Positions 1 through 55,930 of a stretch of DNA of 55,930 bases are shown one piece after another (within the stretch, counting starts at the first letter, position 1; each line of letters starts with the position of its first letter). Made by a program: the position numbers and the translations under genes. The stretch comes from a virus. Location: IMG/VR virus record IMGVR_UViG_3300046674_000388, positions 1-55,930 of that record. One strand, written 5' to 3'. The notes under the pieces are model-generated. The model was not told the origin of the DNA, did not search any database, and saw only the letters and a list, made by a program, of their open reading frames with translations.

Positions 1-1
1 C

Positions 2-313
2 TCCGGCGGCGTGTTCTTGTCGACTGGCCTCGGCTCGGCAACGTCGGTGTCGGCCGGTACGTGGACGTACATCGAGCAGACCCTCACTGCCCCGGCCCTG
101 GCCAGCCAAGCCACCCCGCGGGCCCGCTACGGCGGCACCCCGGCGGCCACGGACATTTGGTACGCGTGGGCGGTCCGCCTGGTGCCGTCCGCGTCGATCG
201 TGTCCACCTCGCCGCAGACGATGACCGTCGTGCGGTCCGTCAACGGCATCGTGAAACCGCAGGCCGCCGGCACCGACGTGAGTCTTGCCCAACCCGCCAT
301 TGCAGCCCTGTAG
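2..313 (+). CDS. C-terminal part of a minor tail protein (partial)
   Basis: The frame is open from base 2 with no start codon or ribosome site of its own, so this is the end of a gene entering from the left. About 104 residues are visible. The first half (with GTWTYIEQTLTAPA) looks like a beta-sandwich carbohydrate-binding fold, and the last half (TVVRSVNGIVKPQAAGTDV) resembles the C-termini of large actinophage minor tail proteins as I know them. The frame is the same one reached by reading on from the incomplete tail gene at the right end (two leftover bases plus base 1 make a codon). Tail identity is inferred from this match and from position; whether sequence is missing between the ends cannot be seen. 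Confidence 0.6.
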   Translation, partial: SGGVFLSTGLGSATSVSAGTWTYIEQTLTAPALASQATPRARYGGTPAATDIWYAWAVRLVPSASIVSTSPQTMTVVRSVNGIVKPQAAGTDVSLAQPAIAAL

Positions 314-321
314 GAGGGGAC

Positions 322-828
322 ATGTCGACCTATCCCGCGATCGCCGCAGGGCAGCGCATCACAGCGTCCCTGCTGACTTCGATGCTGCCCGTGTTCGTCA
401 CCAAGGCGGCGGACGAGCCGGCGACGTCGTCGACCACGTTGCAGAACGATGACGAGCTGTTCCTGACACTCTCTGCGTCTGCCACGTACGCCCTGGACGG
501 CTACCTGATCACGGCCGGTGCGACTGTGACGACCGGCGACCTGAAGATCGACTGGACGGTGCCGAGCGGGACCACGATGAAGTACACGAGCTTCGGCGTC
601 GTGGTGTCGTCTCCGGCGGTTCAGTACGAGGCGACTGTGAACGCGTCCTCGACGGCGAGGCCGATTGGTACGAACGGGTCGTCGGACATGGGTGTGCCGG
701 TCCGGGCGGTGATCATCACGTCGACGACTGCTGGCACGTTGCAGCTGCGGTGGGCTCAGAACACGTCGAGTGCGACGCCGACCATCATCCGTGCAGGGTC
801 GTGGCTGCGGCTGACACGCATCGCGTGA
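322..828 (+). CDS. Small tail-associated structural protein (168 aa)
   Basis: The ATG follows a good ribosome site (GGAGGGGA, 8 bases after the previous stop). The protein begins STYPAIAAGQRITASLL, a phrase I know from short proteins encoded between the large tail protein and the lysis genes of Streptomyces phages. The rest is Thr/Ser/Val-rich and predicted beta, without membrane segments or Cys. It may be a tail-tip or fibre component, perhaps the receptor-facing part, but no domain is recognised. Translation is probably coupled to the tail gene upstream. Confidence 0.6.
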   Translation: MSTYPAIAAGQRITASLLTSMLPVFVTKAADEPATSSTTLQNDDELFLTLSASATYALDGYLITAGATVTTGDLKIDWTVPSGTTMKYTSFGVVVSSPAVQYEATVNASSTARPIGTNGSSDMGVPVRAVIITSTTAGTLQLRWAQNTSSATPTIIRAGSWLRLTRIA

Positions 829-907
829 TTCTGCTGGTCATGGGCTTGTTCGGGCTCGTCCCTACGATGCGCATCATCTGACACATCCGCATCTGGTCGG
901 GGGTCTT

Positions 908-2020
908 GTGTATCGAATTCGCCGCATGCTTGTGGCTGGCCTGCTCGCTGTGACTGCCTTGTTCGGCGGGGTGGGTGTCCCTTCGGCGGTCGCGGACGTG
1001 CCTGCCCCGGTCACTATCAGCGGCCTGGATCTGCATGACGGGCACGTGCTGCAGGTCGACGGCGTGTTCTATCTGTACGGGACGATGTACGCCTGCGGGT
1101 ACTCCTGGTACACCTCGGGTACCCCCTGGTGCGGCTTCGGGGTGTCGACGTCGTCCTCGCTGTCCGGCCCGTGGAGCACGCCCGTCCGGCTGTTCAGCCC
1201 GAACGATATCGACCCGTGGACGGGCACCACGTGGACAGTGGAGTGCGGCGGAACCGGGGCCGGCTGCTTCAACCCGCGCATGCTCCTGCGCCGCGGGTGG
1301 GGCCAGAACGACGACGTGCCCATCCTCTGGTTCAACAGCCCGGCCGACTACACCCGCAACCACGCCAACGCCTACAACGTCATGGGCTGCACCTCGTTGA
1401 CCGGACCGTGCGGGCCGTCCGCCCCCGGCGGCCACGGCAGCTACAACAAGCCCAGCCTGTCGGTCTGTTCGGGCAACGGTGACTTCTCCCTGATCACCAT
1501 CCCCGGCCAGCAGCCCGCCATCGTCTGCACCATGCCCGGCTCCGTCGGCCTCAACATCGAGCGCCTCGCCTACTCCGGCAGCAACGGCGACGGCTACGGC
1601 ACCAGGTCCCTCGCTGGGCTCACCGCGATCGAGGGCCCCGGCATGTGGCAGGACACAGCGACCGGCACGTGGGCCATGACCTACAGCGACCCGAACTGCG
1701 GCTACTGCACCGGCGTCCCGGCAGGCTACGCGACCGCGCCGAGCCCGTACGGCCCGTGGACCGCGCCCGGCAACGCCGCCGCCGCCGGCAACGTGCTGTA
1801 CGGCCGCCGGGACTTCAGCCCGTCCTCCTGCGGCGGCCAGCCCCGCACCGTCAGCGTCCTCGACGGCGTTCCGTGGCAGGTCATCGACCTGTGGAAGGGG
1901 ACGCCGAACGAAACGACGGCCGGCGTCCACCTGGAGCCGCTCACCTACCGGCCCGCCTACGGCAGCACCGGCGACGGCGGCCTCTGGCGCCCCGCCCTCG
2001 CACCCCTCACCTGCACCTGA
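908..2020 (+). CDS. Secreted five-bladed propeller protein, GH43-like
   Basis: 370 residues with a textbook Sec signal: basic start (YRIRR), hydrophobic core at about 8-24 and an AVA cleavage motif near residue 29. The mature part opens with LDLHDGHVLQVDGVFYLYGT, the first-blade phrase typical of GH43-type glycosidases, followed by aromatic and Gly-rich blades and about fifteen Cys, fitting an exported, disulphide-bonded protein. Acidic residues occur in blade-like contexts (D1201 region NDIDPW), but the catalytic set cannot be assigned, so it could be binding only. The GTG start follows GGGGGTCTT. It lies between tail and endolysin genes. A signal peptide is unusual for a virion part, so it may be a lysogenic conversion factor, or a glycan-degrading enzyme helping release or entry. 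Confidence 0.6.
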   Translation: MYRIRRMLVAGLLAVTALFGGVGVPSAVADVPAPVTISGLDLHDGHVLQVDGVFYLYGTMYACGYSWYTSGTPWCGFGVSTSSSLSGPWSTPVRLFSPNDIDPWTGTTWTVECGGTGAGCFNPRMLLRRGWGQNDDVPILWFNSPADYTRNHANAYNVMGCTSLTGPCGPSAPGGHGSYNKPSLSVCSGNGDFSLITIPGQQPAIVCTMPGSVGLNIERLAYSGSNGDGYGTRSLAGLTAIEGPGMWQDTATGTWAMTYSDPNCGYCTGVPAGYATAPSPYGPWTAPGNAAAAGNVLYGRRDFSPSSCGGQPRTVSVLDGVPWQVIDLWKGTPNETTAGVHLEPLTYRPAYGSTGDGGLWRPALAPLTCT

Positions 2021-2034
2021 CCGGAGGACCACTC

Positions 2035-2928
2035 ATGCCCGACCTCTACATGCCCGGCGCCGAGCTGCACATCCTCGACAACGCGCCGATGAACGGCGAC
2101 GGCGGCGCCCGCGTCATCTGGCACGTCACCTGGGACAAGAACGCCACAGCGGCGGCCCCCGCCGACCTGGTGCCGCTCTCGAACCTCGTCGGCTATTTCA
2201 CCGGCGGCGGCAAGGGTGCGGCACCGCACCTGCTGTGGGACCCGTTCACCGGCAAGATCGTCCAGTTCTTCCCGGCCACGTCCCGCTCCAAGTCGGTCAT
2301 CAACGCGCCCGGCGGCGTCGAGACGAACCGCAAGGGCGACACCTGCATCCAGATCGAAGTGCTGTTCTTCCCGCACTGCCGGGTCAACGGCAAGGCCTAC
2401 GCCACCGTCGCCGACACCCCGTGCCTCGGACTCGACAAGATCATGGCGTGGCTCCGCTCCTGGGGTGTGCCGAATGTCTGGCCGATGGGCGCCCCCACCT
2501 GGTCGTCCAACCGCAACGCCACGATCTGGAACACGAAGAGCGGCCACTACGGGCACTCCCAGATCCCGGAGAACGACCACACCGACCCGGGCCCCATGCC
2601 GCCCCTGTTCACCGCGGCCCCGCCGGCGAAGCCCACCCCGCCCCCCACTCCGCCGAAGACCACGCACCCGGCACCTGCCTACGCGGCATACGACGGACGG
2701 CCCATCAGCGACTTCACCGCGACCGAACGCGCCCGCATGTGGCAGGCCTACATGGCGTGGCGCGGCTGGCCCATCACCGTCGACGGCCGCTACGGCCCGG
2801 CGTCCGCCGCCGTGTGCCGCGCCTTCCAGACGGAGTGCAACGCCCAGGGAACTCCCGTCGGCAAGGTCGACGGGGTCATCGGCCCCCGCACGTGGGCCGC
2901 CACCCAGTCCAAGCCCCTCACCAAGTAG
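2035..2928 (+). CDS. Endolysin: amidase plus peptidoglycan-binding domain
   Basis: 297 residues. The N-terminal part (about 8-190) has the order expected of a PGRP/Amidase_2 fold: RVIWHVTWDKN near residue 25, IQIEV near 105, and SGHYGHSQIPENDHTDPG near 170-187, which supplies His and Asp positions for zinc. It should cleave the N-acetylmuramoyl-L-alanine bond. A Pro-rich linker (about 193-220) leads to a C-terminal peptidoglycan-binding domain (ITVDGRYGPASAAV and KVDGVIGPRTW). There is no signal peptide, so export through the holin that follows is expected. The ribosome site is CCGGAGGACC. The family call is strong; the exact zinc ligands are inferred. Confidence 0.85.
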   Translation: MPDLYMPGAELHILDNAPMNGDGGARVIWHVTWDKNATAAAPADLVPLSNLVGYFTGGGKGAAPHLLWDPFTGKIVQFFPATSRSKSVINAPGGVETNRKGDTCIQIEVLFFPHCRVNGKAYATVADTPCLGLDKIMAWLRSWGVPNVWPMGAPTWSSNRNATIWNTKSGHYGHSQIPENDHTDPGPMPPLFTAAPPAKPTPPPTPPKTTHPAPAYAAYDGRPISDFTATERARMWQAYMAWRGWPITVDGRYGPASAAVCRAFQTECNAQGTPVGKVDGVIGPRTWAATQSKPLTK

Positions 2929-2939
2929 GAGACCCCCAC

Positions 2940-3314
2940 ATGATTCGCATCTTCGGCAGAGAGCCCGCCCTGCTCCTCGCGTTCCTCGCCGGCCTGGTCA
3001 AGCTCGGCACCGCGTTCGGCCTCGAGGTGTCGACGGACCAGCAGGCCGTCGTCAACGCCGCCGCGGCCGCCGCGGTCGGCCTGTGGGTGGCGTTCAAGGT
3101 GTCCGACGGCCTCAGCGCCGCGGTCCTCGGCTTCATCCAGGCGGCGGTGGCGCTCGCCGTCGGCTTCGGCCTGCAGTGGTCCGCCGACCAGCAGTCCATC
3201 GCCATGACCGTCGCGGCCGCAGCTGTCGCCATGTTCGTCCGCACCCAGGTCACCGCGCCGGTGCCCGCCGGCCCGGTGAAGTCATTGCCCGCAGGCGACA
3301 CCCAGGGTGGATGA
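2940..3314 (+). CDS. Putative holin
   Basis: 124 residues with an RIFGREPALLLAFLAGLV start and three hydrophobic stretches (about 10-30, 38-56, 60-80, with a further Ala-rich stretch at 85-100). Repeated phrases VSTDQQAVVNAAAAAAVG and WSADQQSIAMTVAAAAVA suggest an internal duplication of about 45 residues. Position just after the endolysin, with a ribosome site GGAGACCCCCAC, is that of actinophage holins. It would oligomerise in the membrane and let the endolysin reach the wall. The C-terminal tail is Pro/Gly-rich and presumably cytoplasmic. Confidence 0.7.
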   Translation: MIRIFGREPALLLAFLAGLVKLGTAFGLEVSTDQQAVVNAAAAAAVGLWVAFKVSDGLSAAVLGFIQAAVALAVGFGLQWSADQQSIAMTVAAAAVAMFVRTQVTAPVPAGPVKSLPAGDTQGG

Positions 3315-3642
3315 GCTGGCAGGCCTCGGCATTGTCCAGGGCGGCGCTGCTGCCGTCCTGGGCATCGTCGTGCTGTTCATACTGCTCGGCCGGCTCGTGC
3401 CCCGCCGGGCGGTCGATGACCTGAGGGCCGACTACCAGTCCCGCATCGCGGAGCTCATCTCCGAGCGGGACATGTGGCGGACCGCGCACGCCGTGTCCGA
3501 GGAAGCCCGGCATGAGGACCAGCAGCAGGCGCGTGAGCTGCTGGAGTTCGGACGCACAACCAATCACCTCCTGCAGTCGCTGCCTCGCCCCGCCCTTGGG
3601 GAGGTGTCCGATGCGCCGGTGGCTGAGGATGTGGCGTCGTAG
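3307..3642 (+). CDS. Membrane-anchored coiled-coil protein of the lysis cluster
   Basis: 111 residues from a GTG overlapping the end of the holin gene. One membrane span (about 13-30, AAAVLGIVVLFILLG) is followed by RR and then a charged helix (about 35-90) predicted to form a coiled coil. This single-span plus helix layout is common beside actinophage holins, where such proteins are suggested to be second holins or holin regulators. No enzymatic motif is present. Confidence 0.6.
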   Translation: MDELAGLGIVQGGAAAVLGIVVLFILLGRLVPRRAVDDLRADYQSRIAELISERDMWRTAHAVSEEARHEDQQQARELLEFGRTTNHLLQSLPRPALGEVSDAPVAEDVAS

Positions 3643-3850
3643 CGGCAGAGTGTCCCTGGTCCGGCGGACGCCGAAGCCGACGCCGGGCCAGCGGGACGCG
3701 GCCCGCGCCGTGCACCGCGCTGAGTGCGCGCGCGAGGAATCCCGCGGCCGCCGGCCGGAGGTGGACCAGGTCGCCGCAGCCCTTCGTCGACACCGCACGG
3801 AGAACCACTTCGCGGAACGCTTCCGCTTGACCATGGAGGGGGGCGCCTGA
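3611..3850 (+). CDS. Small basic phage protein, DUF7620-like
   Basis: 79 residues, start chosen at an ATG preceded by GGGAGG at 5 bases; it overlaps the end of the previous gene by 32 bases in another frame. It is very Arg-rich and helical, with a C-terminal phrase RRHRTENHFAERFRLTM that resembles a short family found next to lysis genes in Streptomyces phages (I recall it as DUF7620, from memory). Function unknown. The next gene starts at its last base (TGATG). Confidence 0.55.
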   Translation: MRRWLRMWRRSGRVSLVRRTPKPTPGQRDAARAVHRAECAREESRGRRPEVDQVAAALRRHRTENHFAERFRLTMEGGA

Positions 3851-4170
3851 TGGACGCTGCCCAGCTTGCCAACCTCGCGGGATCGGCGTTCCTGTGCACG
3901 GCAGCGCTGGCCGCCGCGGTGGTCTACCAGGTGAAGGCGCGCTGGTGGAAGTCGCTGATGGGCCGGCACTTCATGGGTGTCAACGCCGGCCTGGCGATGC
4001 TTGGCCTGTACACGCTGCTGATGTCGCTCGTGTGGCAGGCAGGGCCGATGGCTGCGGCCCTTCGCGTCGTCCGGACCGTCGTGACGGTCTTTCTCGGGGT
4101 CATGATGCTGCTGCGGGTGGTCCTGATGGTTCGGGCGGAGGACCCGCCGGACGAGGACCGGGAACAGTGA
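3850..4170 (+). CDS. Three-span membrane protein
   Basis: 106 residues with hydrophobic helices at about 8-27, 44-62 and 68-95, then an acidic tail (EDPPDEDREQ). It is translationally coupled to the preceding gene (TGATG). It is the last rightward gene of the lysis cluster and could be a holin-like or superinfection-related protein. No motif settles its role. Confidence 0.6.
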   Translation: MDAAQLANLAGSAFLCTAALAAAVVYQVKARWWKSLMGRHFMGVNAGLAMLGLYTLLMSLVWQAGPMAAALRVVRTVVTVFLGVMMLLRVVLMVRAEDPPDEDREQ

Positions 4171-4186
4171 AAGGCTCTTACCCTCG

Positions 4187-4226
4187 ATAACCTTCCTTAT
4201 CAAGGCTTATTGATAGGCTGTCAGGC
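4187..4226 (+). promoter_or_regulatory. AT-rich inverted repeat in front of the tyrosine recombinase
   Basis: An AT-rich patch in a GC-rich genome. Arms CCTTATCAA (4195-4203) and TTGATAGG (4210-4217) form a near-perfect dyad. TAGGCT at 4215-4220 could be a -10 box placing transcription start at or near the ATG at 4227, which has no ribosome site, so a leaderless message is possible. It could be an operator, an arm-type integrase site or part of attP. All readings are inference. Confidence 0.4.
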
Positions 4227-5267
4227 ATGGACAACGACCGGCTCCCGGCCGTCATCGACGCCGAACTCCTGCCCGACACCACGGGATCTGTCGAGCACAC
4301 GCTCACACCCGAGGCAGCCGCCCTCCTCGATGCCGCCGACGCCGCCAACACCAAGCTCGCCTACAGCCGCCAGTGGGGCGCCTTCCACAGCTGGTGCCAG
4401 GACCACGGCGTCACCGCCCTGCCCGCCACCTCGAAGACGCTCGCCAACTACGTCGGGCACCTCGCCACCACCCCGTCAGCGCGAACCGGCCGCACCCCGG
4501 CTCCCAGCAGCATCGAGCAGGCCATCGCCGTCATCCGCTCCGCCCACAAGCACGCCGGACACAAGGGCCACCCGGACACCACCGAGGCACTGAAAGCGCT
4601 GAAGGCGTACAGGAAGCAGCTCGCCAACACCGGGCAGCGCAAGCGCAAGGCCCCACCCATCACCCTCGCCAAGGTCCGGCTCCTCGTCGAGTCCTGCGAC
4701 CCGGGCACGCTCGCCGGACTCCGCGACCGCGCCATCCTCGTCCTCGGCTTCGCCATGATGGCCCGCCGCTCCGAACTCGCCGGCCTCCACCTGGAGGACG
4801 TCGTCGAGGACGACAGCGGCGACCTGACGATCCTGGTCCGCTCCTCGAAGACCGACCAGGCAGGCGAGGGCGTCGAGGTCATCGTGCCGCGTGGCGTCCA
4901 CGACGGCACCGATCCGGTCCGCGTCGTCCGTGCCTACCGGCAGGCCCTCGCAGCCCGAGGCATCACCACCGGCCGGCTCCTGCGCGCCATCAACCAGTGG
5001 GACCAGGTGAGCCACGACTCGATGTCCGGGGGTGCCATCAACGAGATGGTGCAGCGCCGGGCTGCCGTCGCACTGCCCGGGGATGGGCTGGCGTACACCG
5101 CGCACGGTTTCCGGGCGGGTGGGGCGACCGAGGCGTACCGCAACAAGGCGCCGATCTCGTCGATCCGCATGCAGGGCCGGTGGGCGGAGAACTCGCCGCA
5201 GGTGCTGGAGTACATCCGCGCTGTCGACGCGCGCGAGGAGAACCCCATGCGCGGCATCGGCCTGTAG
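4227..5267 (+). CDS. int: Tyrosine recombinase / integrase
   Basis: 346 residues. The N-terminal core-binding (SAM-like) domain spans about 25-135 and the catalytic domain about 145-346. Visible catalytic residues are Arg180 (in ARRSEL), Lys208 (SSKTD), His293 and Arg296 (HGFRAGG), Trp319 in the second-His position (GRW) and the nucleophile Tyr329 (LEYIR). All are present, so the enzyme should be active in strand exchange between attP and attB. The start has no ribosome site and may be leaderless. A strong terminator follows. It is the first of two integrases of different type here; which one integrates the phage cannot be told from sequence. Confidence 0.9.
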   Translation: MDNDRLPAVIDAELLPDTTGSVEHTLTPEAAALLDAADAANTKLAYSRQWGAFHSWCQDHGVTALPATSKTLANYVGHLATTPSARTGRTPAPSSIEQAIAVIRSAHKHAGHKGHPDTTEALKALKAYRKQLANTGQRKRKAPPITLAKVRLLVESCDPGTLAGLRDRAILVLGFAMMARRSELAGLHLEDVVEDDSGDLTILVRSSKTDQAGEGVEVIVPRGVHDGTDPVRVVRAYRQALAARGITTGRLLRAINQWDQVSHDSMSGGAINEMVQRRAAVALPGDGLAYTAHGFRAGGATEAYRNKAPISSIRMQGRWAENSPQVLEYIRAVDAREENPMRGIGL

Positions 5268-5277
5268 AAGCGCCACC

Positions 5278-5307
5278 GCCCCCGCTCGGCTTCGGCCGGG
5301 CGGGGGC
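5278..5307 (+). terminator. Terminator after tyrosine recombinase
   Basis: A 13-bp stem (GCCCCCGCTCGGC with GCCGGGCGGGGGC, one G:U pair) closed by a TTCG tetraloop and followed by ATTT, 10 bases after the stop codon. Confidence 0.8.
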
Positions 5308-5350
5308 ATTTCGTCATGTCCGGGCGACCCGCCCCCTTGATGAATGCGTG

Positions 5351-5407
5351 GTTGCATCTAGCAATCCTTGTTGCTACCTTAGTTTCAACAAGACGAAGCG
5401 GAGGGGA
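5351..5407 (+). promoter_or_regulatory. Promoter/operator region of the 319-aa gene
   Basis: An AT-rich stretch between a terminator and the next start. CTTGTTG (5367-5373) and CAACAAG (5386-5392) are a perfect 7-bp inverted repeat; TTGC (5352-5355) and GCAA (5361-5364) form a smaller one. A ribosome site GGAGGGGA lies at 5400-5407. No convincing -35/-10 pair was fixed. Confidence 0.45.
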
Positions 5408-5409
5408 CC

Positions 5410-6369
5410 ATGGCCAGCACCGAGCAGCTCATCACCCACTACCTGGACCAGGCAGCAGCCTGCGAGCAGGCCAAGACCGAGCTCAAGAAGGACCGCACCC
5501 TGCGCGACAAGGGCGCCGACCTCCGCAAGGCCACCAGCGCCTACACGCTCGCCCAGCGCCGCTGGAACGACGCCGCCCGCCACCTCACCGACGGCAACCT
5601 CTCGGAGGCCGCCAGCCAGGCCGCCGACGCCATCCAGTTCCACATCAAGGGCAACGAGCGCCGGGCCGCACTCCAGGGCGGCGTCGCCGAGTTCCCCCCG
5701 GCAGCCGAGCCGTACGTGGTCCCCCTCGACGAGGCCGACACCGAGGCGATCACCGTCACCGAGACGATCGCCGTCAACGACCCCGACACCGGCGCCGCGC
5801 AGTTCCTGTACCACACGGGTACCACCGCCGACGGCCGCCACGTCGAGATCGGCGAGGACGCAGACAGCGCCGACGCCCCGCACTTCTACCTCCACCCCAG
5901 CGTGGCCTCGGCCCGCGAGGCCACGCTGTCAGCGGTCGTCGACCAACTTCTCGACTGGATCCCCTACGCGGCCAGACACCGCGCAGTCTTTCTCGGCTGG
6001 GGTGATCACCACCGGGTGAGCGCGGTGCCCCACACCGGCCAGACGTGGCGGTCCGCCGTCCGGGACGGCCTGCGGATGTCCTTCACCGAGCATCCGTCCC
6101 GGGCGGAGGCTGTCCAGGCCGCCCTCGGAGAGGCCGAGCAGATCGCCGAACGGCTGATGTCCAGCCAGGACCGGGTAGGGGAACTGGGTGGCCTGTGGCT
6201 GGCCCGCCGAACAGCCGAGGCCAAGGCGGAGGAGTACCAGGCGCGATTCGTCGAGCGGCTGCGCGAGGCCAAGGTGGACCGGGTGGTCGACCGGTACGGG
6301 CAGGTCTCCAACGACGAGTTCGCCCGCATGGCCGGTGTCTCGGTGCAGGCGATCAACAAGATGCTGTGA
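5410..6369 (+). CDS. Helical protein with C-terminal HTH-like end, unknown function
   Basis: 319 residues, soluble, no Cys. The N-terminal 90 residues are charged helix (EQAKTELKKDRTLRDKG). A middle acidic, beta-rich part (about 95-165) is followed by a helical C-terminal part, and the last 25 residues (YGQVSNDEFARMAGVSVQAI) look like a helix-turn-helix. It has its own promoter region and is bounded by terminators on both sides, so it is an independent unit, perhaps expressed in the lysogen. It may be a DNA-binding accessory or a superinfection or defence factor; nothing in the sequence decides. Confidence 0.6.
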   Translation: MASTEQLITHYLDQAAACEQAKTELKKDRTLRDKGADLRKATSAYTLAQRRWNDAARHLTDGNLSEAASQAADAIQFHIKGNERRAALQGGVAEFPPAAEPYVVPLDEADTEAITVTETIAVNDPDTGAAQFLYHTGTTADGRHVEIGEDADSADAPHFYLHPSVASAREATLSAVVDQLLDWIPYAARHRAVFLGWGDHHRVSAVPHTGQTWRSAVRDGLRMSFTEHPSRAEAVQAALGEAEQIAERLMSSQDRVGELGGLWLARRTAEAKAEEYQARFVERLREAKVDRVVDRYGQVSNDEFARMAGVSVQAINKML

Positions 6370-6375
6370 CAGGCC

Positions 6376-6409
6376 ACCGCCCCGCTCTCCTCCGGGAGGA
6401 CGGGGCGGT
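6376..6409 (+). terminator. Terminator after the 319-aa gene
   Basis: Outer arms ACCGCCCCG and CGGGGCGGT enclose a further TCTCC/GGAGG stem with a TCCG loop; it begins 7 bases after the stop codon. Its symmetry means it can also stop leftward transcription from the GntR side. Confidence 0.8.
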
Positions 6410-6423
6410 TCGCGTGTCTGGGG

Positions 6424-6620
6424 TCAGCCTGCGTCGCGTACGGCGTCGATGAGGGCCTGCCACGTCTGGTGGTGACACCTCTCGGTGCGGGCCTGCTCCC
6501 AGATGGGGCAGGCTCGACATCCTCGCCGGCACGGGCGGCGGTTTCCATGGCGAGCTCGGCCTGGCGGGCGAGACGGTGGAGGGCGATCAGGTCATCGGGG
6601 ATGGCGAGGGCTGCTGGCAC
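6424..6620 (-). pseudogene. Small protein gene with an apparent frameshift
   Basis: On the minus strand a GTG at 6620 opens a frame reading PAALAIPDDLIALHRLARQ and onward to about 6510, typical of a small helical phage protein. The same frame then turns into Arg/Pro-rich nonsense that runs antisense into the 319-aa gene. A second frame from about 6515 reads ACPIWEQARTERCHHQTWQ and ends DAVRDAG at a stop (6426-6424) just before the shared terminator. The two halves look like one gene split by a one-base shift near 6505-6520. It sits 15 bases downstream of the GntR gene. It could be a real mutation or a sequencing error. Confidence 0.5.
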
Positions 6621-6635
6621 CTGGCCATCGTACGG

Positions 6636-6866
6636 TCAGCCCCGCAGCGCAACGAAGGACCCCAGCCCCGGTTCGGTGTACACCAGCCCTTCGGCCCGCA
6701 GCGCCTTGTGGACCTTCTGGCTGGTCGCGGTGGCGATCCCGAATTCACTCTGCAGTTGCAGTACGGACGGGATCCGGCTGCCGGCCGGGTACTCACCGGA
6801 CTCGATGCGCTCGGCAATGACGTCACGGACCTGCCGCCACCGGGGCACGTCGGGTTGGAACTCCAT
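6636..6866 (-). CDS. GntR-family transcriptional regulator (winged-helix only)
   Basis: 76 residues from the ATG at 6866; a longer frame to 6941 exists but would read through the operator-like region. The protein is a full GntR winged helix: PRWRQVRDVIAERIESGEYP, then IPSVLQLQSEFGIATATSQK as the recognition helices, and LVYTEPGLGSFVAL as the wing. No effector domain follows, as in KorSA-type regulators of actinomycete plasmids and short phage GntR proteins. It faces the rightward genes from 7023 and probably represses its own and the divergent promoter. Confidence 0.8.
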   Translation of the reverse strand: MEFQPDVPRWRQVRDVIAERIESGEYPAGSRIPSVLQLQSEFGIATATSQKVHKALRAEGLVYTEPGLGSFVALRG

Positions 6867-6887
6867 GCCAGGACCGTAGGCAGACCA

Positions 6888-6945
6888 TGCCATACCAGGC
6901 GAGATGTGGCATACCTGCCATGGTGTAGCACGCCATAGCATGGTG
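6888..6945. promoter_or_regulatory. Operator-like repeats between GntR gene and rightward genes
   Basis: TGCCATACC (6888-6896) and TGGCATACC (6907-6915) are near-identical direct repeats 19 bp apart. The second is also part of a dyad, TGGCATACCTGCCA (6907-6920). CATGGTG recurs at 6919 and 6939. Spacing by about two helical turns fits a dimeric GntR repressor. Binding is inferred. Confidence 0.5.
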
Positions 6946-7022
6946 CCCTACGCTGAGCACGAGAAAGGCCCCGCAGCCGTGTCACCGGCCCGGGGCGTGG
7001 ACGACCCTACGGAGGTCGACAG

Positions 7023-7235
7023 ATGCAGGCTACCCGGCCACCCGAGCTGGCGGCAGCCCTCGACGGCGACACCCTGACCCGCGACCAGCTGCATGCCGAG
7101 GCGTGCCGGTACGACGGGGTGCACGTCGGGCCCCTCGCCCCCGCCGGCCACGTCTACACGACGCCGGCCGAGCCCGGCGAGCCGCTCGGCTGGGCAGTTG
7201 CCGCGTGCCTGCCGTGCGCAAGGAGGGTGGCATGA
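7023..7235 (+). CDS. Small phage protein, 70 aa, unknown
   Basis: The ATG is preceded by GGAGGTCGAC. 70 residues with three Cys (ACRYDG, ACLPCARR), the last pair a CxxC that might bind zinc with a partner. It is the first rightward gene beyond the GntR operator region and overlaps the next gene by ATGA. Confidence 0.55.
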   Translation: MQATRPPELAAALDGDTLTRDQLHAEACRYDGVHVGPLAPAGHVYTTPAEPGEPLGWAVAACLPCARRVA

Positions 7236-7495
7236 CCTTCACAGCCACCGGCCTGGAGCGGCCCGACCTCGCGCACGTCCCTGACCACATCTGGCCGCCG
7301 CACCGCGAGACCGTCGACCTCGTCGTCGAGTTCGACCTGCGGCTCGGCGGCCGGTACGTAACCGCCGAGTGCCAGATGGGCGCGCACCACGCCTGCCCCG
7401 GCGGGCTCTTCACCGAGGGCCGCTCTCAGGATCTACGCTGCATGTGCGTCGCCGACGGCTGCAGCTGCAAGCCGCGGCAGGAGACGACCCGGTGA
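7232..7495 (+). CDS. Cys-rich small protein, 87 aa, unknown
   Basis: Coupled to the gene before by ATGA. The C-terminal half carries six Cys (AECQMGAHHACPGG and RCMCVADGCSCKPR), a pattern consistent with a small metal-binding knuckle. The N-terminal half is beta-like with no recognised fold. Function unknown. Confidence 0.5.
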   Translation: MTFTATGLERPDLAHVPDHIWPPHRETVDLVVEFDLRLGGRYVTAECQMGAHHACPGGLFTEGRSQDLRCMCVADGCSCKPRQETTR

Positions 7496-7704
7496 CCGAC
7501 CGCTTCGAGGTGCGCAAGCAGGTGCTGCACGGACAGGCCGGCTGGGTGCCGTGGGACACGCAGAAGAACAGGCCCGGCTCCAGTTGGTCACCGTCCCACG
7601 AACGCGTCGCTGCCTGGTGCCGACGGGAGAACGACGGGACTGTCAGTGACCCCGGCTACGGTGAGTCGCGTAAGAAGGATTGGACCGGAACGCCAAGGGC
7701 ATGA
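7492..7704 (+). CDS. Small phage protein, 70 aa, unknown
   Basis: Begins at a GTG overlapping the previous stop (GTGA). The sequence (RFEVRKQVLHGQAGWVPWDT) is a mixed alpha/beta pattern seen in short Streptomyces proteins. Its 3' end overlaps the convergent XRE gene by 49 bases, so the two transcripts are antisense there. Confidence 0.5.
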   Translation: MTDRFEVRKQVLHGQAGWVPWDTQKNRPGSSWSPSHERVAAWCRRENDGTVSDPGYGESRKKDWTGTPRA

Positions 7705-7895
7705 GCCAGTAACAGCAGTACGTCGAGGCTCGGGCTATGGGTGCCGAGCTCGGTCCGGTAGACGGTATGCCGGTCCAGCCCAGCCCGATGAGCAAGCCGC
7801 TCCTGGCTGAGCCCCCGTTCGACGCGAATCGCTCGGATGTGGGCGCCGATCCGTCGGCGCTGGTCGAGGACATCAGGGGGAAGTTCGGCGGGCAC
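7656..7895 (-). CDS. XRE-family helix-turn-helix regulator
   Basis: 79 residues from GTG 7895. The HTH_3 fold is clear: IGAHIRAIRVERGLSQERLA as helices 1-2, AGLDRHTVYRTELG as the recognition helix, then SPSLDVLLLLAHALGVPVQS. No oligomerisation or peptidase domain follows. It probably controls the palindromic region immediately upstream (7912-7949) and so itself or the nearby recombinase. Confidence 0.8.
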   Translation of the reverse strand: MPAELPPDVLDQRRRIGAHIRAIRVERGLSQERLAHRAGLDRHTVYRTELGTHSPSLDVLLLLAHALGVPVQSFLRDSP

Positions 7896-7911
7896 TCCGC
7901 CACGCTTGCCC

Positions 7912-7949
7912 GATCATGATCAAAAGTCTGCCGCATATATGAGGCAGAC
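7912..7949. promoter_or_regulatory. Palindromes upstream of the XRE gene
   Basis: GATCATGATC (7912-7921) is a perfect 10-bp palindrome. GTCTGCC (7926-7932) and GGCAGAC (7943-7949) are a perfect 7-bp inverted repeat around the AT-rich GCATATATGA, which could hold a -10 box on the minus strand. Likely the promoter and operator of the XRE gene. Confidence 0.55.
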
Positions 7950-7994
7950 CCACAGACTCCCCGGCCAGCAGCCCCCAGGCGCAGCCGGGGAAGA

Positions 7995-8026
7995 GCCGGC
8001 CCCCGCGGTGCACCGCGGGGGCCGGT
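7995..8026 (-). terminator. Terminator of the serine recombinase gene
   Basis: GCCGGCCCCCGCGGTG (7995-8010) pairs almost perfectly with CACCGCGGGGGCCGGT (8011-8026). It starts 2 bases beyond the recombinase stop codon, read leftward. Confidence 0.75.
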
Positions 8027-8027
8027 G

Positions 8028-9443
8028 CTATGCGTCGAGGGGTACCATCCGGCCAGGCTCGAAGCGTCGCTGCCCCTCGGTAGCAGGCAGTACCCGGTAC
8101 CCGGACGTGACCGCGCGCACCACATCGCGGCGCCCCGCAGGGTCGAGCCTCAGCCACTCCTCCACTGGGTCACCTGCGAGGAGCGCCCGGACCACGCCGG
8201 GCAGCGCGGATCCAAGCAGGGCTTTGCTTTCCTGGATGCGCGCGCTGATGATCGTCCTGGCCTCGTTGTACTCCGGGAACGTCAGCTCACGCCGGGCCCA
8301 CATACCGGCCAGCTCTTTCAGCTGCTGCTCGTCCGCCGCCAACTCGGTGCGGGCTGCGGCCACGGTGTCGTCCGCGAACGTGCTTTTCATGGCTGCGATG
8401 ACGGTCGGGGCGCCCAGGAACTGCAGCATCTGTCGTTCGATCTCGGCTTCTGCCCGGGGGGCGCTGATCGTGATCTTGCCGCAGCCGCCGCGGGTCGTCG
8501 CACACCAGTACCGCAGATCGGACTTCGACCCCCACCCGACCAGCCAGCGGTCGCACCGGCTGCACAGCAACACGCCGTTCAGCCAGCGGATCAGGGCGTT
8601 GTTCTCGCCGGGCAGCGTCCGCCGCTCCTTCAGCGCAGCCTGCACCTGGGTCCAGACGTCGCGGTCGAGGATGGGTGGCCAAGCGGCCTCGCCAACGACC
8701 TCGCCACGGAACACCCGCAGGCCCGTAATCCGGGGGCTGCCCATGGTGTTCCGTACGCCGCGGGTGGTCCACGCTTGGGCGTAGGGCGGGGGTGGCCCCT
8801 CCGCGTTGAGGTGCCGCATGACGCCGTGGATGCTCTCGCCGGCGAGCAGGAGTTCGGCCATGGTGCGGATCCCCTGAGCCTCGGCCTCACGGATGGTCAT
8901 GCCGTCGGGCTCGTAGCCGAAGGCGCGCAGGCCGCCGCCGGCGGGTTTGCCCTTCTCGGCGAGCTCCTCGTGCTTGCGGGCGACGCGGCGCGAGGTGTCC
9001 CTGCTCGACTTGTTGGCGACGGCGACCATGACGCGGGCCATGGTGATGTCCGCGTCGGTGTCGAGACGGAGGGAGCCGGTGACGCTGGAGACGGGGACGC
9101 GCCGCTGCTCAACGACGTCGATGAGGTCTTCGAGGTCGCGGGGGTCGCGGGTGTACCGGTCGAGGTCGTATGCGAGCAGGCCGTCGCGTTCGCCGCTAGC
9201 CAGCAGGGCGAGGGAGCGGCGCAGGCCGGGGCGGAAGGTGCGCATGGCGGTGGTGCCGTCCGGCAGGGTGACCTTGCGGCGCTTGAAGGCCGAGGTGTCG
9301 TTCTCGACGATGACCTCGGCGATTCCCCAGCCGAGCCGGTCGCCGTGCAGCCGTCCGTCCGTCTCCTGGCGGGCGACACCCAGGCCCTCGCCTTCACGGT
9401 CGTCCGAAATTCGAACAAGCAGAATGGCCCTCTTCGGCAGCAT
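8028..9443 (-). CDS. int: Large serine recombinase / serine integrase
   Basis: 471 residues, the usual length. The resolvase catalytic domain (about 6-150) has the nucleophile Ser13 (LLVRISDDREG) and the conserved LLAYDLDRYTRDPRDLEDLI. The recombinase domain follows at about 165-275 (AFGYEPDG; GLRVFRGEVVG), then a zinc ribbon with Cys294, Cys297, Cys314 and Cys321, and a coiled-coil segment (about 360-430). It is intact and should cut both DNA partners with 2-bp overhangs. A 52-bp dyad lies 4 bases upstream of its start and is the natural attP candidate. This is the second integrase of the genome. Confidence 0.9.
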   Translation of the reverse strand: MLPKRAILLVRISDDREGEGLGVARQETDGRLHGDRLGWGIAEVIVENDTSAFKRRKVTLPDGTTAMRTFRPGLRRSLALLASGERDGLLAYDLDRYTRDPRDLEDLIDVVEQRRVPVSSVTGSLRLDTDADITMARVMVAVANKSSRDTSRRVARKHEELAEKGKPAGGGLRAFGYEPDGMTIREAEAQGIRTMAELLLAGESIHGVMRHLNAEGPPPPYAQAWTTRGVRNTMGSPRITGLRVFRGEVVGEAAWPPILDRDVWTQVQAALKERRTLPGENNALIRWLNGVLLCSRCDRWLVGWGSKSDLRYWCATTRGGCGKITISAPRAEAEIERQMLQFLGAPTVIAAMKSTFADDTVAAARTELAADEQQLKELAGMWARRELTFPEYNEARTIISARIQESKALLGSALPGVVRALLAGDPVEEWLRLDPAGRRDVVRAVTSGYRVLPATEGQRRFEPGRMVPLDA

Positions 9444-9447
9444 GGTT

Positions 9448-9499
9448 GATAGGTTACACCTGACACTTCGGAGTGCCCAAATGGCTAATGTAACCTATC
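9448..9499. other. Candidate attP for the serine recombinase
   Basis: Outer arms GATAGGTTAC (9448-9457) and GTAACCTATC (9490-9499) are a perfect 10-bp inverted repeat. The symmetry continues inward: counting pairs from the centre at 9473/9474, 18 of 26 are complementary. Total length 52 bp, position next to the integrase start, and a non-palindromic central GT fit known serine-integrase attP sites. Core and dinucleotide are inferred from symmetry only. Confidence 0.6.
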
Positions 9500-9511
9500 C
9501 GATTTCCACGA

Positions 9512-9554
9512 AAGAGCCCCGTCACGCTGAGCTATCAGCGCAGGCGGGGCTCTT
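9512..9554 (-). terminator. Terminator downstream of the 76-aa minus-strand gene
   Basis: AAGAGCCCCG (9512-9521) pairs with CGGGGCTCTT (9545-9554), with an inner CGCTGA/TCAGCG stem and GCTA loop. On the minus strand it is followed by TTTCG. It would insulate the integrase from upstream transcription. Confidence 0.75.
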
Positions 9555-9570
9555 GCTTCGGGTGGCTGTG

Positions 9571-9801
9571 CTAGTTGGCAGGCGGTTCCAGGTCGTTGCG
9601 GCTCCAGGTCCGCGACTCGACGGCTTCCCGGAGGACACCCTCCAGCTGGCTCAGAAAGAGGGGGAACTCCCCAGGCTTGGGCGGCACGGCGGCGATCACG
9701 GTGTCGTGGGCGGCTTCGATGCGGGCGACGAGACGCCCCTGCGGAAGGTAGTCGACCGGCTCCACCCGGACATGCGGACTCGAATCTCTGATCTGTGCCA
9801 C
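9571..9801 (-). CDS. Small acidic protein, 76 aa, unknown
   Basis: GTG start at 9801 preceded on the minus strand by GAAGGGGGCC. Sequence IRDSSPHVRVEPVDYLPQGR continues as a mixed alpha/beta domain ending in a helix (LSQLEGVLREAVESRTW). It lies between the XRE repressor and the serine recombinase, with hairpins on both sides. It could be a recombination directionality factor or an immunity accessory, but no motif supports either. Confidence 0.55.
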   Translation of the reverse strand: MAQIRDSSPHVRVEPVDYLPQGRLVARIEAAHDTVIAAVPPKPGEFPLFLSQLEGVLREAVESRTWSRNDLEPPAN

Positions 9802-9819
9802 ACGGCCCCCTTCGGGTAG

Positions 9820-9854
9820 GGCGCCGGCGCGCGTGAGGGTACGCGGGCGGCGCC
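9820..9854 (-). terminator. Hairpin between XRE repressor and 76-aa gene
   Basis: GGCGCCG (9820-9826) and CGGCGCC (9848-9854) with further GC pairs inside; possible attenuator for leftward transcription from the repressor. The rest of 9802-9936 shows no gene I can support. Confidence 0.35.
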
Positions 9855-9936
9855 GGAGTGCGTTGTGCGCCCCCAGGCGGTCCCGACATCATGCCGTGTC
9901 CGAACAGCTACCGGTAGATGTGGAGGGGGTGCATCC

Positions 9937-10335
9937 TCATGTGTTCGAATTGGGCCTTCGAATGAGGATCTCGGCGATCTGCAGCATCTCCTGCCGGCCG
10001 CGCTCGTCCATCTCGCCCATGTGGTCGGCGACGACGCGGATGTCTCCGTCCTCCGACCAAACTGCGTCGTCCTTGATGTCGAGGAACTGCGCAGCGGCAG
10101 CGCGGGCCACGGTCTGGTAGCTGAGCTGCAAGCCACGAGCGAGGGCTGCGAGGCGCTCCCGTCGGGGAACATCCCGAAGCTTTCCGGTCTCCAATCGGGC
10201 AACCCAGGACGAAGCCATGGTCGGATCGCCGCTGGAGGCCGCGACCCCGTCCATCGACAGGCGAAGCTCGCCGCGGCGCTCCTTGCACAGGCGGGACAGG
10301 TCGTCCCGGGTCACTTCGGTCATGACAGCCATCAT
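9937..10335 (-). CDS. XRE-family repressor-like regulator
   Basis: 132 residues from the ATG at 10335, chosen because AGGAG lies 7 bases upstream; an upstream frame to 10392 lacks a site. The N-terminal HTH covers about 6-75 (DDLSRLCKERRGELRLSMDG then SSWVARLETGK). The C-terminal helical part (about 95-132, HMGEMDERGRQEMLQIAEIL) is a likely dimerisation helix. It is transcribed away from the operator-rich control region, and is the best candidate for the lysogeny repressor, though the rightward 100-aa HTH protein is the alternative. Confidence 0.75.
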   Translation of the reverse strand: MMAVMTEVTRDDLSRLCKERRGELRLSMDGVAASSGDPTMASSWVARLETGKLRDVPRRERLAALARGLQLSYQTVARAAAAQFLDIKDDAVWSEDGDIRVVADHMGEMDERGRQEMLQIAEILIRRPNSNT

Positions 10336-10422
10336 CCCTCTACTCCTCGCGCTCGTGTCTACCTGGTGGCGCTCGCGTCCCGCAGAACGCACTGGTCATC
10401 GTGGCGTGCACTACGCGCCGGG

Positions 10423-10579
10423 GACAAATTGTCTACCCCGTGGGAGTGAAGCGCTAGAGCGACAACGCGCCATGTGACCGTGTTCACGCCGATGTAACGC
10501 GGGAGCGAAATGGCCACTCCCGTGCAGTAGACAAAGTGCACCCGCAGTGCAATGCTGGGACCACTCCCACACGGGAGTG
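10423..10579. promoter_or_regulatory. Divergent control region with repeated operators (phage switch)
   Basis: A 20-bp element occurs twice facing inward: TTGTCTACCCCGTGGGAGTG rightward at 10429-10448, and TTGTCTACTGCACGGGAGTG on the minus strand at 10534-10515 (16 of 20 identical). TTGTCT could be a -35 box with GGGAGTG as operator in the spacer. A further operator is the dyad CACTCCC-ACAC-GGGAGTG at 10562-10579. GACAAATTGTC (10423-10433) is a perfect palindrome. The region 10336-10601 holds no gene. Confidence 0.65.
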
Positions 10580-10601
10580 ATCTGCTGCAGGAGGACGACT
10601 C

Positions 10602-10904
10602 TTGTCCCAATCCCTCACGCTGCGATTCCGCCTCAGGTCCCCGCAGCTGCTCCAGACCATCAGGCAGCACACCGGTGACGGCACCCGTGCCACCACCCGG
10701 GAGCTTGCCGATCTCGCCGGCGTACACCCCAGCTTCATCGGCAAGCTCCTCAAGGGAGAGCAGGAGACCGTCGCGGCCAAGGTTGCGTTCGCAATCTCCG
10801 GGCGGTGCGGCGTCGATCTCCTTGTCCTGTGGGAGCCCGTCGAGCGGACGACCACCCCGGCACTCCGCAGCGGGCCCCTACCGATAGCGGCGGCGGCCCA
10901 CTGA
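10602..10904 (+). CDS. Rightward HTH regulator (Cro/repressor-like)
   Basis: 100 residues from a TTG start preceded by GGAGGACGACTC. The HTH is at about 30-60: TTRELADLAGVHPSFIGKLL, followed by KGEQETVAAKVAFAISGRCG. It is the first gene right of the control region and so probably the counterpart of the leftward XRE protein, acting on the same CACTCCC/GGGAGTG operators. The message overlaps the next gene by TGATG. Confidence 0.75.
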   Translation: MSQSLTLRFRLRSPQLLQTIRQHTGDGTRATTRELADLAGVHPSFIGKLLKGEQETVAAKVAFAISGRCGVDLLVLWEPVERTTTPALRSGPLPIAAAAH

Positions 10905-11068
10905 TGACGAGGCGCCCGATGGACACCGGTGCCGATCTGCTCGCGCTCCTCGGACCGCCGTCGCCCGAAAAGGCCCGCCGCTTGGTCGCACTGCTCCGGC
11001 TGATGCCGGGACAGCGCCCCGCTGTCACCCCGGCACCGCGCCCCGAAAGGGCCCCGGACGCCGCCTGA
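10904..11068 (+). CDS. Small Pro-rich protein, 54 aa, unknown
   Basis: Starts at an ATG overlapping the previous stop by one base. Helical centre (DLLALLGPPSPEKARRLVAL) and Pro-rich tail. No recognised family. Confidence 0.5.
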   Translation: MTRRPMDTGADLLALLGPPSPEKARRLVALLRLMPGQRPAVTPAPRPERAPDAA

Positions 11069-11077
11069 CATGCAGAA

Positions 11078-11101
11078 GGCCGCCCGCGCGAACGGACGGC
11101 C
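11078..11101 (+). terminator. Weak hairpin before the 139-aa gene
   Basis: GGCCGCCCG (11078-11086) and CGGACGGCC (11093-11101) pair with one mismatch. Possible attenuator. Confidence 0.3.
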
Positions 11102-11140
11102 AGCGACACCCCCCTACCTACCCAGAAGGAGAGGCCGCTC

Positions 11141-11560
11141 ATGCAGCCTACCGTCAACCCCCCGCTTCCGGAGCGCCGCCGGATCAACACCGGCGCGATC
11201 ATCACCGCCGCCGCGGCCATCATCGAGCGCAACGGCCTGAACCAGGGCGGCTTCGTTGAGGCCGCGCCCGCCGGCAGTGAGGTCCCCCGCAGTGTCGCGT
11301 ACCGGAAGGTGTGCGCGGCGGGTGCGATCCGCCTGGCCACGTCGGGTAACCCGGAGGAGGACTGCCCGGCGGCCCGTGCCGCAATCCGTGTCCTGTCCGA
11401 GTCATTGCCGGGTGAGGCGCCGATCGACGACGAGAACGGTGACGTGTCGTACGTCGAGCACGTTGCGGTGTGGAACGACGCGCCGGGCCGCACTGCGGCC
11501 GAGGTCGCCCTGGTCCTCCGCGAGGTGGCTCTCCTGTCGGTGCTGGCGGTGGCGGCGTGA
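11141..11560 (+). CDS. DUF6197-like protein, 139 aa
   Basis: Ribosome site AAGGAGAGGCCGCTC. The order INTGAIITAAAAIIERNGLN, CAAGAIRLA and the C-terminal VWNDAPGRTAAEV with LREVALL matches a small actinobacterial family I recall as DUF6197 (Cys before Gly-Ala-Ile, Trp-Asn-Asp before Arg-Thr). Function of the family is unknown. It heads a run of five genes linked by overlaps. Confidence 0.65.
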   Translation: MQPTVNPPLPERRRINTGAIITAAAAIIERNGLNQGGFVEAAPAGSEVPRSVAYRKVCAAGAIRLATSGNPEEDCPAARAAIRVLSESLPGEAPIDDENGDVSYVEHVAVWNDAPGRTAAEVALVLREVALLSVLAVAA

Positions 11561-11724
11561 AGGCCCGTTCCCTGCCGCGTCGCCGCCACGTGCTGAGCGC
11601 TGCTGAGGTCACGCTGCTGGGCCTGTTCCTGGACGTGTACGGCGACCGGGCGGTGTGGCCGGAGTCGGTTCGTCGGGAGTACGCCTCCGCGGTGGCCCAG
11701 GCGTGCACGAGGAGCCCGCGATGA
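11557..11724 (+). CDS. Small helical protein, 55 aa, unknown
   Basis: GTG overlapping the previous stop (GTGA). Helical, basic N-terminus (KARSLPRRRHVLSAAEVTLL) with no Cys or membrane span. Function unknown. Confidence 0.45.
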   Translation: MKARSLPRRRHVLSAAEVTLLGLFLDVYGDRAVWPESVRREYASAVAQACTRSPR

Positions 11725-11840
11725 GCGACGGCCTCAAGAACTTCCTCACCGCGCTGACGGTGATCGCCCTCTACCTCGCGTTCTGCGCTGAGTACACGCG
11801 CACCGAGGACCCCACCGACGAGAAGCGGAAGGACGCCTGA
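11721..11840 (+). CDS. Single-span membrane peptide, 39 aa
   Basis: Coupled by ATGA. One span (about 7-23, FLTALTVIALYLAFCA) followed by an acidic then basic tail (TEDPTDEKRKDA). It could be a membrane anchor or a small inhibitor; nothing more can be said. Confidence 0.5.
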   Translation: MSDGLKNFLTALTVIALYLAFCAEYTRTEDPTDEKRKDA

Positions 11841-12211
11841 TGGGTACCGATGCCGGGCTGAACGCCCAGATCAACCCGCTGTGGACGCAGGTGGTACTGA
11901 CCGCCCGCCCCGTCCGTAACGACACGTTCCGGCAGCTCGCCGAGGCCATGGCGGAGGACTCGGAGCGCGTCATCTTCGAACTCCAGCAGCTCGCTGCCGC
12001 TCTCGACCGGCCCGCCGCCGGCTTCGACGAGGCCGTCGCCGACTTCGAGGCGAACCTCCAGCTTGACGAGGCCGCCCTGGAGCTCCGTGAGGACGAGGCG
12101 CTGCGGCTGGCCGACGAGTTGACGACCGCCGCGGCGCTCACTTCCACCGCCCGCCGGCGGGCCGCTGCCCCGATCGCCGTCGTGATCCCCCTGCAGAAGA
12201 GGAGCGCGTGA
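11840..12211 (+). CDS. Helical acidic protein, 123 aa, unknown
   Basis: Starts at TGATG overlap. Almost all helix, with heptad-like acidic repeats at 30-100 (FRQLAEAMAEDSERVIFELQ; LQLDEAALELREDEALRLAD). Likely a coiled-coil protein that pairs with the following coiled-coil gene product. Confidence 0.5.
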   Translation: MGTDAGLNAQINPLWTQVVLTARPVRNDTFRQLAEAMAEDSERVIFELQQLAAALDRPAAGFDEAVADFEANLQLDEAALELREDEALRLADELTTAAALTSTARRRAAAPIAVVIPLQKRSA

Positions 12212-12561
12212 TGCCGTTCATCTCCAGCCGCCGCCTGCACCGCATGCAGGCCCGCATCGACAGTCTGATCGTCCGTGCTGAGAACGCCGAGCACGAGGCC
12301 GTTGTGCAGGCCAACGCCACGTCGCTGATCGCTCAGCGGCAGGTGGCCAGCGAGGGCACGATCGCGGGGGCGCGTGCTGCGCTGGCTGCCCCGTACCTGG
12401 AGGTTCGGGCTCGGTGTGAGCGCCTGGAGCAGGCGAATGCCTCGCTCACCCGCAACAACCTGGCCCTGCATGACCGTCTGTGGGACGCGTTGGGTTACAC
12501 GCCCGAGCAGCGTGCCGCGATCGAATCCGGCAAGGGCGAGCCCGTGAAGGCCAGCGCATGA
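12211..12561 (+). CDS. Coiled-coil protein, 116 aa, unknown
   Basis: ATG start overlapping the previous stop; a GTG three bases earlier is also possible. Basic start (PFISSRRLHRMQARIDSLIV), then long coiled coil to about residue 95. The end (WDALGYTPEQRAAIESGK) is short and mixed. Function unknown. Confidence 0.5.
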   Translation: MPFISSRRLHRMQARIDSLIVRAENAEHEAVVQANATSLIAQRQVASEGTIAGARAALAAPYLEVRARCERLEQANASLTRNNLALHDRLWDALGYTPEQRAAIESGKGEPVKASA

Positions 12562-13430
12562 CCGTGACCGAGCTGCCGGGGCTCAGCGCCCCGGCCGCCG
12601 GGCCGGTCGTCACCGAGCCCGGCGTGTACGAGATGACGAACGAGCAGTACCACGCCGACCCCGTCCCGGCCGGTTCGCTGTCCTCGACCGGCGCCCGCCG
12701 CCTGCTGGACTGCCCTGCGAAGTACCGCTACGAGCAGGACCACCCGCAGGCACCGAAGCAGGAGTTCGACTTCGGGACCGCCGCGCACCAGGTCGTCCTC
12801 GGCCGCGGCGACGGCATCACCCTCGTCGAGGCCGACTCGTGGCGGACGAACGCCGCGAAGGACGCCGCTGTCGAGGCCCGCGCCCGCGGCCGGGTGCCGC
12901 TCCTCCCGCGGGACTGGGAGACCGTGCAGGCCATGGCCGAGGCGATCCGCCGACACCCCCTCGCGGGGCCGCTGTTCGCTGGCCAGGGCATCGCCGAGGA
13001 ATCCCTGTTCTGGCAGGACCAGGCCACCGGGATCTGGCGGCGGGCCCGCCCCGACTGGCGGATCGGCCGGCTCCTCGTCGACTACAAGACGACGGTCGAC
13101 GCCTCCGACGAGGCGATCGGCAAAGCGCTCCTCAACTACGGCTACCACCAGCAGGCCGCCTGGTACAGCGCCGGTGTCCGCTCCCTCGGCCTGATCGAGG
13201 CGCCCGCGTTCCTCTTCGTCTTCCAGGAGAAGACGGCGCCGTACCTGGTCAACGTCGTCGAAATGACCACGGTGACCATGCGGATCGGCCAGCACCGCAA
13301 CCGCAAGGCGCTCGCCCTGTACCGCGAGTGCACCGAGTCCGGGCACTGGCCCGGCTACGGCGAGACCCAGCCCGGACTCGTCGCCCTGCCCGGATGGGCC
13401 GAAAAGGCCGAACTGGAGGACATGCAGTGA
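12558..13430 (+). CDS. PD-(D/E)XK nuclease, phage exonuclease-like
   Basis: 290 residues, ATGA-coupled. The opening VYEMTNEQYHADPVPAGSLS and SSTGARRLLDCPAKYRYEQD are the usual start of the exodeoxyribonuclease VIII-type PD-(D/E)XK domain. Active-site candidates are Glu148-Glu149 (AEESLFW), Asp166 (ARPDW) and Asp175-Tyr-Lys177 (LLVDYKTT), followed by the helix with YGYHQQAAWY. It should digest double-stranded DNA to leave single strands for recombination or replication. The gene overlaps the next by GTGA, so the two proteins are likely made and used together. Confidence 0.85.
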   Translation: MTVTELPGLSAPAAGPVVTEPGVYEMTNEQYHADPVPAGSLSSTGARRLLDCPAKYRYEQDHPQAPKQEFDFGTAAHQVVLGRGDGITLVEADSWRTNAAKDAAVEARARGRVPLLPRDWETVQAMAEAIRRHPLAGPLFAGQGIAEESLFWQDQATGIWRRARPDWRIGRLLVDYKTTVDASDEAIGKALLNYGYHQQAAWYSAGVRSLGLIEAPAFLFVFQEKTAPYLVNVVEMTTVTMRIGQHRNRKALALYRECTESGHWPGYGETQPGLVALPGWAEKAELEDMQ

Positions 13431-14320
13431 CCACCTTCCCCGAGCAGTACATGCAGACCGCCCCCGTACAGGCCCGCATCGGGCAGGGCACCGCGGTTGA
13501 GCAGTCCCGCGCCGTGGCCGAGGTCCAGGCCGCGATTGTCGTCGCCCAGCAGTGCCCCCGCAACCTCACCCAAGCACTGCAGGAGATGCGGCAGTCCTGC
13601 CAGCAGCAGGCCCTTGCCGAGCGCGCGTTCTACCGCTTCCCCCGGGCTGGCGGGGCGGTGTCCGGCGCGTCCGTTCACCTCGCCCGGGAGCTGGCCCGCT
13701 GCTGGGGCAACGTCCAGTACGGGCTGATCGAGCTGCGGCGTGACGACGAGTACGGGCAGTCCGAGATGCAGGCGTTCGCGTGGGATGTCCAGACCAACTC
13801 GCGGAACAGCTCAACGTTCGTCGTCCCGCACAAGCGGGACACGAAGGACGGCGCGAAGGCCCTCACGGACATGCGGGACATCTACGAGAACAACGCCAAC
13901 AACGGTTCCCGTCGGGTCCGTGAGGCGATCTTCGCGATCCTTCCGCCGTGGTTCGTCGAAGAGGCGAAGGACCTGTGCAACCAGACCTTGCGGGGCGGCG
14001 GCGGCAAGCCCTTGCCGCAGCGGGTCGCCGACGCGATCAAGACGTTCGACGGGCTCGGCATCACCGCCGACCGCATCGAGCAGAAGTTCGGCCGTCCGTC
14101 CGACAAGTGGACCGACCATGACGTGGCTCAGCTGCTGGTGACTTACAAGAGCCTCCAGCGCGGCGAGGTGACCATCGAGGACGAGTTCCCTGCCGAGCGC
14201 GTCACCCTCGCGGAGATCACCCGGCCGACGCCGGAGCCCGTCAGCGCACCGGAGGAGACCAGCCTCCCGGCTGAGGGCACTCAGTGGCCGGCCGTCGCAC
14301 AGCCCGGCGGTGCCGAGTGA
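13427..14320 (+). CDS. Probable recombination partner of the nuclease (annealing protein?)
   Basis: 297 residues. The order of phrases (VEQSRAVAEVQAAIVVAQQC; ERAFYRFPRAGGAVSGASVH; FAWDVQTNSRNSS; YENNANNGSRRVREAIFAIL) is that of a widespread phage family usually found beside PD-(D/E)XK exonucleases, in the place RecT or Red-beta would hold. No ATPase motif. By position I infer a single-strand annealing or binding role. The C-terminal 45 residues are acidic and Pro-rich, like a partner-binding tail of an SSB-type protein. Family identity is remembered, function inferred. Confidence 0.55.
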   Translation: MTTFPEQYMQTAPVQARIGQGTAVEQSRAVAEVQAAIVVAQQCPRNLTQALQEMRQSCQQQALAERAFYRFPRAGGAVSGASVHLARELARCWGNVQYGLIELRRDDEYGQSEMQAFAWDVQTNSRNSSTFVVPHKRDTKDGAKALTDMRDIYENNANNGSRRVREAIFAILPPWFVEEAKDLCNQTLRGGGGKPLPQRVADAIKTFDGLGITADRIEQKFGRPSDKWTDHDVAQLLVTYKSLQRGEVTIEDEFPAERVTLAEITRPTPEPVSAPEETSLPAEGTQWPAVAQPGGAE

Positions 14321-14958
14321 GGCTGTTCGAGCGGACCCGTACCGCCGACATCGACAGCGTTCTTGCCCGGTACCGGTCCCCGGCCACCGTCGACAGCCTG
14401 CCCACCGCAGGCGTCACTCCCCTCGGCCTCGACCTCGTGGCCATCGACCGGGCCCTGTCCGGTGAGCACCCGCAGCCTGCGCTCATCAGCACGGAAGCGC
14501 GCCTCGCGTTCGCACTGCTCCGCAACCCGATGGAGCTGTGGGCATCTGAAATCGCCACCGCCCTGAACGTCCACGTCCGCAGCGTCGTCCGCTGGCGGCA
14601 GGCCACACCCCCCATCCCGACCGCGGAAGGCGGCGACATGAACCCCGGCACCCCCGTCCGCTGGCGGGACGCGGCGCACTGCGGACACCCCGGCACGGAC
14701 CCCGAGCTGTGGTACCCCCTCGGCTACACCCGCGACTACCAGCAGCAGATCGAGGACGCGCAGGCGGTGTGCGCCCGCTGCCCGGTCATGGCGCTGTGCC
14801 GCGAAGACGCCCTCCGCACCGAAGGCGGATCCGCTATCGCTTGGCGGCACGGGATCCGCGGCGGCCTCACCCCCACCGACCGGCACACCCTGCACCGTAA
14901 CCGTGTCCGGAAGGCGCGCGAGGTTGCCGCGCAGGCCGCCATGGAGACCGCCGCGTGA
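14317..14958 (+). CDS. WhiB-like iron-sulphur protein with N-terminal HTH extension
   Basis: 213 residues. The C-terminal half is a WhiB domain with all four cluster Cys: Cys122 (AAHCG), Cys152, Cys155 (CARCP) and Cys161 (ALCRE), then a GIRGG turn and a basic DNA-binding tail (HRNRVRKAR). The N-terminal 107 residues are an added segment with a possible helix-turn-helix at 78-95 (EIATALNVHVRSVVRWRQ). An internal ATG at 14638 (Met108) has a ribosome site, GGAAGG, so a WhiB-only form of 106 residues may be made as well. Phage WhiB proteins are known to act on host WhiB promoters. The start used here is the GTG overlapping the previous stop. Confidence 0.8.
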   Translation: MRLFERTRTADIDSVLARYRSPATVDSLPTAGVTPLGLDLVAIDRALSGEHPQPALISTEARLAFALLRNPMELWASEIATALNVHVRSVVRWRQATPPIPTAEGGDMNPGTPVRWRDAAHCGHPGTDPELWYPLGYTRDYQQQIEDAQAVCARCPVMALCREDALRTEGGSAIAWRHGIRGGLTPTDRHTLHRNRVRKAREVAAQAAMETAA

Positions 14959-15170
14959 GCGCCGACCGCCGCCAGTACGCGGACCCCGTTGACCGGCATG
15001 ACGCCTACCCGCTGCTGATGCGCGACGAGACCCTCGCCGAACGCGACCGGGCCCGCCTCAAGGTCGCCTCGATGTCGACAGACGCCGTCGACCTGCAGCA
15101 CCTGCTTGGCGTCCTGGGGCTCGACCAGCCGGCCGAGATCCGCGACCAGGTCCAGCAGTACCGGACCTGA
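14955..15170 (+). CDS. Small helical protein, 71 aa, unknown
   Basis: GTGA overlap with the WhiB-like gene. Charged helix (RDETLAERDRARLKVASM), then LQHLLGVLGLDQPAEIRDQV. No recognised family. Confidence 0.5.
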   Translation: MSADRRQYADPVDRHDAYPLLMRDETLAERDRARLKVASMSTDAVDLQHLLGVLGLDQPAEIRDQVQQYRT

Positions 15171-15180
15171 CCCCCTGTTC

Positions 15181-15215
15181 GCCCGTGGCGGGGCGACACC
15201 ACCCCCGCCACGGGC
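15181..15215 (+). terminator. Strong hairpin between WhiB group and replication genes
   Basis: GCCCGTGGCGGG (15181-15192) pairs perfectly over 12 bp with CCCGCCACGGGC (15204-15215). It lies in a 77-base gap with no gene and could be a terminator or attenuator. Confidence 0.6.
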
Positions 15216-15247
15216 ACCCAACCCCACCGACCGAGGACGCCGAGCAG

Positions 15248-16216
15248 ATGCCCTGGTTCGCCATCGACGACGGCTTCTACAGCCACCCGAAGGTCCGCAA
15301 GGCAGGTAACGCCGCCGCCGGACTGTTCTGCCGGCTCGGCGCGTTCAGCGCCAAGCACTCGACCAACGGACAGATTGACGGCGTCGTGGCCCGCGACTAC
15401 GGCACCGCCGCCCAACTGGCCAAGCTCGTCACCGTTGGGATGCTCCACGACGAGCCTCACGCCTGCGACTCCACGCGCTGCCTGCAGCCGCCAATCGGCG
15501 GCTACGCCATCCACGACTACCTCTTCTATAACCGCTCCCGGAAGCAGGTTGAGGCGGCCCGGGAGGCCGGCCGCAAGCGTCAGCAGAAGGGCCGCGACGC
15601 GCAGGCCGAAGCACGAACCGGGCCTCAACCGGGCCTCAACCGGGCCTCACCTGAAACTCAGGCGAACCCCGGGTGGGCCCCGATTACCCCCCAAAACGAA
15701 TCCCGGTTTTCAGGTAGGACAGCAGGTCAGGAGGGTTCGTCACGGCGTGACACCCTCCAGGGTCCAACGGTGGTCCCCTCCCACCCCCTCCCCTCCCCGT
15801 TCTCTCCTAACGGAGAGAACGGGGCCCCTACTACAACGGAGCGAGCAGCGGCCTACCCGGATCGCCTCGTCGAGCTCAAGCAAGCAATCGCCGCAGCCGG
15901 AATCGCCGGGATCGAATGGCGCCTCAGGCCCTCCCAGTGGGAGTACACCCGCCAAGCGCAGGAGCGCGTCGGAGTCCCCGCGATGGTCGCCTACGCCATC
16001 CGCTCCGTGCAGCTCAAGGGAGCGCCCACGGGCGCCAGCGCCTGGGTCGACGGATGGTGCTCCCTTGAAGCCCCGCCCGAGAACGGCGTGACCTACCTCC
16101 CCGCCGTCGTCAACGGCCCCGCGCGCCCATCCACCACCGACCAGCGCGTCCAGCAGGCCATCGAAGCCGGACGCCGAGTCCAAGCCATGGCCGACGCCCG
16201 GAAGGGGCAGCAGTGA
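15248..16216 (+). CDS. Replication initiation-like protein (winged-helix N-terminus)
   Basis: 322 residues; ATG preceded by CGAGGACGCCGAG. The first 115 residues (WFAIDDGFYSHPKVRKAGNA; AARDYG-type helix; GGYAIHDYLFYNRSRKQVEA) form the winged-helix domain found at the start of many actinobacterial phage replication proteins of the DnaD/replisome-organiser kind. A low-complexity linker (about 115-195) joins it to a C-terminal helical region (about 200-322). It should bind the origin or load helicase with the next gene product. Linker codons show repeated GGCCTCAACCG, a local duplication. Confidence 0.6.
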   Translation: MPWFAIDDGFYSHPKVRKAGNAAAGLFCRLGAFSAKHSTNGQIDGVVARDYGTAAQLAKLVTVGMLHDEPHACDSTRCLQPPIGGYAIHDYLFYNRSRKQVEAAREAGRKRQQKGRDAQAEARTGPQPGLNRASPETQANPGWAPITPQNESRFSGRTAGQEGSSRRDTLQGPTVVPSHPLPSPFSPNGENGAPTTTERAAAYPDRLVELKQAIAAAGIAGIEWRLRPSQWEYTRQAQERVGVPAMVAYAIRSVQLKGAPTGASAWVDGWCSLEAPPENGVTYLPAVVNGPARPSTTDQRVQQAIEAGRRVQAMADARKGQQ

Positions 16217-16944
16217 CCACCGAGACCATCACCTTCGACGAGGTCGGCGAGTTCCTCGGCCTCGCCGCAGCCCGCGACCAGCGCACCGTCGGCGACGCCG
16301 ACATCCTCGCCTGGCACGCCGACCTCAACGCCGCCGGCGTCACCATGACCGCCGCCACCAATGCCCTCACCCACTACTACGCCGTCCTCGCCCCCAAGCT
16401 CGACCCCCACCAGCGCCACCGCGTCAACGCCCCCGACCTCCTCGCAATCATCCGCAAGGCCCGCGCCGACCGGCACAACCAGGGCACCTACGTTGACGAC
16501 GGCAGCCGCCCCGACGAGACCGCCCAGCAGTACGTCGCCCGCAAGCGCTCCACCGAACGCGCCATCGGCGACGGCCGGATGCAGCCGCCACCCGCCATCG
16601 CCGCGATTGGCCCCGCCCCTGCCAACGGCCCGCAGGAGCTCACCGAAGACGACGTCCGCGCCCTGCGCCAGCAGAAGGACCTGATGCGGATGATGCGCGA
16701 GGCCGGCCGCGAGGCCGCCGTCAAGGACCAGGCCCGCAAGGAACTCGTCCTGCGCTACCCAGATCTGGCCGAGCGTCTCGCGAAGGAACACGGCCTCTCG
16801 TCCGCCGACAAGTGGAACGGCCGCATCCCTCCCGAGTTCACCGGCGGCGGCGCCCGCAACCCGTGGCCGATCCGGACGGCGCTTGTCGAGATCGTCGCCG
16901 AAGCCGAAGCCCGCGCTGCTACGGCCAGCCGCGCGGCCGCCTGA
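16213..16944 (+). CDS. Replication-module protein, possible helicase-loader role
   Basis: 243 residues, GTGA-coupled to the initiator-like gene. N-terminal helical domain (TFDEVGEFLGLAAARDQRTV; TMTAATNALTHYYAV; NAPDLLAIIRKARAD) is a recurring domain in actinophage replication regions. A charged middle helix (RQQKDLMRMMREAGREAAVK) and a C-terminal domain follow. No Walker motif, so it is not an ATPase. Role inferred from the neighbour only. Confidence 0.45.
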   Translation: MTTETITFDEVGEFLGLAAARDQRTVGDADILAWHADLNAAGVTMTAATNALTHYYAVLAPKLDPHQRHRVNAPDLLAIIRKARADRHNQGTYVDDGSRPDETAQQYVARKRSTERAIGDGRMQPPPAIAAIGPAPANGPQELTEDDVRALRQQKDLMRMMREAGREAAVKDQARKELVLRYPDLAERLAKEHGLSSADKWNGRIPPEFTGGGARNPWPIRTALVEIVAEAEARAATASRAAA

Positions 16945-16959
16945 ACGGAAGTCACGTTG

Positions 16960-17190
16960 ATGCCGAGCCACCGCTGCCCACCCACCTGCCACCGCTGCCC
17001 CCACCTCAACGACGACGTCATGCCCGGCTGCATGGGCACCGCAGCAATGTCCACCGAGCCCCGCTCCCTCTTCTGGTGCACCTGCAGCGCGGCACTACCC
17101 ACCGATGCCAGCCCAGCAGCACTCATCGCCACCCTCACCGCCCGGGTCGACGAACTCGAACAACGCCTCGCCAACCTCGAAGCCCGCTGA
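16960..17190 (+). CDS. Cys-rich small protein with coiled-coil end, 76 aa
   Basis: Start taken at ATG 16960 (a TTG lies one codon upstream). Seven Cys, including CPPTCHRCPH and WCTCSA, suggest one or two zinc knuckles. The last 25 residues (IATLTARVDELEQRLANLEA) form a short coiled coil for dimerisation. Possibly a small DNA- or RNA-binding accessory. Confidence 0.55.
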   Translation: MPSHRCPPTCHRCPHLNDDVMPGCMGTAAMSTEPRSLFWCTCSAALPTDASPAALIATLTARVDELEQRLANLEAR

Positions 17191-17202
17191 ACGGAGACCG
17201 AC

Positions 17203-17481
17203 ATGCCCGCCCCGCTGTTCTTCGTCACCCTCGACGGCACCAACTACCCCCTCGCCTCTTGCCGCTGGGTCCGCATTGGCCCCGACGGCTGCGCGACCGG
17301 CAGCCACCACGGCGATGCCTTCACCAGCCCCGAGACTGCCGCCGCCTACTGGACGCCGAACCAGCGGGACCGGAAACGCGAGCACGGCCGCGGTATCCGC
17401 TACCGCCTCGTCAGCCCCGACGAGTGGGCCGGTCTCAAGCCTTGCCTCATCGGCGAGTGCGTCCATCAGCAAGCCGCCTGA
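17203..17481 (+). CDS. Small phage protein, 92 aa, unknown
   Basis: Ribosome site GGAGACCGAC. Sequence LFFVTLDGTNYPLASCRWVR begins a beta-rich domain of the kind seen again in the 98-aa product at 26607 (VDIDGQRVPLDECGW, then a Gly-Cys region). The two may be distant relatives. Function unknown. Confidence 0.5.
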   Translation: MPAPLFFVTLDGTNYPLASCRWVRIGPDGCATGSHHGDAFTSPETAAAYWTPNQRDRKREHGRGIRYRLVSPDEWAGLKPCLIGECVHQQAA

Positions 17482-17558
17482 GGGCCCGCCAGGCCCTCCC
17501 CCGCCCATCACCCCACCCCGGACCCCAAAACCCGCCACACACCCCGCAGGAGCCCGCC

Positions 17559-18695
17559 ATGAGCCCCGCCAGCACAATGACTGCCGACCAGTGGAACGAC
17601 CGCTACCCGGTTGGCACGTCCGTGACTGCCTACCCCGGCATCCGACCCGAGCGTGCCGCCAAGTCCGTCACTGCCGATGTCACCACCCTGACGACCTACA
17701 CCCGCAGCCGGGCCTGGAGCCTCGGCCACGGCGAGCCGGTCGTCATGGTCGAGGGCTACGCCGGCGGCATCTCCCTGGAGCACGTCGACATCCGGGTGCA
17801 GACCGACCCTCACGTCCGCGCCGCCGAGATCGCCGCCGTCCGAGCCCAGGCCGAGCGGCGCAAGCAGCTCGCCGCGGCCCGGGTCTCCGAGGACGTCCTG
17901 CAGCGGCAGATCGACGCCCAGGCCCGCGAGATCGACCAGCTCCGCGAGCGACTCGCCGCCGCCGAGAAGACCGCCACCGGCACAATGACCGCCGACCTCT
18001 TCGCCATCGCCCTGCGCGTCCTCGCCGCCACCGACCCGGCGAGCTGCGGCACCTGCCGCAGCCTCGCCAGCCAGGGACAGCCTGCCGAGCACGCCGCCTG
18101 CCCCCGCCGGGCCGTCCTCCTCCCCGCCCCGGACGCCCCCGACTACGAAGACCTCGGCGACCTCACCGACGAGCAGCGCGCCGCTCTCCCGCCTCGCTTC
18201 CACACCCCGGTGTACGACGGCGACAAGACGCCCGCCGGATGGCTGTGCGCCGTCTGCTGGGGCGACGGATGGGCGACCGCCTGGCCGTGCCAGGTCGCGA
18301 CCAAGCGCGGCGGCGAAGTCTTCACGGCCGAGCACCACGCCGAACGCTGGCGCAGTGACACCTACGCCCTCGCCAACGGGGTGCACGGCCTCACCGTCGA
18401 ACTCGACAAAGCCCAGGCCAAGGCCGTGGTCGAGCACGGCGTCAACAGGCACCTTGCCGACAAGCACGCCGCGACCCTCGCCGCCACCGACGAGTGGATG
18501 GACGAGCGCGCCCAACTCCTCGCCGACAACCACCGGCTCACCAGCGAGCTCGCCGCCATCGACGACGAGATCGAGGAGTTCGAGGCCGCCGCCGATGGCG
18601 ACCCCGCCACCCCGAACGGCGTGCTGCTGATGATCCAGCTCCTCCGCCGCATCCGCCCTGCCAGGCCGATGGCCTCCGCTGGCGGTGCGTCGTGA
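17559..18695 (+). CDS. Coiled-coil protein with central Cys cluster, 378 aa
   Basis: ATG after GCAGGAGCCCGCC. The N-terminal 90 residues are beta-like (VGTSVTAYPGIRP; SRAWSLGHGEPVVMVEGY), followed by a coiled coil (about 90-145, RQIDAQAREIDQLRERLAAA). A central part has Cys pairs (SCGTCRSLA, LCAVCWGDGW, WPCQVATK), and a second coiled coil ends the protein (about 265-350). I do not recognise the family. Confidence 0.5.
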   Translation: MSPASTMTADQWNDRYPVGTSVTAYPGIRPERAAKSVTADVTTLTTYTRSRAWSLGHGEPVVMVEGYAGGISLEHVDIRVQTDPHVRAAEIAAVRAQAERRKQLAAARVSEDVLQRQIDAQAREIDQLRERLAAAEKTATGTMTADLFAIALRVLAATDPASCGTCRSLASQGQPAEHAACPRRAVLLPAPDAPDYEDLGDLTDEQRAALPPRFHTPVYDGDKTPAGWLCAVCWGDGWATAWPCQVATKRGGEVFTAEHHAERWRSDTYALANGVHGLTVELDKAQAKAVVEHGVNRHLADKHAATLAATDEWMDERAQLLADNHRLTSELAAIDDEIEEFEAAADGDPATPNGVLLMIQLLRRIRPARPMASAGGAS

Positions 18696-19114
18696 GCCAC
18701 CACGGCACCGACCCGGCGCCCGTCGAATACCTGCACGCCATCCAAGCCGGCAGGTACGACGGCAACGACGACTGGCAGCCCGCACACGCCGTCACCTTCC
18801 GCATCACGAAGAAGACCCCCCGCCGCATCTACTACGTCGCCCGCGACTGGGGCGCCGGACCCGGGCATGTCCGCTACGTCGACCGTCAGGAGATCGAGGC
18901 CAAGGGCGAGATCGCCCCCGCGTCCCGACACTGGTGGCAGCCGGATGCGCACCTGTACCTCGCGCCGCCCGTGGTCGAGCAGGTTACGGTCCCGGACCTG
19001 GCCGCCCTGCGGGCCGCGATGGCCGACGCCCACCCTGACCGCGGTGGGACCGACGCCGACTTCATCGCAGCACGGGCCCGCTATGAGCGTGCTCGTGCGA
19101 CGGCGGGGGTCTGA
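18692..19114 (+). CDS. Protein with C-terminal J-domain-like motif, 140 aa
   Basis: GTGA overlap. Residues 1-95 are a beta-rich domain (PAHAVTFRITKKTPRRIYYV; GHVRYVDRQEIEAKG). The last 35 residues read LAALRAAMADAHPDRGGTDA and FIAARARYERAR, i.e. helix, HPD and helix as in a DnaJ domain II-III. If real it may recruit host DnaK, for example to replication complexes. Helix I of a full J domain is not evident, so the call is partial. Confidence 0.5.
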   Translation: MSHHGTDPAPVEYLHAIQAGRYDGNDDWQPAHAVTFRITKKTPRRIYYVARDWGAGPGHVRYVDRQEIEAKGEIAPASRHWWQPDAHLYLAPPVVEQVTVPDLAALRAAMADAHPDRGGTDADFIAARARYERARATAGV

Positions 19115-19177
19115 CCGGTGCGCGGGCAGCACGAAAAGCCGCACGGCTGGGCCGGGCGACTCGCGGGGCGGGGCAGG

Positions 19178-19399
19178 TCAGTCGGTGCGCGGTACGTGCC
19201 CGGTGAGGATCGCCACGGCGGCGTCCACGCCGCCAACGGAGCGGATGAGCTCGCCCAGTTCGACGGGGACGATGGCGGCCTGGGGCTTGTCGCGGCGGGT
19301 GAGGAAGACGCAGCGGCGCAGGAGTCGGACCGAGGCGATGACCTCGGTGATGTTGGCGCGGGCTTCGCTGATCGGGATGTTCTCGTCGGTCTGATCCAT
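19178..19399 (-). CDS. Phd/YefM-like antitoxin, orphan
   Basis: 73 residues from the ATG at 19399. The Phd/YefM core is clear: ENIPISEARANITEVIASVR, then FLTRRDKPQAAIVPVELGEL. Such proteins bind their own promoter and neutralise a toxin. No toxin gene is seen on either side (19115-19177 is too short), so it may be an anti-addiction protein against a host toxin, or just a repressor. It is the only leftward gene within this rightward block and its promoter overlaps the repeat at 19427-19450. Confidence 0.75.
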   Translation of the reverse strand: MDQTDENIPISEARANITEVIASVRLLRRCVFLTRRDKPQAAIVPVELGELIRSVGGVDAAVAILTGHVPRTD

Positions 19400-19426
19400 G
19401 CGGCGATGATACGCGAACGACGGAAT

Positions 19427-19450
19427 GTACGGAACGTCGGCTTGTACAAT
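19427..19450. repeat. 24-bp imperfect direct repeat, copy 1 (before HNH gene)
   Basis: Matches 19859-19882 at 19 of 24 positions; both share CGTCG and end in TTGTACAAT. TTGTACAA (19442-19449) is a palindrome and TACAAT a good -10 box just before the HNH start. It may also be the operator of the divergent Phd-like gene. Confidence 0.65.
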
Positions 19451-19457
19451 AGGTCTC

Positions 19458-19823
19458 ATGTCGAGACTGAATCGAGCCACCGAGACGCGCCATCACCCGC
19501 AGGGCAAGACGTGCCACCACTTCGAGTACCACGGGCTGAGCTGCGACGAGTTCGACGCCCTGCACTTGAGGGCCGGCGGGCAGTGCGAGATCTGCGAGAC
19601 GCCGGCCGAGGAGACCGGCGGCCGACGCCTTGTGGTCGATCACTTCTGGCGGGACGGGCGGCGCATCATTCGCGGCCTGCTCTGCGACAAGTGCAACGTC
19701 GTCATGTCCTGCATGGACGGCCGGAAGCCGTGGGGCGTGAACCGCAGGTGGGAGTCGAAGGCTCGGGAGTACGAGGCGAACGCCTGGGGCGAGGCGACGG
19801 GGCGAGTGACGGGCGCTCCCTGA
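19458..19823 (+). CDS. HNH endonuclease (endonuclease VII-like)
   Basis: 121 residues from ATG 19458. The zinc-finger type HNH core is complete: CEIC (43-46), VVDHFWRDGRRIIRGLLC with the catalytic Asp-His, and CDKC then N, as in endonuclease VII/recombination nucleases. It likely makes a nick or double-strand break. It is a free-standing gene placed between two 24-bp direct repeats, and downstream of an intact promoter-like TACAAT box with almost no leader. It may be a homing-type insertion, or a packaging/recombination helper. Confidence 0.8.
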   Translation: MSRLNRATETRHHPQGKTCHHFEYHGLSCDEFDALHLRAGGQCEICETPAEETGGRRLVVDHFWRDGRRIIRGLLCDKCNVVMSCMDGRKPWGVNRRWESKAREYEANAWGEATGRVTGAP

Positions 19824-19858
19824 TTTCTTCGACGCGAGTTGTACAAGACGCCTTGAAC

Positions 19859-19882
19859 GTACAGTGCGTCGAGTTGTACAAT
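19859..19882 (+). repeat. 24-bp direct repeat, copy 2, forming a promoter
   Basis: Copy of 19427-19450. TTGAAC at 19853-19858 and TACAAT at 19877-19882 are separated by 18 bp, a good promoter for the gene at 19931. A third TTGTACAA sits at 19839-19846 in GCGAGTTGTACAA, so three such palindromes surround this junction. Confidence 0.65.
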
Positions 19883-19930
19883 TCAAGCATGCGGAGAGGC
19901 GCCCGGCCCTCCAGCAGTTCGGAGGACCTG

Positions 19931-20278
19931 ATGAACACCAAGACCGCCCGCAACCACCGGGCCCAGAAGCTCCTCCGCGACCGCACCCGCACCCAGCGCG
20001 CCACCGCCCGCATCACCCGCCGCGGCACCGGCACCCTCACCACCCACGCGATTGCCGCCGGCCTCCAGCCGCGCGAAGCCCGCACCGTCGCCGGCAGCCT
20101 CCGCAACGCCGCGAAGAAGCTCGGCCTCACCGGCACCCCGGAGCGAGTCCACGCCGGACGCCGGATGCGCGACGCCCGCCACTACACCCCCACCCAGGTC
20201 GCCGCGATGTGCACCGTCTACCGGCCGCGCAAGCCCGCGTTCCGCAACGCCGCAGCCCGCCTCGCACTGGCCGCGTAG
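19931..20278 (+). CDS. Very basic HTH-like protein, 115 aa
   Basis: ATG preceded by CGGAGGACCTG. 30 or so Arg/Lys, no acidic patches. TTHAIAAGLQPREARTVAGS resembles a helix-turn-helix that reads a DNA target; YTPTQVAAMCTVYRPR follows. It starts the next transcript after the repeat-borne promoter and may be its regulator or a nucleoid-like protein. Confidence 0.55.
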   Translation: MNTKTARNHRAQKLLRDRTRTQRATARITRRGTGTLTTHAIAAGLQPREARTVAGSLRNAAKKLGLTGTPERVHAGRRMRDARHYTPTQVAAMCTVYRPRKPAFRNAAARLALAA

Positions 20279-20314
20279 CCACCCACCCGCGTCACCGCAC
20301 CGAAGGAGACCGCC

Positions 20315-20593
20315 GTGACCGCCACCGAGATCCTCGCCACCGGCCTCGTCCACCTGTGCACCCCCGGCCCGCAGACCGGCTGGCCGTACGCCGTGCAGCA
20401 GGAACTGGACGCCCACGACGAGGCGGTGGAAGCCCTCACCGCGGCCGACTGCCAGCAGACGTGGTGGGACGCCAACGACCGTCGTGTCGCCGCCGAGGCC
20501 CGACTGGCCCACCTGCTGGAGGTCGTGGCGCCGCCGCTGCCGGTCCTCGACTACGACGACGGCATCGACTGGCTCACCTTCCTCACCGCCTGA
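20315..20593 (+). CDS. Small acidic protein, 92 aa, unknown
   Basis: GTG preceded by AAGGAGACCGCC. Helical, acidic; ends VLDYDDGIDWLTFLTA. No family recognised. Confidence 0.5.
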   Translation: MTATEILATGLVHLCTPGPQTGWPYAVQQELDAHDEAVEALTAADCQQTWWDANDRRVAAEARLAHLLEVVAPPLPVLDYDDGIDWLTFLTA

Positions 20594-20630
20594 CCACCCC
20601 GCCCCGCACCACCAACCCGAAAGGCCAGCC

Positions 20631-21014
20631 ATGACCGACCTCGCCGCCCGCCTCGCCGAAACCGCCGCTGGAACCTGGGGCGCGGAAGCCGCGATCTGGC
20701 TCCTCGACGCCCACGACCACTGGCTCCCCGAACTGGAGCGCTGCGGATACATCGCCAAGGTCACCGCCGGCCGCAACACGATCATCCGATTCAGGGCCAT
20801 CGACCCGGACCGGGCCAGCCTCATCGGCAACCGCGCAGAGTGGCAGATCCTCCGCGTCGCCTCCGACCTCGCCGGTCAGCCGATCGACGGCTGGTTCGCC
20901 GACGCCCTGCACACCCTCGACGAGCCGAACCGGCGCCTGGTCCTCCACGCCATTGCGTGGGCTGCAGGGGGTCGTGACTGGGCCGACTCGCTCGGCCTCC
21001 TCACCGCTGTCTGA
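20631..21014 (+). CDS. Small phage protein, 127 aa, unknown
   Basis: ATG after AAAGGCCAGCC. Mixed alpha/beta; opening helix AARLAETAAGTWGAEAAIWL, then RNTIIRFRAIDPDRASL and RRLVLHAIAWAAGG. It looks like a compact soluble domain. Function unknown. Confidence 0.5.
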   Translation: MTDLAARLAETAAGTWGAEAAIWLLDAHDHWLPELERCGYIAKVTAGRNTIIRFRAIDPDRASLIGNRAEWQILRVASDLAGQPIDGWFADALHTLDEPNRRLVLHAIAWAAGGRDWADSLGLLTAV

Positions 21015-21091
21015 TGGCCGCCCGGGTGCCCGTCCCGCACGGACACCCCACGAGGCACTCAGCCACCCCCGACCAGCCCGAAAGGCCACGC

Positions 21092-21631
21092 ATGAACATC
21101 ACCGTCCAGGTCGACGAGATCACCCTCACCACCGTCATCGGCGACATCGTCGAGTACGACGAGGACGGCGACACCAACGTCGTCGGCCACAAGACCGTCG
21201 CCGACCTCGTCGCCACCCGAATCGTCGACCGCCTCATCAAGGACACCGACCGCTGGCCCAGTCTGCGCGAGCGCGTCACCCAGATCCGTGACGAGGAGAT
21301 CCGCGCCCGCATCGCCCCGTCCATCGACGCCGCCGTCAACAAGCCCATCCGCAAGACCAACGGCTACGGCGAGCCGACCGGCCAGGAGACGACCCTGTCC
21401 GAGCTGATCGTGGCCGAGGCCCAGAAGTTCCTCACCAAGAACGTCGACGACTACAACCGGCAGAAGGGCTCGGTCCTCGGCCAGATGATCGCGGCCGAGG
21501 TGAAGAAGGCATTCGAGACCGAGATCGCCGCCGCGGTGAAGCAGGTACGGGAGACCGTCGCCCAGCAGATCGGCACCACCGCGAGCAGCCAGATCACCGC
21601 CGCCGCCCTCCAGGCCCTCGCCGCTCGCTGA
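21092..21631 (+). CDS. Helical phage protein, 179 aa, unknown
   Basis: ATG after GAAAGGCCACGC; the frame extends upstream to 21014 without a ribosome site. N-terminal beta part (ITVQVDEITLTTVIGDIVEY) then long amphipathic helices to the end (KKAFETEIAAAVKQVRETVA). I recall similar 170-180 residue proteins in Streptomyces phage early regions but know no function. Confidence 0.5.
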   Translation: MNITVQVDEITLTTVIGDIVEYDEDGDTNVVGHKTVADLVATRIVDRLIKDTDRWPSLRERVTQIRDEEIRARIAPSIDAAVNKPIRKTNGYGEPTGQETTLSELIVAEAQKFLTKNVDDYNRQKGSVLGQMIAAEVKKAFETEIAAAVKQVRETVAQQIGTTASSQITAAALQALAAR

Positions 21632-21703
21632 CCCCCTTGCCGGTCTGCTGGTCGCCTCGCCCGACCGGCCAGCAGGCCCCCAACCCGCCACCAAAGGAAC
21701 CCG

Positions 21704-22012
21704 ATGAACCCCATCGACATCCGCGACCTCGCCCTCAACCTCAGCGACCTCCTCGCCGGCCTCGACAGCCACCGCACCCGCGGCCCCCTCCTCGTCACCC
21801 GCGACGGCGAACCCGAAGCCGTGATCATCCGCCACCAGGCGTACGCGCCCCGGCTCCACCACTTCGACATCAACCCGCAGAACAGGCTCATGTGCCTCCT
21901 CTGCCCGCCCGGGACCGGCGACTTCGGCCGACCGCTGCAGCACCTCGGCGAAGCCGTCGAATGGGCCAACACGCACTGGCGAGAGAACCACCGCCCCACC
22001 CCCGCCGCGTAG
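21704..22012 (+). CDS. Phd-antitoxin-like small protein, 102 aa
   Basis: ATG after AAAGGAACCCG. The N-terminal half (IRDLALNLSDLLAGLDSHRT; GPLLVTRDGEPEAVIIRHQA) has the helix plus LVTRDGEPEAV strand pattern of Phd/YefM antitoxins. The second half has a Cys pair (MCLLCPPG) and a final helix. No toxin partner is adjacent. Could be a second anti-toxin or a repressor. Confidence 0.45.
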   Translation: MNPIDIRDLALNLSDLLAGLDSHRTRGPLLVTRDGEPEAVIIRHQAYAPRLHHFDINPQNRLMCLLCPPGTGDFGRPLQHLGEAVEWANTHWRENHRPTPAA

Positions 22013-22029
22013 CCCGCCTAACCCGCCCC

Positions 22030-22055
22030 GGCCCGGTGGCCGCCACCACCGGGCC
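22030..22055 (+). terminator. Intergenic hairpin
   Basis: GGCCCGGTGG (22030-22039) and CCACCGGGCC (22046-22055) pair perfectly over 10 bp with a 6-base loop, between two small genes. Confidence 0.5.
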
Positions 22056-22080
22056 CACCCCCACCAACAGAGGACACCCG

Positions 22081-22308
22081 ATGACCCGCAAGTCCCGCCC
22101 CTGGGCCGTCACCCTCGCCCCCGCCGGGGGCGCCGATGCCACCACCACCGAGCACACCAGCGAAGCCAAGGCCTACGAACAGGTCCGTGCCGAGACCGCC
22201 GCCGTCAAGGCCGGCACCAGCACCACCAGCCGCATCCGCGTCGAGCAGTGGAACCGCCTCACGAACCGGTGGGACCTGTTCGACCTCATCAACCCCCGCG
22301 AGAGCTGA
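22081..22308 (+). CDS. Small phage protein, 75 aa, unknown
   Basis: ATG after AGAGGACACCCG. Beta-helix-beta look (RPWAVTLAPAGGADATTTEH; IRVEQWNRLTNRWDLFDLI). No family recognised. Confidence 0.45.
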   Translation: MTRKSRPWAVTLAPAGGADATTTEHTSEAKAYEQVRAETAAVKAGTSTTSRIRVEQWNRLTNRWDLFDLINPRES

Positions 22309-22319
22309 CCGGAGCCCCG

Positions 22320-22703
22320 ATGACCCTCCAGCCCCAGCCCCTCGCCGACCGCATCGCCGCCGCCATGGCCGGCCACACGGCCAACATCTCGAACGGCGAC
22401 GGCACCGTCATCTGCAACTGCGGCACCACGGTAGGCGCCAACCCGGCGGCATGGCGCGAGCACCGCGCCACCACCGTCCTGGCTGTGGTGCAGCCCGAGC
22501 TGGACCAGCGCGACACCGAGATCGCCCGGCTCCGCGAGCAGGTTGAGGACGCCCACTGCCGGCTCCACCTCATCCAGCGGCGCATCGACGGCGTCGACGT
22601 CCGCGATGACCCGACCGGCATCACCGGCGACATCGGCCCGTGGATTGACGGCCCCCTCCACCCGACCCACCTCACCGCCTACCGCACCACCCGGGAGTCC
22701 TGA
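22320..22703 (+). CDS. Small phage protein, 127 aa, unknown
   Basis: ATG after CCGGAGCCCCG. N-terminal half has a CNCGTTVG turn, often a tiny metal site. The middle is a coiled-coil helix (QPELDQRDTEIARLREQVED). One-base TGATG coupling to the next gene. Confidence 0.45.
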   Translation: MTLQPQPLADRIAAAMAGHTANISNGDGTVICNCGTTVGANPAAWREHRATTVLAVVQPELDQRDTEIARLREQVEDAHCRLHLIQRRIDGVDVRDDPTGITGDIGPWIDGPLHPTHLTAYRTTRES

Positions 22704-23134
22704 TGCCCAACCAGCCCCTCAACCTCGACGCCATTGAAGGCGCACTCCCCGACGGCGGCTTGCCCGCCGCATGGCTCGACGCCATCCGCACCCGATACGC
22801 AGCTGCCGAGGGCGGCGGCTGGCACCTCGACCCCGAACCGCACACCGACCCCGACACCGTGCGTACGACGATCAGCGGCTACCACCACCGGATCGGCGTC
22901 CTCAAGTTCAGCGCCCCGTACGCGGACGAGAACCGCGCGTTCGTCCTTCACGCACACGGCGACGTGGGGGTGCTGATCGCCGAGATCCGCCGTCTCCGGT
23001 CCGCGGCCCAGTCCGCCGCCGTTCTCCTCCGCAGCATTGCCGACCGCGCCGACGCGGGCCGGCCGCAGGACACCGCCGCGATCCGCGCCGCCGCAACCGC
23101 CCTCGACAACACCACCACCCAGCACGACGCCTGA
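22703..23134 (+). CDS. Small phage protein, 143 aa, unknown
   Basis: TGATG overlap with the gene before. Sequence order LPAAWLDAIRTRYAAAEGGG, WHLDPEP, FVLHAHGDVGVLIAEIRRLR is a pattern I know from short Streptomyces ORFs next to phage methylases. No catalytic motif seen. Confidence 0.5.
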   Translation: MPNQPLNLDAIEGALPDGGLPAAWLDAIRTRYAAAEGGGWHLDPEPHTDPDTVRTTISGYHHRIGVLKFSAPYADENRAFVLHAHGDVGVLIAEIRRLRSAAQSAAVLLRSIADRADAGRPQDTAAIRAAATALDNTTTQHDA

Positions 23135-23146
23135 AGGGAGACACCC

Positions 23147-24550
23147 ATGGCCACCCAGCACGCCGGCGGCAGTGTCACGCTCCACCTGGGCAACAGCCTG
23201 GACGTGCTCGCTGGCCTGCCTGACGCCAGCATCGACGCCATCGTCACCGACCCTCCATACGAGATCGGCTTCATGGGCCGCACCTGGGACTCCACCGGCA
23301 TCGCCTACAACGTCGAGCTGTGGCGGCACTGCTGGCGCGTCCTCAAGCCCGGCGGACACCTCCTCGCGTTCGGCGCCGCCCGCACCTACCACCGCCTCAC
23401 CGTCGCCATTGAGGACGCCGGCTTCGAGATCCGCGACTCCATCCACTGGATCTACGGCTCCGGCTTCCCCAAGGGCCAGGACATCGCGAAGCTGATAGAC
23501 CGCCGACGTGACGACCGCGAGCAGGTCCTGCAGGTCACCGCGTGGCTCGCCGCCGCCCGAGACGTCGCGGGCTGGACGAACAAGCAGATTGACGCGCTGT
23601 TTGGCTTCACCGGCGACATGGCAGGCCACTGGACTACCCAGGGCAAGGCCGCCTCTGTGCCCCGCCCCGAGCAGTGGGACCGCCTCCGCTCCGAGCTCGG
23701 CTTCGACGACACCGAGATCCTCCCCACTGTCGAGGAGATCAACGGCCGCAAGGGCCTGCTCGGCGAGGCCTGGGCCCGCCGAGAGGTCGTCGGCGAGGCG
23801 CACCGAATCCGCCGTGAGTCCGACGTGCAGCTCGCCGGACTCAGCAGCGGCACCTACACCCTCACCGCCCCCGCGACCGGTGCGGCCCGCCAGTGGGCCG
23901 GCTGGAACACCCAGCTCAAGCCATCGCACGAGCCCATCGTCCTCGCCCGCAAGTCCACCGGCTTCGAGTCCACCGTCGCGAACGTCCTCCTCCACGGCAC
24001 CGGCGCCCTCAACATCGACGGCTGCCGCACCGCGACCACCATCGGCGACGACTACCAGGCAAAGTGCGCGTCCGTCGTCGGCCTCGCCTCGAACCGCAAC
24101 GGCACGACGCTCGGCGAGTGGACCGGCACCCGCGAGGACAGCTCGCACCCGGCCGGCCGCTGGCCCACCAACATCCTGCTCGGCCACGGCCCCGACTGTG
24201 TCGATGGCGACCAGTGCGAGGCCGGTTGCCCGGTCGGCGAGCTTGGCCCGCGCGGCCGGTTCTTCCCCGCGTTCCGGTACGAGGCCAAGGCCCCCGCGTC
24301 GGAGCGCCCACGTACCGCCGACGGCACCGCGCACACCACCGTCAAGCCCCTCGCGCTGATGCGCTGGCTGGTCCGCCTCGTCACCCCGCCCGGCGGCCTC
24401 GTCCTCGACCCGTTCGCCGGGTCCGGCACCACGTTGGAGGCCTGCGTGCTGGAAGGCATGCGCGCCGTCGGTGTCGAGCTCGACCCGGCGCATGCCGAGC
24501 TGTGCCGGGCCCGCCTGTCAAAGCCGATCGACCTGCCCCTTTTCGCCTGA
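23147..24550 (+). CDS. DNA adenine/cytosine-N4 methyltransferase
   Basis: 467 residues. Motif IV DPPY is at 35-38 and motif I FAGSGTT at 423-429, so motif IV comes first, the beta-class order. RWLVRLVTPPGGLVLDPFAG shows the SAM-binding strand. A long inserted middle (about 95-340, starting WIYGSGFPKGQDI) is typical of phage enzymes that often carry their own target domain. DPPY fits N6-adenine best. No cognate endonuclease is near, so it is probably a self-protection or regulatory enzyme rather than part of a restriction pair. A hairpin terminator follows. Confidence 0.85.
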   Translation: MATQHAGGSVTLHLGNSLDVLAGLPDASIDAIVTDPPYEIGFMGRTWDSTGIAYNVELWRHCWRVLKPGGHLLAFGAARTYHRLTVAIEDAGFEIRDSIHWIYGSGFPKGQDIAKLIDRRRDDREQVLQVTAWLAAARDVAGWTNKQIDALFGFTGDMAGHWTTQGKAASVPRPEQWDRLRSELGFDDTEILPTVEEINGRKGLLGEAWARREVVGEAHRIRRESDVQLAGLSSGTYTLTAPATGAARQWAGWNTQLKPSHEPIVLARKSTGFESTVANVLLHGTGALNIDGCRTATTIGDDYQAKCASVVGLASNRNGTTLGEWTGTREDSSHPAGRWPTNILLGHGPDCVDGDQCEAGCPVGELGPRGRFFPAFRYEAKAPASERPRTADGTAHTTVKPLALMRWLVRLVTPPGGLVLDPFAGSGTTLEACVLEGMRAVGVELDPAHAELCRARLSKPIDLPLFA

Positions 24551-24563
24551 CCTGCCTGCCAAC

Positions 24564-24589
24564 GCCGGGCGGCCCCAACGCCGCCCGGC
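24564..24589 (+). terminator. Terminator after the N6-type methyltransferase
   Basis: GCCGGGCGGC (24564-24573) and GCCGCCCGGC (24580-24589) pair perfectly with a 6-base loop, 14 bases after the stop. Confidence 0.65.
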
Positions 24590-24613
24590 CCGCCACCAGC
24601 ACAGGAGACCCAC

Positions 24614-24982
24614 ATGCAGCAGCTCACCATCGCCGCCTACCGCACCCACGCCGAGGGCCGCACCCAGATCGTCATCTCCCGCACCGACGAGAACGGCCGC
24701 GGCGAGGGCTACCGCCTCGCCGGCCCGAAGCACTACAACTCCGGCACCACCCAGCTGGTGACGTCGGACCTGGACGAGCGTGACGCCCGCGAACTGCGCG
24801 CCATGCTCGACGCCGTCTTCCCAGTCGACCAGGCCGAGTACCGCAACCAGGTGCTCGCCGAGGCCGCCGACCTGCTGAAGGCCCAGCACGCCGCCGTGTA
24901 CGACGACGCGGGCGGCAAGGTCGCGTCCGGCCTGCTGATCGGCGCGGACCTGCTGCTGGCCGCCCGCACCCAGGAGCGCTGA
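24614..24982 (+). CDS. Small phage protein, 122 aa, unknown
   Basis: ATG after CAGGAGACCCAC. Beta N-terminus (LTIAAYRTHAEGRTQIVISR) and helical C-terminus (YRNQVLAEAADLLKAQHAAV). No family recognised. Confidence 0.5.
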   Translation: MQQLTIAAYRTHAEGRTQIVISRTDENGRGEGYRLAGPKHYNSGTTQLVTSDLDERDARELRAMLDAVFPVDQAEYRNQVLAEAADLLKAQHAAVYDDAGGKVASGLLIGADLLLAARTQER

Positions 24983-24985
24983 CCA

Positions 24986-25252
24986 ATGGCCGACAGTCAG
25001 CCCGTCAGCCCCTGGGATCGACTGGTCACCTCCTGCACCCGGGCGTTGGAGGCTACGGGCACCGCGACCCCGCCGAACCCGCTCAAGCCTGACATCTGCC
25101 CGCTCCGGCACGACTGCGACTGGTGGCCGGTGGAGTCCATCGACGAACACCTCCACCGGGCGCACAGCAAGGTCGAACTCGTCGAGGCGGTCAGCGATCT
25201 GCTCGACGTCGCCCGAGCCGTTCACGCCGCCCGTACCGCGCCGACCCGCTGA
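24986..25252 (+). CDS. Small protein with possible CCHH zinc finger, 88 aa
   Basis: Starts 4 bases after the previous stop. CPLRHDCDWWPVESIDEHLH then RAH gives Cys-x5-Cys-x11-His-x3-His, close to a C2H2 finger, followed by a helix (SKVELVEAVSDLLDVARAVH). It lies just before the C5 methyltransferase. Confidence 0.5.
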   Translation: MADSQPVSPWDRLVTSCTRALEATGTATPPNPLKPDICPLRHDCDWWPVESIDEHLHRAHSKVELVEAVSDLLDVARAVHAARTAPTR

Positions 25253-25262
25253 GGAGCACACC

Positions 25263-26552
25263 ATGCAGCCCGACACGCTGGACCTGTTCGCCGGCCCCGG
25301 CGGCTGGTCCGAGGGCCTCCGCCGCTGGCACGGCATCCCGGACATCGGCATCGAATGGGACGCCGCCGCCTGCCGCACCCGGGCCGCCGCCGGGCACCAC
25401 ACCGTGCGCGCCGACATCGCCACCCTCGCCACCGCACCAATGCGCGGCCGTATCCGCCGCCTCATCGCCTCCCCGCCCTGCCAGGCATGGTCACGCGCCG
25501 GCAAGCGCCTCGGCCTCGTCGACCAGCCCCTCGTTCACCAGGCCGTTCACGACCTTGCCCACGGCCGCGACACCCGGGCGAAGCTGCTGACCGTCTGCAA
25601 GGACCCGCGGTCGCTGCTCGCCGCCGAACCGATGCGCTACCTGGCCGACCTGCGGCCCGACGACGTGGTCATGGAGGAAGTCCCCGACGTGCTGCCGCTG
25701 TGGCGGCAGTACGCCGAGACGCTGCGCGGCTGGGGCTACAGCGTGTGGACGGGCGAGCTGAACGCCGCGGACTACGGGGTCCCGCAGACCCGCCGCCGGG
25801 CGATCCTCATCGCCTCCCGGGTACGAGCCGTACAGGCCCCGAGCCCGACGCACGCCCGGGACGCCGAAGAGCCCGACCTGTTCGGTGCGGCACGGCCCCG
25901 CTGGGTGTCAATGGCTGACGCCCTCGGCTGGGGTGCTACCGACCGGCCCGTGCCCACGGTGACGGCCGGCGGCGGGAAGACGGGCGGCGCCGAGCCGTTC
26001 CCCACGCAGGCCCGCGCGGCCCTCGCGGCGTCCCGCGACCGCGGCGACTGGATCCTCCACACCCGGCGCGGGCACGTCCGTGCGGACGGCGAGCGGCAGT
26101 TGGTCGACCCCCAGGGACAGCCGGCGCCGACCGTCACCACGATGACGGGTGAGCAGTGGGTCCTGCGGTCCGGGCAGTCCGTTGCAGGGGAGGGCCGTGC
26201 GACCCGCGGCCTGGACGAGCCCGCCGTCACTATCACCGGCCGCGCCGACCTGTGCGCCTGGACGACCGAACGGCCCGCGACCACCGTGTGCGCCACCGAC
26301 CGGATCGCCCGGCCCGGCCACCGCGACCGCAGCCCCGGCGGCGAGGCGCAGTTCACCGACTCGGTGCGCATCACCGCCATCGAGGCCGCGCTCCTCCAGT
26401 CGTTCCCCGCCGGCTACCCGTGGCAGGGAACGAAGACTAAGCAGTTCGAGCAGATCGGTAACGCGGTGCCGCCGCTGCTGGCCGCGCACGTGTGTGCCGC
26501 GGCGTTCGGTCTGCCGCAGCCCACCGCCACCCCCGCGGCCCTGGCCGCCTGA
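25263..26552 (+). CDS. DNA (cytosine-5) methyltransferase
   Basis: 429 residues. Motif I DLFAGPGG (7-14), motif IV PPCQ with catalytic Cys73, motif VI present as EEV (138-140) instead of the usual ENV, motif VIII QTRRRA (175-180), and motif X GNAVPP (399-404). All residues needed for C5 methylation are visible apart from the Asn of ENV, replaced here by Glu. The target recognition part carries four copies of a PTVT-like phrase (near 228, 286, 319, 337), also seen in other phage Dcm-type enzymes. No partner nuclease is near. It may protect the DNA from host restriction. Confidence 0.85.
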   Translation: MQPDTLDLFAGPGGWSEGLRRWHGIPDIGIEWDAAACRTRAAAGHHTVRADIATLATAPMRGRIRRLIASPPCQAWSRAGKRLGLVDQPLVHQAVHDLAHGRDTRAKLLTVCKDPRSLLAAEPMRYLADLRPDDVVMEEVPDVLPLWRQYAETLRGWGYSVWTGELNAADYGVPQTRRRAILIASRVRAVQAPSPTHARDAEEPDLFGAARPRWVSMADALGWGATDRPVPTVTAGGGKTGGAEPFPTQARAALAASRDRGDWILHTRRGHVRADGERQLVDPQGQPAPTVTTMTGEQWVLRSGQSVAGEGRATRGLDEPAVTITGRADLCAWTTERPATTVCATDRIARPGHRDRSPGGEAQFTDSVRITAIEAALLQSFPAGYPWQGTKTKQFEQIGNAVPPLLAAHVCAAAFGLPQPTATPAALAA

Positions 26553-26606
26553 TCGTCCCGGGCCGGTCGCACACGGCGGCCGGCCACCCACCGAAGGAGC
26601 AAGCCG

Positions 26607-26903
26607 ATGCCCGATCTCGTCATCAGCGTCGACATCGACGGCCAGCGCGTACCCCTCGACGAGTGCGGCTGGATCGAGCGGAAGCCCTGCGGATGCATCA
26701 CCGCCGCCGTGCTCGCCGTCGTCACCGGCGACGGCGGTTGGACCATCGCCGACGCCGGCCAGGCGCACGAGCACTTCACGCCACGCAAGGACACCCGGGA
26801 CCGGGAGATCAGCCGCGGCATCACGTACGAGCTGATCACCATGGCGCACTACCGCGAGCACATCGCCGCGAAGTGGGAGTGCCCGGAACACGCCGACCAC
26901 TGA
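26607..26903 (+). CDS. Small phage protein, 98 aa, unknown
   Basis: ATG after GAAGGAGCAAGCCG. Opens ISVDIDGQRVPLDECGWIER and has CGCITAAV, then the end KWECPEHADH with a Cys and His pair. Resembles the 92-aa product at 17203 in its first strands. Function unknown. Confidence 0.5.
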   Translation: MPDLVISVDIDGQRVPLDECGWIERKPCGCITAAVLAVVTGDGGWTIADAGQAHEHFTPRKDTRDREISRGITYELITMAHYREHIAAKWECPEHADH

Positions 26904-26915
26904 CCGTCCGCCTCT

Positions 26916-26941
26916 GGGCCCGTCGTCACCGCGGCGGGCCC
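26916..26941 (+). terminator. Intergenic hairpin
   Basis: GGGCCCGTCG (26916-26925) and CGGCGGGCCC (26932-26941) pair over 10 bp with one G:U, 13 bases after a stop. Confidence 0.5.
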
Positions 26942-26958
26942 CCACCCGAAGGAGCGTC

Positions 26959-27264
26959 ATGACCACACGCCGTCCTCTCCCTGCCGACCACCGCCCGTAC
27001 CGGCCCGTGTACGCGGCCTGCCCCGAGTGGACCATCACCACCACTGAAGGACGCCGCCTCACCTTCCGGCAGGTCGGCCACCACGGCCAGACCGGAGCCT
27101 TCTACTCCCTCGACGAGAAGCCCTCGCTCACCGAAGGCGGCGGCTGGGGCCCGCTGTGGGAACTGGCCTGGAACGACCCGGTGTACGAGCCGGAGGTGGA
27201 GCGCCCCGGGTCGTTGGCGCGCGCTTGGCGGTGGGCCCGCCTGCTGCTCGGGACCGCCCGGTGA
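26959..27264 (+). CDS. Small phage protein, 101 aa, unknown
   Basis: ATG after GAAGGAGCGTC. Beta-rich (WTITTTEGRRLTFRQVGHHG; GAFYSLDEKPSL) with an Arg-rich helical tail. GTGA overlap with the next gene. Confidence 0.5.
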   Translation: MTTRRPLPADHRPYRPVYAACPEWTITTTEGRRLTFRQVGHHGQTGAFYSLDEKPSLTEGGGWGPLWELAWNDPVYEPEVERPGSLARAWRWARLLLGTAR

Positions 27265-27461
27265 GCGCCGCATCCTGTCCCGGGCGGCGTGTCATCGACG
27301 GTCAGACCATCACCTGCACCTCGGCGACCGCCCGGCACCGTGGCCCGCATGCCGGGCCCGGTGTGCCGCCGATCGCCGGCGCGGCCTGGTGTGACCTGCC
27401 GTGCCGCGGCCAGGACTGTGCGGGCCCGTGCCACGCCGGAGACCCGGCAGGTGCCCGGTGA
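27261..27461 (+). CDS. Cys-rich small protein, 66 aa
   Basis: GTGA-coupled both sides. Six Cys: ASCPGRR, TCTSA, WCDLPCRGQDCAGPCH, which looks like a small zinc-binding knuckle. No signal peptide. Confidence 0.5.
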   Translation: MSAASCPGRRVIDGQTITCTSATARHRGPHAGPGVPPIAGAAWCDLPCRGQDCAGPCHAGDPAGAR

Positions 27462-27556
27462 GCGCCGTGTGGTGGCTGCTCGGTACGTCCGTGGGCGCCC
27501 TGGTCGTGGTGCTCGCCGCCGCCCGCGCCGACACCCGCAGCGAGGGCGACCGGTGA
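27458..27556 (+). CDS. Membrane micropeptide, 32 aa
   Basis: Short frame between two GTGA overlaps, start GTG 27458 and stop TGA 27554-27556. SAVWWLLGTSVGALVVVLAA is a single membrane span and ADTRSEGDR a charged tail. The perfect fit between the neighbours' overlaps is the main support that it is real. Confidence 0.5.
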   Translation: MSAVWWLLGTSVGALVVVLAAARADTRSEGDR

Positions 27557-27750
27557 CCCCCGGCCAGACCGACGTGCTCGGCATCACCGGCTGCACCGCC
27601 GGCGTGGCCGTCATCCTCGCGGCGATCTGCGCCGCCGACCGTCACGTCGACACGTGGACCCGCCGTCGCGCCGCCCACCGCGAAGAACGGGCCGTCGTCC
27701 GCACCGCCGAGACCATCACCCGCACCGCAGCCCAGGAGACCCAGACGTGA
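27553..27750 (+). CDS. Single-span membrane protein, 65 aa
   Basis: GTG overlapping the micropeptide stop. Membrane span at about 8-27 (VLGITGCTAGVAVILAAICA) then a charged helix (WTRRRAAHREERAVVRTAET). It may form a membrane pair with the preceding 32-aa peptide. Confidence 0.5.
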   Translation: MTPGQTDVLGITGCTAGVAVILAAICAADRHVDTWTRRRAAHREERAVVRTAETITRTAAQETQT

Positions 27751-27968
27751 GCCGCCCAACCGCCGACACCATCACCGACGACCAGCTCGACCAGCTGCAC
27801 GCCCGCCTCGACCAGGCCGAGCGCGCCCTCTCCGCCGTCCGTCGGCTGGCAGCCCGTGCCCGCAAGCTCGACCCGCACGGCCACAGCGACTACCTGATCG
27901 GCGCCAACGCCGCGCTGGCAGCCGCGACCCGCACCATCGACCGCGCCATCAGAGAGGCCCAGCGATGA
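27747..27968 (+). CDS. Small helical protein, 73 aa, unknown
   Basis: GTGA overlap. Helical and basic; ITDDQLDQLHARLDQAERAL then a second helix to the end. Linked by ATGA to the next gene. Confidence 0.5.
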   Translation: MSRPTADTITDDQLDQLHARLDQAERALSAVRRLAARARKLDPHGHSDYLIGANAALAAATRTIDRAIREAQR

Positions 27969-28408
27969 CCGGCACCCCGACCGTGCAGGGCCGTTGCCCT
28001 GCCTGCTCCCGCACCACGCTGATCCTCGGCGTCGGCGGGTACGTCACCTGCTCGCACCTGGACTGCCCCGATCCTGCCGCCGCTGGCAACCTGCTGGAGC
28101 AGCCCCTCGACCAGCTCACCGAGGCCCGCGTTTGGGCCCGGCACGGCTACGAGATCGGCCAGCGCCACTGCGGATGGACCGACCACGGCGTCGCACCTGC
28201 CTGGCTCACCGGTGGCTGGCCGGCCAACTTCGACACCTGCGAGCACCTCGCTCGGCTGGCTGCCGCCGAGACCCGCATTGCCGCAGTGCGGGCCCTGCAC
28301 ACCATCGAGATCGCCACCGAGTTTGGCGGCCTCGAGTGCAGCACCTGCCGCGAGATCTGGCCCTGCGGAACGATCGCCGCCCTCGACGGACTGGAGGCCC
28401 AGCGATGA
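27965..28408 (+). CDS. Zinc-ribbon protein, DUF6085-like, 147 aa
   Basis: VQGRCPACSRTTLILGVGGY then CSHLDCPDPAAA is the N-terminal ribbon of a small actinobacterial family that I recall as DUF6085, here with a second Cys pair near the end (CSTCREIWPCG). Function unknown. It shares overlaps with genes on both sides. Confidence 0.65.
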   Translation: MTGTPTVQGRCPACSRTTLILGVGGYVTCSHLDCPDPAAAGNLLEQPLDQLTEARVWARHGYEIGQRHCGWTDHGVAPAWLTGGWPANFDTCEHLARLAAAETRIAAVRALHTIEIATEFGGLECSTCREIWPCGTIAALDGLEAQR

Positions 28409-29289
28409 CCGATAGTGCCTACCTCGGCCAGCTCGCCCGTCAGCTCCGTGCTGCGGAAGACGAGCTCGCCGAACTCCGTCCCCTCCGCCGCCGCCTCGCC
28501 GCCGCTGAGGCCAAGCTCGCCGCCCTGCACGAGGGCGAGGAACCGCACGAGGACGAGCGCACCGTGCCGTCCCCCGCGCAGTGGCTGTGGCACTGGAACC
28601 GGGCTACCCCTGCCGAGCGCCTGGAGCGGGCCGCCCAGGTGCTCGCCGACTGGGACCACGTCCACGAGTGCTTCCTCCTCGACTGGAAGAAGCGCGCCCG
28701 CAATGCCGAAGCCCGGGTGCGTGAACTGCAGCCCCGCCTCGACTCCGCTGAAGCCAAGCTCGCCGAGCCGGTCACGCTGACCGCCCGGTACCTGTCCCAC
28801 CTGCGGCAGGCATGCCCCGGCTGCGAGTGGGCAGTACACGCCCCCCTCAGTTGCGACGAGGTGGCGGCCTTCCGGGACCGGTTCGACAACCTCCTCGCGG
28901 ACGGGCTCAAAGAGATCCGGGCAGACGATAACAACCTGACCGGCTACCGGGGCGTGGTCAACGCACCGCTCACCTTCGAGACCATCACTGCGCTTGCGGA
29001 CAGGCTGAGGCAGGGCACCATGCCGCGGCGCAAGGTCCATCGATCCGCCCCGGCAACCGGCGGTGGCCTGACCGTCGTCACCACCGACCCGGTCCAGGAG
29101 ATCGCAGCCGAGCCCGCCACCCTCGACGCCCTGAAGCACAAGTACTTCGCCGAACCGGCCAGCCGGCCCACCGATCTACCCGGGCAGATCGGCCAGTTCT
29201 TCGGCTTCCCGATGATCGCCGACCCGGATCTGCCACCAGGCGAGGTGCACATGCGCCCCTACCCGCAGACCACCGAGGCCCAGCCGTGA
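28405..29289 (+). CDS. Coiled-coil protein, 294 aa, unknown
   Basis: Coiled-coil segments at about 5-50 (LGQLARQLRAAEDELAELRP) and 85-125, with PSPAQWLWHWNRATPAERLE between them, a phrase found in several Streptomyces phage proteins of this region. The C-terminal half has CPGCEW and a Pro-rich end. Function unknown. The gap 29290-29399 after it holds nothing recognisable apart from the next ribosome site. Confidence 0.5.
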   Translation: MTDSAYLGQLARQLRAAEDELAELRPLRRRLAAAEAKLAALHEGEEPHEDERTVPSPAQWLWHWNRATPAERLERAAQVLADWDHVHECFLLDWKKRARNAEARVRELQPRLDSAEAKLAEPVTLTARYLSHLRQACPGCEWAVHAPLSCDEVAAFRDRFDNLLADGLKEIRADDNNLTGYRGVVNAPLTFETITALADRLRQGTMPRRKVHRSAPATGGGLTVVTTDPVQEIAAEPATLDALKHKYFAEPASRPTDLPGQIGQFFGFPMIADPDLPPGEVHMRPYPQTTEAQP

Positions 29290-29399
29290 GCTACCCCGCC
29301 TGACCCCGAACAGCAGCAGGGACGCCCCGGCCCGCCAGCCATTGGGACGCCCCCACACGATGCGATCACCCTACGCCCCAGCACCACAGGAGACGCACC

Positions 29400-30143
29400 G
29401 TGACCACCAGCACCACCTACGCCCGCTACCTCCGCCGCCAGGGCGTACGCGCCAACACCACCCCCCACCGCGCCGCCCACCACATCGCCCTCCTCCGAGC
29501 CGCCGGCATGCGCGACCCCCAGATCGCCGCCGCAGCCGGACGCAGCCCCGCCACCCTGTACCGCATCGCCAAGCGGCACACGGTCACGATCAGCCGCCAC
29601 ACCGAAACCCAAATCCTCGCCATCCCCATCCCCGCGCCCGCCGGGCAAGGCAGCGCCTCCCACACCCCCAGCCACGGCACCGCCCGCCGCCTCCAGGCCC
29701 TCGTCCACCACGGCTACCCGCCCGCCTGGATCGCCCGGCACCTGGGCATGACGCGCAAGCACCTCGGCGACCTCCTCCACCAGCGCCGGGCCGCCGTCAC
29801 CCTCCACACCGCGCAGCGCGTCGAGGCCCTGTACCTCACCCACTGGCACCTGCCGGCCGAGCGGGCCGGTGTCGATGCCGCCGACACGGCCCGTGCCCGC
29901 ACCATCGCCACCGCCCACCACTGGCAGCCGGCCGCCGCGTGGGACGACATAGACCACCCCGGCGCCCAGCCCCAGCACGGCGGCGACACCAGCAGGCAGC
30001 AGGCCGTCATCGAGGACGCGGCGGAGCTGCTGCGTGAGGGCCTGTCGAGGGAGGGTGTCGCGGCGCGTCTGGGGATCGGTTGGGATGCGGTGAGGCAGGC
30101 GTATCGGCGGGCCGGGCGGGAGTTGCCGGACGTGTGTGCTTGA
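29400..30143 (+). CDS. Protein with three helix-turn-helix segments, 247 aa
   Basis: GTG after CAGGAGACGCACC. Three HTH-like units in a row: GMRDPQIAAAAGRSPATLYR (about 36-56), GYPPAWIARHLGMTRKHLGD (about 106-126) and GLSREGVAARLGIGWDAVRQ (about 217-237). Homologous triple-HTH proteins occur in actinophage early regions and are thought to be DNA-binding regulators or nucleases' specificity parts; none is well characterised to my knowledge. A shared terminator lies between it and the convergent 75-aa gene. Confidence 0.65.
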   Translation: MTTSTTYARYLRRQGVRANTTPHRAAHHIALLRAAGMRDPQIAAAAGRSPATLYRIAKRHTVTISRHTETQILAIPIPAPAGQGSASHTPSHGTARRLQALVHHGYPPAWIARHLGMTRKHLGDLLHQRRAAVTLHTAQRVEALYLTHWHLPAERAGVDAADTARARTIATAHHWQPAAAWDDIDHPGAQPQHGGDTSRQQAVIEDAAELLREGLSREGVAARLGIGWDAVRQAYRRAGRELPDVCA

Positions 30144-30161
30144 CGGTGGGCATGCGAAAGG

Positions 30162-30185
30162 GCCGCTCGGCAACTGCCGGGCGGC
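30162..30185. terminator. Bidirectional terminator
   Basis: GCCGCTCGGCA (30162-30172) and TGCCGGGCGGC (30175-30185) pair over 11 bp with one G:U, preceded by AAAG and followed by TCGATT. It serves the two convergent genes. Confidence 0.75.
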
Positions 30186-30202
30186 TCGATTGCGTTACGG
30201 GG

Positions 30203-30430
30203 TCAGTTGCCTGACGGCGCCTCGGAGCTGTCCGCCTTCGTCTTCAGCCGGCGGTTGTACTCACGGTCCCAGCCGGACGCGCGGGACACATCGGCAGGCC
30301 TCTCGCCGGCGCGGAGCGCGGCCACTACCGCATCGGCCAGTGTCGACTGCGCCTTCTCGTGGGCTGCCTTCGTGCGCTTGTAGGCGGCAGCCGCAGCTTT
30401 GACCTGGTCGATGGGGTTGCTCGTGTCCAT
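30203..30430 (-). CDS. Small HTH-like protein, 75 aa
   Basis: Minus-strand gene from ATG 30430. First half is a Lys/Ala helix (DQVKAAAAAYKRTKAAHEKA). Second half, LRAGERPADVSRASGWDREY then NRRLKTKA, is a compact HTH. It is divergent from the rightward gene at 30545, with palindromes between, and so probably regulates both. Confidence 0.65.
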   Translation of the reverse strand: MDTSNPIDQVKAAAAAYKRTKAAHEKAQSTLADAVVAALRAGERPADVSRASGWDREYNRRLKTKADSSEAPSGN

Positions 30431-30453
30431 GCGCAGATGATGGCACAGGTTGC

Positions 30454-30518
30454 GACTTAAGTCTGCACCCCGATCCGCTTGAAAGTGCCAACCCTGTCTG
30501 CAACTATGGATTGCAGAC
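30454..30518. promoter_or_regulatory. Divergent promoter region with palindromes
   Basis: GACTTAAGTC (30454-30463) is a perfect 10-bp palindrome. GTCTGCAA (30496-30503) and TTGCAGAC (30511-30518) form an 8-bp inverted repeat with a 7-base spacer. TTGAAA (30479-30484) could be a rightward -35 with the -10 inside the second repeat. Probable operators of the 75-aa HTH protein. Confidence 0.55.
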
Positions 30519-30544
30519 GGAGTCCGCATTTCGAGGGGGACCTG

Positions 30545-30682
30545 ATGGACAAGCACGCCTGTGACTTCTGCGGCTGGGACCTGTTTGACGCCGACGAGCT
30601 CACCCCCGGCCCGTCCGGCGACCCGTGCTGCTCCGACTGCCACACCACGCACGCCGACACCCGCACCGCCCACGCCTACTAG
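30545..30682 (+). CDS. Zinc-ribbon micropeptide, 45 aa
   Basis: ATG 30545 after GAGGGGGACCTG; the frame extends upstream but only through the promoter. HACDFCGWDLFDAD and PCCSDCHTTHAD give two CxxC knuckles, a minimal zinc ribbon. First gene right of the palindromic region. Confidence 0.6.
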   Translation: MDKHACDFCGWDLFDADELTPGPSGDPCCSDCHTTHADTRTAHAY

Positions 30683-30693
30683 GCCCACCATCT

Positions 30694-30729
30694 GGCCCGG
30701 CGGCCGTGACCACGACCTGCCGCCGGGCC
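30694..30729 (+). terminator. Intergenic hairpin
   Basis: GGCCCGGCGGC (30694-30704) and GCCGCCGGGCC (30719-30729) pair perfectly over 11 bp with a 14-base loop. Confidence 0.55.
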
Positions 30730-30765
30730 GCACCACCACCCCACCAGCCACGAAGGAGCACAGCC

Positions 30766-30936
30766 ATGTCCAACATCCCCGACCGGCTCATCGCCTACCG
30801 CATCGGCACCAGCGACGACGTGTACGTCCTCGACCTGTGGGGCCACCTCGACGAGCGCACCCTCATCGCGGGGATCGCCGACGAGCACCACGTCTCCGAC
30901 GCCGACGTCCGCCTCCTCACCTCCACCACCGCCTGA
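30766..30936 (+). CDS. Small phage protein, 56 aa, unknown
   Basis: ATG after GAAGGAGCACAGCC. SNIPDRLIAYRIGTSDDVYV looks like a beta-hairpin start; ends in a helix (EHHVSDADVRLL). No family recognised. Confidence 0.45.
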   Translation: MSNIPDRLIAYRIGTSDDVYVLDLWGHLDERTLIAGIADEHHVSDADVRLLTSTTA

Positions 30937-30950
30937 ACAGGAGCACCACC

Positions 30951-31130
30951 ATGCGCCGCATCCGCACCGCCGCCGACGCCCTCGCCGCGTTCAACGAGGC
31001 CGCCCGGACCACCTTCAACCGCTGGTACGACGCGGCCCCCGCCGACGAGGACGAGGCATGGGCCGCGTACGAGGCGGCCGCGGAGCAGGCCCGGGAGGCC
31101 GACCGCACCGTCCGGTCGCTCACCGCCTGA
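30951..31130 (+). CDS. Small helical protein, 59 aa, unknown
   Basis: ATG after CAGGAGCACCACC. Two amphipathic helices (DALAAFNEAARTTFNRWYDA; AWAAYEAAAEQAREADRTVR). Function unknown. Confidence 0.45.
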   Translation: MRRIRTAADALAAFNEAARTTFNRWYDAAPADEDEAWAAYEAAAEQAREADRTVRSLTA

Positions 31131-31227
31131 CCACCGGCGTGTCCCCGGTCCGGCCGGCGCCTGCTCACGACGGAGACGCGCACCACCCGCCACCAGCCCG
31201 GTGACGGACCAGCAGAAGGAGACCACC

Positions 31228-31395
31228 ATGCCCCGCACCCCCCGCCCCTCGGACATCAAGCGCACCGACGACGTCGATTTCATCGAGGGCTCCCGCCCGC
31301 TGCCCACGGGCCGCGAGGCCCGCGAGGCGGAGCGCCGCGAGAGCACCGCCACCGCGGTCGTCGGCCTCGCCAACCTCTTCGGCCGCCGCGCCTGA
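31228..31395 (+). CDS. Small basic protein, 55 aa, unknown
   Basis: Start taken at ATG 31228 because AAGGAGACCACC lies just upstream; a GTG at 31201 is the alternative. Arg/Glu-rich middle (GREAREAERRESTATAVVG). The gaps on both sides (31131-31227, 31396-31499) show no gene. Confidence 0.45.
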   Translation: MPRTPRPSDIKRTDDVDFIEGSRPLPTGREAREAERRESTATAVVGLANLFGRRA

Positions 31396-31499
31396 CCCAC
31401 GGCGCGCTCCACCAGCAGGCACCACGGCTGGCACGGCTCAGACCCAGGAGCGCGCACCACCCCAGATCCCCGCCGCACGCCTCCCGCTTGGAGACCGCC

Positions 31500-31721
31500 A
31501 TGCCCCCGCACCTGCCCACCACCTGCCAGATCCTCGCCGGCATCTGGCTCCGCCTCCGGATCCTCGCCCCGATCATCGCGCCGATCCTCGCCGCCCTGTG
31601 GCTGGCCGGTATCGACCTCGCGGGCGGCACGAAGATCGCCGCCGTCCTGGTCGTGCTGACCATGCTCGCCCTCGACTCCGCCCGCCACCCGCACGGCACA
31701 CGGCACGGGGCACGGCAGTGA
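31500..31721 (+). CDS. Two-span membrane protein, 73 aa
   Basis: ATG 31500 after TTGGAGACCGCC. Spans at about 13-35 (LRILAPIIAPILAALWLAG) and 45-62 (IAAVLVVLTMLALDSA), then a His/Arg-rich tail. Small two-span proteins are usual next to transfer-type ATPases of actinomycete plasmids (Spd proteins). Role inferred from neighbours. Confidence 0.55.
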   Translation: MPPHLPTTCQILAGIWLRLRILAPIIAPILAALWLAGIDLAGGTKIAAVLVVLTMLALDSARHPHGTRHGARQ

Positions 31722-31870
31722 GCGCCGCCACAGAAGCCGCCATCGCCGCAGCCGCCGCCGAGCAGGCACGCCAGGCCGCCCACGCATCCGCCGAAGCCCA
31801 GCGCCAAGCCGCCGAAAACCTCGCCCGCCTCGCCGCCATGACCGCAGCCCACCTGGGAGCCCCCCGATGA
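31718..31870 (+). CDS. Ala-rich helical micropeptide, 50 aa
   Basis: GTGA-coupled to the gene before and ATGA-coupled to the gene after. A single long helix (AATEAAIAAAAAEQARQAAH), likely coiled coil, echoing the Ala-rich helix that opens the following membrane protein. Confidence 0.45.
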   Translation: MSAATEAAIAAAAAEQARQAAHASAEAQRQAAENLARLAAMTAAHLGAPR

Positions 31871-33123
31871 CCGCCACGTACGACCACGTCAACGGACACA
31901 TGCCCGCCGACCCCTACCCCAGCATCTCGTTCACCGAGCAGGCCGCCCGCGCCGACGCCACCCGACTCCAGGCCGAGGTCAACGCCGAAGCCGCCCGCAT
32001 CAAGGCCACCGACGACGCCGCATCCCGCGCCACCACACAGGCCGTAAGGGCAGCCAAGGCCGCCGCCGAGATCGCCGGCCTGCAGGCCAAGACCGACGAG
32101 ATCCAGCGCGCCGCCGCGGCGAAGGCCGACATCGAGGCGAAGGCCCGCGCCGAGCAGGCCGCCATCGACCGGGCCGAGCAGGCCGAGCGCAACCGGGTCG
32201 ACGCCCTCAACGCCCGCGCCGAGAAGACCGCCCGTCAGCTCGTCACCGTGTCCGTGCTCATCGCCCTGCCGCTGCAGCTCGTCGCGTTCTGGCTGATGAA
32301 CCCGGCGCTGATCGTGGTGCCGGCCGGTCTGGAGTACGCGGCGTGGGTGATGCTGGCCCAGGTCGACGCGGCCGTTGCCGCTGGACGCCGGGCCTGGCAC
32401 TACATCGCTGCCACCCTGGTCGTCGCGATGTTCGCGGCGTGGATGAACTGGTCGCACGGCCCGGACCTGATTGCGGACCATGGGCAGCTGGTCGGTGCGG
32501 TTGGCGCGTTCTTCTCCCTCCTCGGCCCGTTGACGTGGGCGCTCCATACCCACGGCAAGATCGCCAAGCGGGAGGGTCGCCTGCCCCGCGCCGAACGCAG
32601 GGCCGCCAAGCAGGCAGCTGCCGCCGCCGCCAAGCTGGCCGAGCAGGAGCAGGCCGCCGCCACCGCCGACACTCTCGAACTCGACGCCCGCCGCCACCGC
32701 GACCACGCCGACGTGTACGCCCGCGCCGCCTACATCGCTTCCGCCGCCGGCCACCTCACCATCACCGACCAGACGTGGGACAGGGCCTGGCAGGACGTCA
32801 AGGGTGAGGGTGCGCAGATCGGTGAGACCGCCGAGTCCATTGCTCAGCGGAAGGCCGCCACCGAAGCGCTGCGTGCCGCGACCGTGGGTGACGTGACGCC
32901 ACTCCCTGTGCTTATGCAGGACGGGCGGATCCGCGTCTACCGCGAGCCGAAGAAGATCCAGCTCAACGCCCAAATCCCCCCCACCGTTCAGCGCGTCACC
33001 GCGAGGGTCACAGACAGGCCCAAGCCGACCCCGCCGCGGCGCCGGAAGGGCGACACCCCGGCTTACTCGCCGCTGGCCCGCAGCGCCGCCGCAGAGACCG
33101 CCAAGCGCGCCGCCAAGCAGTAG
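31867..33123 (+). CDS. Four-span membrane protein with coiled-coil flanks (transfer partner?)
   Basis: 418 residues. A coiled coil (about 25-120) leads to four membrane spans at about 124-143, 147-165, 178-195 and 207-226, then another basic coiled coil (about 235-265) and a basic Pro-rich tail. The layout and the place directly before the FtsK/TraB-like gene recall SpdA/SpdB-type or DUF2637 membrane proteins of actinomycete conjugative elements. It may anchor the translocase. Membrane topology is clear; family is inferred. Confidence 0.6.
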   Translation: MTATYDHVNGHMPADPYPSISFTEQAARADATRLQAEVNAEAARIKATDDAASRATTQAVRAAKAAAEIAGLQAKTDEIQRAAAAKADIEAKARAEQAAIDRAEQAERNRVDALNARAEKTARQLVTVSVLIALPLQLVAFWLMNPALIVVPAGLEYAAWVMLAQVDAAVAAGRRAWHYIAATLVVAMFAAWMNWSHGPDLIADHGQLVGAVGAFFSLLGPLTWALHTHGKIAKREGRLPRAERRAAKQAAAAAAKLAEQEQAAATADTLELDARRHRDHADVYARAAYIASAAGHLTITDQTWDRAWQDVKGEGAQIGETAESIAQRKAATEALRAATVGDVTPLPVLMQDGRIRVYREPKKIQLNAQIPPTVQRVTARVTDRPKPTPPRRRKGDTPAYSPLARSAAAETAKRAAKQ

Positions 33124-33160
33124 CCCACCACCCCCGCCGCGATCATCCAGGAGCACCCCG

Positions 33161-35413
33161 ATGTCCGAGTACACGACCGGCCCCACCCCCGGCCCCGCCG
33201 ACGACGAACCCGGCGTCTACGACCTCACCAAGAACTTCCCCGCCGAGTACCTCGCCGAGCTGGAAACCGCGATGCAGGCCGAAGCCTCACTCAGCGAGCA
33301 CGGCCGCCGCGGCGCCATGGTCGGCACCATCATCGAACCGACCATCCCGCAGCAGCGCGGTTGGGCCACCGAGGCTGCGGCACGGGCGCTCCCCGCCTGG
33401 GCTGCCGACCCCGAGACCCTGGCCCGGTCCGTCCGCCAGGCCCGCGCCGAAGCCGTCTACCGGGTCCTGTTCCACACGATGCGGACCCCCGCCTACGCCG
33501 CCCGCGTCCTGCTCCTCGCCAGCCGAGGCGCCTGGGCCGCTCCCCGCGACGCCGCGCACTTCTTCCTCGCCGGCGAGTACAACACCGGCATCAAAGCCGC
33601 GAAGAAGAGCCGCGACGACGCCCGTGTCCTGGTGCTCCGCGACGAGAAGGCGTCCGTCACCAAGGACCGGCAGCGCTCCGCCCGCCACCTGGTCGCCACC
33701 GGCGGGTCCCTCACCTACGTCGGCGCGGCCGTCCTCACCGCCATGGCCGGCCAGTGGATCGTCGCCGGGCCGCTCCTCGCCCTGCTGACCGGCGTCCTCG
33801 CCGTCATCGGCCACAAGGACAAGACCGGAGCCGACCCCGCGTTCCACCTCCTCGACGCCACCCCCACCACCACCGGGCCCGTCACCGACACACGCATCGA
33901 GGAGGCGTTCCGCGCCGCCGGCGTCATCGGCGCCAAGGAGGCCCTGCAGTTCACCGGCGCTGGCACCGGTCGGGAGAAGACCGCCGCCGTCGCCACCCTC
34001 AAGCTGCCCGCCGGCACCATCGCCGCCGACGCCATCAAGAAGCTCCGCGAGATCGCCGGCGCCCTCGACGTAGCCGCCTCCCAGGTCGACATCCGCCAGG
34101 AAGGCGCCGAGTCCCGTCTGTCCATCTGGATCGCCGACAAGGACCCGTTCGCCACCTCCCGCCGCTCCCCCCTCCTCACCCACCGCGGCCCCATCGACGC
34201 GTTCACCGACGGCATCCCCGTCGTCTTCGACAAGCGCGGCCAGGCCGTCCCCCTCACCATCCGCGACGCCATGCTGCTGATCGCCGGCATGACCCGCTCC
34301 GGCAAGGGCGTCGGCTACTCCTCCGTCGTCTGCGGCGCCGGCATGGACCCGCGCATCAACATCCGCAACGTGTACGGCAAAGCCACCGGCGAGCACGTCC
34401 CCTACGCCCCGGTCTGCGCCACGTTCTTCAAGCGCAACCCCGAGCGCCTCGCCCTGCTCCTGCAGATCCTGGAGAAGGAGCTCCTGCGCCGCGAGGACCG
34501 CCTTGCCGACCTCGGCACCGACAAGCTCACCCCCAGGCTCCTGGAAGAGATGCCGATCGAGCTCGTCCTGATCGACGAGTTCGCCTTCTACGTCGGCGAC
34601 GAGAAGGACGAGACGGCCAAGCAGATCATCGCCTCGCTGAAGCAGATCGCCGCGATGGGCGCCGCCCTCGGCGTGCTCCTCGTCCTCGCCACCCAGGACC
34701 CCAACGCCAAGCTCGTCCCGTCCCCTCTGCGCCGGAACTTCCTCAACCGGTGGGCGATGCGGGTGGAGTCCGCGGACGCCTCCAACGCCATCCTCGGCGG
34801 CGCCGCATCGGGCGCCGGCTTCGACTCCTCGAAGCTGCCGGAGGGAACCCCGTCCGGCGTCGGCCACCTGCGCACCATCGACGGCACCCGGCTGACCCGC
34901 TCCTACTTCATCGACCGGGAACGCGGCGAGGTCGACGAGCTGATCGCCCGCGGCGTGGTGTACCGGTCGGAAGCTGGCCGCCTGGCCGGGCAGTTCGACG
35001 ACCCGATCGAGCAGGCACTGCTCGCCGCGACCGGCTTCACGTCCGCCTCGGGCGGGCCGCGTGGGGACGGCCGGCCGGGCAAGGCCGACATGCGGCAGTC
35101 CAGCGTGCGGGGCCTCCTCGGCGAGCTCCTCCAGGTGTTTGCCTCGGCCGGGAACCCGGAGCGGCTGACCACCTCGGCAATCGTCGCCGGCCTGGCCCGG
35201 ATCAACCCGGCCGACTGGCAGAAGGTCGCCGACGACACCGCGGCGAACGCCGGTACTGCGCTGAAGAACGCCATCACCCGCGCCCTCGCCAAGGACGCCG
35301 CCGAGGCTGGTCGTCCGCCTCGGATTCTCGACTCCGACCAGTGGGGCGGCAAGGACAAGGGCCGCGGCTACTGGCTGACCGCCGTTCGTGCCGCTGCCGG
35401 AATTGTCCAGTAA
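33161..35413 (+). CDS. FtsK/TraB-like DNA translocase
   Basis: 750 residues. Two membrane spans lie at about 180-222 (TYVGAAVLTAMAGQWIVAG). The ATPase has Walker A GMTRSGKG (376-383), in which Arg takes the place of the usual Gly and Gly follows Lys, and Walker B LVLIDEF with Asp472-Glu473. LLVLATQDPNAKL at about 505 is the FtsK-type sensor region. The C-terminal 130 residues are helical with no clear gamma (KOPS-reading) domain. Such proteins move double-stranded DNA in Streptomyces conjugation (TraB, TraSA) or chromosome segregation. In a phage it could help replicate, partition or deliver DNA. Confidence 0.8.
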   Translation: MSEYTTGPTPGPADDEPGVYDLTKNFPAEYLAELETAMQAEASLSEHGRRGAMVGTIIEPTIPQQRGWATEAAARALPAWAADPETLARSVRQARAEAVYRVLFHTMRTPAYAARVLLLASRGAWAAPRDAAHFFLAGEYNTGIKAAKKSRDDARVLVLRDEKASVTKDRQRSARHLVATGGSLTYVGAAVLTAMAGQWIVAGPLLALLTGVLAVIGHKDKTGADPAFHLLDATPTTTGPVTDTRIEEAFRAAGVIGAKEALQFTGAGTGREKTAAVATLKLPAGTIAADAIKKLREIAGALDVAASQVDIRQEGAESRLSIWIADKDPFATSRRSPLLTHRGPIDAFTDGIPVVFDKRGQAVPLTIRDAMLLIAGMTRSGKGVGYSSVVCGAGMDPRINIRNVYGKATGEHVPYAPVCATFFKRNPERLALLLQILEKELLRREDRLADLGTDKLTPRLLEEMPIELVLIDEFAFYVGDEKDETAKQIIASLKQIAAMGAALGVLLVLATQDPNAKLVPSPLRRNFLNRWAMRVESADASNAILGGAASGAGFDSSKLPEGTPSGVGHLRTIDGTRLTRSYFIDRERGEVDELIARGVVYRSEAGRLAGQFDDPIEQALLAATGFTSASGGPRGDGRPGKADMRQSSVRGLLGELLQVFASAGNPERLTTSAIVAGLARINPADWQKVADDTAANAGTALKNAITRALAKDAAEAGRPPRILDSDQWGGKDKGRGYWLTAVRAAAGIVQ

Positions 35414-35470
35414 TGACCACCCGGGACCGGCCCGGGACGGCCTGAGAAACCGCAGGTCATAGCCGTGACC

Positions 35471-35516
35471 ACCGTCGGGACGGCGGCCCTCTCCTCGGGG
35501 TAGCCGTCCCGGCGGT
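35471..35516 (+). terminator. Terminator-like hairpin after the translocase
   Basis: ACCGTCGGGACGGC (35471-35484) pairs with GCCGTCCCGGCGGT (35503-35516) with one mismatch. The region 35414-35619 has no gene. Confidence 0.55.
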
Positions 35517-35619
35517 CAGCCTCCGATCCCAGTGCCCGTCCCGGCCCTGACCTGCACCGATGCAGCCCATCCCAGGCTACATCCCGACCCTCGAACCATG
35601 ACAAACAGGAGGAATCGCC

Positions 35620-36084
35620 ATGACCGAGCAGACCACCCCCGCCCTCGCCCCGATGCCCGGCGTCGCCCTGATCACCTACCCGGACGGCACGACCCGCTAC
35701 GAGTACACCGACGAGCTGCAGGCCGCCATCGACCGGGCCGAGACGGCCGGGTACGCGCCCGTCGTCCAGACCATCACCACCCCGGCGCCCGTCGAACCCG
35801 CCGCCCGTCCGGCGCTGATCGAGCCGTGGATGGTGCGCGGCGCCGCCGGCCTCGGCCTCGCAGGCGGCACGGTGGCCCTCGCCCCAATCGCAGCGTCCGC
35901 AGTCGGCGCCATGTCGGCCGCGCTCGGAGACCTGCTGCACCTCGCCCTGCAGGTCGGCGGCGCCGGGCTCGCCGCCTTCGTCCTGCTGCGACTGCTGACC
36001 GGGCGGAAGGCCGGCGGGCAGGGCGTTGAGGTCGTGCAGACCGTGACGCAGACCATCACCAACGTCGTCCGCATCGAGAAGTGA
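35620..36084 (+). CDS. Membrane protein, 154 aa
   Basis: ATG after CAGGAGGAATCGCC. N-terminal soluble part (ALITYPDGTTRYEYTDELQA) then two spans at about 75-95 and 105-125, and a short tail (VEVVQTVTQTITNVVRIEK). It overlaps the next gene by GTGA. It may belong to the same membrane module as the translocase. Confidence 0.6.
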   Translation: MTEQTTPALAPMPGVALITYPDGTTRYEYTDELQAAIDRAETAGYAPVVQTITTPAPVEPAARPALIEPWMVRGAAGLGLAGGTVALAPIAASAVGAMSAALGDLLHLALQVGGAGLAAFVLLRLLTGRKAGGQGVEVVQTVTQTITNVVRIEK

Positions 36085-36722
36085 GCCCGACCATGCGACT
36101 GTTCGGCGGCCCCACCCACGTGGTGCGGATCCTTGGCCCGCTCACCGTCAACGGCCAGCCACTGGCCTGCCCGGAGAAGGGCTGCGGCGACACAGGCAAG
36201 GCCGGCGGCCACACCCTCACCGCGGAGGGCGAGAAGGGCGTCGCCACGATCACGTGCGGCGCCAACCCCGAGCACCGGTTCCGGGTGCCGGACATCACGA
36301 TCGCCCTCGTCAAGGCGCTGCCGCGGTCGGGCCGGTTCGAGCACAAGCAGGGCGACGTCCGGCTGCAGGGCATCGCCGCCCGGCCCGGCAAGGGCGACAA
36401 GAAGCCCGCAGCGGCCGGCAAGGGGCGGGCCCTCGGCCAGCAGCCCGCACCGGCCAAGACGCCCAGCCGCGGCAGCAGCGGACCGGGCCTGGCTGGGGTC
36501 GTCGTCGCCGGGCTGCAGACCGTCACCGCCACCGTCGGCACCGTCGGGCAGATCGCCGGGGCCGCCGGGCAAGGGGCCCGCGCACTCGGCGACGTCGCCA
36601 AGGCGGGCAGCAACGCCATCAGCCTGGCTCGCGACGGGGTCAAGGCAGCCGACCGGGCCGCCGGACGCCGCCACCAGGCCGCGCTCGGCGAACGCCAGAC
36701 CGGACCAAAGCGGGCCCTGTGA
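36081..36722 (+). CDS. Phage protein with Cys pair and hydrophobic C-terminus, 213 aa
   Basis: Start at GTG 36081 by overlap; ATG 36093 is the alternative. N-terminal domain (RLFGGPTHVVRILGPLTVNG; LACPEKGCGD; ATITCGANPEHRFRVP) with three Cys resembles small zinc-binding domains. A Lys/Pro linker (about 105-140) leads to a hydrophobic Gly/Ala stretch (VVVAGLQTVTATVGTVGQIA) that may insert in a membrane. Function unknown. Confidence 0.5.
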   Translation: MSPTMRLFGGPTHVVRILGPLTVNGQPLACPEKGCGDTGKAGGHTLTAEGEKGVATITCGANPEHRFRVPDITIALVKALPRSGRFEHKQGDVRLQGIAARPGKGDKKPAAAGKGRALGQQPAPAKTPSRGSSGPGLAGVVVAGLQTVTATVGTVGQIAGAAGQGARALGDVAKAGSNAISLARDGVKAADRAAGRRHQAALGERQTGPKRAL

Positions 36723-36763
36723 ACCGTGGGACAGAATGTCAGACAGAAAGGGACAATGAACCC

Positions 36764-37039
36764 ATGAGCGAACAGCCCATCCACCCGGGTCACGTACTGC
36801 TGCGCGCCACCGTCGAGATCAACGGACACAAGGTCCAGGCCACCATGTCCGTCGGGCATCAGGTGTGGAACGCCGGTACCGAGTACCAGGAGCACGTGAA
36901 AGCCCAGGTGCTCCACATGCTGGGCAAGGCCATCGTCAAGGAACTCGCGCCCGAGGTCACTGTCGAACCGTCCCCGCCCACCTTGACCGAGTCCCTGCAC
37001 GCGGCACTGCGGCCGTTCGACTACCCGCAGGAGTACTGA
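36764..37039 (+). CDS. Small phage protein, 91 aa, unknown
   Basis: ATG after AAAGGGACAATGAACCC. Beta-sheet start (VLLRATVEINGHKVQATMSV) and a helix (EHVKAQVLHMLGKAIVKEL). TGTCAGACA at 36738-36746 and two GGGACA copies in front suggest a promoter or operator. TGATG overlap with the next gene. Confidence 0.5.
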   Translation: MSEQPIHPGHVLLRATVEINGHKVQATMSVGHQVWNAGTEYQEHVKAQVLHMLGKAIVKELAPEVTVEPSPPTLTESLHAALRPFDYPQEY

Positions 37040-37245
37040 TGGCTGGTGACAAGCCGGACGCCGGGTGGACGATCATGGATCGCACCCTTGAACTCCTCGC
37101 CGTCCACTGCCGAACCGTGGCCTACCAGGAGGCCAGCGGATGGGAATGCGCCGGGTGCGGCGAGTACATCGAATCGCGGGACATCCCGGGCTGGACCGAG
37201 CGCCGCACAGCCCTCGCCGCCAGCCGCACGACTGCGCGAGGATGA
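37039..37245 (+). CDS. Small protein with Cys pair, 68 aa
   Basis: TGATG-coupled. WECAGCGEYIE in the middle is a CxxC knuckle, with Cys24 upstream. Function unknown. Confidence 0.5.
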   Translation: MAGDKPDAGWTIMDRTLELLAVHCRTVAYQEASGWECAGCGEYIESRDIPGWTERRTALAASRTTARG

Positions 37246-37249
37246 GCCG

Positions 37250-37552
37250 GTGACCGATCTCCCGTACCTGCCGCCCAGCAGCAACCGGGCTGCCCGTGAC
37301 CGCATCCAGGCCGCCATCAACGATCTTGCGTGGCCGGACCGGCAGGCCGTCGTCGGCACGTCCGGCGGCGAGCACGCCCGCCGGGTCGCCGCTGGCATCC
37401 TTCGCAAGGCGTTCGCGCCGGAGCTCGCCCGGATGCGCGACACCGAAGCCACCCTTGCCCGCGCCCGCCGGTTGGTCCGCCAGTACCCGGAAGACGAGGC
37501 CGTGCCGGTGCGCAGGCTCCTCGCGGCCCTGTACGGAGAGGAGAAGCCGTGA
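37250..37552 (+). CDS. Helical protein, 100 aa, unknown
   Basis: GTG after CGAGGATGAGCCG. Helical and Arg-rich (SSNRAARDRIQAAINDLAWP; RDTEATLARARRLVRQYPED). GTGA overlap with next. Confidence 0.5.
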   Translation: MTDLPYLPPSSNRAARDRIQAAINDLAWPDRQAVVGTSGGEHARRVAAGILRKAFAPELARMRDTEATLARARRLVRQYPEDEAVPVRRLLAALYGEEKP

Positions 37553-37689
37553 CCGACAACCCCGAGGATGTGCGCGGCTTGACCGAGGAAGAGTTTCTGG
37601 CCTGGATCGAAATGGTGCCCGCCATGGTGACCAAGTCGATGCAGTTGCCCGATGGTCTGCACTTCGAGTGGGACAGGAGCGGCCAGTGA
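37549..37689 (+). CDS. Acidic micropeptide, 46 aa
   Basis: GTGA-coupled on both sides. Acidic helix (VRGLTEEEFLAWIEMVPAMV). Function unknown. Confidence 0.45.
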   Translation: MTDNPEDVRGLTEEEFLAWIEMVPAMVTKSMQLPDGLHFEWDRSGQ

Positions 37690-38081
37690 CCGACGACCTG
37701 GTGAAGTTCCTGCGGGCACGGCTCGACGACGACGAGCGGGACGCTCAGGCAGTGGGCTACAGCACCGCCGAAGCTGTTGACGGGCTCTGGGACAGCAAGT
37801 TCGTCCAGCTGCGCGGGTCGGTGACGACCTACAACACAACTGAGCTTCCGGCCGATCTCGCCGTGCACATGGCCCGCCACGATCCGGCGCGAGTGCTGGC
37901 CGAGGTCGACGCCAAACGGCGGCTGCTCGACAAGACCCACCCGGAACTTCAGTGGGCGGACTCCGCAGCGGAAGGCGAATGGGGCAACTACCAGGAGGCC
38001 GCTCTCGACTTCCTGAAGATCATGGCCCTACCGTATGCCGACCACCCCGACTACCGGCCCGAGTGGGCACCGGAGGCATGA
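37686..38081 (+). CDS. DUF6221-like protein, 131 aa
   Basis: DDLVKFLRARLDDDERDAQA at the start, HDPARVLAEVDAKRRLLDK in the middle and KIMALPYADHPDYRPEW at the end make a very common actinobacterial and phage protein that I recall as DUF6221. Function unknown. Overlap ATGA with the next gene. Confidence 0.75.
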   Translation: MTDDLVKFLRARLDDDERDAQAVGYSTAEAVDGLWDSKFVQLRGSVTTYNTTELPADLAVHMARHDPARVLAEVDAKRRLLDKTHPELQWADSAAEGEWGNYQEAALDFLKIMALPYADHPDYRPEWAPEA

Positions 38082-38359
38082 CCATGGGACACCGCCCGTA
38101 CCCCAACGCCACGCGCGCCCGAAACCAGCTCTGGCGGCGCTACCAGACCCCCGCCTTCACGACCAACCCCACGCTCGCCGTCCTCGCCGAGTCGGCGCGC
38201 GGGGGAGAAGAGTTCGAGGTGGCCATGCGTACGCTGCGAGATGGAGTACAGGCCGGCCTCACCGTCGCCGAATCCCTCGACAACGCCGCCGCCGCGGCCG
38301 CCAACATCCGCTCATGGACCGAGACGGCGCCAATCCGGTTCGGGATCACCAAGCGATGA
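38078..38359 (+). CDS. Small phage protein, 93 aa, unknown
   Basis: ATGA overlap (ATG 38078; a second ATG two codons later). Basic start (GHRPYPNATRARNQLWRRYQ), helical rest. No family recognised. Confidence 0.45.
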   Translation: MTMGHRPYPNATRARNQLWRRYQTPAFTTNPTLAVLAESARGGEEFEVAMRTLRDGVQAGLTVAESLDNAAAAAANIRSWTETAPIRFGITKR

Positions 38360-38643
38360 CCCCACGCCCCAACGCCCTTGCCGAGGCGCTGGCCAGCCTC
38401 CACCACCTCCTCGCCCACAACTCCCGCGACTGGGGTCTCGACCGCGCCGACGCCTGGTTGTACGCAGTCCTCGTCGGCTGGGACTGCGAAATGACCCACG
38501 AGCACAACGACGTCTGCGAGAACGGCGAGGCCATCCAAGAGATCGCCGCACAGCACAACTGGGCACCCGGCGACATCGAGAGAGTCCGCCGGTACAGGGC
38601 AGCCATCCGGGTTGCCGCCGACGGTGGGCACCCGAGCACCTGA
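38356..38643 (+). CDS. Small phage protein, 95 aa, unknown
   Basis: ATGA-coupled. Helical; WDCEMTHEHNDVCENGEAIQ then RVRRYRAAIRVAAD, a phrase I have seen in Streptomyces prophage ORFs of unknown role. It is the last gene of the early block; a terminator follows. Confidence 0.5.
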   Translation: MTPRPNALAEALASLHHLLAHNSRDWGLDRADAWLYAVLVGWDCEMTHEHNDVCENGEAIQEIAAQHNWAPGDIERVRRYRAAIRVAADGGHPST

Positions 38644-38653
38644 CCCCACGAGC

Positions 38654-38686
38654 AGGGCCCGCAGCTGAGCAGCAGCCGCGGGCCCT
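38654..38686 (+). terminator. Terminator ending the early block
   Basis: AGGGCCCGC (38654-38662) and GCGGGCCCT (38678-38686) pair perfectly, followed by TCGTCTT, 10 bases after the last early stop. Confidence 0.75.
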
Positions 38687-38765
38687 TCGTCTTGCCTAAA
38701 CACCCCCGAACCCGGCCACGCTCCGGCAGGATGGCGCCCCACCAGCCACACCCAAGGGAGCGTCC

Positions 38766-38852
38766 GTGGAACCCTGGCACTACATCGTCATCCTCCTCGC
38801 CATACTCGCCCTCGCCATCGTCGGCATCGTCAAACTCGCCCGCCGCAAGTAG
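38766..38852 (+). CDS. Membrane micropeptide, 28 aa
   Basis: GTG 38766 after AAGGGAGCGTCC. EPWHYIVILLAILALAIVGI is a single span, ending LARRK. Free-standing between a terminator and the terminase region, so it has its own ribosome site and probably its own promoter. It could be a small lysis or immunity peptide. Confidence 0.55.
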   Translation: MEPWHYIVILLAILALAIVGIVKLARRK

Positions 38853-38889
38853 ACCTGTCCCGACCCCCTGACACCGTGCATACGGGGTC

Positions 38890-38984
38890 GCGGCGGCCCG
38901 CAGGTCTCCCCCCACCACGGGCCGCCGCCGTCCTCACGGCGGGTGGGCCGCACAGCCCCCGGGACGACGAGACCCGGGGGGCTG
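38890..38984 (+). other. Two hairpins upstream of the terminase genes
   Basis: GCGGCGGCCCG (38890-38900) pairs with CGGGCCGCCGC (38918-38928) over 11 bp; CAGCCCCCGGG (38953-38963) pairs with the stretch ending GGCTG at 38984, with one bulge. No gene lies in 38853-39025. It could hold terminators and the packaging site, which often precedes the small terminase gene. Confidence 0.5.
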
Positions 38985-39025
38985 ACCCATGCACTCCCTA
39001 CCCTGCCCAGCAGGAAGGGGAGACC

Positions 39026-39568
39026 ATGACCAGCAACACCGAGCACAACCCGGACCAGCCACGCGACGGCAACGGCCTGTTCATCAAGACCATCACCAGC
39101 ACCGAACGCGACGCCGCCGCCGCCCGCCTCCGCTCCGAAGGCAAGAGCTACCGGCAGATCGCCACCAACCTCGGCATCGACGTCCACACCGCCCACGACG
39201 CCGTACGCCGCGCCATGCAAGCCGTCGTCGCCCCCGCCGGCGAGCAAGCCGTCAACTACGAACTGGGCCTCCTCGGCGAGGAACTCCTCCGCCTCGACGA
39301 CCTGTACGCCACCGTCGTGGAGGTACTTGAACGCGAGCACGTCACCGTCTCGCAGGGCCGCATCGTCCGCGACGACGATGGCGGCGCCGTCCCCGATGAC
39401 GACTGGATCCTCAAAGCCGTCGACCGGCTGGTCCGCATCGACGAAGCCCGCCGCCGCAATTCCGAGTCCCGCCGCCGTCTCCTCGGCCTGGACCAGCCCA
39501 CGAAGACCCAGGTGTCCGGCGGCGTCACGTACGAGGTCGTCGGCATCAACCCGGAGGATCTGCGATGA
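39026..39568 (+). CDS. Putative terminase small subunit (HTH protein)
   Basis: 180 residues; ATG after AAGGGGAGACC. The HTH is at about 28-65 (AARLRSEGKSYRQIATNLGI then DVHTAHDAVRRAM). A helical middle (about 75-150) and a short C-terminal beta end (TYEVVGINPEDLR) follow, as in small terminases that bind pac or cos DNA and contact the large subunit. It is two genes before the large terminase. The call rests on HTH and position. Its last 26 bases are repeated downstream. Confidence 0.6.
   Translation: MTSNTEHNPDQPRDGNGLFIKTITSTERDAAAARLRSEGKSYRQIATNLGIDVHTAHDAVRRAMQAVVAPAGEQAVNYELGLLGEELLRLDDLYATVVEVLEREHVTVSQGRIVRDDDGGAVPDDDWILKAVDRLVRIDEARRRNSESRRRLLGLDQPTKTQVSGGVTYEVVGINPEDLR
39543..39568 (+). 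repeat. 26-bp perfect direct repeat, copy 1
   Basis: Identical to 39989-40014. It encodes the end INPEDLR, the ribosome site GGAGGATCTGCG and the overlap ATGA of the next gene, so each copy joins two genes in the same way. Confidence 0.85.
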
Positions 39569-40014
39569 ACGACTACGTGTGTGCCGAACAGTGCGCTGCT
39601 GCAGCCCGGAACGACATCCGACGCACGCTGGTCCGCTACTTCCAGTTCGTCGGCGATACCGAACGGGCCGAAGAACGAGCCGCCGCCCTTCTCGACCACT
39701 ACGACCAGACGACGGCCACCCAGATCCGGGCATCCGCGTTCGGAGACGACAGCCCTGGAAACGAATGGAACTGGTGGGACGCGGCCACCATCCCCGACAG
39801 CATCGCCGACCTGATCGCACCGAAGCCCGCCTTCGATGGCGTGGCCACGGAGAAGCTGGCAGCGGTCGGCGAAGACAGTTCCATCTGCTGCCTTCCTACC
39901 CGAAGCTCTGGCAAGCCGCCCATCGTCGTCGCCCTGGAGTTTGACATGTCACCCGAAGCGATGGAGCGGTTCAAGGACGCCGTCCGCAGCATCAACCCGG
40001 AGGATCTGCGATGA
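39565..40014 (+). CDS. Inserted small protein between repeats, 149 aa
   Basis: ATGA-coupled to the small terminase gene, with its own C-terminus ending in the same INPEDLR. Sequence (YVCAEQCAAAARNDIRRTLV; ALLDHYDQTTATQIRASAFG; EWNWWDAATIPDSIADLIAP) is not terminase-like. The gene lies exactly between the two 26-bp repeats and could be gained or lost by one recombination. Function unknown. Confidence 0.6.
   Translation: MNDYVCAEQCAAAARNDIRRTLVRYFQFVGDTERAEERAAALLDHYDQTTATQIRASAFGDDSPGNEWNWWDAATIPDSIADLIAPKPAFDGVATEKLAAVGEDSSICCLPTRSSGKPPIVVALEFDMSPEAMERFKDAVRSINPEDLR
39989..40014 (+). repeat. 26-bp perfect direct repeat, copy 2
   Basis: Second copy of 39543-39568, at the end of the 149-aa gene and start of the 64-aa gene. 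Confidence 0.85.
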
Positions 40015-40205
40015 GCCGCGAGCTGCGAGACCTCAAGGTCGCCTTCACCGTCGACAGGCCCGAGCACCTGCCGCTGAAGAACGGCGAGCCCATGTACGCC
40101 GACGTCGTCGTGGAGGAGATCAGCGACGTCATCGAGGCGGCACTCGCCACCTGGTACCAGGGGCGCGGCCGGGATCTGCTCTCGGGCGAGCCGATCGTCG
40201 CCTGA
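40011..40205 (+). CDS. Small phage protein, 64 aa, unknown
   Basis: ATG in the second repeat copy. Sequence RELRDLKVAFTVDRPEHLPL is beta-like; ends in a helix (VIEAALATWYQG). Without the insertion it would follow the small terminase directly. Confidence 0.5.
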   Translation: MSRELRDLKVAFTVDRPEHLPLKNGEPMYADVVVEEISDVIEAALATWYQGRGRDLLSGEPIVA

Positions 40206-40215
40206 GGGGAGACCG

Positions 40216-41535
40216 GTGAACAGCACCGTCGTCCGGTACGAGCCGCGTGGTGCCGCGGCCGAGCTGTTCCGTGCCCGCGACCCAGAGCTGTGCATCGTCG
40301 GCGCCGCCGGTACGGGCAAGTCCCTGGCCTGCCTGTACCGCATGCACCTCGTCGCCCTGTCGAACCCGGCCTTCCGCGGGCTGATCGTCCGTAAGACCGC
40401 CGTCAGTTTGACCTCGACGACGCTGGTCACGTTCAAGAAGAAGGTCGTCAAGGAGGCCATCGCTTCCGGTTTGTGCCGCTGGTACGGCGGCTCGGCTGAG
40501 CAGGCGGCCGGCTACTACTACGACAACGGCGCCGTGATCAACGTCGGGGGGATGGACAAGCCCGAGAAGATCATGTCGTCCGAGTACGACCTAGTGTTCG
40601 CCGACGAAGCCACCGAACTCACCCTCGACGACTGGGAGGCCATTGGTACGCGCCTCCGCAACGGCGGCCTCGCCTGGCAACAACAAGTCGCAGCCGCCAA
40701 CCCCGGCCACCCCACCCACTGGCTCAAGCAGCGCGCCGACGAGGGCAAGATGCGCATGCTCACCAGCATCCACCGCGACAACCCCCGCTTCGTCAACGCC
40801 GACGGCACCCTCACCCCCGACGGCACCGGCTACATGGCCAAACTCGACGCCCTCACCGGCGTCCGCCGCCTCCGCCTCCGCGACGGCAAATGGGCCGCCG
40901 CAGAGGGCCTCGTCTACGAAGACTTCGACCCCACAGCCCATGTCGTCGACCAGGCCGTCATCAAGCCCGAATGGCGCCGGACCTGGGTCATCGACTTCGG
41001 CTACACCAACCCCTTCTGCTGGCAGGACTGGGCCGAGGACGCGGACGGCAGGCTCTATCTCGTCCGGGAGATCTACGCAACGAAGGGCCTCGTCGAAGAC
41101 CATGCCCGGACCATCCTGGGCATCGTGGCGCCCGGCGGGAAGTGGATCGAGCCGAAGCCTCGGGCGATCATCTGCGACCACGACGCCGAAGACCGCGCCA
41201 CCCTGCAGCGCCACCTCGGCATGGGCACCATTGCCGCCCACAAGACCGTCAAAGACGGTATCCAAGCCGTCCAAGCCCGCCTCCGCCCCGCCGGCGACGG
41301 CAAGCCCCGCTTGTTCATCTGCGCAAATGCCATCGTCGAACGCGATCCTGCTCTCGCCGAGGCCAAGAAGCCAACCTGCACCCTCGAAGAGATCGTCGGG
41401 TACATCTGGGACGCTCAGCCGGGTAAGCAGCCGAAGGAGGCCCCGGTGAAGCAGGACGACCACGGCATGGACGCGCTCAGGTACGTCGTCGCGGAATGCG
41501 ACCTCGCCTCCCGTCCCCGAGTGAGGTGGCTGTGA
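40216..41535 (+). CDS. terL: Terminase large subunit
   Basis: 439 residues; GTG after GGGGAGACC. The packaging ATPase has Walker A GAAGTGKS (29-36) and Walker B LVFADE (126-131). The RNase-H-like nuclease has acidic candidates Asp260 (TWVIDFGYT), Asp321 and Asp323 (IICDHDAED) and Asp near 418-424 (QDDHGMDALRY). It is a Terminase_3/6-type protein that cuts concatemers and drives DNA into the prohead with the small subunit. All motifs are intact. Confidence 0.9.
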   Translation: MNSTVVRYEPRGAAAELFRARDPELCIVGAAGTGKSLACLYRMHLVALSNPAFRGLIVRKTAVSLTSTTLVTFKKKVVKEAIASGLCRWYGGSAEQAAGYYYDNGAVINVGGMDKPEKIMSSEYDLVFADEATELTLDDWEAIGTRLRNGGLAWQQQVAAANPGHPTHWLKQRADEGKMRMLTSIHRDNPRFVNADGTLTPDGTGYMAKLDALTGVRRLRLRDGKWAAAEGLVYEDFDPTAHVVDQAVIKPEWRRTWVIDFGYTNPFCWQDWAEDADGRLYLVREIYATKGLVEDHARTILGIVAPGGKWIEPKPRAIICDHDAEDRATLQRHLGMGTIAAHKTVKDGIQAVQARLRPAGDGKPRLFICANAIVERDPALAEAKKPTCTLEEIVGYIWDAQPGKQPKEAPVKQDDHGMDALRYVVAECDLASRPRVRWL

Positions 41536-41711
41536 CCAGTCTCATTGCCCGTGCCCGCGGCGCACGCACCGCACTGCTGACCGTCGTCGGTCTCGGCAGC
41601 CTGTCCGCATCGGCGTGGGTTGCATTCGGTCTCGCCGCAGGCCTGGCCGCTGCAGGCGCCGCTGCCCTTGTCCTGGAGTACCTGACGACCGACGAGGAGA
41701 CCCGCCGGTGA
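41532..41711 (+). CDS. Small membrane protein between terminase and portal, 59 aa
   Basis: GTGA overlaps both neighbours. Two hydrophobic stretches (LLTVVGLGSLSASAWVAFGL; AAGLAAAGAAALVLEYL). A similar short gene lies at this point in many actinophages. Role unknown. Confidence 0.6.
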   Translation: MTSLIARARGARTALLTVVGLGSLSASAWVAFGLAAGLAAAGAAALVLEYLTTDEETRR

Positions 41712-42940
41712 AGTCACCCCTAGGCACGCTCATCGCCCGTGCCGCCGAGACGCCGGTGCCGTTCTCTCCGACCCGAACCAGCGGCACGCTGGGTGCAGCG
41801 TGGGGCCGGCCGTCCGGGATGGCCGCGCAGATGCGCGCCATGGGCTCCGTCGGCACGCTCTTCAGCATCGTCAACCGCACCTCCACCTCGACCGCGCAGG
41901 TCGAATGGAACCTGTACCGCAAGGCCAAGTCCGGGCGCGACGACGAACGCACCCTCGTCACCTCCCACGCGGCTCTTGACCTGTGGAACAAGCCGAACCC
42001 CTTCATGCCCCGCACCGAATTCGTCGAGGTCGAGCAGCAGCACATCGACCTGACCGGAGAGGGCTGGTGGGTGATCGCCTACGACGCCCGGTCGTCGATC
42101 CCGCTGGAACTGTGGCCGGTCCGCCCCGACCGCATGACACCCATCCCGTCAGCGACGCACTTCCTCGCCGGCTACATCTACACGAGCCCTGACGGCGAGC
42201 AGATCCCCCTCGGCCTGGACGAGGTCATCCAGATCCGCATGCCCAACCCTCTGGACCCGTACCGCGGCATGGGCCCTGTGCAGTCGATCCTCACCGACCT
42301 CGATGCCACCCGTTTCTCGGCAGAGTGGAACCGCAACTTTTTCATTAACTCGGCTGAGCCGGGCGGCATCATCCAAGTCGATCGCCGTCTCCAGGACGAC
42401 GAGTTCGACGAGATGCGGCTGCGTTGGAACGAGCAGCATCGTGGCGTTGCGGCCGCCCACCGTGTGGCGATCATCGAGCACAACGCCCAGTGGGTCGACC
42501 GGAAGTACACGCAGCGCGACATGCAGTTCGCTGAGCTGCGGCACGTGTCCCGTGATGTCATCCGTGAGTCCTTCGGCATGCCGGCGTTCGCACTCGGCGA
42601 GGTCACCGACGTCAACCGGGCCACCGCAGAAGCGTCGAAGACGTGGTTCGCCGAGCAGCTGACCGTACCGAGGCTGGAGCGCTTCAAGTCGGCTCTCAAC
42701 TTCGACCTGCTGCCGCTGTACGGGCCCACCGCGCAGGGCCTGGAGTTCGACTACTGCAGCCCCGTCCCGACCAATGCGGAGGCGGAGAACGCGGACCTCA
42801 CCGCCAAGGTCAACGCCGCGGCCGCTCTCGTCACTGCCGGGTGGGATCCCGCCGCTGCGCTCGACGCTGTCGGCTTGCCGCCGATGCCGTTCATCGGCGC
42901 CGGCCAGGCCCCGGCAGGGCCGCTGAAGATCGGCCAGTAG
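41708..42940 (+). CDS. Portal protein (HK97 family)
   Basis: 410 residues from GTG 41708. MGSVGTLFSIVNRTSTSTAQ, then ALDLWNKPNPFMPRTEFVEV, EVIQIRMPNPLDPYRGMGPV, and the C-terminal FGMPAFALGEVTDVNRATAE are the order of Phage_portal (PF04860-type). It forms the dodecameric gate of the head and contacts the large terminase during packaging. Ala/Pro-rich tail at the end. Confidence 0.9.
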   Translation: MKSPLGTLIARAAETPVPFSPTRTSGTLGAAWGRPSGMAAQMRAMGSVGTLFSIVNRTSTSTAQVEWNLYRKAKSGRDDERTLVTSHAALDLWNKPNPFMPRTEFVEVEQQHIDLTGEGWWVIAYDARSSIPLELWPVRPDRMTPIPSATHFLAGYIYTSPDGEQIPLGLDEVIQIRMPNPLDPYRGMGPVQSILTDLDATRFSAEWNRNFFINSAEPGGIIQVDRRLQDDEFDEMRLRWNEQHRGVAAAHRVAIIEHNAQWVDRKYTQRDMQFAELRHVSRDVIRESFGMPAFALGEVTDVNRATAEASKTWFAEQLTVPRLERFKSALNFDLLPLYGPTAQGLEFDYCSPVPTNAEAENADLTAKVNAAAALVTAGWDPAAALDAVGLPPMPFIGAGQAPAGPLKIGQ

Positions 42941-42974
42941 CCAGGTTCCGTACCGGCCGGACGCCAACATCCCA

Positions 42975-42991
42975 GTAACGGACACCGTTAC
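42975..42991 (+). promoter_or_regulatory. Palindrome before the protease gene
   Basis: GTAACGG and CCGTTAC, separated by ACA, are a perfect 7-bp inverted repeat, ending 11 bases before the protease ATG and just before its ribosome site GGGAGG. It might be an operator or a translational hairpin. Confidence 0.4.
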
Positions 42992-43002
42992 AGGGAGGCT
43001 GG

Positions 43003-43890
43003 ATGCCTGGCAGGCTGCGTACCGCCCGGCCCCGGGCACAGCTGATGCAGGGCCGCAACGACTGGTACCGGATCGCCAACTCGCTCGGCTCCGGCCCGGC
43101 GCAGGTCCACATCTACGACGAGATCGGCTACTGGGGCATCACCGCCTCGGACTTCGTGCGTGAGCTGTCGGCTCTCAACGTCACCGAGATCGACTTGCAC
43201 CTCAACTCCCCTGGTGGGGAGATCTTCGACGGCATCGCCATCTGTAATGCCTTGCGCTCCCACCCAGCCACGGTCACCACCTACGTGGACGGGCTTGCCG
43301 CGTCGATCGCTTCTGTGATCGCGATGGCTGGTGACCGGATCGTCATGGCGCCCAACTCGCAGTTGATGATCCACGACGGGTCGGGGCTGTGCATCGGCAA
43401 CGCGGCGGACATGAGGCAGATGGCCGAGCTCCTCGACCGCCAGTCGAACAACATCGCCGAGGTCTACGCCGCGCGGGCTGGTGGCACCGTCGAGGACTGG
43501 CGGGCCCTGATGGAGGCGGAGACCTGGTACACCGCCGAGGAAGCGGTCACTGCCGGCCTTGCGGATGAGGTGGCGTCCGCGCGTTCTCTCACCGATGACA
43601 ATTCGCCTGAGAATTCTTGGGACCTGAGCATCTTCAGGTACCCGAGCCGCTCTGAGGCTCCCGCCCCGCAGCCCGTGAACGCTGCGGTGGAGTGCCAGCC
43701 GCAGGCCGTCACCGAGCCTCCCGCGGTCACTCCGGAACCCGAGCCGGTCGTCGAAGCCACGGCCACCGAGCCTGCGCCGACTGTGGCCGAGCCGCAGCCC
43801 GACCCGTGGGCCACCGCGATCACACACCTCACCACCCCCGCGCCGTCACCCGATGACGCGTTCGCATCCCTGACGGAGGCACTCCGATGA
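43003..43890 (+). CDS. Head maturation protease, ClpP-like
   Basis: 295 residues. The ClpP fold spans about 30-195: LHLNSPGGEIFDGIAICNAL, Ser101 in DGLAASIASVIA and His124 in LMIHDGSG. The third catalytic residue cannot be named with certainty. It is the prohead protease that trims scaffold and capsid in HK97-type heads. The Pro/Glu-rich C-terminal 90 residues may act as scaffold. ATGA overlap with the capsid gene. Confidence 0.9.
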   Translation: MPGRLRTARPRAQLMQGRNDWYRIANSLGSGPAQVHIYDEIGYWGITASDFVRELSALNVTEIDLHLNSPGGEIFDGIAICNALRSHPATVTTYVDGLAASIASVIAMAGDRIVMAPNSQLMIHDGSGLCIGNAADMRQMAELLDRQSNNIAEVYAARAGGTVEDWRALMEAETWYTAEEAVTAGLADEVASARSLTDDNSPENSWDLSIFRYPSRSEAPAPQPVNAAVECQPQAVTEPPAVTPEPEPVVEATATEPAPTVAEPQPDPWATAITHLTTPAPSPDDAFASLTEALR

Positions 43891-45281
43891 CCGCACCGAC
43901 CGCCCTCCCGACGGGCACGCCCATCCCCGCCAACGCGGGCGAACTCGCCGAGATGCTCGCCGACTCCAGCCGCCTCGCCCCCGTCCTCGCCAACCGCGAA
44001 GCCCTCGGCGAGTTCATCAACAGCTACGCCGACAAGCAGCAGAGCGCCGGCACCGACATCAACCGGCAGGTCGCCGAAGCCACCCAGCGTGAGCTCGCCA
44101 ACTGGCTCCGCGACAACGGGCAGAAGACCGACAAGGACAGCATCCAGCGGCCCAACCTCAACCCGCAGACGAGCCGCGGCACCAACGCCAGCATGCTCAC
44201 CTCCCACCGCCAGGGCACCGCCCACAACCCGCACGCCGCTGGGGCCTCCCTGGACCGGATGTTCAACGACGGCGTCGACTACGTGCGCACCATCTGGCAC
44301 AAGACCCCGGAGGCCAGCGTCGCAGAGAAGCTCGACGCCCTGCGGAACGCCGCGAGCAGCGTCAGCCCCTCCGACGGCGGCTTCCTCGTCCCCGAGAACC
44401 TGCGCTCGCAGCTCCTGCAGATCGCGCTGGAGGAGTCCGTCGTCCGGCCGCTCGCCACCGTCGTCCCGATGGACTCGGCGCGCGTCCCCTTCCCGATGAT
44501 CGACTCGACGACCAACTCCGGCTCGGTCTTCGGCGGCATGATCGCCTACTGGGGAGAAGAGGGCGCCGCCCTCACCGACTCCAGCCCGAAGTTCGGCCGC
44601 GCCACCCTCGACGCCAAGAAGCTCACCGGCCTCAGCGCGGTGCCCAACGAGCTCCTGCAGGACTCCATCGTCAGCTTCTCCGCGCTGATCGAGAACCTGT
44701 GGCCCAAGGCCCTCGCGTTCAGCGAGGACGCGGCGTTCATGTCCGGCACCGGCGTCGGCGAGCCCCTCGCCTTCATGGGCGCCGGCAACACGGCCGCCAT
44801 CGCGGTCGCGGCCGAGGCGGGACAGCCCAGCGGCACGATCCTCTACGAGAACATCGTCAAGATGTACGCGCGGATGCTGCCGTCCTCGCTGTCGAAGGCC
44901 GTGTGGATCTGCTCTCCGGACGCCCTGCCCGAGCTGTTCACCATGGCCCTCGCGGTCGGCACCGGCGGCGGCCCGATCTTCGTCAGCAGCGCGGTCGGCT
45001 CCGCCCCGATGACCATCTTCGGCCGTCCGCTGATCGTCTCCGAGAAGGCGGGCACCCTCGGCTCCCGCGGCGACATCGTCTTCGCGGACCTGTCGTACTA
45101 CCTCGTCGGCGACCGGCAGACCATGACCGCCGACTCCTCGACGGACTTCAACTTCGGCTCCGACAAGACCACGTTCCGCATCATCCAGCGAGTCGACGGC
45201 CGCCCCTGGCTCAAGAGCCCCATCACTCCGAAGAACGGCGGCAACACCCTGTCGCCGTTCGTCGAGCTCGCGGCCCGCTAA
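43887..45281 (+). CDS. Major capsid protein (HK97 fold)
   Basis: 464 residues. The N-terminal helical part (about 1-150) is probably a delta/scaffold domain removed by the protease. The mature part starts near VSPSDGGFLVPENLRSQLLQ and continues EESVVRPLATVVPMDSARVP, FGRATLDAKKLTGLSAVPNE and the C-terminal FRIIQRVDGRPWLKSPITP, the order of Phage_capsid (HK97) proteins. It forms the icosahedral shell. A strong hairpin follows, which may set its high level relative to later genes. Confidence 0.9.
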   Translation: MTAPTALPTGTPIPANAGELAEMLADSSRLAPVLANREALGEFINSYADKQQSAGTDINRQVAEATQRELANWLRDNGQKTDKDSIQRPNLNPQTSRGTNASMLTSHRQGTAHNPHAAGASLDRMFNDGVDYVRTIWHKTPEASVAEKLDALRNAASSVSPSDGGFLVPENLRSQLLQIALEESVVRPLATVVPMDSARVPFPMIDSTTNSGSVFGGMIAYWGEEGAALTDSSPKFGRATLDAKKLTGLSAVPNELLQDSIVSFSALIENLWPKALAFSEDAAFMSGTGVGEPLAFMGAGNTAAIAVAAEAGQPSGTILYENIVKMYARMLPSSLSKAVWICSPDALPELFTMALAVGTGGGPIFVSSAVGSAPMTIFGRPLIVSEKAGTLGSRGDIVFADLSYYLVGDRQTMTADSSTDFNFGSDKTTFRIIQRVDGRPWLKSPITPKNGGNTLSPFVELAAR

Positions 45282-45290
45282 CCCCGACCG

Positions 45291-45322
45291 GCCGGCCCTG
45301 GCAGTAACGCCCCAGGGCCGGC
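45291..45322 (+). terminator. Strong hairpin after the capsid gene
   Basis: GCCGGCCCTGG (45291-45301) pairs perfectly over 11 bp with CCAGGGCCGGC (45312-45322), loop CAGTAACGCC. It lies 10 bases after the stop, without a T run, so partial termination or mRNA stabilisation is likely. Confidence 0.7.
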
Positions 45323-45379
45323 TCTCACCCGGGCCGGCAGTGTCGCCCCGGCAGGCGCATCAGACGAAAGGACAAAGCC

Positions 45380-45817
45380 ATGGCTCAGAAGGGACTCGGC
45401 GCGGGCTTCAACAGCTCCCCGGCCTCCGATGGCGTGTGGATCAATCTGCGGGACGCGGGTGCGATCGCGTTCCTCTGCTACCTGGGTGGCGCCGCGGGTG
45501 ACACGTACACCCTGCAGGAGGCCAAGGACAGCGCGGGCACGGGCGCACAGAACCTCGCCGTGGTCACGGAGTACCACACCAACACGGGCAATGCGTCGGA
45601 CGCGTGGACCCGGCGTACGCAGGCGGCCGCCGCGACCGTCGTCACTGCCGCTGCCGCGACGCAGAACGCGATGGTCGTCGAGGTGCTCGGCACGCAGCTG
45701 TCGGACACGTACAAGTACGTGAAGCTCACGTCGACCGGTGCGGGCACCGTCAACGCCCTCACCCACGACCTGGCAGCGCAGCGCGGAGCCGCGAACCTCC
45801 CCGCGATGGGGGCCTGA
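45380..45817 (+). CDS. Head structural/decoration protein, 145 aa
   Basis: ATG after GAAAGGACAAAGCC. Thr/Ala-rich beta protein (DGVWINLRDAGAIAFLCYLG; YTLQEAKDSAGTGAQNLAVV; TYKYVKLTSTGAGTVNALTH). Position right after the capsid fits a decoration or accessory head protein. Family not named. Confidence 0.6.
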   Translation: MAQKGLGAGFNSSPASDGVWINLRDAGAIAFLCYLGGAAGDTYTLQEAKDSAGTGAQNLAVVTEYHTNTGNASDAWTRRTQAAAATVVTAAAATQNAMVVEVLGTQLSDTYKYVKLTSTGAGTVNALTHDLAAQRGAANLPAMGA

Positions 45818-45819
45818 TC

Positions 45820-46281
45820 ATGTCCGTACTCATCGCGGGTGACCAGCTCCGCACCATCCTGTTCGGCACGAAGGTCGACCGGACCACTGCGGCGCTCCCG
45901 CAGACCACGCAGTCGGCGCTGTTCACGGTCACCGGCGGCCGGGTCCTCATCACCTCGATCGTGGGTGAGGTCACCACCGTCATCCAGACGCAGGCCAACG
46001 CCACCAAGATCGTGGCTAACCCCACGACCGGCACCGACGTCGACCTGTGCGCGACGCTCGACATCACCGCCGACCAGGTCGGCTGCCTGTACGGCATCAC
46101 CGGCCTGTTCTCCGACGCGATGGTCGGGGCGAACGCCGGCGCAACGGTGGTGCCGCGGAACTCGGTGGTGGTGCCGGTCGGCACGATCGACCTGTCCTGC
46201 GCGGCCAGCAACACGGGCGCCGCGAAGTGGAGCATCACCTACATCCCGCTGGACAACGGCGCCTCGGTGACGGCGGCCTGA
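45820..46281 (+). CDS. Head structural protein, 153 aa
   Basis: Begins 3 bases after the previous stop. Beta-rich and soluble (ALFTVTGGRVLITSIVGEVT; ADQVGCLYGITGLFS). Likely another decoration or head fibre protein, by position. Confidence 0.55.
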   Translation: MSVLIAGDQLRTILFGTKVDRTTAALPQTTQSALFTVTGGRVLITSIVGEVTTVIQTQANATKIVANPTTGTDVDLCATLDITADQVGCLYGITGLFSDAMVGANAGATVVPRNSVVVPVGTIDLSCAASNTGAAKWSITYIPLDNGASVTAA

Positions 46282-46282
46282 C

Positions 46283-46615
46283 GTGCTGTGGATCTGCATG
46301 GACTGCTCCGCCGCCTACGCGCCGGGGCAGTCCAGCTGCCCGAACTGTCAGTCCCGCGAGTACATCGAGGAGGGCGTCATGCCGAAGATCACCGTTCACG
46401 GCGGAGCAACCAACGACGCGGAGACCGTCCTCGTGGGCGAGCCCGGCCCCGAACTGCTCGACCTGCCGAGCGGCGCCACCGTCCACCCCGAGCCCGAGGA
46501 GGAGTCATCTCCTGGGAACAGCTCCGAGACATCGTCCGAGAAGCCTCAGCCCTCGCAGAAGCCGAACGCCAGCAAGGCCCGATCGCGTGCCCGAACGACG
46601 GAGAACCCCTCCTGA
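46283..46615 (+). CDS. Small zinc-ribbon protein carrying a tape-measure-like motif
   Basis: GTG start one base after the previous stop. Residues 1-32 have a zinc ribbon (WICMDCSAAY; SSCPNCQSRE). Residues 50-68 read GEPGPELLDLPSGATVHPEP, close to the end of the tape measure (GEQGPELVRLPPGAQVHTNP). From residue 74 on the sequence is Ser/Pro/Glu low complexity, and the same bases in another frame encode a better-looking protein (next entry), so the true product may end earlier or be fused. Confidence 0.6.
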   Translation: MLWICMDCSAAYAPGQSSCPNCQSREYIEEGVMPKITVHGGATNDAETVLVGEPGPELLDLPSGATVHPEPEEESSPGNSSETSSEKPQPSQKPNASKARSRARTTENPS

Positions 46616-46686
46616 CCGGACCCGACGGCCTCCTGTACTGCTGCTGGGACGGATGGCGACCCGACGGCCGACAGGTCGGCACCTGA
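46504..46686 (+). CDS. Zinc-binding small protein without a standard start codon
   Basis: In the frame -1 to the gene before, about 60 residues read VISWEQLRDIVREASALAEA and end with ACPNDGEPLLTGPDGLLYCC, WDGWRPDG, a short zinc-binding protein I know from actinophage head regions. No ATG/GTG/TTG precedes it; GTC at 46504 sits 2-3 bases after GAGGAG as if a GTG had mutated. Either a non-standard start, a frameshift fusion from the preceding gene, or decay. Confidence 0.5.
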   Translation, partial: VISWEQLRDIVREASALAEAERQQGPIACPNDGEPLLTGPDGLLYCCWDGWRPDGRQVGT

Positions 46687-46776
46687 TCCCCGGCCCCGCG
46701 GGCCTGCTCCTCTCGCGGGGCCGGGCCCTGTCCCAGTCCACTGCCAGCATTCCGATCAACCCAGAGGGGAGGCAGC

Positions 46777-47841
46777 ATGGGCGTCTGGTACGCCACAAGG
46801 GAAGACGTGAAGTCCGCCCTGGATCTGAAGGAGACCTCGCGCAGTGACGCGCAGGTCGACCGGACGATCGAAGCTGCCTCCCGCGACGTCGAGGGCCTGC
46901 TACACCGCCGCTTCTACCCCGAGGTCGACACCCGGTACTTCGACTGGCCGGACCAGTACGCGCGGCCGTGGCGCCTGTGGCTGGACCAGTCTGAGCTGAT
47001 CGAGCTCACCGCCATCTCCTCCGGCGGCGTGACCATCCCCACCGGCAACGTCAACCCGGAACCGAATCGGTCTGGGACGCCGTTCAACCGCGTCGAGATC
47101 CAGATCAGCAGCGACTCGGCGTTCGGCGGCGGATCCACCACCCAGCGGGACATCACCATCACCGGCCTGTGGGGCTACCGCAACGACGAGTCCCCGGCCG
47201 GTAGCGCGGCCGCTGGCATCAGCAACACGGCCACCACCCTGACCGTCCACGACGCTTCGGCGATCGGCGTCGGCCAGCTCCTCCGCATCGGCACGGAGCG
47301 GCTCATCGTCACCGGCCGCGCCATGACCAGCACCAGCCAGACCCTGCAAGCCGACCTCACCGAGAAGAAGAACGCCGAGACCGTCACCGTCACCGACGGC
47401 ACCGCGTTCACCGCTGGCGAGGTCATCCTGATCGACGCCGAACGGATGCGGATCGTTGACGTCGCGGGCAACAACCTGGTCGTCGACCGGGCATGGGACG
47501 GCAGCACGTTGGCCGCTCACTCCGGCTCCACCATCTACGCGTCCCGCCGGCTGACCGTCACCCGCGGGGCCCTCGGCACGACCGCGGCCGCCATCGCTCA
47601 GGACGCGGCCATCTACCGGTGGGATCCGCCCGGCCCGGTCCGAACCCTCGTCATCGCCGAGGCCGTCACCACTCTGCTGCAGGAGTCGTCCGGCTACGCG
47701 CGCACTACCGGCGTCGGCAGCGCTTCGCGGCAGGTCGGCGGCGGCAACGTGACCAAGACCCAGTACGGCACCGGCCTGGAAGCCCTCCGGGAAATGGTCT
47801 ACACGTCGCACGGCCGCAAGGCGCGGAAGAGGGCCGTCTGA
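46777..47841 (+). CDS. Head-tail connector (adaptor) protein
   Basis: 354 residues; ATG after GAGGGGAGGCAGC. GVWYATREDVKSALDLKETS with DRTIEAASRDVEGLLHRRFY is the opening of head-tail connectors of gp6/gp15 type in actinophages. A long inserted beta region (about 130-270, IGVGQLLRIGTERLIVTGRA and repeats of LIDAERMRIVDVAGN) holds two related Ig-like units. The end returns to helix. It would sit below the portal. Confidence 0.75.
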   Translation: MGVWYATREDVKSALDLKETSRSDAQVDRTIEAASRDVEGLLHRRFYPEVDTRYFDWPDQYARPWRLWLDQSELIELTAISSGGVTIPTGNVNPEPNRSGTPFNRVEIQISSDSAFGGGSTTQRDITITGLWGYRNDESPAGSAAAGISNTATTLTVHDASAIGVGQLLRIGTERLIVTGRAMTSTSQTLQADLTEKKNAETVTVTDGTAFTAGEVILIDAERMRIVDVAGNNLVVDRAWDGSTLAAHSGSTIYASRRLTVTRGALGTTAAAIAQDAAIYRWDPPGPVRTLVIAEAVTTLLQESSGYARTTGVGSASRQVGGGNVTKTQYGTGLEALREMVYTSHGRKARKRAV

Positions 47842-48224
47842 TGATCGGCAAGGTCTACGTCACGCTGAAGGGCCCCACCATTGAGGGCTACGCCGAGCCG
47901 ATGCTGACTGCTGCCCTCGACGTGGCGCTCGCCGAGGTCGCCGACTACACCAAGCACGAGGTCAGCATGCGGCTGATCGAGGTGCTGCAGCACCCGACCG
48001 GCTACTACGAGTCTCAGATCAGGTCGGAGCGGGTCTCTGCCGAGGCGTACTCGATCAACGACTCCAATGTGATCTACGGGCCGTGGCTGGAGGGCATCAG
48101 CTACCGCAACCAGACCACCCGGTTCAAGGGCTACGCCACGTTCCGCATCGTCAAGAACAGCATGGCTCAGCGGTCCGAGGCGATCATCAATCGGGCCATC
48201 GCAGCCGTCTGCGGGAGGCTGTGA
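47841..48224 (+). CDS. Head-tail joining / tail completion protein, 127 aa
   Basis: TGATG-coupled. HK97 gp10-like features: AEVADYTKHEVSMRLIEVLQ then YYESQIRSERVSAEAYSIND and VIYGPWLEGISYRN. It should join the neck to the tail tube. Role by family resemblance and position. Confidence 0.65.
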   Translation: MIGKVYVTLKGPTIEGYAEPMLTAALDVALAEVADYTKHEVSMRLIEVLQHPTGYYESQIRSERVSAEAYSINDSNVIYGPWLEGISYRNQTTRFKGYATFRIVKNSMAQRSEAIINRAIAAVCGRL

Positions 48225-48679
48225 TGACCCTCAACGTCACAGCGATCCTCGACGCCGTCGTCTCCCATGCACTGGCCTCCGGCTACTTCGACCAGGTCAA
48301 CCAACACGAGCCGAAGAACGCCCCCGGGGCTGGCCTCACAGGAGCCGTGTGGGTGGATTCCATCCGTCCCGCTATGTCGTCCGGCCTCGACTCGTCCTCG
48401 GCGCTGCTGGTGCTCAACGTCCGCCTGTACACGTCGATGCTGCAGGAGCCGCAGGACGCCATCGACCCGACGGTCATGGACGCCACGAACGCTCTGTACG
48501 CCGCCTACGCGGGCGACTTCACGCTCGGCGGGCTGGTCCGCCACGTGGACCTGCGCGGCGCTGAAGGTGCGCCCCTGCAGGCGAAGGCTGGCTATCTGAA
48601 CCAGGACCAGAGGATGTACCGGGTCATGACGATCACGTTGCCCGTGGTCGTCAACGACGCGTGGGACGAGGAGGCGTAA
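48224..48679 (+). CDS. Tail terminator-like protein, 151 aa
   Basis: ATGA-type overlap. VTAILDAVVSHALASGYFDQ, then SALLVLNVRLYTSMLQEPQD and IDPTVMDATNALYAAYAGDF, a small alpha/beta fold placed where the neck or tail terminator protein lies. It would cap the tail tube. Confidence 0.65.
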   Translation: MTLNVTAILDAVVSHALASGYFDQVNQHEPKNAPGAGLTGAVWVDSIRPAMSSGLDSSSALLVLNVRLYTSMLQEPQDAIDPTVMDATNALYAAYAGDFTLGGLVRHVDLRGAEGAPLQAKAGYLNQDQRMYRVMTITLPVVVNDAWDEEA

Positions 48680-49425
48680 TGGCCAAGGCATCTGGTCTCG
48701 GCGACAACTGCTACGTGGGTGGCTACAACCTCTCCGGGGACATCGGGTCCGTCGACAAGATCGCGGGACCGGTGAAGCCGATCGAGGTCACCGGCATCGA
48801 CAAGTCCGCATTCGAACGGATCGGCGGCCAGCGGGACGGCGCGATCTCGTGGACGGCGTTCTTCAACACCGATGTTGGGCATGCCCACCCGGTCCTGTCT
48901 GCGCTGCCGACCGCGGACGTGGTGGTGACGTACTGCCGCGGTACGACGCTTGGCGACCCGTGCGCCAGCATGGTCGCTAAGCAGCTCAACTACGACGGCA
49001 ACCGGGCGGCCTCCGGCGAGTTCACGTTCAAGGTCGACGCCGAGGCCAACGGCTACGGCCTGGAGTGGGGCCGCCAGCTCACGGCCGGCCTGCGTACGGA
49101 CACGGCGGCCACCAACGGCACCGGCATCGACACGACCGCGTCCGCCTCATTCGGCGCGCAGGCGTACCTGCAGGTGACCGCTTTCACCGGTACGGACGTC
49201 ACCATCAAGATCCAGGACTCGGCGGACAACGTCACGTTCGCCGACGTCACCGGCCTCGCCTTCACCACCGTGACCGCCGCCCCGTACACGCAGCGCCTCG
49301 CCACCAGCAACACCGCCACCATCCGCCGCTACCTGCGCGCAGCCACCACCACCAGCGCCGGTGTCACGTCCGTGACCTTTGCTGTCCACGTGACCAAGAA
49401 CGAAACCGCCGGGCAGGTGTTCTGA
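48679..49425 (+). CDS. Major tail protein (tube), with Ig-like C-terminal domain
   Basis: 248 residues. Tube domain 1-145 (AKASGLGDNCYVGGYNLSGD; VTGIDKSAFERIGGQRDGAI; SGEFTFKVDAEANGYGLEWG), then an Ig-like surface domain (about 150-248, SFGAQAYLQVTAFTGTDVTI). Family of actinophage tail tube proteins. It shares its opening and ITGIDKSA phrase with the 135-aa protein at 49872, so the two are paralogues. Confidence 0.8.
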   Translation: MAKASGLGDNCYVGGYNLSGDIGSVDKIAGPVKPIEVTGIDKSAFERIGGQRDGAISWTAFFNTDVGHAHPVLSALPTADVVVTYCRGTTLGDPCASMVAKQLNYDGNRAASGEFTFKVDAEANGYGLEWGRQLTAGLRTDTAATNGTGIDTTASASFGAQAYLQVTAFTGTDVTIKIQDSADNVTFADVTGLAFTTVTAAPYTQRLATSNTATIRRYLRAATTTSAGVTSVTFAVHVTKNETAGQVF

Positions 49426-49868
49426 TGAGCGAGCCGAACCGGGTCCCGCCGAACATGCCCGTCGGGGCGTACCAGACGTACCGCATCGCCTCGCCGCTCG
49501 CGACGCACTGGCGGACCGGGACCTGCGCCGAAGCCGACTGCGAGCAGTACGAGAACGGCTGGCAGTCGACCATCGACGAAACCACCGTCCTCGGCCAGCG
49601 GCAGGCGCACTACATCCGGCGCGAATCCGGCCGCGGCTTCACCGAACGCCGTGAAGGCATGCTGACCGTCTTCGCGTTCACGGCTGGCCAGCAGTGTTTC
49701 GCCGAGCACAAGGTGCCGGTCGGCCGGCCCGAGCTGTACCTGGTGCGAGACGGCGATTGGCGTGGCAACCCGACCGGCCGCACACGGCAGCACAGCGACG
49801 CGCAGGCGTGGATCGACGACTTCGGCGAGCACCAGGACACGCTCGCCGACCAGATGAAGAAGGGCTGA
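49425..49868 (+). CDS. Tail-region protein with Cys pair, 147 aa
   Basis: ATG overlapping the previous stop. Sequence TYRIASPLATHWRTGTCAEA, then DCEQYENGWQSTIDETTVLG and GMLTVFAFTAGQQCFAEHKV is a conserved small protein between tail tube genes in Streptomyces phages. Function unknown; probably structural. Confidence 0.6.
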   Translation: MSEPNRVPPNMPVGAYQTYRIASPLATHWRTGTCAEADCEQYENGWQSTIDETTVLGQRQAHYIRRESGRGFTERREGMLTVFAFTAGQQCFAEHKVPVGRPELYLVRDGDWRGNPTGRTRQHSDAQAWIDDFGEHQDTLADQMKKG

Positions 49869-49871
49869 CCC

Positions 49872-50279
49872 ATGGCGAAGGCAAGCGGCCTCGGGTGGAC
49901 GACCTGCAGCGTGGACGATGCTGCAGGTGTCGCCAAGGCGATCAAGAACGACGTGACGGACCTGCAGTTCGCCACGCCTCGCGCGGTGCAGGACATCACG
50001 GGTATCGACAAGTCGGCGATGGAGCGACTGCTGCTGCTCGCGGACTTCAGCGTGACGCTCAAGGGCGTGTTCAACGCGGCGACGGGCCTGTCCCACGATG
50101 TGTTCAAGACGGTGCCGTCGACATCGGTCGCGCGCACCACGACGCTCACTGTCAACGGCGTCACCCTCGCCAACGAGGTGCTGTACACCGACTACCCGCT
50201 GTCCCGGTCGGCGTCCGGCGAGCTCACGTGGTCCGTGCCGGGGGTCCTTGCCGACGGCACTGTCCCGACGTGGGCATGA
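49872..50279 (+). CDS. Second tail-tube-like protein, 135 aa
   Basis: Starts AKASGLGWTTCSVDDAAGVA and contains QDITGIDKSAMERLLLLADF; the same start and core as the protein at 48679, but without the Ig-like domain. It may be a minor tube or tail-end version, produced by duplication. ATG comes 4 bases after the previous stop. Confidence 0.65.
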   Translation: MAKASGLGWTTCSVDDAAGVAKAIKNDVTDLQFATPRAVQDITGIDKSAMERLLLLADFSVTLKGVFNAATGLSHDVFKTVPSTSVARTTTLTVNGVTLANEVLYTDYPLSRSASGELTWSVPGVLADGTVPTWA

Positions 50280-50332
50280 CATTTGGTCAGCTCTTTGCAG
50301 TCACCCACCCCACCCGCCAGGAGACATGACTC

Positions 50333-50758
50333 ATGGGATTCAACGTCGAGCGGACGACGTACCGACTCCGCTTCAAGGACCCCGACTACGAGGGCCTGGA
50401 AGTCGTGGCCAGCGAGCTCAGTACCGGCGAACTCTGGGAGTACATGGACGCCGAGAAGATCTCTGCGGACATCACCCAGGACAGCAAGGACCGGGCGGCG
50501 GCCCGTCGGAGCATGCTCCAGATGCTTGCTGACGCCCTGGTGTCCTGGAACGCCGAGGTAGGTGGCAAGCCGGTGCCAACCACTGTGGACGGCCTGCTGT
50601 CCCTCGGGCACAAGTTCAACAGCCGGGTCGTAGACGCCTGGACGGACGCCCTGGTCGGCATCTCCGCCCCTTTGCCCGAGACCTCCAGCGCTGGCACGCC
50701 GTCGGCCCTGGAGGCGTCGATTCCGATGGATGTCCCCTCCGAGAGCCTCGCGAGCTGA
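50333..50758 (+). CDS. Tail assembly chaperone, short form
   Basis: 141 residues; ATG after CCAGGAGACATGACTC. Helical (YEGLEVVASELSTGELWEYM; SKDRAAARRSMLQMLADALV). Position between tube protein and tape measure is that of the gpG-like chaperone that binds the tape measure during tail building. Its end contains a -1 slippery heptamer that makes the longer form. Confidence 0.8.
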   Translation: MGFNVERTTYRLRFKDPDYEGLEVVASELSTGELWEYMDAEKISADITQDSKDRAAARRSMLQMLADALVSWNAEVGGKPVPTTVDGLLSLGHKFNSRVVDAWTDALVGISAPLPETSSAGTPSALEASIPMDVPSESLAS

Positions 50759-50892
50759 CCCGAGCCCGCACGATCCTCGGTCTGTGCGACCGCTGGCACA
50801 AACTGCCGTCCGAGGTGCTGGCCGAGCCGGCGGAGATGCTCCGCCTGCTGGAGATCGCCCACATGGGCCGACGCGAGGAGGTGCCTGAGTGA
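50333..50892 (+). CDS. Tail assembly chaperone, -1 frameshift form
   Basis: Read in the start frame to 50674, then in the -1 frame from base 50674 to the stop at 50890-50892, giving about 186 residues. The -1 frame stays open from the slip and encodes ARTILGLCDRWHKLPSEVLA and AEPAEMLRLLEIAHMGRREE, the typical gpGT-like end. Its stop overlaps the tape measure GTG. Both forms are normally needed in a fixed ratio for tail assembly. Confidence 0.8.
50668..50674 (+). other. Programmed -1 ribosomal slippery site
   Basis: C CCT TTG (heptamer CCCTTTG, X XXY YYZ form) is in the correct phase: codons CCT at 50669-50671 and TTG at 50672-50674 of the chaperone frame. Confidence 0.8.
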
Positions 50893-53687
50893 ACATCGTC
50901 GAGATCCTGGTCACCGCGAAGAACCTCACCGGGCCCGCGTTCGCTGAGGCCAAGGCGGGGGCGACGGCCATGGAGTCGTCCATGGCCAAGCTCAACAAGG
51001 TCGCGAACGCCAGCGCGCTTGCCATCGGCGCGATCGGCTTCGAGGCCGTCAAGATGGCCAGCAAGTTCGACTCGGAGATGACACTCCTGGTGACGCAGGC
51101 CGGCGTCGCCGAGGACCAGCTCGGCGGCCTGAAGAAGGGCGTCCTCGACATCGCGGCGAAGGTCGGTAGCGACCCGGACTCGCTGGCCGAGGCCCTGTTC
51201 CACGTCGAGAGCAACTTCGAGTCGATGGGCATCACCTCCGCGCAGGCCCTCAAGCTGACGGAGACCGCCGCGAAGGGTGCCGCGGTCGGTCACGCAGACC
51301 TGGTCGACGTCACCAACGCCTTGACGGCTGCCGTCGCGGCAGGCATCCCTGGCGTCGAAGACCTCGACCAGGCGATGGGTGTCCTCAACGCGACCGTCGG
51401 CGTCGGCGACATGAAGATGCAGGACCTGGCGAACGCGTTCAGCAGCGGCATGGTGGCGACGGTCAAGGGCTTCGGCTTGTCCATCACTGACGTCGGCGCT
51501 GCTCTCGCCGTTTTCGGTGACAACAACATTCGCGGCAGCCTGGCCGGCAACCAGCTGCGCATGTCCGTCATGGCGCTGGCCAAGCCCATCTCGACGTCCG
51601 AGGCCGCCCTGAAGACCCTCGGTCTGACGCAGACCACTCTCGCCGACGACATGCAGCGTGGCGGCCTGAAGCTCGCCCTCGAAGACCTCGTCGGCCGCAT
51701 GGACGCTGCGGGCATCACCGCGGACAAGCAGGGTCAGATCATCACGGATGCGTTCGGCCGGAAGGCCGGTGCCGGCCTTAACGTCCTCGTCGGTCAGATG
51801 GACCGTCTGGAGTCGAAGTACCCGGCGCTGGAGGAAGGCGCGAAGGGTTTCGGGGCGGCGTGGGAGCGGACGCAGCAGACGTTCGCGCAGCAGACACAGC
51901 AGTTGGAAGGCTCCCTGCAGGCGCTGATGATCACGCTCGGGGAGAAGCTCATCCCGCCGTTGCAGAAGGCCACGACGTGGATGCTCAACAACCGCGACAC
52001 CATGATTGACATGGCGAAGGGTGTCGGCATCCTCGTCACGGCGCTGGCAGGCATCGCCGTTGTCAGCAAGGTCGCGGCGGGCATCAAGACCCTCACCACG
52101 GCGTTCGAGGCCGCCAACACGGCCATGCTCGCCTACCGCACACGGGTGGCCGAGGCGCAGATGGCGTCCCTCGCTGCGACGGGCAACGTCAACGGTCTCG
52201 GCGCCGCCTTCACAGCCTTGTCGACGAAGGCGAAGATCGCGCTCGCAGCGACCGCGATCGGCCTGATCGTGGCCGTCGCCTACAAGCTGAACGAGGCCAA
52301 CCAGAAGGCCGCCCCGTCCGTCGACAAGATGACCACGTCGCTGGAGGCCCTTGGCCGGGCCGGGAGCCGCTCCGGACAGCTCGCCGAGACGTTCGGCGGC
52401 GGCCTGGAGAAGCTCGGGTACGCCGTCGACCGGGTCGCCGGCAAGACCCACGGCATGGACCGCTTCAACGACGCCATGAACAAGGTCTTCACGCTGGGCA
52501 TGGGCAAGTCGAACACCATGAAGGAGGCCGCCGACCAGATCAACTCGATCGATGAGGCCCTCGCCGGCATGGTGCAGGGTGGTCACGCAGACCTGGCCGC
52601 AGCAGCGCTGAAGAAGCTTCAGGATGCGCTCGCGGCGAAGGGCGGCGACCCGAAGCAGCTCGCCGACGAGATGCACAAGTACCAGGACGCCTTGGCTGCC
52701 ACGGCGGAGACGGAGAACATCACTGCCGAGAGCATGGGTGAGCTCGGCAAGCGGGCCATGGAGACGTCCAAGGCGCTGGATGCGCAGGCGATGACGGCCA
52801 AGGGCCTCAAAGAGGCCATCTCCGACCTGAACGACGTCAACCGGGCCGCGCTCGACAGCATGGCCGGGTTCGAGGCTGCGATCGACGCCGCAGCGAAGGC
52901 CGCCACCGACGGCGGTGGCGCGCTGAAGATGACCCACGGCGAGCTGAACCTCACCTCGGAGCGGGCCCGTACCGCCGAGGCTGCTCTGACTGACCTCGCG
53001 TCGAAGACGGACGCCGCTGCCGTGGCCGCCCTCAACTCCGGCGACACGATGGAGCAGGTCAACAAGATCTACGACCGTGGCCGGGACAAGCTCATGGCCT
53101 ACGCCCAGCAGATGGGCCTCAACAAGGACGAGGCCCGCGCCCTCGCCGAACAGATCCTCTCGACCCCGGACAAGACCGCGTACCTGAAGGGCGACTCGGA
53201 GGATCTGAAGGCCAAGCTCGCCGACGTCGAGCACCGCCTCGCCACCGCGACCGGAGAGAAGAAGGTCCAGCTCCTCGCGGATAAGCGGAAGCTTGAAGTC
53301 GACCTGTGGACCGCGCAGGCAGAGATCGACGCACTGCACGGCACCACCGTGAACCTGAAGGTCCGCACGGTGTACGTCAACGGTGACGAGTACCAGCAGG
53401 GCCGGGCGATGGGCGGCATCATCGGCGGCGCCGCCGGCGGGGGTGTGCGGGGTGGCTTGACGTGGGTGGGTGAGCAGGGCCCGGAACTGGTCCGCCTCCC
53501 GCCCGGCGCGCAGGTCCACACCAACCCGGACAGCCAGCGCATGGCCGCCAGCGGCAGGGGCGGTCCGATCTTCGTCAACCTGACCCTCGACTCCAGTGGT
53601 CGGCCCGTCGATGACGCCCTGCTGGAGATTTTCCGACGGGCAATCAAGATCCAGGGCGGCAACGTCCAGGCCGTACTCGGACAGTAG
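50889..53687 (+). CDS. Tape measure protein
   Basis: 932 residues from GTG 50889. N-terminal NIVEILVTAKNLTGPAFAEA opens a long helical protein. Hydrophobic stretches near 378-398 and 447-465 (ALAATAIGLIVAVAYKL) are usual. The C-terminal WVGEQGPELVRLPPGAQVH is a classic tape-measure end phrase. It sets tail length; at about 0.15 nm per residue a tail of about 140 nm is expected (rule of thumb). No lysozyme or peptidase domain was seen. Confidence 0.9.
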   Translation: MNIVEILVTAKNLTGPAFAEAKAGATAMESSMAKLNKVANASALAIGAIGFEAVKMASKFDSEMTLLVTQAGVAEDQLGGLKKGVLDIAAKVGSDPDSLAEALFHVESNFESMGITSAQALKLTETAAKGAAVGHADLVDVTNALTAAVAAGIPGVEDLDQAMGVLNATVGVGDMKMQDLANAFSSGMVATVKGFGLSITDVGAALAVFGDNNIRGSLAGNQLRMSVMALAKPISTSEAALKTLGLTQTTLADDMQRGGLKLALEDLVGRMDAAGITADKQGQIITDAFGRKAGAGLNVLVGQMDRLESKYPALEEGAKGFGAAWERTQQTFAQQTQQLEGSLQALMITLGEKLIPPLQKATTWMLNNRDTMIDMAKGVGILVTALAGIAVVSKVAAGIKTLTTAFEAANTAMLAYRTRVAEAQMASLAATGNVNGLGAAFTALSTKAKIALAATAIGLIVAVAYKLNEANQKAAPSVDKMTTSLEALGRAGSRSGQLAETFGGGLEKLGYAVDRVAGKTHGMDRFNDAMNKVFTLGMGKSNTMKEAADQINSIDEALAGMVQGGHADLAAAALKKLQDALAAKGGDPKQLADEMHKYQDALAATAETENITAESMGELGKRAMETSKALDAQAMTAKGLKEAISDLNDVNRAALDSMAGFEAAIDAAAKAATDGGGALKMTHGELNLTSERARTAEAALTDLASKTDAAAVAALNSGDTMEQVNKIYDRGRDKLMAYAQQMGLNKDEARALAEQILSTPDKTAYLKGDSEDLKAKLADVEHRLATATGEKKVQLLADKRKLEVDLWTAQAEIDALHGTTVNLKVRTVYVNGDEYQQGRAMGGIIGGAAGGGVRGGLTWVGEQGPELVRLPPGAQVHTNPDSQRMAASGRGGPIFVNLTLDSSGRPVDDALLEIFRRAIKIQGGNVQAVLGQ

Positions 53688-53696
53688 GAGACCAGA

Positions 53697-54203
53697 GTGC
53701 ACCGGTACAAGGCGTTCAACGGGCCGATGCCCACCACGGCAGCACTGGCGTCGGTGACGACGGGGACGGCCATCAAGACGATGCTGCAGCTGGCCACGCC
53801 GGCGACCCGGCAGATCCAGCCGATCGCCTGGGGGTTCTCGCTCGATGACCCGCCGGGTGCCGACGGTGTCATCGAGCTCATCCAGACCGACGTGGCCGCC
53901 ACGGTCACGGCCCACGTAGCGTCGGGCGTGCAGCCGCTCGACCCGAACGCGCCGGCCAGCCTGCTGACTCTCGGCACGTCGGCAACGGGATACACCGCAT
54001 CCGCGGAGGGTTCGACGACGGCGAGCCGCGTGCTCGATGCCGTGTCCCTGTCGTCTGTCAGCGGCGAGTCCGGGCTGACGTACATGTACCAGTGGATGCC
54101 GGACGAGCGGCCGATCATCGCCATTTCGAAGTTCCTGCGGGTTCGTGTGACGACGCCGACGACGGCTGCTGACCTGCGGTGCTGGATCGTCTGGGACGAG
54201 TGA
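53697..54203 (+). CDS. Minor tail protein, 168 aa
   Basis: GTG after GGAGACCAGA. Beta-rich, with YKAFNGPMPTTAALASVTTG at the start, IAWGFSLDDPPGADGVIELI and the end AADLRCWIVWDE. A short protein with this start follows the tape measure in several Streptomyces phages. Probably part of the tail tip. Confidence 0.65.
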   Translation: MHRYKAFNGPMPTTAALASVTTGTAIKTMLQLATPATRQIQPIAWGFSLDDPPGADGVIELIQTDVAATVTAHVASGVQPLDPNAPASLLTLGTSATGYTASAEGSTTASRVLDAVSLSSVSGESGLTYMYQWMPDERPIIAISKFLRVRVTTPTTAADLRCWIVWDE

Positions 54204-54206
54204 CCG

Positions 54207-55930
54207 TTGCCTGGGATTGCGCCGCTGGTTGCGGCCTGGCAGCGCCGTATGGGTGGCGCGCCGGGCCCGTTCGGCGTGTCTGCGGGTTCGGGCGAGCAGG
54301 CGGCAGGCCTGGTCGAGGTCGAGCTGTGGGTTGACGGGCAGTGGCTGATCATCACGCCGTATGTGATGACGCGGGATGGCAGCCAGCAGATCGTCATCAC
54401 GGGTGGCCAGCAGAACGAGGCGTCCGCCCTGCAGCCGGGCAGGTGTAGCTTCCAGCTGAACAACCGCGACGGCCGCTTCTCCCCCCGGAACCCGCTCTCG
54501 CCCCTGTACGGCAAGATCGGCCGCAACACCCCGATCCGCATCAGCGTTCCCCTCGGCAACGACAAGTCGTACCGCTTCTGGGGTGAGGTCCCAGAGTGGC
54601 CGCAGGCGTGGGACACGACTGGCAACGATGTGTGGGTCGACGTCAGCGCGGCTGGCCCGATGCGGCGCCTCGGACAGGGCGACTCGCCGATCGGATCCGC
54701 GATGCGCGTCGCTCTCGCCGGTGGTGAGACCGCCAACACGGTCGTCGCTTACTGGCCGTTCGAGGACGCGGCGGGGTCGACGACGATCGGCTCCGCAGTG
54801 ACCGGCGTCCCGGCGATGGGCATCTCTGGCACGCCCACTCTCGCCACGAACAGCGAGTTCGTGTGCTCGGGGCCGCTGCCGACGATGGGTAGCGCGTCCT
54901 TCACCGCCCTCGTCCCCGCCTACACGGCGCCCGGCGGGTTCGTGGACGCCACGAACCCGTTCTCGACGCTGCTGCGGTTTTTGGTGCGGATCCCGCAGGC
55001 CGGGGCGACGACTGGGCAGATCCTCGCCTCGTTCACGTGGACCGGGTCACCGTCACGCTGGGAGGTGTACTACTCGACGGCGTCCAGCGGCCAGATCGGG
55101 CTGCGGGGCCGTGACTCGACCGGCGCTGTCACGCTCGACACGGGCGTTGGCGGCCCGGCCATGAACGGCACCTTGGCGCACGTTCAGGTGGGGCTCGATA
55201 TCACGGGCGGCATCCTCTTCGAGTACGGCCTGTCGATCCTCACCGTAGGTTCCACGTCCCCGACCACGGTGGCCGGCTCGTCGTTCGGGCCGACGAACGG
55301 CATCGTCACAGCGGTGACCATCGCGCAGAATCGGGGCCTGACGGACACTGTCATCGGTCATGTCAGCCTGCAGATGTCACCGGCCGCGCCGACGGACACG
55401 GCGGCGGTCGCGCTGGCCATCGCCGCATATGCGGGGGAGACCGCGGCCGCGCGGATCCAGCGGCTGTGCGGGGTCGCGGACGTCGCATACGAGTTGATCG
55501 GCACCGCATCGGACACGGTCGCGATGGGCGCGCAGCTCAGCAGCAGCGTCCTGTCGCTGATCAGCGATGCAGTGACAGCGGACGGCGGACGCCTGTACGA
55601 GCGGACGACTGCCCTCGGCCTCGGCTACCGTACGCGCGTCTCCCTGGAGAACCAGGCAGCAGCCTTGGCCATGTCGTACACGGCGAACAATCTGGCCGAG
55701 GTGCCGGTGCCGCAGGACGACGACACGTACACCCGCAACGACATCACGGTCAGCCGCACGGGCGGGTCGTCGGCCCGTGCCACGCTCACCACCGGCGCCC
55801 TGTCGATCGCCGACCCGCCGAATGGTGTCGGCCGGTACGACGACAGCGTCACCGTCAACGTTCAGTCCGACACTTCGCTGCCAGACCAGGCAGGGTGGCG
55901 ACTGCATCTCGGCACGACCGATGAGCCCCG
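54207..55930 (+). CDS. Large minor tail protein (N-terminal 574 aa, runs off the end)
   Basis: TTG start after GGGACGAGTGACC; the frame is open to the end of the window. Domains visible: an N-terminal distal-tail-like part (about 40-170: LWVDGQWLIITPYVMTRDGS; FQLNNRDGRFSPRNPLSPLY), a laminin-G-like concanavalin fold (about 185-395), and a beta part at 440-574 (TYTRNDITVSRTGGSSARAT, ending SLPDQAGWRLHLGTTDEP). Such proteins join the tail tip and host-binding baseplate. Two bases are left over at the end and fit with base 1 to continue in frame into 2-313. Confidence 0.75.
   Translation, partial: MPGIAPLVAAWQRRMGGAPGPFGVSAGSGEQAAGLVEVELWVDGQWLIITPYVMTRDGSQQIVITGGQQNEASALQPGRCSFQLNNRDGRFSPRNPLSPLYGKIGRNTPIRISVPLGNDKSYRFWGEVPEWPQAWDTTGNDVWVDVSAAGPMRRLGQGDSPIGSAMRVALAGGETANTVVAYWPFEDAAGSTTIGSAVTGVPAMGISGTPTLATNSEFVCSGPLPTMGSASFTALVPAYTAPGGFVDATNPFSTLLRFLVRIPQAGATTGQILASFTWTGSPSRWEVYYSTASSGQIGLRGRDSTGAVTLDTGVGGPAMNGTLAHVQVGLDITGGILFEYGLSILTVGSTSPTTVAGSSFGPTNGIVTAVTIAQNRGLTDTVIGHVSLQMSPAAPTDTAAVALAIAAYAGETAAARIQRLCGVADVAYELIGTASDTVAMGAQLSSSVLSLISDAVTADGGRLYERTTALGLGYRTRVSLENQAAALAMSYTANNLAEVPVPQDDDTYTRNDITVSRTGGSSARATLTTGALSIADPPNGVGRYDDSVTVNVQSDTSLPDQAGWRLHLGTTDEP

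Follow-up and report, generated by a model that had tools for sequence, protein, structure and literature searches.

The Streptomyces-type siphophage analysed here carries two site-specific recombinases, and the tasks are probably divided between them: a large serine recombinase for integration and a Cre/MrpA-type tyrosine recombinase for circularisation or multimer resolution. The window, i.e., the whole stretch of DNA that was analysed, is a virus record of 55,930 bp. In a preliminary description the two enzymes had been presented as two intact integrases of different chemistry, about 2.8 kb apart and each with its own terminator and candidate site. Both reading frames were indeed found with intact catalytic residues, they are separated by 2,760 bp, and candidate sites lie beside both genes. 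The terminators were recovered in part: GC-rich hairpins can be read behind both genes, but neither was flagged by the terminator scan, because they lack a T-run. The two-integrase reading holds for the serine enzyme, which is likely an integrase, but not for the tyrosine enzyme, which looks like a Cre/MrpA-type recombinase with a lox-like site. The features of the region are:

4178-4209, + strand: lox/mrpS-like site, a 13-6-13 bp inverted repeat conserved in 22 other loci
4227-5267, + strand: predicted Cre/MrpA-type tyrosine recombinase, 346 aa, ATG start, with R180, K208, H293, R296, W319 and Y329
5277-5307, + strand: GC-rich hairpin, probable terminator, directly 3' of the Cre-like gene, read from the sequence
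7995-8024, - strand: GC-rich hairpin, probable terminator, directly 3' of the serine integrase gene, read from the sequence
8028-9443, - strand: large serine integrase, 471 aa, ATG start, nucleophile S13, zinc ribbon C294/C297/C314/C321
9448-9499, no strand assigned: candidate attP for the serine integrase; 11-bp dyad without mismatch, GATAGGTTACA - 30 bp - TGTAACCTATC
9937-10335, - strand: HTH protein, candidate repressor, beside the serine integrase; its Pfam HTH_31 match scores under the curated cut-off

Terminase, portal and major head protein genes are located at ~40-45 kb of the window, a tape-measure-sized long gene at 50.9-53.7 kb, and lysin and holin genes at 2.0-4.2 kb, and the tail genes extend past the right contig end. 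Both contig ends match separate parts of one gene, gp26 of phage Dryad (right end 15005-17269, left end 17987-18160), and therefore the contig probably represents nearly all of a genome that is circular or circularly permuted and was opened within this gene. The closest family of the terminase is PBSX, with a score under the model cut-off, and headful packaging would fit with such an enzyme. As comparison with known phages at the DNA level gave weak pieces only, the search for relatives relied on proteins. Scanning for promoters and terminators gave no useful information in DNA so rich in G+C.

The residues R180, K208, H293, R296 and Y329 of the tyrosine enzyme are invariant in an alignment of 36 sequences and W319 is present, which completes the R-K-H-R-W-Y set on a protein that is homologous to Cre and MrpA over almost its whole length. 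In a phmmer search against all PDB chains P1 Cre and its derivatives were the sole significant matches (1.6e-9). When the AlphaFold model (pLDDT 87.8) was compared with the PDB, ranks 1-33 were all taken by Cre or Cre variants with E-values down to 1e-13, and Xer enzymes came next with a clearly weaker match (2e-6). The enzyme is 33% identical to SCP2.07c of the Streptomyces coelicolor plasmid SCP2 (AL645771) over 98% of its length (5e-30). It also matches a PHROG integrase family (8.5e-17), the Pfam Phage_integrase score of 24.8 bits stays below the cut-off of 27.1, and no extra N-terminal arm-binding domain was seen. In a phylogenetic tree the enzyme clusters with those of phage relatives, SCP2 and ZL12, away from canonical integrases, which were taken from related records; the deep order of this tree is unsure due to long branches. 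Judged by sequence and predicted fold, the tyrosine enzyme thus looks like a Cre/MrpA-type recombinase and not like a second integrase. An assignment as chromosomal XerC or XerD was rejected, as the NCBIfam scores are far under the cut-offs (XerD 40.0 of the 329.6 bits needed, XerC 24.9 of 335.15). A lambda-type integrase was rejected as well, in view of the Phage_integrase score and of the copy number of the site, as each phage record has one copy and each bacterial genome a single good one.

The next gene downstream of the Cre-like gene encodes a 319-aa protein (5410-6369, + strand), for which no family match was found in Pfam, PHROGs or NCBIfam. A small GntR-type gene is located at 6636-6848 (- strand), and in L002, L003, L004, L007, L115, L117 and L118 homologues of it follow the Cre-like gene at a distance of ~2-6 kb. 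Nonomuraea ceibae (L039, 11978-12951) has a second Cre-like copy ~1 kb behind the first, and in Frankia sp. CIT1 (L051, 9890-12443) another tyrosine recombinase frame comes directly after the Cre-like gene.

Beside the Cre-like genes a compact inverted-repeat core site is conserved. In the window it consists of the left arm TTACCCTCGATAA (4178-4190), the spacer CCTTCC (4191-4196) and the right arm TTATCAAGGCTTA (4197-4209). A site with this 13-6-13 layout precedes the Cre-like gene in 23 loci, window included, with the consensus TAACCCTCGATAA-CCTGAC-TTATCGAGGGTCA. With a leave-one-out PSSM the window site reaches 44.0 bits, compared with 3.6 bits for the runner-up in the window. The two arms agree at 10/13 positions in the window and at 13/13 in L117. 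Across the loci, arms agree with their own partner at 10.8 of 13 positions on average, compared with 9.3 for shuffled partners, and none of 5000 shuffles reached the real value; this test is partly built in, because an inverted repeat was the criterion by which the sites had initially been chosen, and the leave-one-out score is the stronger evidence for the site. The matrix also detects sites outside its training set, namely upstream of the recombinase genes of SCP2 (TGGCTCTTGATAA-CGTTCC-TTCTCTAGAGCCA, 50 bp before the start codon, 27.9 bits), of ZL12 (51 bp upstream, 21.2 bits) and of the Microcystis phage Mwe-JY05 (32.6 bits). On seven serine-integrase loci without a Cre-like gene nothing above 5 bits was obtained, and several distant relatives (e.g., L041, L043, L044 and L046) show no comparable site. 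A spacer of 6 bp is the best fit in most loci, unlike the 8-bp spacer between the 13-bp arms of P1 loxP. The distance between site and gene ranges from 17 bp in the window up to ~450 bp in L004, which disfavours a simple role as operator.

The site occurs in single copy. All ten phage records that match the site pattern contain one copy each, and among nine bacterial genomes that carry a Cre-like gene, eight have a single copy at 0-1 mismatches. Most of these eight genomes also hold scattered places with 2-3 mismatches, which were rejected as second copies since they look like background or other systems. The ninth genome (G033) contains such 2-3 mismatch places alone, because its own site has different arms. 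Neither the window nor the bacterial genomes that were checked yielded a second good copy. The site therefore does not behave as an att site: insertion by the Cre-like enzyme would leave two copies, and hence it is probably not the enzyme that inserted these elements, although the search would miss a chromosomal partner that matches poorly.

The serine enzyme has the domain plan of a large serine integrase, with Pfam matches to Resolvase, Recombinase and, weakly, a zinc ribbon, and a PHROG integrase match of 6.4e-72. Its S13 and the cysteines C294, C297, C314 and C321 are invariant among three sequences. The P'-side of the candidate attP next to its gene, GTAACCTATC, is common to L010 and L011, and the core TGGGCACTCCGAA is common to L011. 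The neighbouring HTH protein is syntenic in L011 with 67% identity. Relatives of the enzyme with 54-55% identity are encoded in Streptomyces chromosomes immediately behind the 3' part of comEA, and what remains of comEA, followed by comEC, is found ~25 kb (G125) and ~17 kb (G327) away. As both parts of comEA could be located in G125 and G327, both junctions can be read there, and L010 has the same left junction. The integrated relatives L010, G125 and G327 thus show hybrid junctions, and the window has an attP-like dyad beside the gene. By eye, the attP core of the window differs from the junction cores of the comEA type. The elements in G125 and G327 carry an FtsK/SpoIIIE-like gene and may be conjugative elements rather than phages. 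Because of the adjacent attP-like dyad and of the chromosomal relatives between comEA and comEC, the serine enzyme is likely the phage integrase.

In relatives the Cre-like gene is accompanied by different integration enzymes. A canonical tyrosine integrase is present in G001 (414 aa, at the record end), G006 (472 aa, ~5 kb off) and G027 (~7 kb off), and a large serine recombinase in G020, where it is adjacent and convergent, and in G026 (~10 kb). The latter is a Kitasatospora element that looks incomplete; a homologue of the window gene at 50889-53687 lies almost directly before its Cre-like gene. G018 combines the Cre-like gene with a large serine recombinase and a Xer-like gene on a 98.7-kb record that may span two elements. 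ParA is found beside the Cre-like gene in G002 and G025, in which a second integrase was not found. Some other records with the Cre-like gene (e.g., G003, G016 and G017) show neither a second integrase nor ParA, and may be fragments. In phage relatives the Cre-like gene adjoins lysis genes and also the GntR gene. The preliminary description had proposed to look for relatives with just one of the two enzymes, and L011 is such a case, with the order lysin - serine integrase - repressor and without the Cre-like gene. Since the integrase varies while the Cre-like gene stays, the Cre-like gene with its site looks like a self-contained accessory module and not like one of two competing integrases. 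For the same reason a recent fusion with a second element is not needed; a fused element had been considered as the source of one enzyme.

Both kinds of system, Cre/lox and MrpA/mrpS, are already known, and the variant here is that the phage has an integrase of its own besides; the literature searched yielded no account of a Cre-like enzyme paired with an integrase in a phage. For P1, Cre resolves dimers or concatemers or circularises terminally redundant DNA. The window resembles P1 in the Cre-type sequence and predicted fold of the enzyme, in the single inverted-repeat site upstream of the gene and in the probable cyclisation or dimer-resolution role, but its spacer has 6 bp in the best alignment instead of 8 bp, and P1 is a plasmid prophage, whereas the window has an integrase. 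PMC3218068, citing Warth et al. 2011, describes MrpA, the tyrosine recombinase of SCP2, as resolving plasmid multimers, and in E. coli the expression of MrpA leads to multimers of a plasmid into which a single mrpS site had been inserted (PMC4685060). SCP2.07c, which we take to be MrpA, is annotated as putative integrase/recombinase and adjoins parA. The likeness to the window comprises the homologous recombinase, the 13-6-13 site upstream and similar spacers (CGTTCC in SCP2, CCTTCC in the window); however, SCP2 is a plasmid with ParA and the window is a phage with a serine integrase. ZL12 (pZL12) encodes a homologous recombinase with a comparable site, but it is an extrachromosomal Streptomyces plasmid-phage (PMC7157519). 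ParA was looked for in the window and is absent, and with the serine integrase being intact, a phage-plasmid of the P1 or pZL12 type was rejected. The R4-type serine integrases of Streptomyces phages share with the window enzyme the domain plan, an attP-like dyad by the gene and ~30-33% identity (R4 and relatives); the window enzyme belongs to a distinct subgroup, with its closest chromosomal relatives between comEA and comEC.

In the division of labour that we consider most likely, the serine integrase would recombine the attP-like dyad at 9448-9499 with a chromosomal attB and thereby insert the phage. The Cre/MrpA-type enzyme would bind the 32-bp site at 4178-4209 and recombine two such sites on one molecule, which would turn dimers or concatemers into monomers or circularise terminally redundant incoming DNA. 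The resulting monomeric circle would then be available for integration and replication. Both the recombination at 4178-4209 and its purpose in monomerisation or circularisation are inferred. As a RecE-type exonuclease gene is present in the window, general recombination could circularise the DNA without the Cre-like enzyme.

An alternative is that the tyrosine enzyme is a second integrase that uses another site in the chromosome. Its PHROG match places it in the integrase/recombinase superfamily, and enzymes of the Cre type are able to integrate DNA where the chromosome resembles lox. However, attL and attR would give two site copies where the gene-carrying bacterial genomes have one good copy, several relatives possess separate canonical or serine integrases, and the enzyme has neither an arm-binding domain nor a Phage_integrase score above the cut-off, so that we regard this reading as unlikely. 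The Cre-like gene and its site might also be a remnant, without a role, of a fused plasmid or plasmid-phage, in line with homologues on Streptomyces plasmids and on ZL12 and with an FtsK/SpoIIIE-like gene in the window. An old plasmid origin of the gene is possible, but loss of function does not fit: gene and site are intact, they are conserved in phage relatives beside the lysis and GntR genes, and the site is kept together with the gene in divergent phages. A roleless remnant is therefore rather improbable.

A DNA switch, which the preliminary description had also suggested, would mean that either enzyme inverts or excises an internal phage segment and so alters gene expression. Inverted repeats do adjoin both genes, but the window holds a single Cre-like site, which therefore has no partner for inversion, and of all readings we give this one the least credence. 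Very improbable, too, is an assembly chimera of two phages. The pairing of the two genes is known from an assembled record, and no relative with both genes in exactly the same order was found. On the other hand, the contig ends within Dryad gp26 are consistent with one near-complete genome, G020 and G026 also pair a Cre-like gene with a serine recombinase, syntenic relatives exist for each half, and L011 retains the order of the serine integrase region without the Cre-like gene. The pairing is not obviously an artefact and the finding is real.

The division of labour between serine integrase and Cre/MrpA-type enzyme would explain why one phage carries two 'integrases': one serves for integration, and the other probably keeps the phage DNA in order. 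Annotations as 'tyrosine integrase' in actinophages may in fact refer to enzymes of multimer resolution, and predictions of the attachment sites of prophages would be misled by this. The more than 20 Cre-like enzymes, with predicted sites that differ in arms and spacers, are candidates for orthogonal tools of the Cre-lox type. More tentatively, and with considerable doubt, temperate phages of actinomycetes might widely carry a Cre/MrpA-lox module that is independent of an exchangeable integration enzyme; such a module would allow phages to circularise or to remain monomers, and perhaps to alternate between a plasmid-like and an integrated prophage state.

Further genes were observed in the window. 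The FtsK/SpoIIIE-like protein (33161-35413, + strand, 750 aa) gave no relative in the phage collection by tblastn; in L036, L117, L123, L153, L157 and L166, FtsK/SpoIIIE-like genes lie close to a Cre-like or a serine integrase gene. A weak match to Phd/YefM antitoxins, with no evident toxin partner, is located at 19178-19399 (- strand). Two DNA methylases, of the N6/N4 and C5-cytosine types, are encoded at 23147-24550 and 25263-26552, both on the + strand.

Follow-up and report, generated by a model that had tools for sequence, protein, structure and literature searches.

A 52-bp dyad beside a large serine integrase gene is very probably the intact attP of a tailed phage whose integrase relatives insert into comEA

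The window, by which we mean the whole stretch of DNA analysed here, comes from a soil phage. Its genes for terminase, portal, protease, capsid and tail proteins occupy 40-54 kb, one for holin-type lysis lies at 2.2-3.3 kb, and its packaging and capsid genes resemble those of Streptomyces phage Dagobah (67% DNA identity over 68% of the query). Further genes include two DNA methyltransferase-like genes lying close together (23147-26552, plus strand), an FtsK/SpoIIIE-like gene (33161-35413) and a plus-strand gene for a replication-initiator-like protein (15185-16216); the latter two form a pair that we take to be reminiscent of actinomycete integrative conjugative elements, here situated inside a tailed-phage record. 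There is also a tyrosine recombinase-like gene (4227-5267, plus strand), which falls in PHROG 1, scores below the cut-off for Pfam PF00589 and has, among the matches listed, its closest phage relative in Microcystis phage Mwe-JY05 (44% identity).

The large serine recombinase of the window (Table 1) contains Resolvase (PF00239, 59.3 bits) and Recombinase (PF07508, 46.3 bits) domains, both above the Pfam cut-off, and matches the PHROGs integrase family phrog_95 with E 6.4e-72. The zinc-ribbon profile PF13408 reaches 20.1 bits, under its cut-off of 25.3, and the cysteines of the zinc-ribbon region (C294, C297, C314 and C321) are invariant in all six aligned sequences. Identity to phage relatives in GenBank is about 29-33% over the best 40 of 149 matches, and phage and plasmid relatives among the matches listed are about 37% identical or less. 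A sequence-based search of solved structures returned no match, and no characterised member of the family was found among the relatives examined. Just past the stop codon of the gene stands a strong GC-rich perfect inverted repeat (7996-8025), which is probably its terminator.

Four bases (9444-9447) separate the integrase start codon (ATG at 9443) from an imperfect dyad in which 18 of 26 pairs are symmetric around a central GT. A preliminary description of this DNA had reported the dyad with this extent and symmetry, its non-palindromic centre and its distance from the recombinase start, all of which we reproduced on rechecking sequence and coordinates; it had also given the perfect outer arms as 10 bp long, and these are indeed perfect and extend to 11 bp. 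Symmetry by itself is weak evidence across the window and rare beside the integrase. The whole window holds four centres with at least 18 of 26 pairs, where 20 shuffled windows averaged 1.2 (range 0-5), so that symmetry statistics are insufficient as sole proof of an attP site, and it also contains 10-bp inverted pairs nested around loops of 4-60 bp, 46 in all. Within the 100 bp beside the recombinase start, 2 of 20,000 dinucleotide shuffles reached 18/26, and 17 of 20,000 produced 10-bp arms at a spacing of 20-45 bp. A direct-repeat search near the dyad gave no second copy among the 20 of 23 families listed.

Table 1. Positions of the integrase gene, the predicted attP and neighbouring features in the window
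Feature	Position	Strand	Basis or remark
Large serine recombinase (integrase), 471 aa	8028..9443	-	Pfam Resolvase and Recombinase; PHROG 95 integrase
Predicted attP dyad, 52 bp, imperfect	9448..9499	-	Read in integrase orientation; symmetry and family half-site
Perfect outer arms, 11 bp each	9448-9458 / 9489-9499		
Predicted zinc-domain motif GTAACCTAT, +16 to +24, integrase-proximal half	9449..9457	-	Layout from PMC3783163
TAACCT within the attP arm, a candidate -10 element (TANNNT) for leaderless transcription of the integrase	9451..9456	-	Inferred
TCCGA, inner motif of the integrase-proximal half-site, +1 to +5	9468..9472	-	
GT at the centre (AC on the integrase strand), where the 2-bp crossover overlap is predicted	9473..9474		Aligns with the GA that relatives have in both attL and attR
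GCCCA, inner motif of the distal half-site, +1 to +5	9475..9479	+	
Predicted zinc-domain motif GTAACCTAT, +16 to +24, distal half	9490..9498	+	9/9 identical to the proximal copy
Probable terminator hairpin on the upstream side of attP	9512..9554	-	-31.1 kcal/mol, z -4.43
Helix-turn-helix regulator, in the block common to L013 and L062	9937..10323	-	HTH_31 24.2 bits, cut-off 27
Second, divergent helix-turn-helix gene, rightmost in the block that L013 also has	10602..10904	+	HTH_3 21.5 bits, cut-off 23

Genome and viral collections were searched for related integrases, with extra rounds over overlapping sets of 392, 394 and 296 genomes and over viral contigs. The nearest is L013 (IMG/VR 3300046536_000720), with 67% identity, and seven relatives located in, or starting with, chromosomal DNA (L002, L003, L012, L021, L078, L079 and L080) have integrases 54-57% identical to that of the window. 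In the tree the window groups with L013 and L063 (support 100/99) and L062 joins them (97/96), while the seven integrated relatives fall on the other side together with L064, which has an intact site in a viral contig; this division from the rows labelled AC, after the core dinucleotide considered below, has support of 100/99. The L063 integrase is without its N-terminus, and its core dinucleotide is not readable; L065 showed no readable target. Left out of the counts were L004-L009 (32-33% identity, other host sequence) and the distant or partial L010, L011, L014-L018 and L066-L076. The six integrases L004-L009 show another conserved host sequence just upstream, which constitutes a second common target, and a more distant relative, L099 (G864, found at E 1.8e-107), adjoins a different gene with a Walker-A-like motif; judging from this last neighbour, the choice of target seems to vary across the wider integrase family.

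In all seven integrated relatives the DNA upstream of the integrase is comEA coding sequence broken at the same point, namely the codon after Gly-Ile-Gly or Gly-Val-Gly, and when this break was placed by alignment on the integrase the junction fell in 7/7 cases at the base homologous to the centre of the window dyad. The gene is identified by Pfam domains HHH_3 and SLBB, both seen in the copy of L002, and TIGR00426 and TIGR01259 match the truncated comEA copy, both below cut-off. The opposite junction (attR) was found in three genomes (G001, G002 and G095); that of L012 was looked for and not found. In G095 the bases flanking the GA differ between the junctions, T in attL against C in attR on the left and T against C on the right, so that GA alone is common to both and the exchange is placed there, provided that both differences are original; these junctions fit a two-base crossover. 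Furthermore, attP sites rebuilt from the attL and attR of L002 and L003 have 15/26 symmetric pairs, and the best of all centres tested is the GA dinucleotide.

The seven elements occupy the 3' part of comEA, with the result that ComEA is truncated and cut off from the following gene. The three for which both ends were found span 16-25 kb (L002 16.8 kb, L003 16.1 kb and G095 about 24.5 kb from coordinates). Among the products of the L002 element is a DUF3987 protein, and none of the nine element genes scanned was recognised as a phage structural gene. Listeria phage A118 also targets a competence gene, comK. In the portions of the literature available, no report of comEA as an integration target was found for Streptomyces.

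Eleven family members, the window and ten relatives, share the half-site TCCGA-N10-GTAACCTA. Directly after the central dinucleotide (+1 to +5) the first base of TCCGA is conserved in 10/11 and the other four in 11/11, and GTAACCTA recurs at +16 to +23 with few changes, the mean information being 1.91 bits over +1 to +5, 0.62 over +6 to +15 and 1.61 over +16 to +23; on the integrase side, part of the conservation of the outer motif could be promoter conservation, as it overlaps a TANNNT match. A Listeria integrase, according to the excerpt of PMC3783163, uses half-sites of 25 bp whose zinc-domain motif occupies positions 16-24 and in attB is moved 5 bp inward. The family half-site agrees closely with this layout of recombinase-domain and zinc-domain contacts as given in that excerpt, though the numbering may be one base off. 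In the comEA attB of the relatives the best zinc-motif match in the left half is 5/9 at +11, that is 5 bp inward, a weak form of the expected signal; in the right half, judged by eye, the motif looks poor.

Beyond the site itself, a block at 7.95-10.85 kb comprising the integrase, attP, hairpin and regulator-like genes aligns as a unit with L013 (71% DNA identity over about 3 kb), and nearly all of it (7.74-10.44 kb) aligns with L062 (IMG/VR 3300046538_000194; 66% DNA identity over about 2.8 kb). The intact attP of L062 has long arms of its own at the same centre (17-18/26 pairs) with different arm letters and a GA core. L013, which has the AC core of the window, shows a weak left arm (3/9 outer positions, 11-12/26 pairs) and a higher-scoring symmetry centre 15 bp away from the homologous one; this weak arm counts against a strict need for symmetry. 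When viral contigs were searched with the half-site, only the record of L013 matched.

Based on these sequence comparisons, we consider that the dyad is very probably the intact attP of the adjacent large serine integrase. The suspicion to this effect in the preliminary description is borne out by the junctions of all seven relatives, the symmetry maxima of the rebuilt attP sites and the arms of L062. Beside a large serine recombinase gene we find a non-palindromic centre with a zinc motif near 16-24 in both halves, and the 52 bp with 18/26 pairs are comparable to the length of about 45-50 bp that the excerpt of PMC5311408 gives for an imperfect inverted repeat enclosing a spacer. The likeness in size and asymmetry to known attP sites of serine integrases, also pointed out earlier, agrees with what the excerpts of PMC5311408 and PMC3783163 report. 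Among these lines, the comparison with the relatives' junctions is the one that decides for the attP reading.

The arrangement upstream of the integrase bears on its transcription. The hairpin at 9512-9554 was not called in a scan for T-run terminators, and L013 has a hairpin at the same place followed by TTTTTT; in the window it is a probable insulator of attP and the integrase from the upstream minus-strand genes. If it terminates transcription, the integrase promoter would have to lie within 68 bp, mostly attP, and as only these 68 bp lie between hairpin and start codon the -10 element would fall in the integrase-side arm. A TANNNT hexamer occurs at +17 in 10/11 family members and in the window stands 7 nt before the ATG, the spacing expected for a leaderless transcript, so the integrase-side arm probably doubles as the carrier of the integrase -10 element; a sigma-70 scan gave no match for the integrase promoter. 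Leaderless transcripts account for about 21% of primary starts in S. coelicolor, where TANNNT is the common -10 (excerpt of PMC4895711). The same hexamer, and the position of the dyad directly at the integrase start, would also suit a dyad that is only an operator or promoter element controlling the integrase, for example a repressor site, with recombination taking place elsewhere. This we regard as highly improbable, given that the junctions of the seven integrated relatives coincide with the dyad centre and that the rebuilt attP sites peak on the same dinucleotide. The dyad may serve both as attP and as promoter.

Many metagenome virus records are proviruses, and the present one, a virus of 55,930 bases, is classed as linear with no end repeats noted, which could suggest that the dyad is an attL or attR of an integrated prophage and consists in part of host DNA. 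The probability of this is close to nil: the same outer motif is present in both halves, the shared block aligns across the site with both L013 and L062, and the attL of the relatives has a clear comEA half instead. Moreover, lysis, terminase, capsid and tail genes are distributed on the two sides of the dyad, and phage genes on both sides imply an intact attP, not an attL or attR. The tyrosine recombinase-like gene might allow lysogeny by another route and offers another candidate for the working integrase, with the serine integrase and its attP as a remnant. Its PHROG 1 integrase match (E 8.5e-17) and XerC/XerD-like matches far below cut-off speak for such a function, but the serine integrase has its full length and falls among intact relatives, the attP arms are perfect, and no homologue of the tyrosine gene was detected (tblastn, E 1e-3) in 13 relative loci, covering most of the record of L013 and parts of the others; we therefore think it very unlikely. 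With the dyad taken as attP, an integrase dimer would bind it with one subunit per half-site, touching the inner TCCGA/GCCCA motifs close to the crossover and reaching the outer GTAACCTAT copies through its zinc-ribbon domains. The integrase would then pair attP with a chromosomal attB, and 2-bp staggered cuts at the AC/GT, rotation and rejoining would follow. The reaction would presumably run towards an inserted phage flanked by attL and attR and carrying the integrase at one of its ends.

The core dinucleotide on the integrase strand is AC in the window and L013, and GA in the seven integrated relatives, L062 and L064, where in comEA the GA forms the first two bases of an Asp/Glu codon. The window thus has AC where the comEA-targeting group has GA, and the tree puts it outside the comEA rows (100/99). 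In a survey of 249 genomes of one family, with a pattern covering the comEA copies that fit GIG-x-R-R-F coding, the GA form was present in 80/249, the AC form in 0/249 and neither in 169/249. In another sample, in which 29 loci were read and 8 had no match to the anchor pattern, one AC-type comEA (L038) was seen among 21 empty sites. The search for a host site with the window's own core, as the preliminary description had proposed, covered comEA and yielded no attB for the window phage. Use of the usual comEA site by the window phage is unsupported, with AC at 0/249 against GA at 80/249 in the same sample, and no integrated relative with an AC core was encountered in the three overlapping genome sets or the viral contigs. 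The host target of the window phage is hence probably not the common comEA site.

The site is of a known kind, in an uncharacterised integrase family whose other members insert into comEA. In the excerpt of PMC5311408, the attP of phiJoe, a Streptomyces phage of the R4-like cluster, is likewise an imperfect inverted repeat with a central dinucleotide, about 50 bp or less in length and 18 bp upstream of the serine integrase gene; its core is GG as against AC/GT here, and the distance to the gene is 4 bp here. R4-type integrases among the matches listed are about 32% identical to that of the window. The attP of the Listeria A118/LI integrase has its zinc motif at 16-24 (excerpt of PMC3783163), like the outer block at +16 to +23 in the window's family, and differs in sequence motif and host, whereas the window's relatives target comEA in Streptomyces. 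The comEA elements share with the window the integrase family, the half-site and the junction position; they differ in their GA core, their separate tree group and, for the three measured, a length well short of a 56-kb tailed-phage record.

The window supplies an integrase and attP pair that could be tested as it stands, its family being remote from the phage and plasmid matches listed, and for the Streptomyces relatives attP, attB, attL and attR can all be read at comEA; such integrase/attP pairs serve as genome-engineering tools. Most worth following are the comEA target of the relatives and the AC/GA difference, which makes it simple to test how the choice of target and the crossover dinucleotide co-evolve. 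As a joint proposal, which we put forward tentatively and consider rather doubtful, an ancestral GA may have become AC in a natural retargeting, and the outer arm may be both the zinc-domain site and the -10 element. If so, the integrases of the window and L013 would descend from GA-crossing ones with the rest of the half-site kept, and once both bases of the core had changed the phages would have had to turn to another target in the chromosome, or else to those rare comEA alleles in which the codon is ACN for threonine. An attP-bound integrase would then shut off its own promoter, the integrase gene being leaderless, and the family's history would preserve a case of natural retargeting by way of its crossover dinucleotide.

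Follow-up and report, generated by a model that had tools for sequence, protein, structure and literature searches.

The window analyzed here is the whole of IMG/VR virus record IMGVR_UViG_3300046674_000388 (55,930 bases, 70% G+C). This contig is an uncultivated temperate phage with integrases, terminase, portal, capsid, and tape measure genes; it also encodes an exonuclease VIII-type nuclease, WhiB, two DNA methyltransferases, and, at 15185 to 16216, a member of a phage-type replication initiator family. A megablast search of the 20- to 44-kb part of the record against 50,697 phage records gave no match. Between the early genes and the DNA-packaging genes, on the same strand as the late genes, lies an intact module of six co-oriented ORFs (31488 to 36722) that overlap or are closely spaced, the main ones with third-position G+C typical of coding DNA. 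A sequence-only reading of this DNA had placed a contiguous set of six ORFs at 31500 to 36722, and the ORFs were indeed found there. The features of the module and its surroundings are as follows.

4227 to 5267, plus strand: tyrosine recombinase of the phage (context)
6636 to 6941, minus strand: single-domain GntR regulator without UTRA; membership in the module unsupported
8028 to 9443, minus strand: serine integrase of the phage (context)
31488 to 31721, plus strand: small two-span membrane protein, 77 aa (spans 25 to 43 and 44 to 62); Spd-type candidate by position
31718 to 31870, plus strand: Ala-rich 50-aa peptide, overlapping both neighboring genes
31867 to 33123, plus strand: SpdB2/DUF2637-type coiled-coil membrane protein, 418 aa (BLASTP, iterated HMM, AlphaFold)
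33161 to 35413, plus strand: TraB-type FtsK/SpoIIIE double-stranded DNA (dsDNA) translocase, 750 aa (Pfam, PHROG, tree, Foldseek)
35414 to 35619, no strand: clt-like noncoding site with five GGGAC/GTCCC copies and the conserved pair GCAGGTCA ... TGACCTGC
35620 to 36084, plus strand: two-span membrane protein, 154 aa, of a family common to Streptomyces plasmids
36081 to 36722, plus strand: 213-aa protein with a Cys/His cluster and an Ala/Gly-rich C-terminal part, of a family common to Streptomyces plasmids
40216 to 41535, plus strand: terminase large subunit (context)
41615 to 45281, plus strand: portal (start, 41615), ClpP-type protease (43003), and HK97 capsid (43887) (context)
50889 to 53687, plus strand: tape measure protein (context)

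By homology, the 750-aa protein is a TraB-type translocase, related to characterized TraB proteins and with an FtsK-motor fold. It matched Pfam PF01580 (E value, 1e-6) and PHROG 1358 (E value, 3e-25), and its Walker A (GMTRSGKG, at residue 376) and Walker B (ELVLIDE) motifs are both intact. The protein is 37% identical to its pZL1 relative across 97% of its length and 30% identical to pSVH1 TraB over 375 aa (E value, 4e-36). Relatives found among plasmids by tblastn numbered 48, with 44 on Streptomyces plasmids and 12 covering at least 80% of the protein at 34 to 40% identity. The best solved matches of its AlphaFold model (pLDDT, 80.5) in Foldseek were the Escherichia coli FtsK motor (2ius; E value, 2e-13) and the pCW3 conjugation coupling protein TcpA (6o1w; E value, 3e-13). 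The C-terminal domain (residues 652 to 745) gave no separate domain match, and its predicted topology, H-E-H-H-H-E-E, is winged-helix-like. In a maximum-likelihood phylogeny covering 83 proteins, a check that had been suggested, the translocase formed a clade together with proteins from plasmids (support, 95), within a larger clade (support, 99) that holds the TraB proteins of pSVH1 and pSG5 and leaves true FtsK outside. It thus groups with the TraB proteins of conjugative plasmids and does not cluster solely with phage packaging or replication proteins. The initial description of an FtsK/TraB-like translocase is confirmed by the Walker motifs, the fold, and the end-to-end identity of 37% to Streptomyces plasmid translocases. 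A cell division FtsK was rejected, as only the FtsK_SpoIIIE motor was matched, whereas the 4TM, alpha, and gamma domains were all recognized in a true FtsK used as the control.

Directly upstream, the 418-aa protein matched a plasmid DUF2637 protein (E value, 2e-7) and pSVH1 SpdB2 (E value, 8e-6) in BLASTP. Its AlphaFold model (pLDDT, 82) has a coiled-coil helix (residues 22 to 144) that continues into a helical membrane portion comprising helices at 146 to 172, 177 to 201, and 206 to 235; a fold search against the PDB gave no match. In iterated HMM searches, pSVH1, pSG5, and large Streptomyces plasmids each had a member of the SpdB2 family immediately before traB. SpdB2 has been shown to bind DNA, to oligomerize, and to contact TraB (PMC4170104).

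The small proteins around this pair are Spd candidates assigned by their place, with weak homology. The 77-aa protein weakly matched PHROG 20032, and an ORF 62% identical to it occupies the same position in a sister phage (L014, described below). The gene for the 50-aa peptide has a GTG start overlapping the previous stop and an ATGA overlap with the next gene; the peptide matched no family in Pfam or PHROG. Downstream of the translocase, two further membrane-type proteins had been proposed. This holds for the 154-aa protein, with its two spans, while the 213-aa protein has one weak hydrophobic stretch next to its Cys/His cluster and is not clearly a membrane protein. The 154-aa protein matched a Streptomyces plasmid protein in BLASTP (E value, 0.002), with HMM matches in plasmids and in the sister phage; the 213-aa protein did so more strongly (E value, 4e-6), with HMM support, and is 71% identical in the sister phage. 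These two genes match, in the same order, the two genes that follow traB on pZL1 and on the NBC_01241 and S. jietaisiensis plasmids.

The gap between the translocase gene and these two genes is conserved, a feature that the sequence-only reading had overlooked. It lies directly 3' of traB, the position of the clt locus on pSVH1, and is 206 bp long, compared with 214 to 241 bp for the corresponding plasmid gap. Its five GGGAC/GTCCC copies exceed the number in every nonoverlapping 206-bp stretch of the 56-kb record, although by exact 7-mers the repeats of this phage's own gap are modest (P value of about 0.04). Many gaps also have two elements in common, located about 36 bp (GCAGGTCA) and about 132 bp (TGACCTGC) past the stop codon. 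The pSVH1 gap contains four copies of GACCCGGA, the published TraB recognition repeat. Over 68 loci, the commonest gap 7-mer exceeded the local background with P values of <0.01 in 31 and ≤0.05 in 46, giving a combined P value of 2e-47. The type of repeat is alike in related elements and different in distant ones. Repeat profile similarity correlated with TraB identity most strongly for the C-terminal domain (r = 0.61, versus 0.44 for the motor and 0.39 for the N-terminal part). In partial Mantel tests on 63 elements, the C-terminal correlation was 0.47 (P value, 0.0005) with the motor held constant, and none was left for the motor with the C terminus held constant (−0.06); these values are confounded in that the TraB C terminus adjoins the gap, so that physical linkage may explain part of them, and in that related loci are not independent. 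The repeat type thereby appears to track the TraB C-terminal domain, as recognition of the site by that domain would give. TraB hexamers form at clt, which carries 8-bp repeats (PMC4170104), and the 206-bp gap is probably a cis-acting site of this kind. As a single sequence, the gap also folds well (z score, −4.2); a conserved RNA structure was rejected in favor of a DNA site array, as the alignment backs just a short GGTCA/TGACC helix and an Rfam search of the gap gave nothing.

The arrangement of these parts follows that of known plasmid modules. On pSVH1, a GntR gene and two small genes precede SpdB2, a small gene, TraB, the gap, and small genes, which is the ground plan of the phage module; pSG5, pZL1, and others share the order GntR-small-small-SpdB2/DUF2637-small-TraB-gap-small. 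Transfer of dsDNA by Streptomyces TraB from clt, followed by Spd-dependent spread, is established (PMC4170104, PMC9513070, PMC3218068). The phage shares with pSVH1 and pSG5 the TraB-type motor, SpdB2 upstream, a repeat-bearing gap of 206 to 241 bp after traB, and small genes around them. It differs in carrying virion genes and the 154- and 213-aa downstream genes and in having GGGAC in place of GACCCGGA as the gap repeat; the two plasmids, for their part, replicate as plasmids and encode an upstream repressor of the GntR type. The closest gene order, small-DUF2637-small-FtsK-gap-172 aa-219 aa, is that of pZL1-type modules on large Streptomyces plasmids (L002, L003, L004, and L007), whose TraB proteins are 35 to 37% identical to that of the phage; these have a plasmid backbone and a divergent GntR protein upstream, and no capsid was found on their records. 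At the level of sequence, homology, gene order, intact motifs, the repeat site, and recurrence in phages are established. Collectively, the TraB grouping, the SpdB2 partner, the plasmid gene order, and the clt-like site support the central proposal of the earlier reading, an actinomycete-type DNA transfer module within a phage. With a probability of about 0.6, we interpret it as a conjugation and spread module of the pSVH1 type, comprising a putative DNA pump, membrane spread components, and a DNA recognition site.

The regulator proposed to belong to this set does not fit. It was described as a KorSA-type GntR protein encoded at 6636 to 6866; the ORF extends to 6941 and encodes a 101-residue single-domain protein lacking UTRA, 25 kb from the module, and no UTRA was found anywhere in the record. 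In plasmid modules and in some of the phage modules, a longer GntR gene lies just upstream, of the UTRA type where tested. We treat the missing repressor as a regulatory accessory and its absence as a difference within the family, the transfer parts themselves being present. The suggested resemblance to actinomycete integrative conjugative elements (AICEs) extends to TraB-type transfer and an integrase, which pSAM2 and SLP1 also have; identity as an AICE was rejected on the virion genes, despite the site-specific integrase. AICEs carry Rep genes (PMC3218068) and no virion genes. Prim-Pol was absent from the record in a search whose positive control worked, RepAM gave no match either in the record or in its control, and neither ParA nor ParB was matched. 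Given that none of the four was matched, the transferable form would be an excised or phage-replicated circle. A plasmid-phage with ParA/ParB, like pZL12, is likewise unsupported; virion genes are present, and ParA/ParB were unmatched.

Relatives of the module were sought in IMG/VR viral contigs by profile search, a single-sequence scan of the viral contigs having found nothing, and 41 loci were recovered. SpdB2 and TraB are adjacent in 37 of these 41 viral contigs by iterated HMM, and three of the remaining four are cut by contig ends. Of the records, 39 were searched over their full length: an HK97 capsid gene occurs in 26, a tape measure gene in 12, and at least one of the two in 32. The capsid gene is on the traB strand in 24 of the 26 capsid-bearing contigs and begins 8 to 13 kb downstream in 16; in this phage, the distance is 8.5 kb. 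The same architecture was seen in isolate-derived viral contigs. A capsid gene was found in 1 of 11 plasmid records, pPaSha2 only. In tblastn searches, the 50,697 phage records yielded neither a TraB nor an SpdB2 of this type; the matches were confined to short stretches of FtsK motor in Firmicute phages. On the tree, phage and plasmid labels must switch at least five times. The idea that the phage captured a DNA transfer system is supported to the extent that the module is of plasmid type; a single capture is too simple.

Three elements come near this combination. The Streptomyces plasmid-phage pZL12 (ZL12, GQ919031) is published as a phage with plasmid transfer functions (cited in PMC3583192), and its deposited record includes a GntR regulator and the FtsK-like 71c; it is the closest precedent. 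The FtsK-like protein of pZL12 is related only very remotely (HMM E value, 9e-12; no significant BLAST match), an HMM search found no SpdB2 match, and it is a plasmid with ParA/ParB, whereas this phage has integrases and no ParA/ParB match. The cultured Thermobifida phage P1312 has a terminase 61% identical to that of this phage and an FtsK-like protein near its serine integrase; that protein is closest to ZL12_71c (26%), no SpdB2 was matched, and its authors interpreted it only in terms of DNA segregation. The 42-kb circular record pPaSha2 (Pseudonocardia alni) combines phage genes with adjacent DUF2637 and FtsK-like genes, but its TraB is much more distant, on a long branch. Plasmid TraB/clt transfer and pZL12 were known already; no description of a TraB/SpdB2/clt module in phages was found in the limited set of literature searched.

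In the sister phage, represented by a 19.7-kb piece (L014), the module is complete and occupies the corresponding position. Between the HTH gene (at 29400) and the capsid gene, both included, the flanking genes are 57 to 78% identical, among them the HTH gene at the left junction (60%) and terminase (70%), portal (74%), and capsid (66%) on the right. Within this frame, SpdB2 is 20% and TraB 43% identical to those of the phage analyzed here, and a sister relationship of the two TraB proteins was rejected (AU test P value, 0.0005). Another relative (L046) has a similar portal (73%) and capsid (65%) but a TraB from a different clade, and the gap repeats likewise differ. Similar flanks combined with nonsister TraB, divergent SpdB2, and differing gap repeats suggest that motor, partner, and site were exchanged together while the phage frame was retained, and the cassette appears to have passed between phages and plasmids. 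Fast divergence under selection is an alternative explanation for the differences from the sister phage.

We infer a TraB hexamer at the site, transfer of dsDNA, spread through mycelium, and a benefit to the phage. The substrate would be circular phage DNA, formed by excision or present in the first stages of infection. At a hyphal tip or a septum, TraB hexamers would bind the gap site by means of the C-terminal winged-helix domain and then act as a pump for the double-stranded DNA of the phage, which would require neither nicking nor a type IV secretion channel. Passage through the membrane would be aided by SpdB2 and the small Spd proteins, allowing virion-free spread between touching hyphae and along mycelial compartments, and the integrase would fix the phage in new compartments. 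Cassette exchange would perhaps keep coresident elements from moving each other's DNA. Virion production may accordingly be dispensable for the spread of phages with the module. The broader proposal is more tentative, and we rate it somewhat below an even chance: that integrating Streptomycetaceae phages, as a large and mostly uncultivated group, have in capsid-free, TraB-driven dsDNA spread through mycelium a second means of dissemination, with a cognate clt site, a constant position ahead of the packaging genes, and swapping of the SpdB2-TraB-clt cassette so that each would move only its own DNA.

As a TraB/Spd system, the module could instead serve vertical stability: by moving phage DNA through the septa formed in sporulation or vegetative growth, it would ensure that no spore or compartment loses the prophage or excised phage, with no transfer between individuals. 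FtsK/TraB motors work at septa, spreading has been discussed as a stability function with the stabilization of SLP2 by spdB2 cited (PMC4170104), segregation was what the P1312 authors proposed for their FtsK-like protein, and the regulator is simple and distant where a transfer repressor might be expected. A chromosomal prophage, for which integrases are present, would have no such need, however; the plasmid relatives with the same module, of the pSVH1 type, are transfer modules, and the variation of the cognate site better fits element-specific recognition, making this explanation unlikely. Less probable again is a role in lytic development, in which the motor and membrane proteins would shift replicated phage DNA to neighboring compartments before lysis, widening the burst within one mycelium. 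The position between early and packaging genes on the late-gene strand, which recurs in 16 of the 26 capsid-bearing relatives, would suit this role, yet the same kind of gene set occurs on nonphage plasmids that have no lytic cycle. That the module is a relic or passenger, nonfunctional in this phage, seems very improbable: accidental capture requires no further cause, and neither a KorSA-type repressor nor plasmid replication genes were found, but the six ORFs are intact, the main ones have the coding signature, the Walker motifs are preserved, the sister phage retains the whole module, and many phage relatives retain motor, partner, and site. Assembly of a plasmid or AICE fragment into a phage contig deserves next to no weight, even for a virus record without confirmed ends, because the same left and right junctions recur in the independent contig of the sister phage, the G+C content of the module (0.726) matches that of the region before it (0.725), and isolate-derived viral contigs share the architecture.

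If the transfer interpretation is correct, temperate phages would combine integration, virions, and conjugation, blurring the boundary between phages and conjugative elements, with an advantage in multicellular hosts, where virions face many cross-walls. The covariation of the clt-like repeat type with the TraB C-terminal domain would provide a testable recognition rule, with dozens of natural TraB/site pairs. The transfer interpretation would also suggest that an actinobacterial prophage without relaxase or type IV secretion genes need not be nonconjugative, contrary to mobility typing, by which 42 of the 48 plasmids with a related motor were typed as nonmobilizable.

Within the phage lineage of the window, the left border of the transfer module is marked by a multi-HTH protein that is 60% conserved in L014, a 19.7-kb piece of a sister phage. 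This gene and two others in the window are listed here.

29400-30143, multi-HTH protein (PHROG 1590), directly ahead of the module
38876-39568, ORF with an HTH (PHROG label RNase E), ahead of the large terminase gene
908-2020, secreted-looking protein that matches glycoside hydrolase family 43 only weakly, under the Pfam cut-off

At 14 related loci, on plasmids and phages alike, a small protein was found within approximately 11 kb of the TraB module, as in the following examples.

L002 (Streptomyces plasmid record), 16565-16948
L044 (isolate-derived viral contig), 692-1072

The small protein near the TraB modules is annotated as RapZ-like on plasmids and as an ABC-ATPase in the cultured Thermobifida phage P1312; it is absent from the window. 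On the 36-kb circular plasmid of S. jietaisiensis, this TraB module is accompanied by genes for DnaB helicase, a recombinase and a terminase-family protein, and no capsid match was found in the whole record. This plasmid could be a phage satellite or a decayed phage-plasmid. Pseudonocardia alni pPaSha2 is listed as a plasmid, yet the whole record is a 42-kb circular phage genome, which includes DUF2637 and FtsK-like genes.

The position of the ORF at 38876-39568 before the large terminase gene, together with its HTH, suggests that it is a candidate small terminase subunit, despite its PHROG label. Past the tail genes, the plus strand of the approximately 1.7-kb right-end stretch (54204-55930) lacks a convincing coding ORF. 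Two integrase types, a tyrosine recombinase (4227-5267) and a serine integrase (8028-9443), are present in this one phage genome. The secreted-looking protein is possibly a tail-associated or lysogenic-conversion enzyme.
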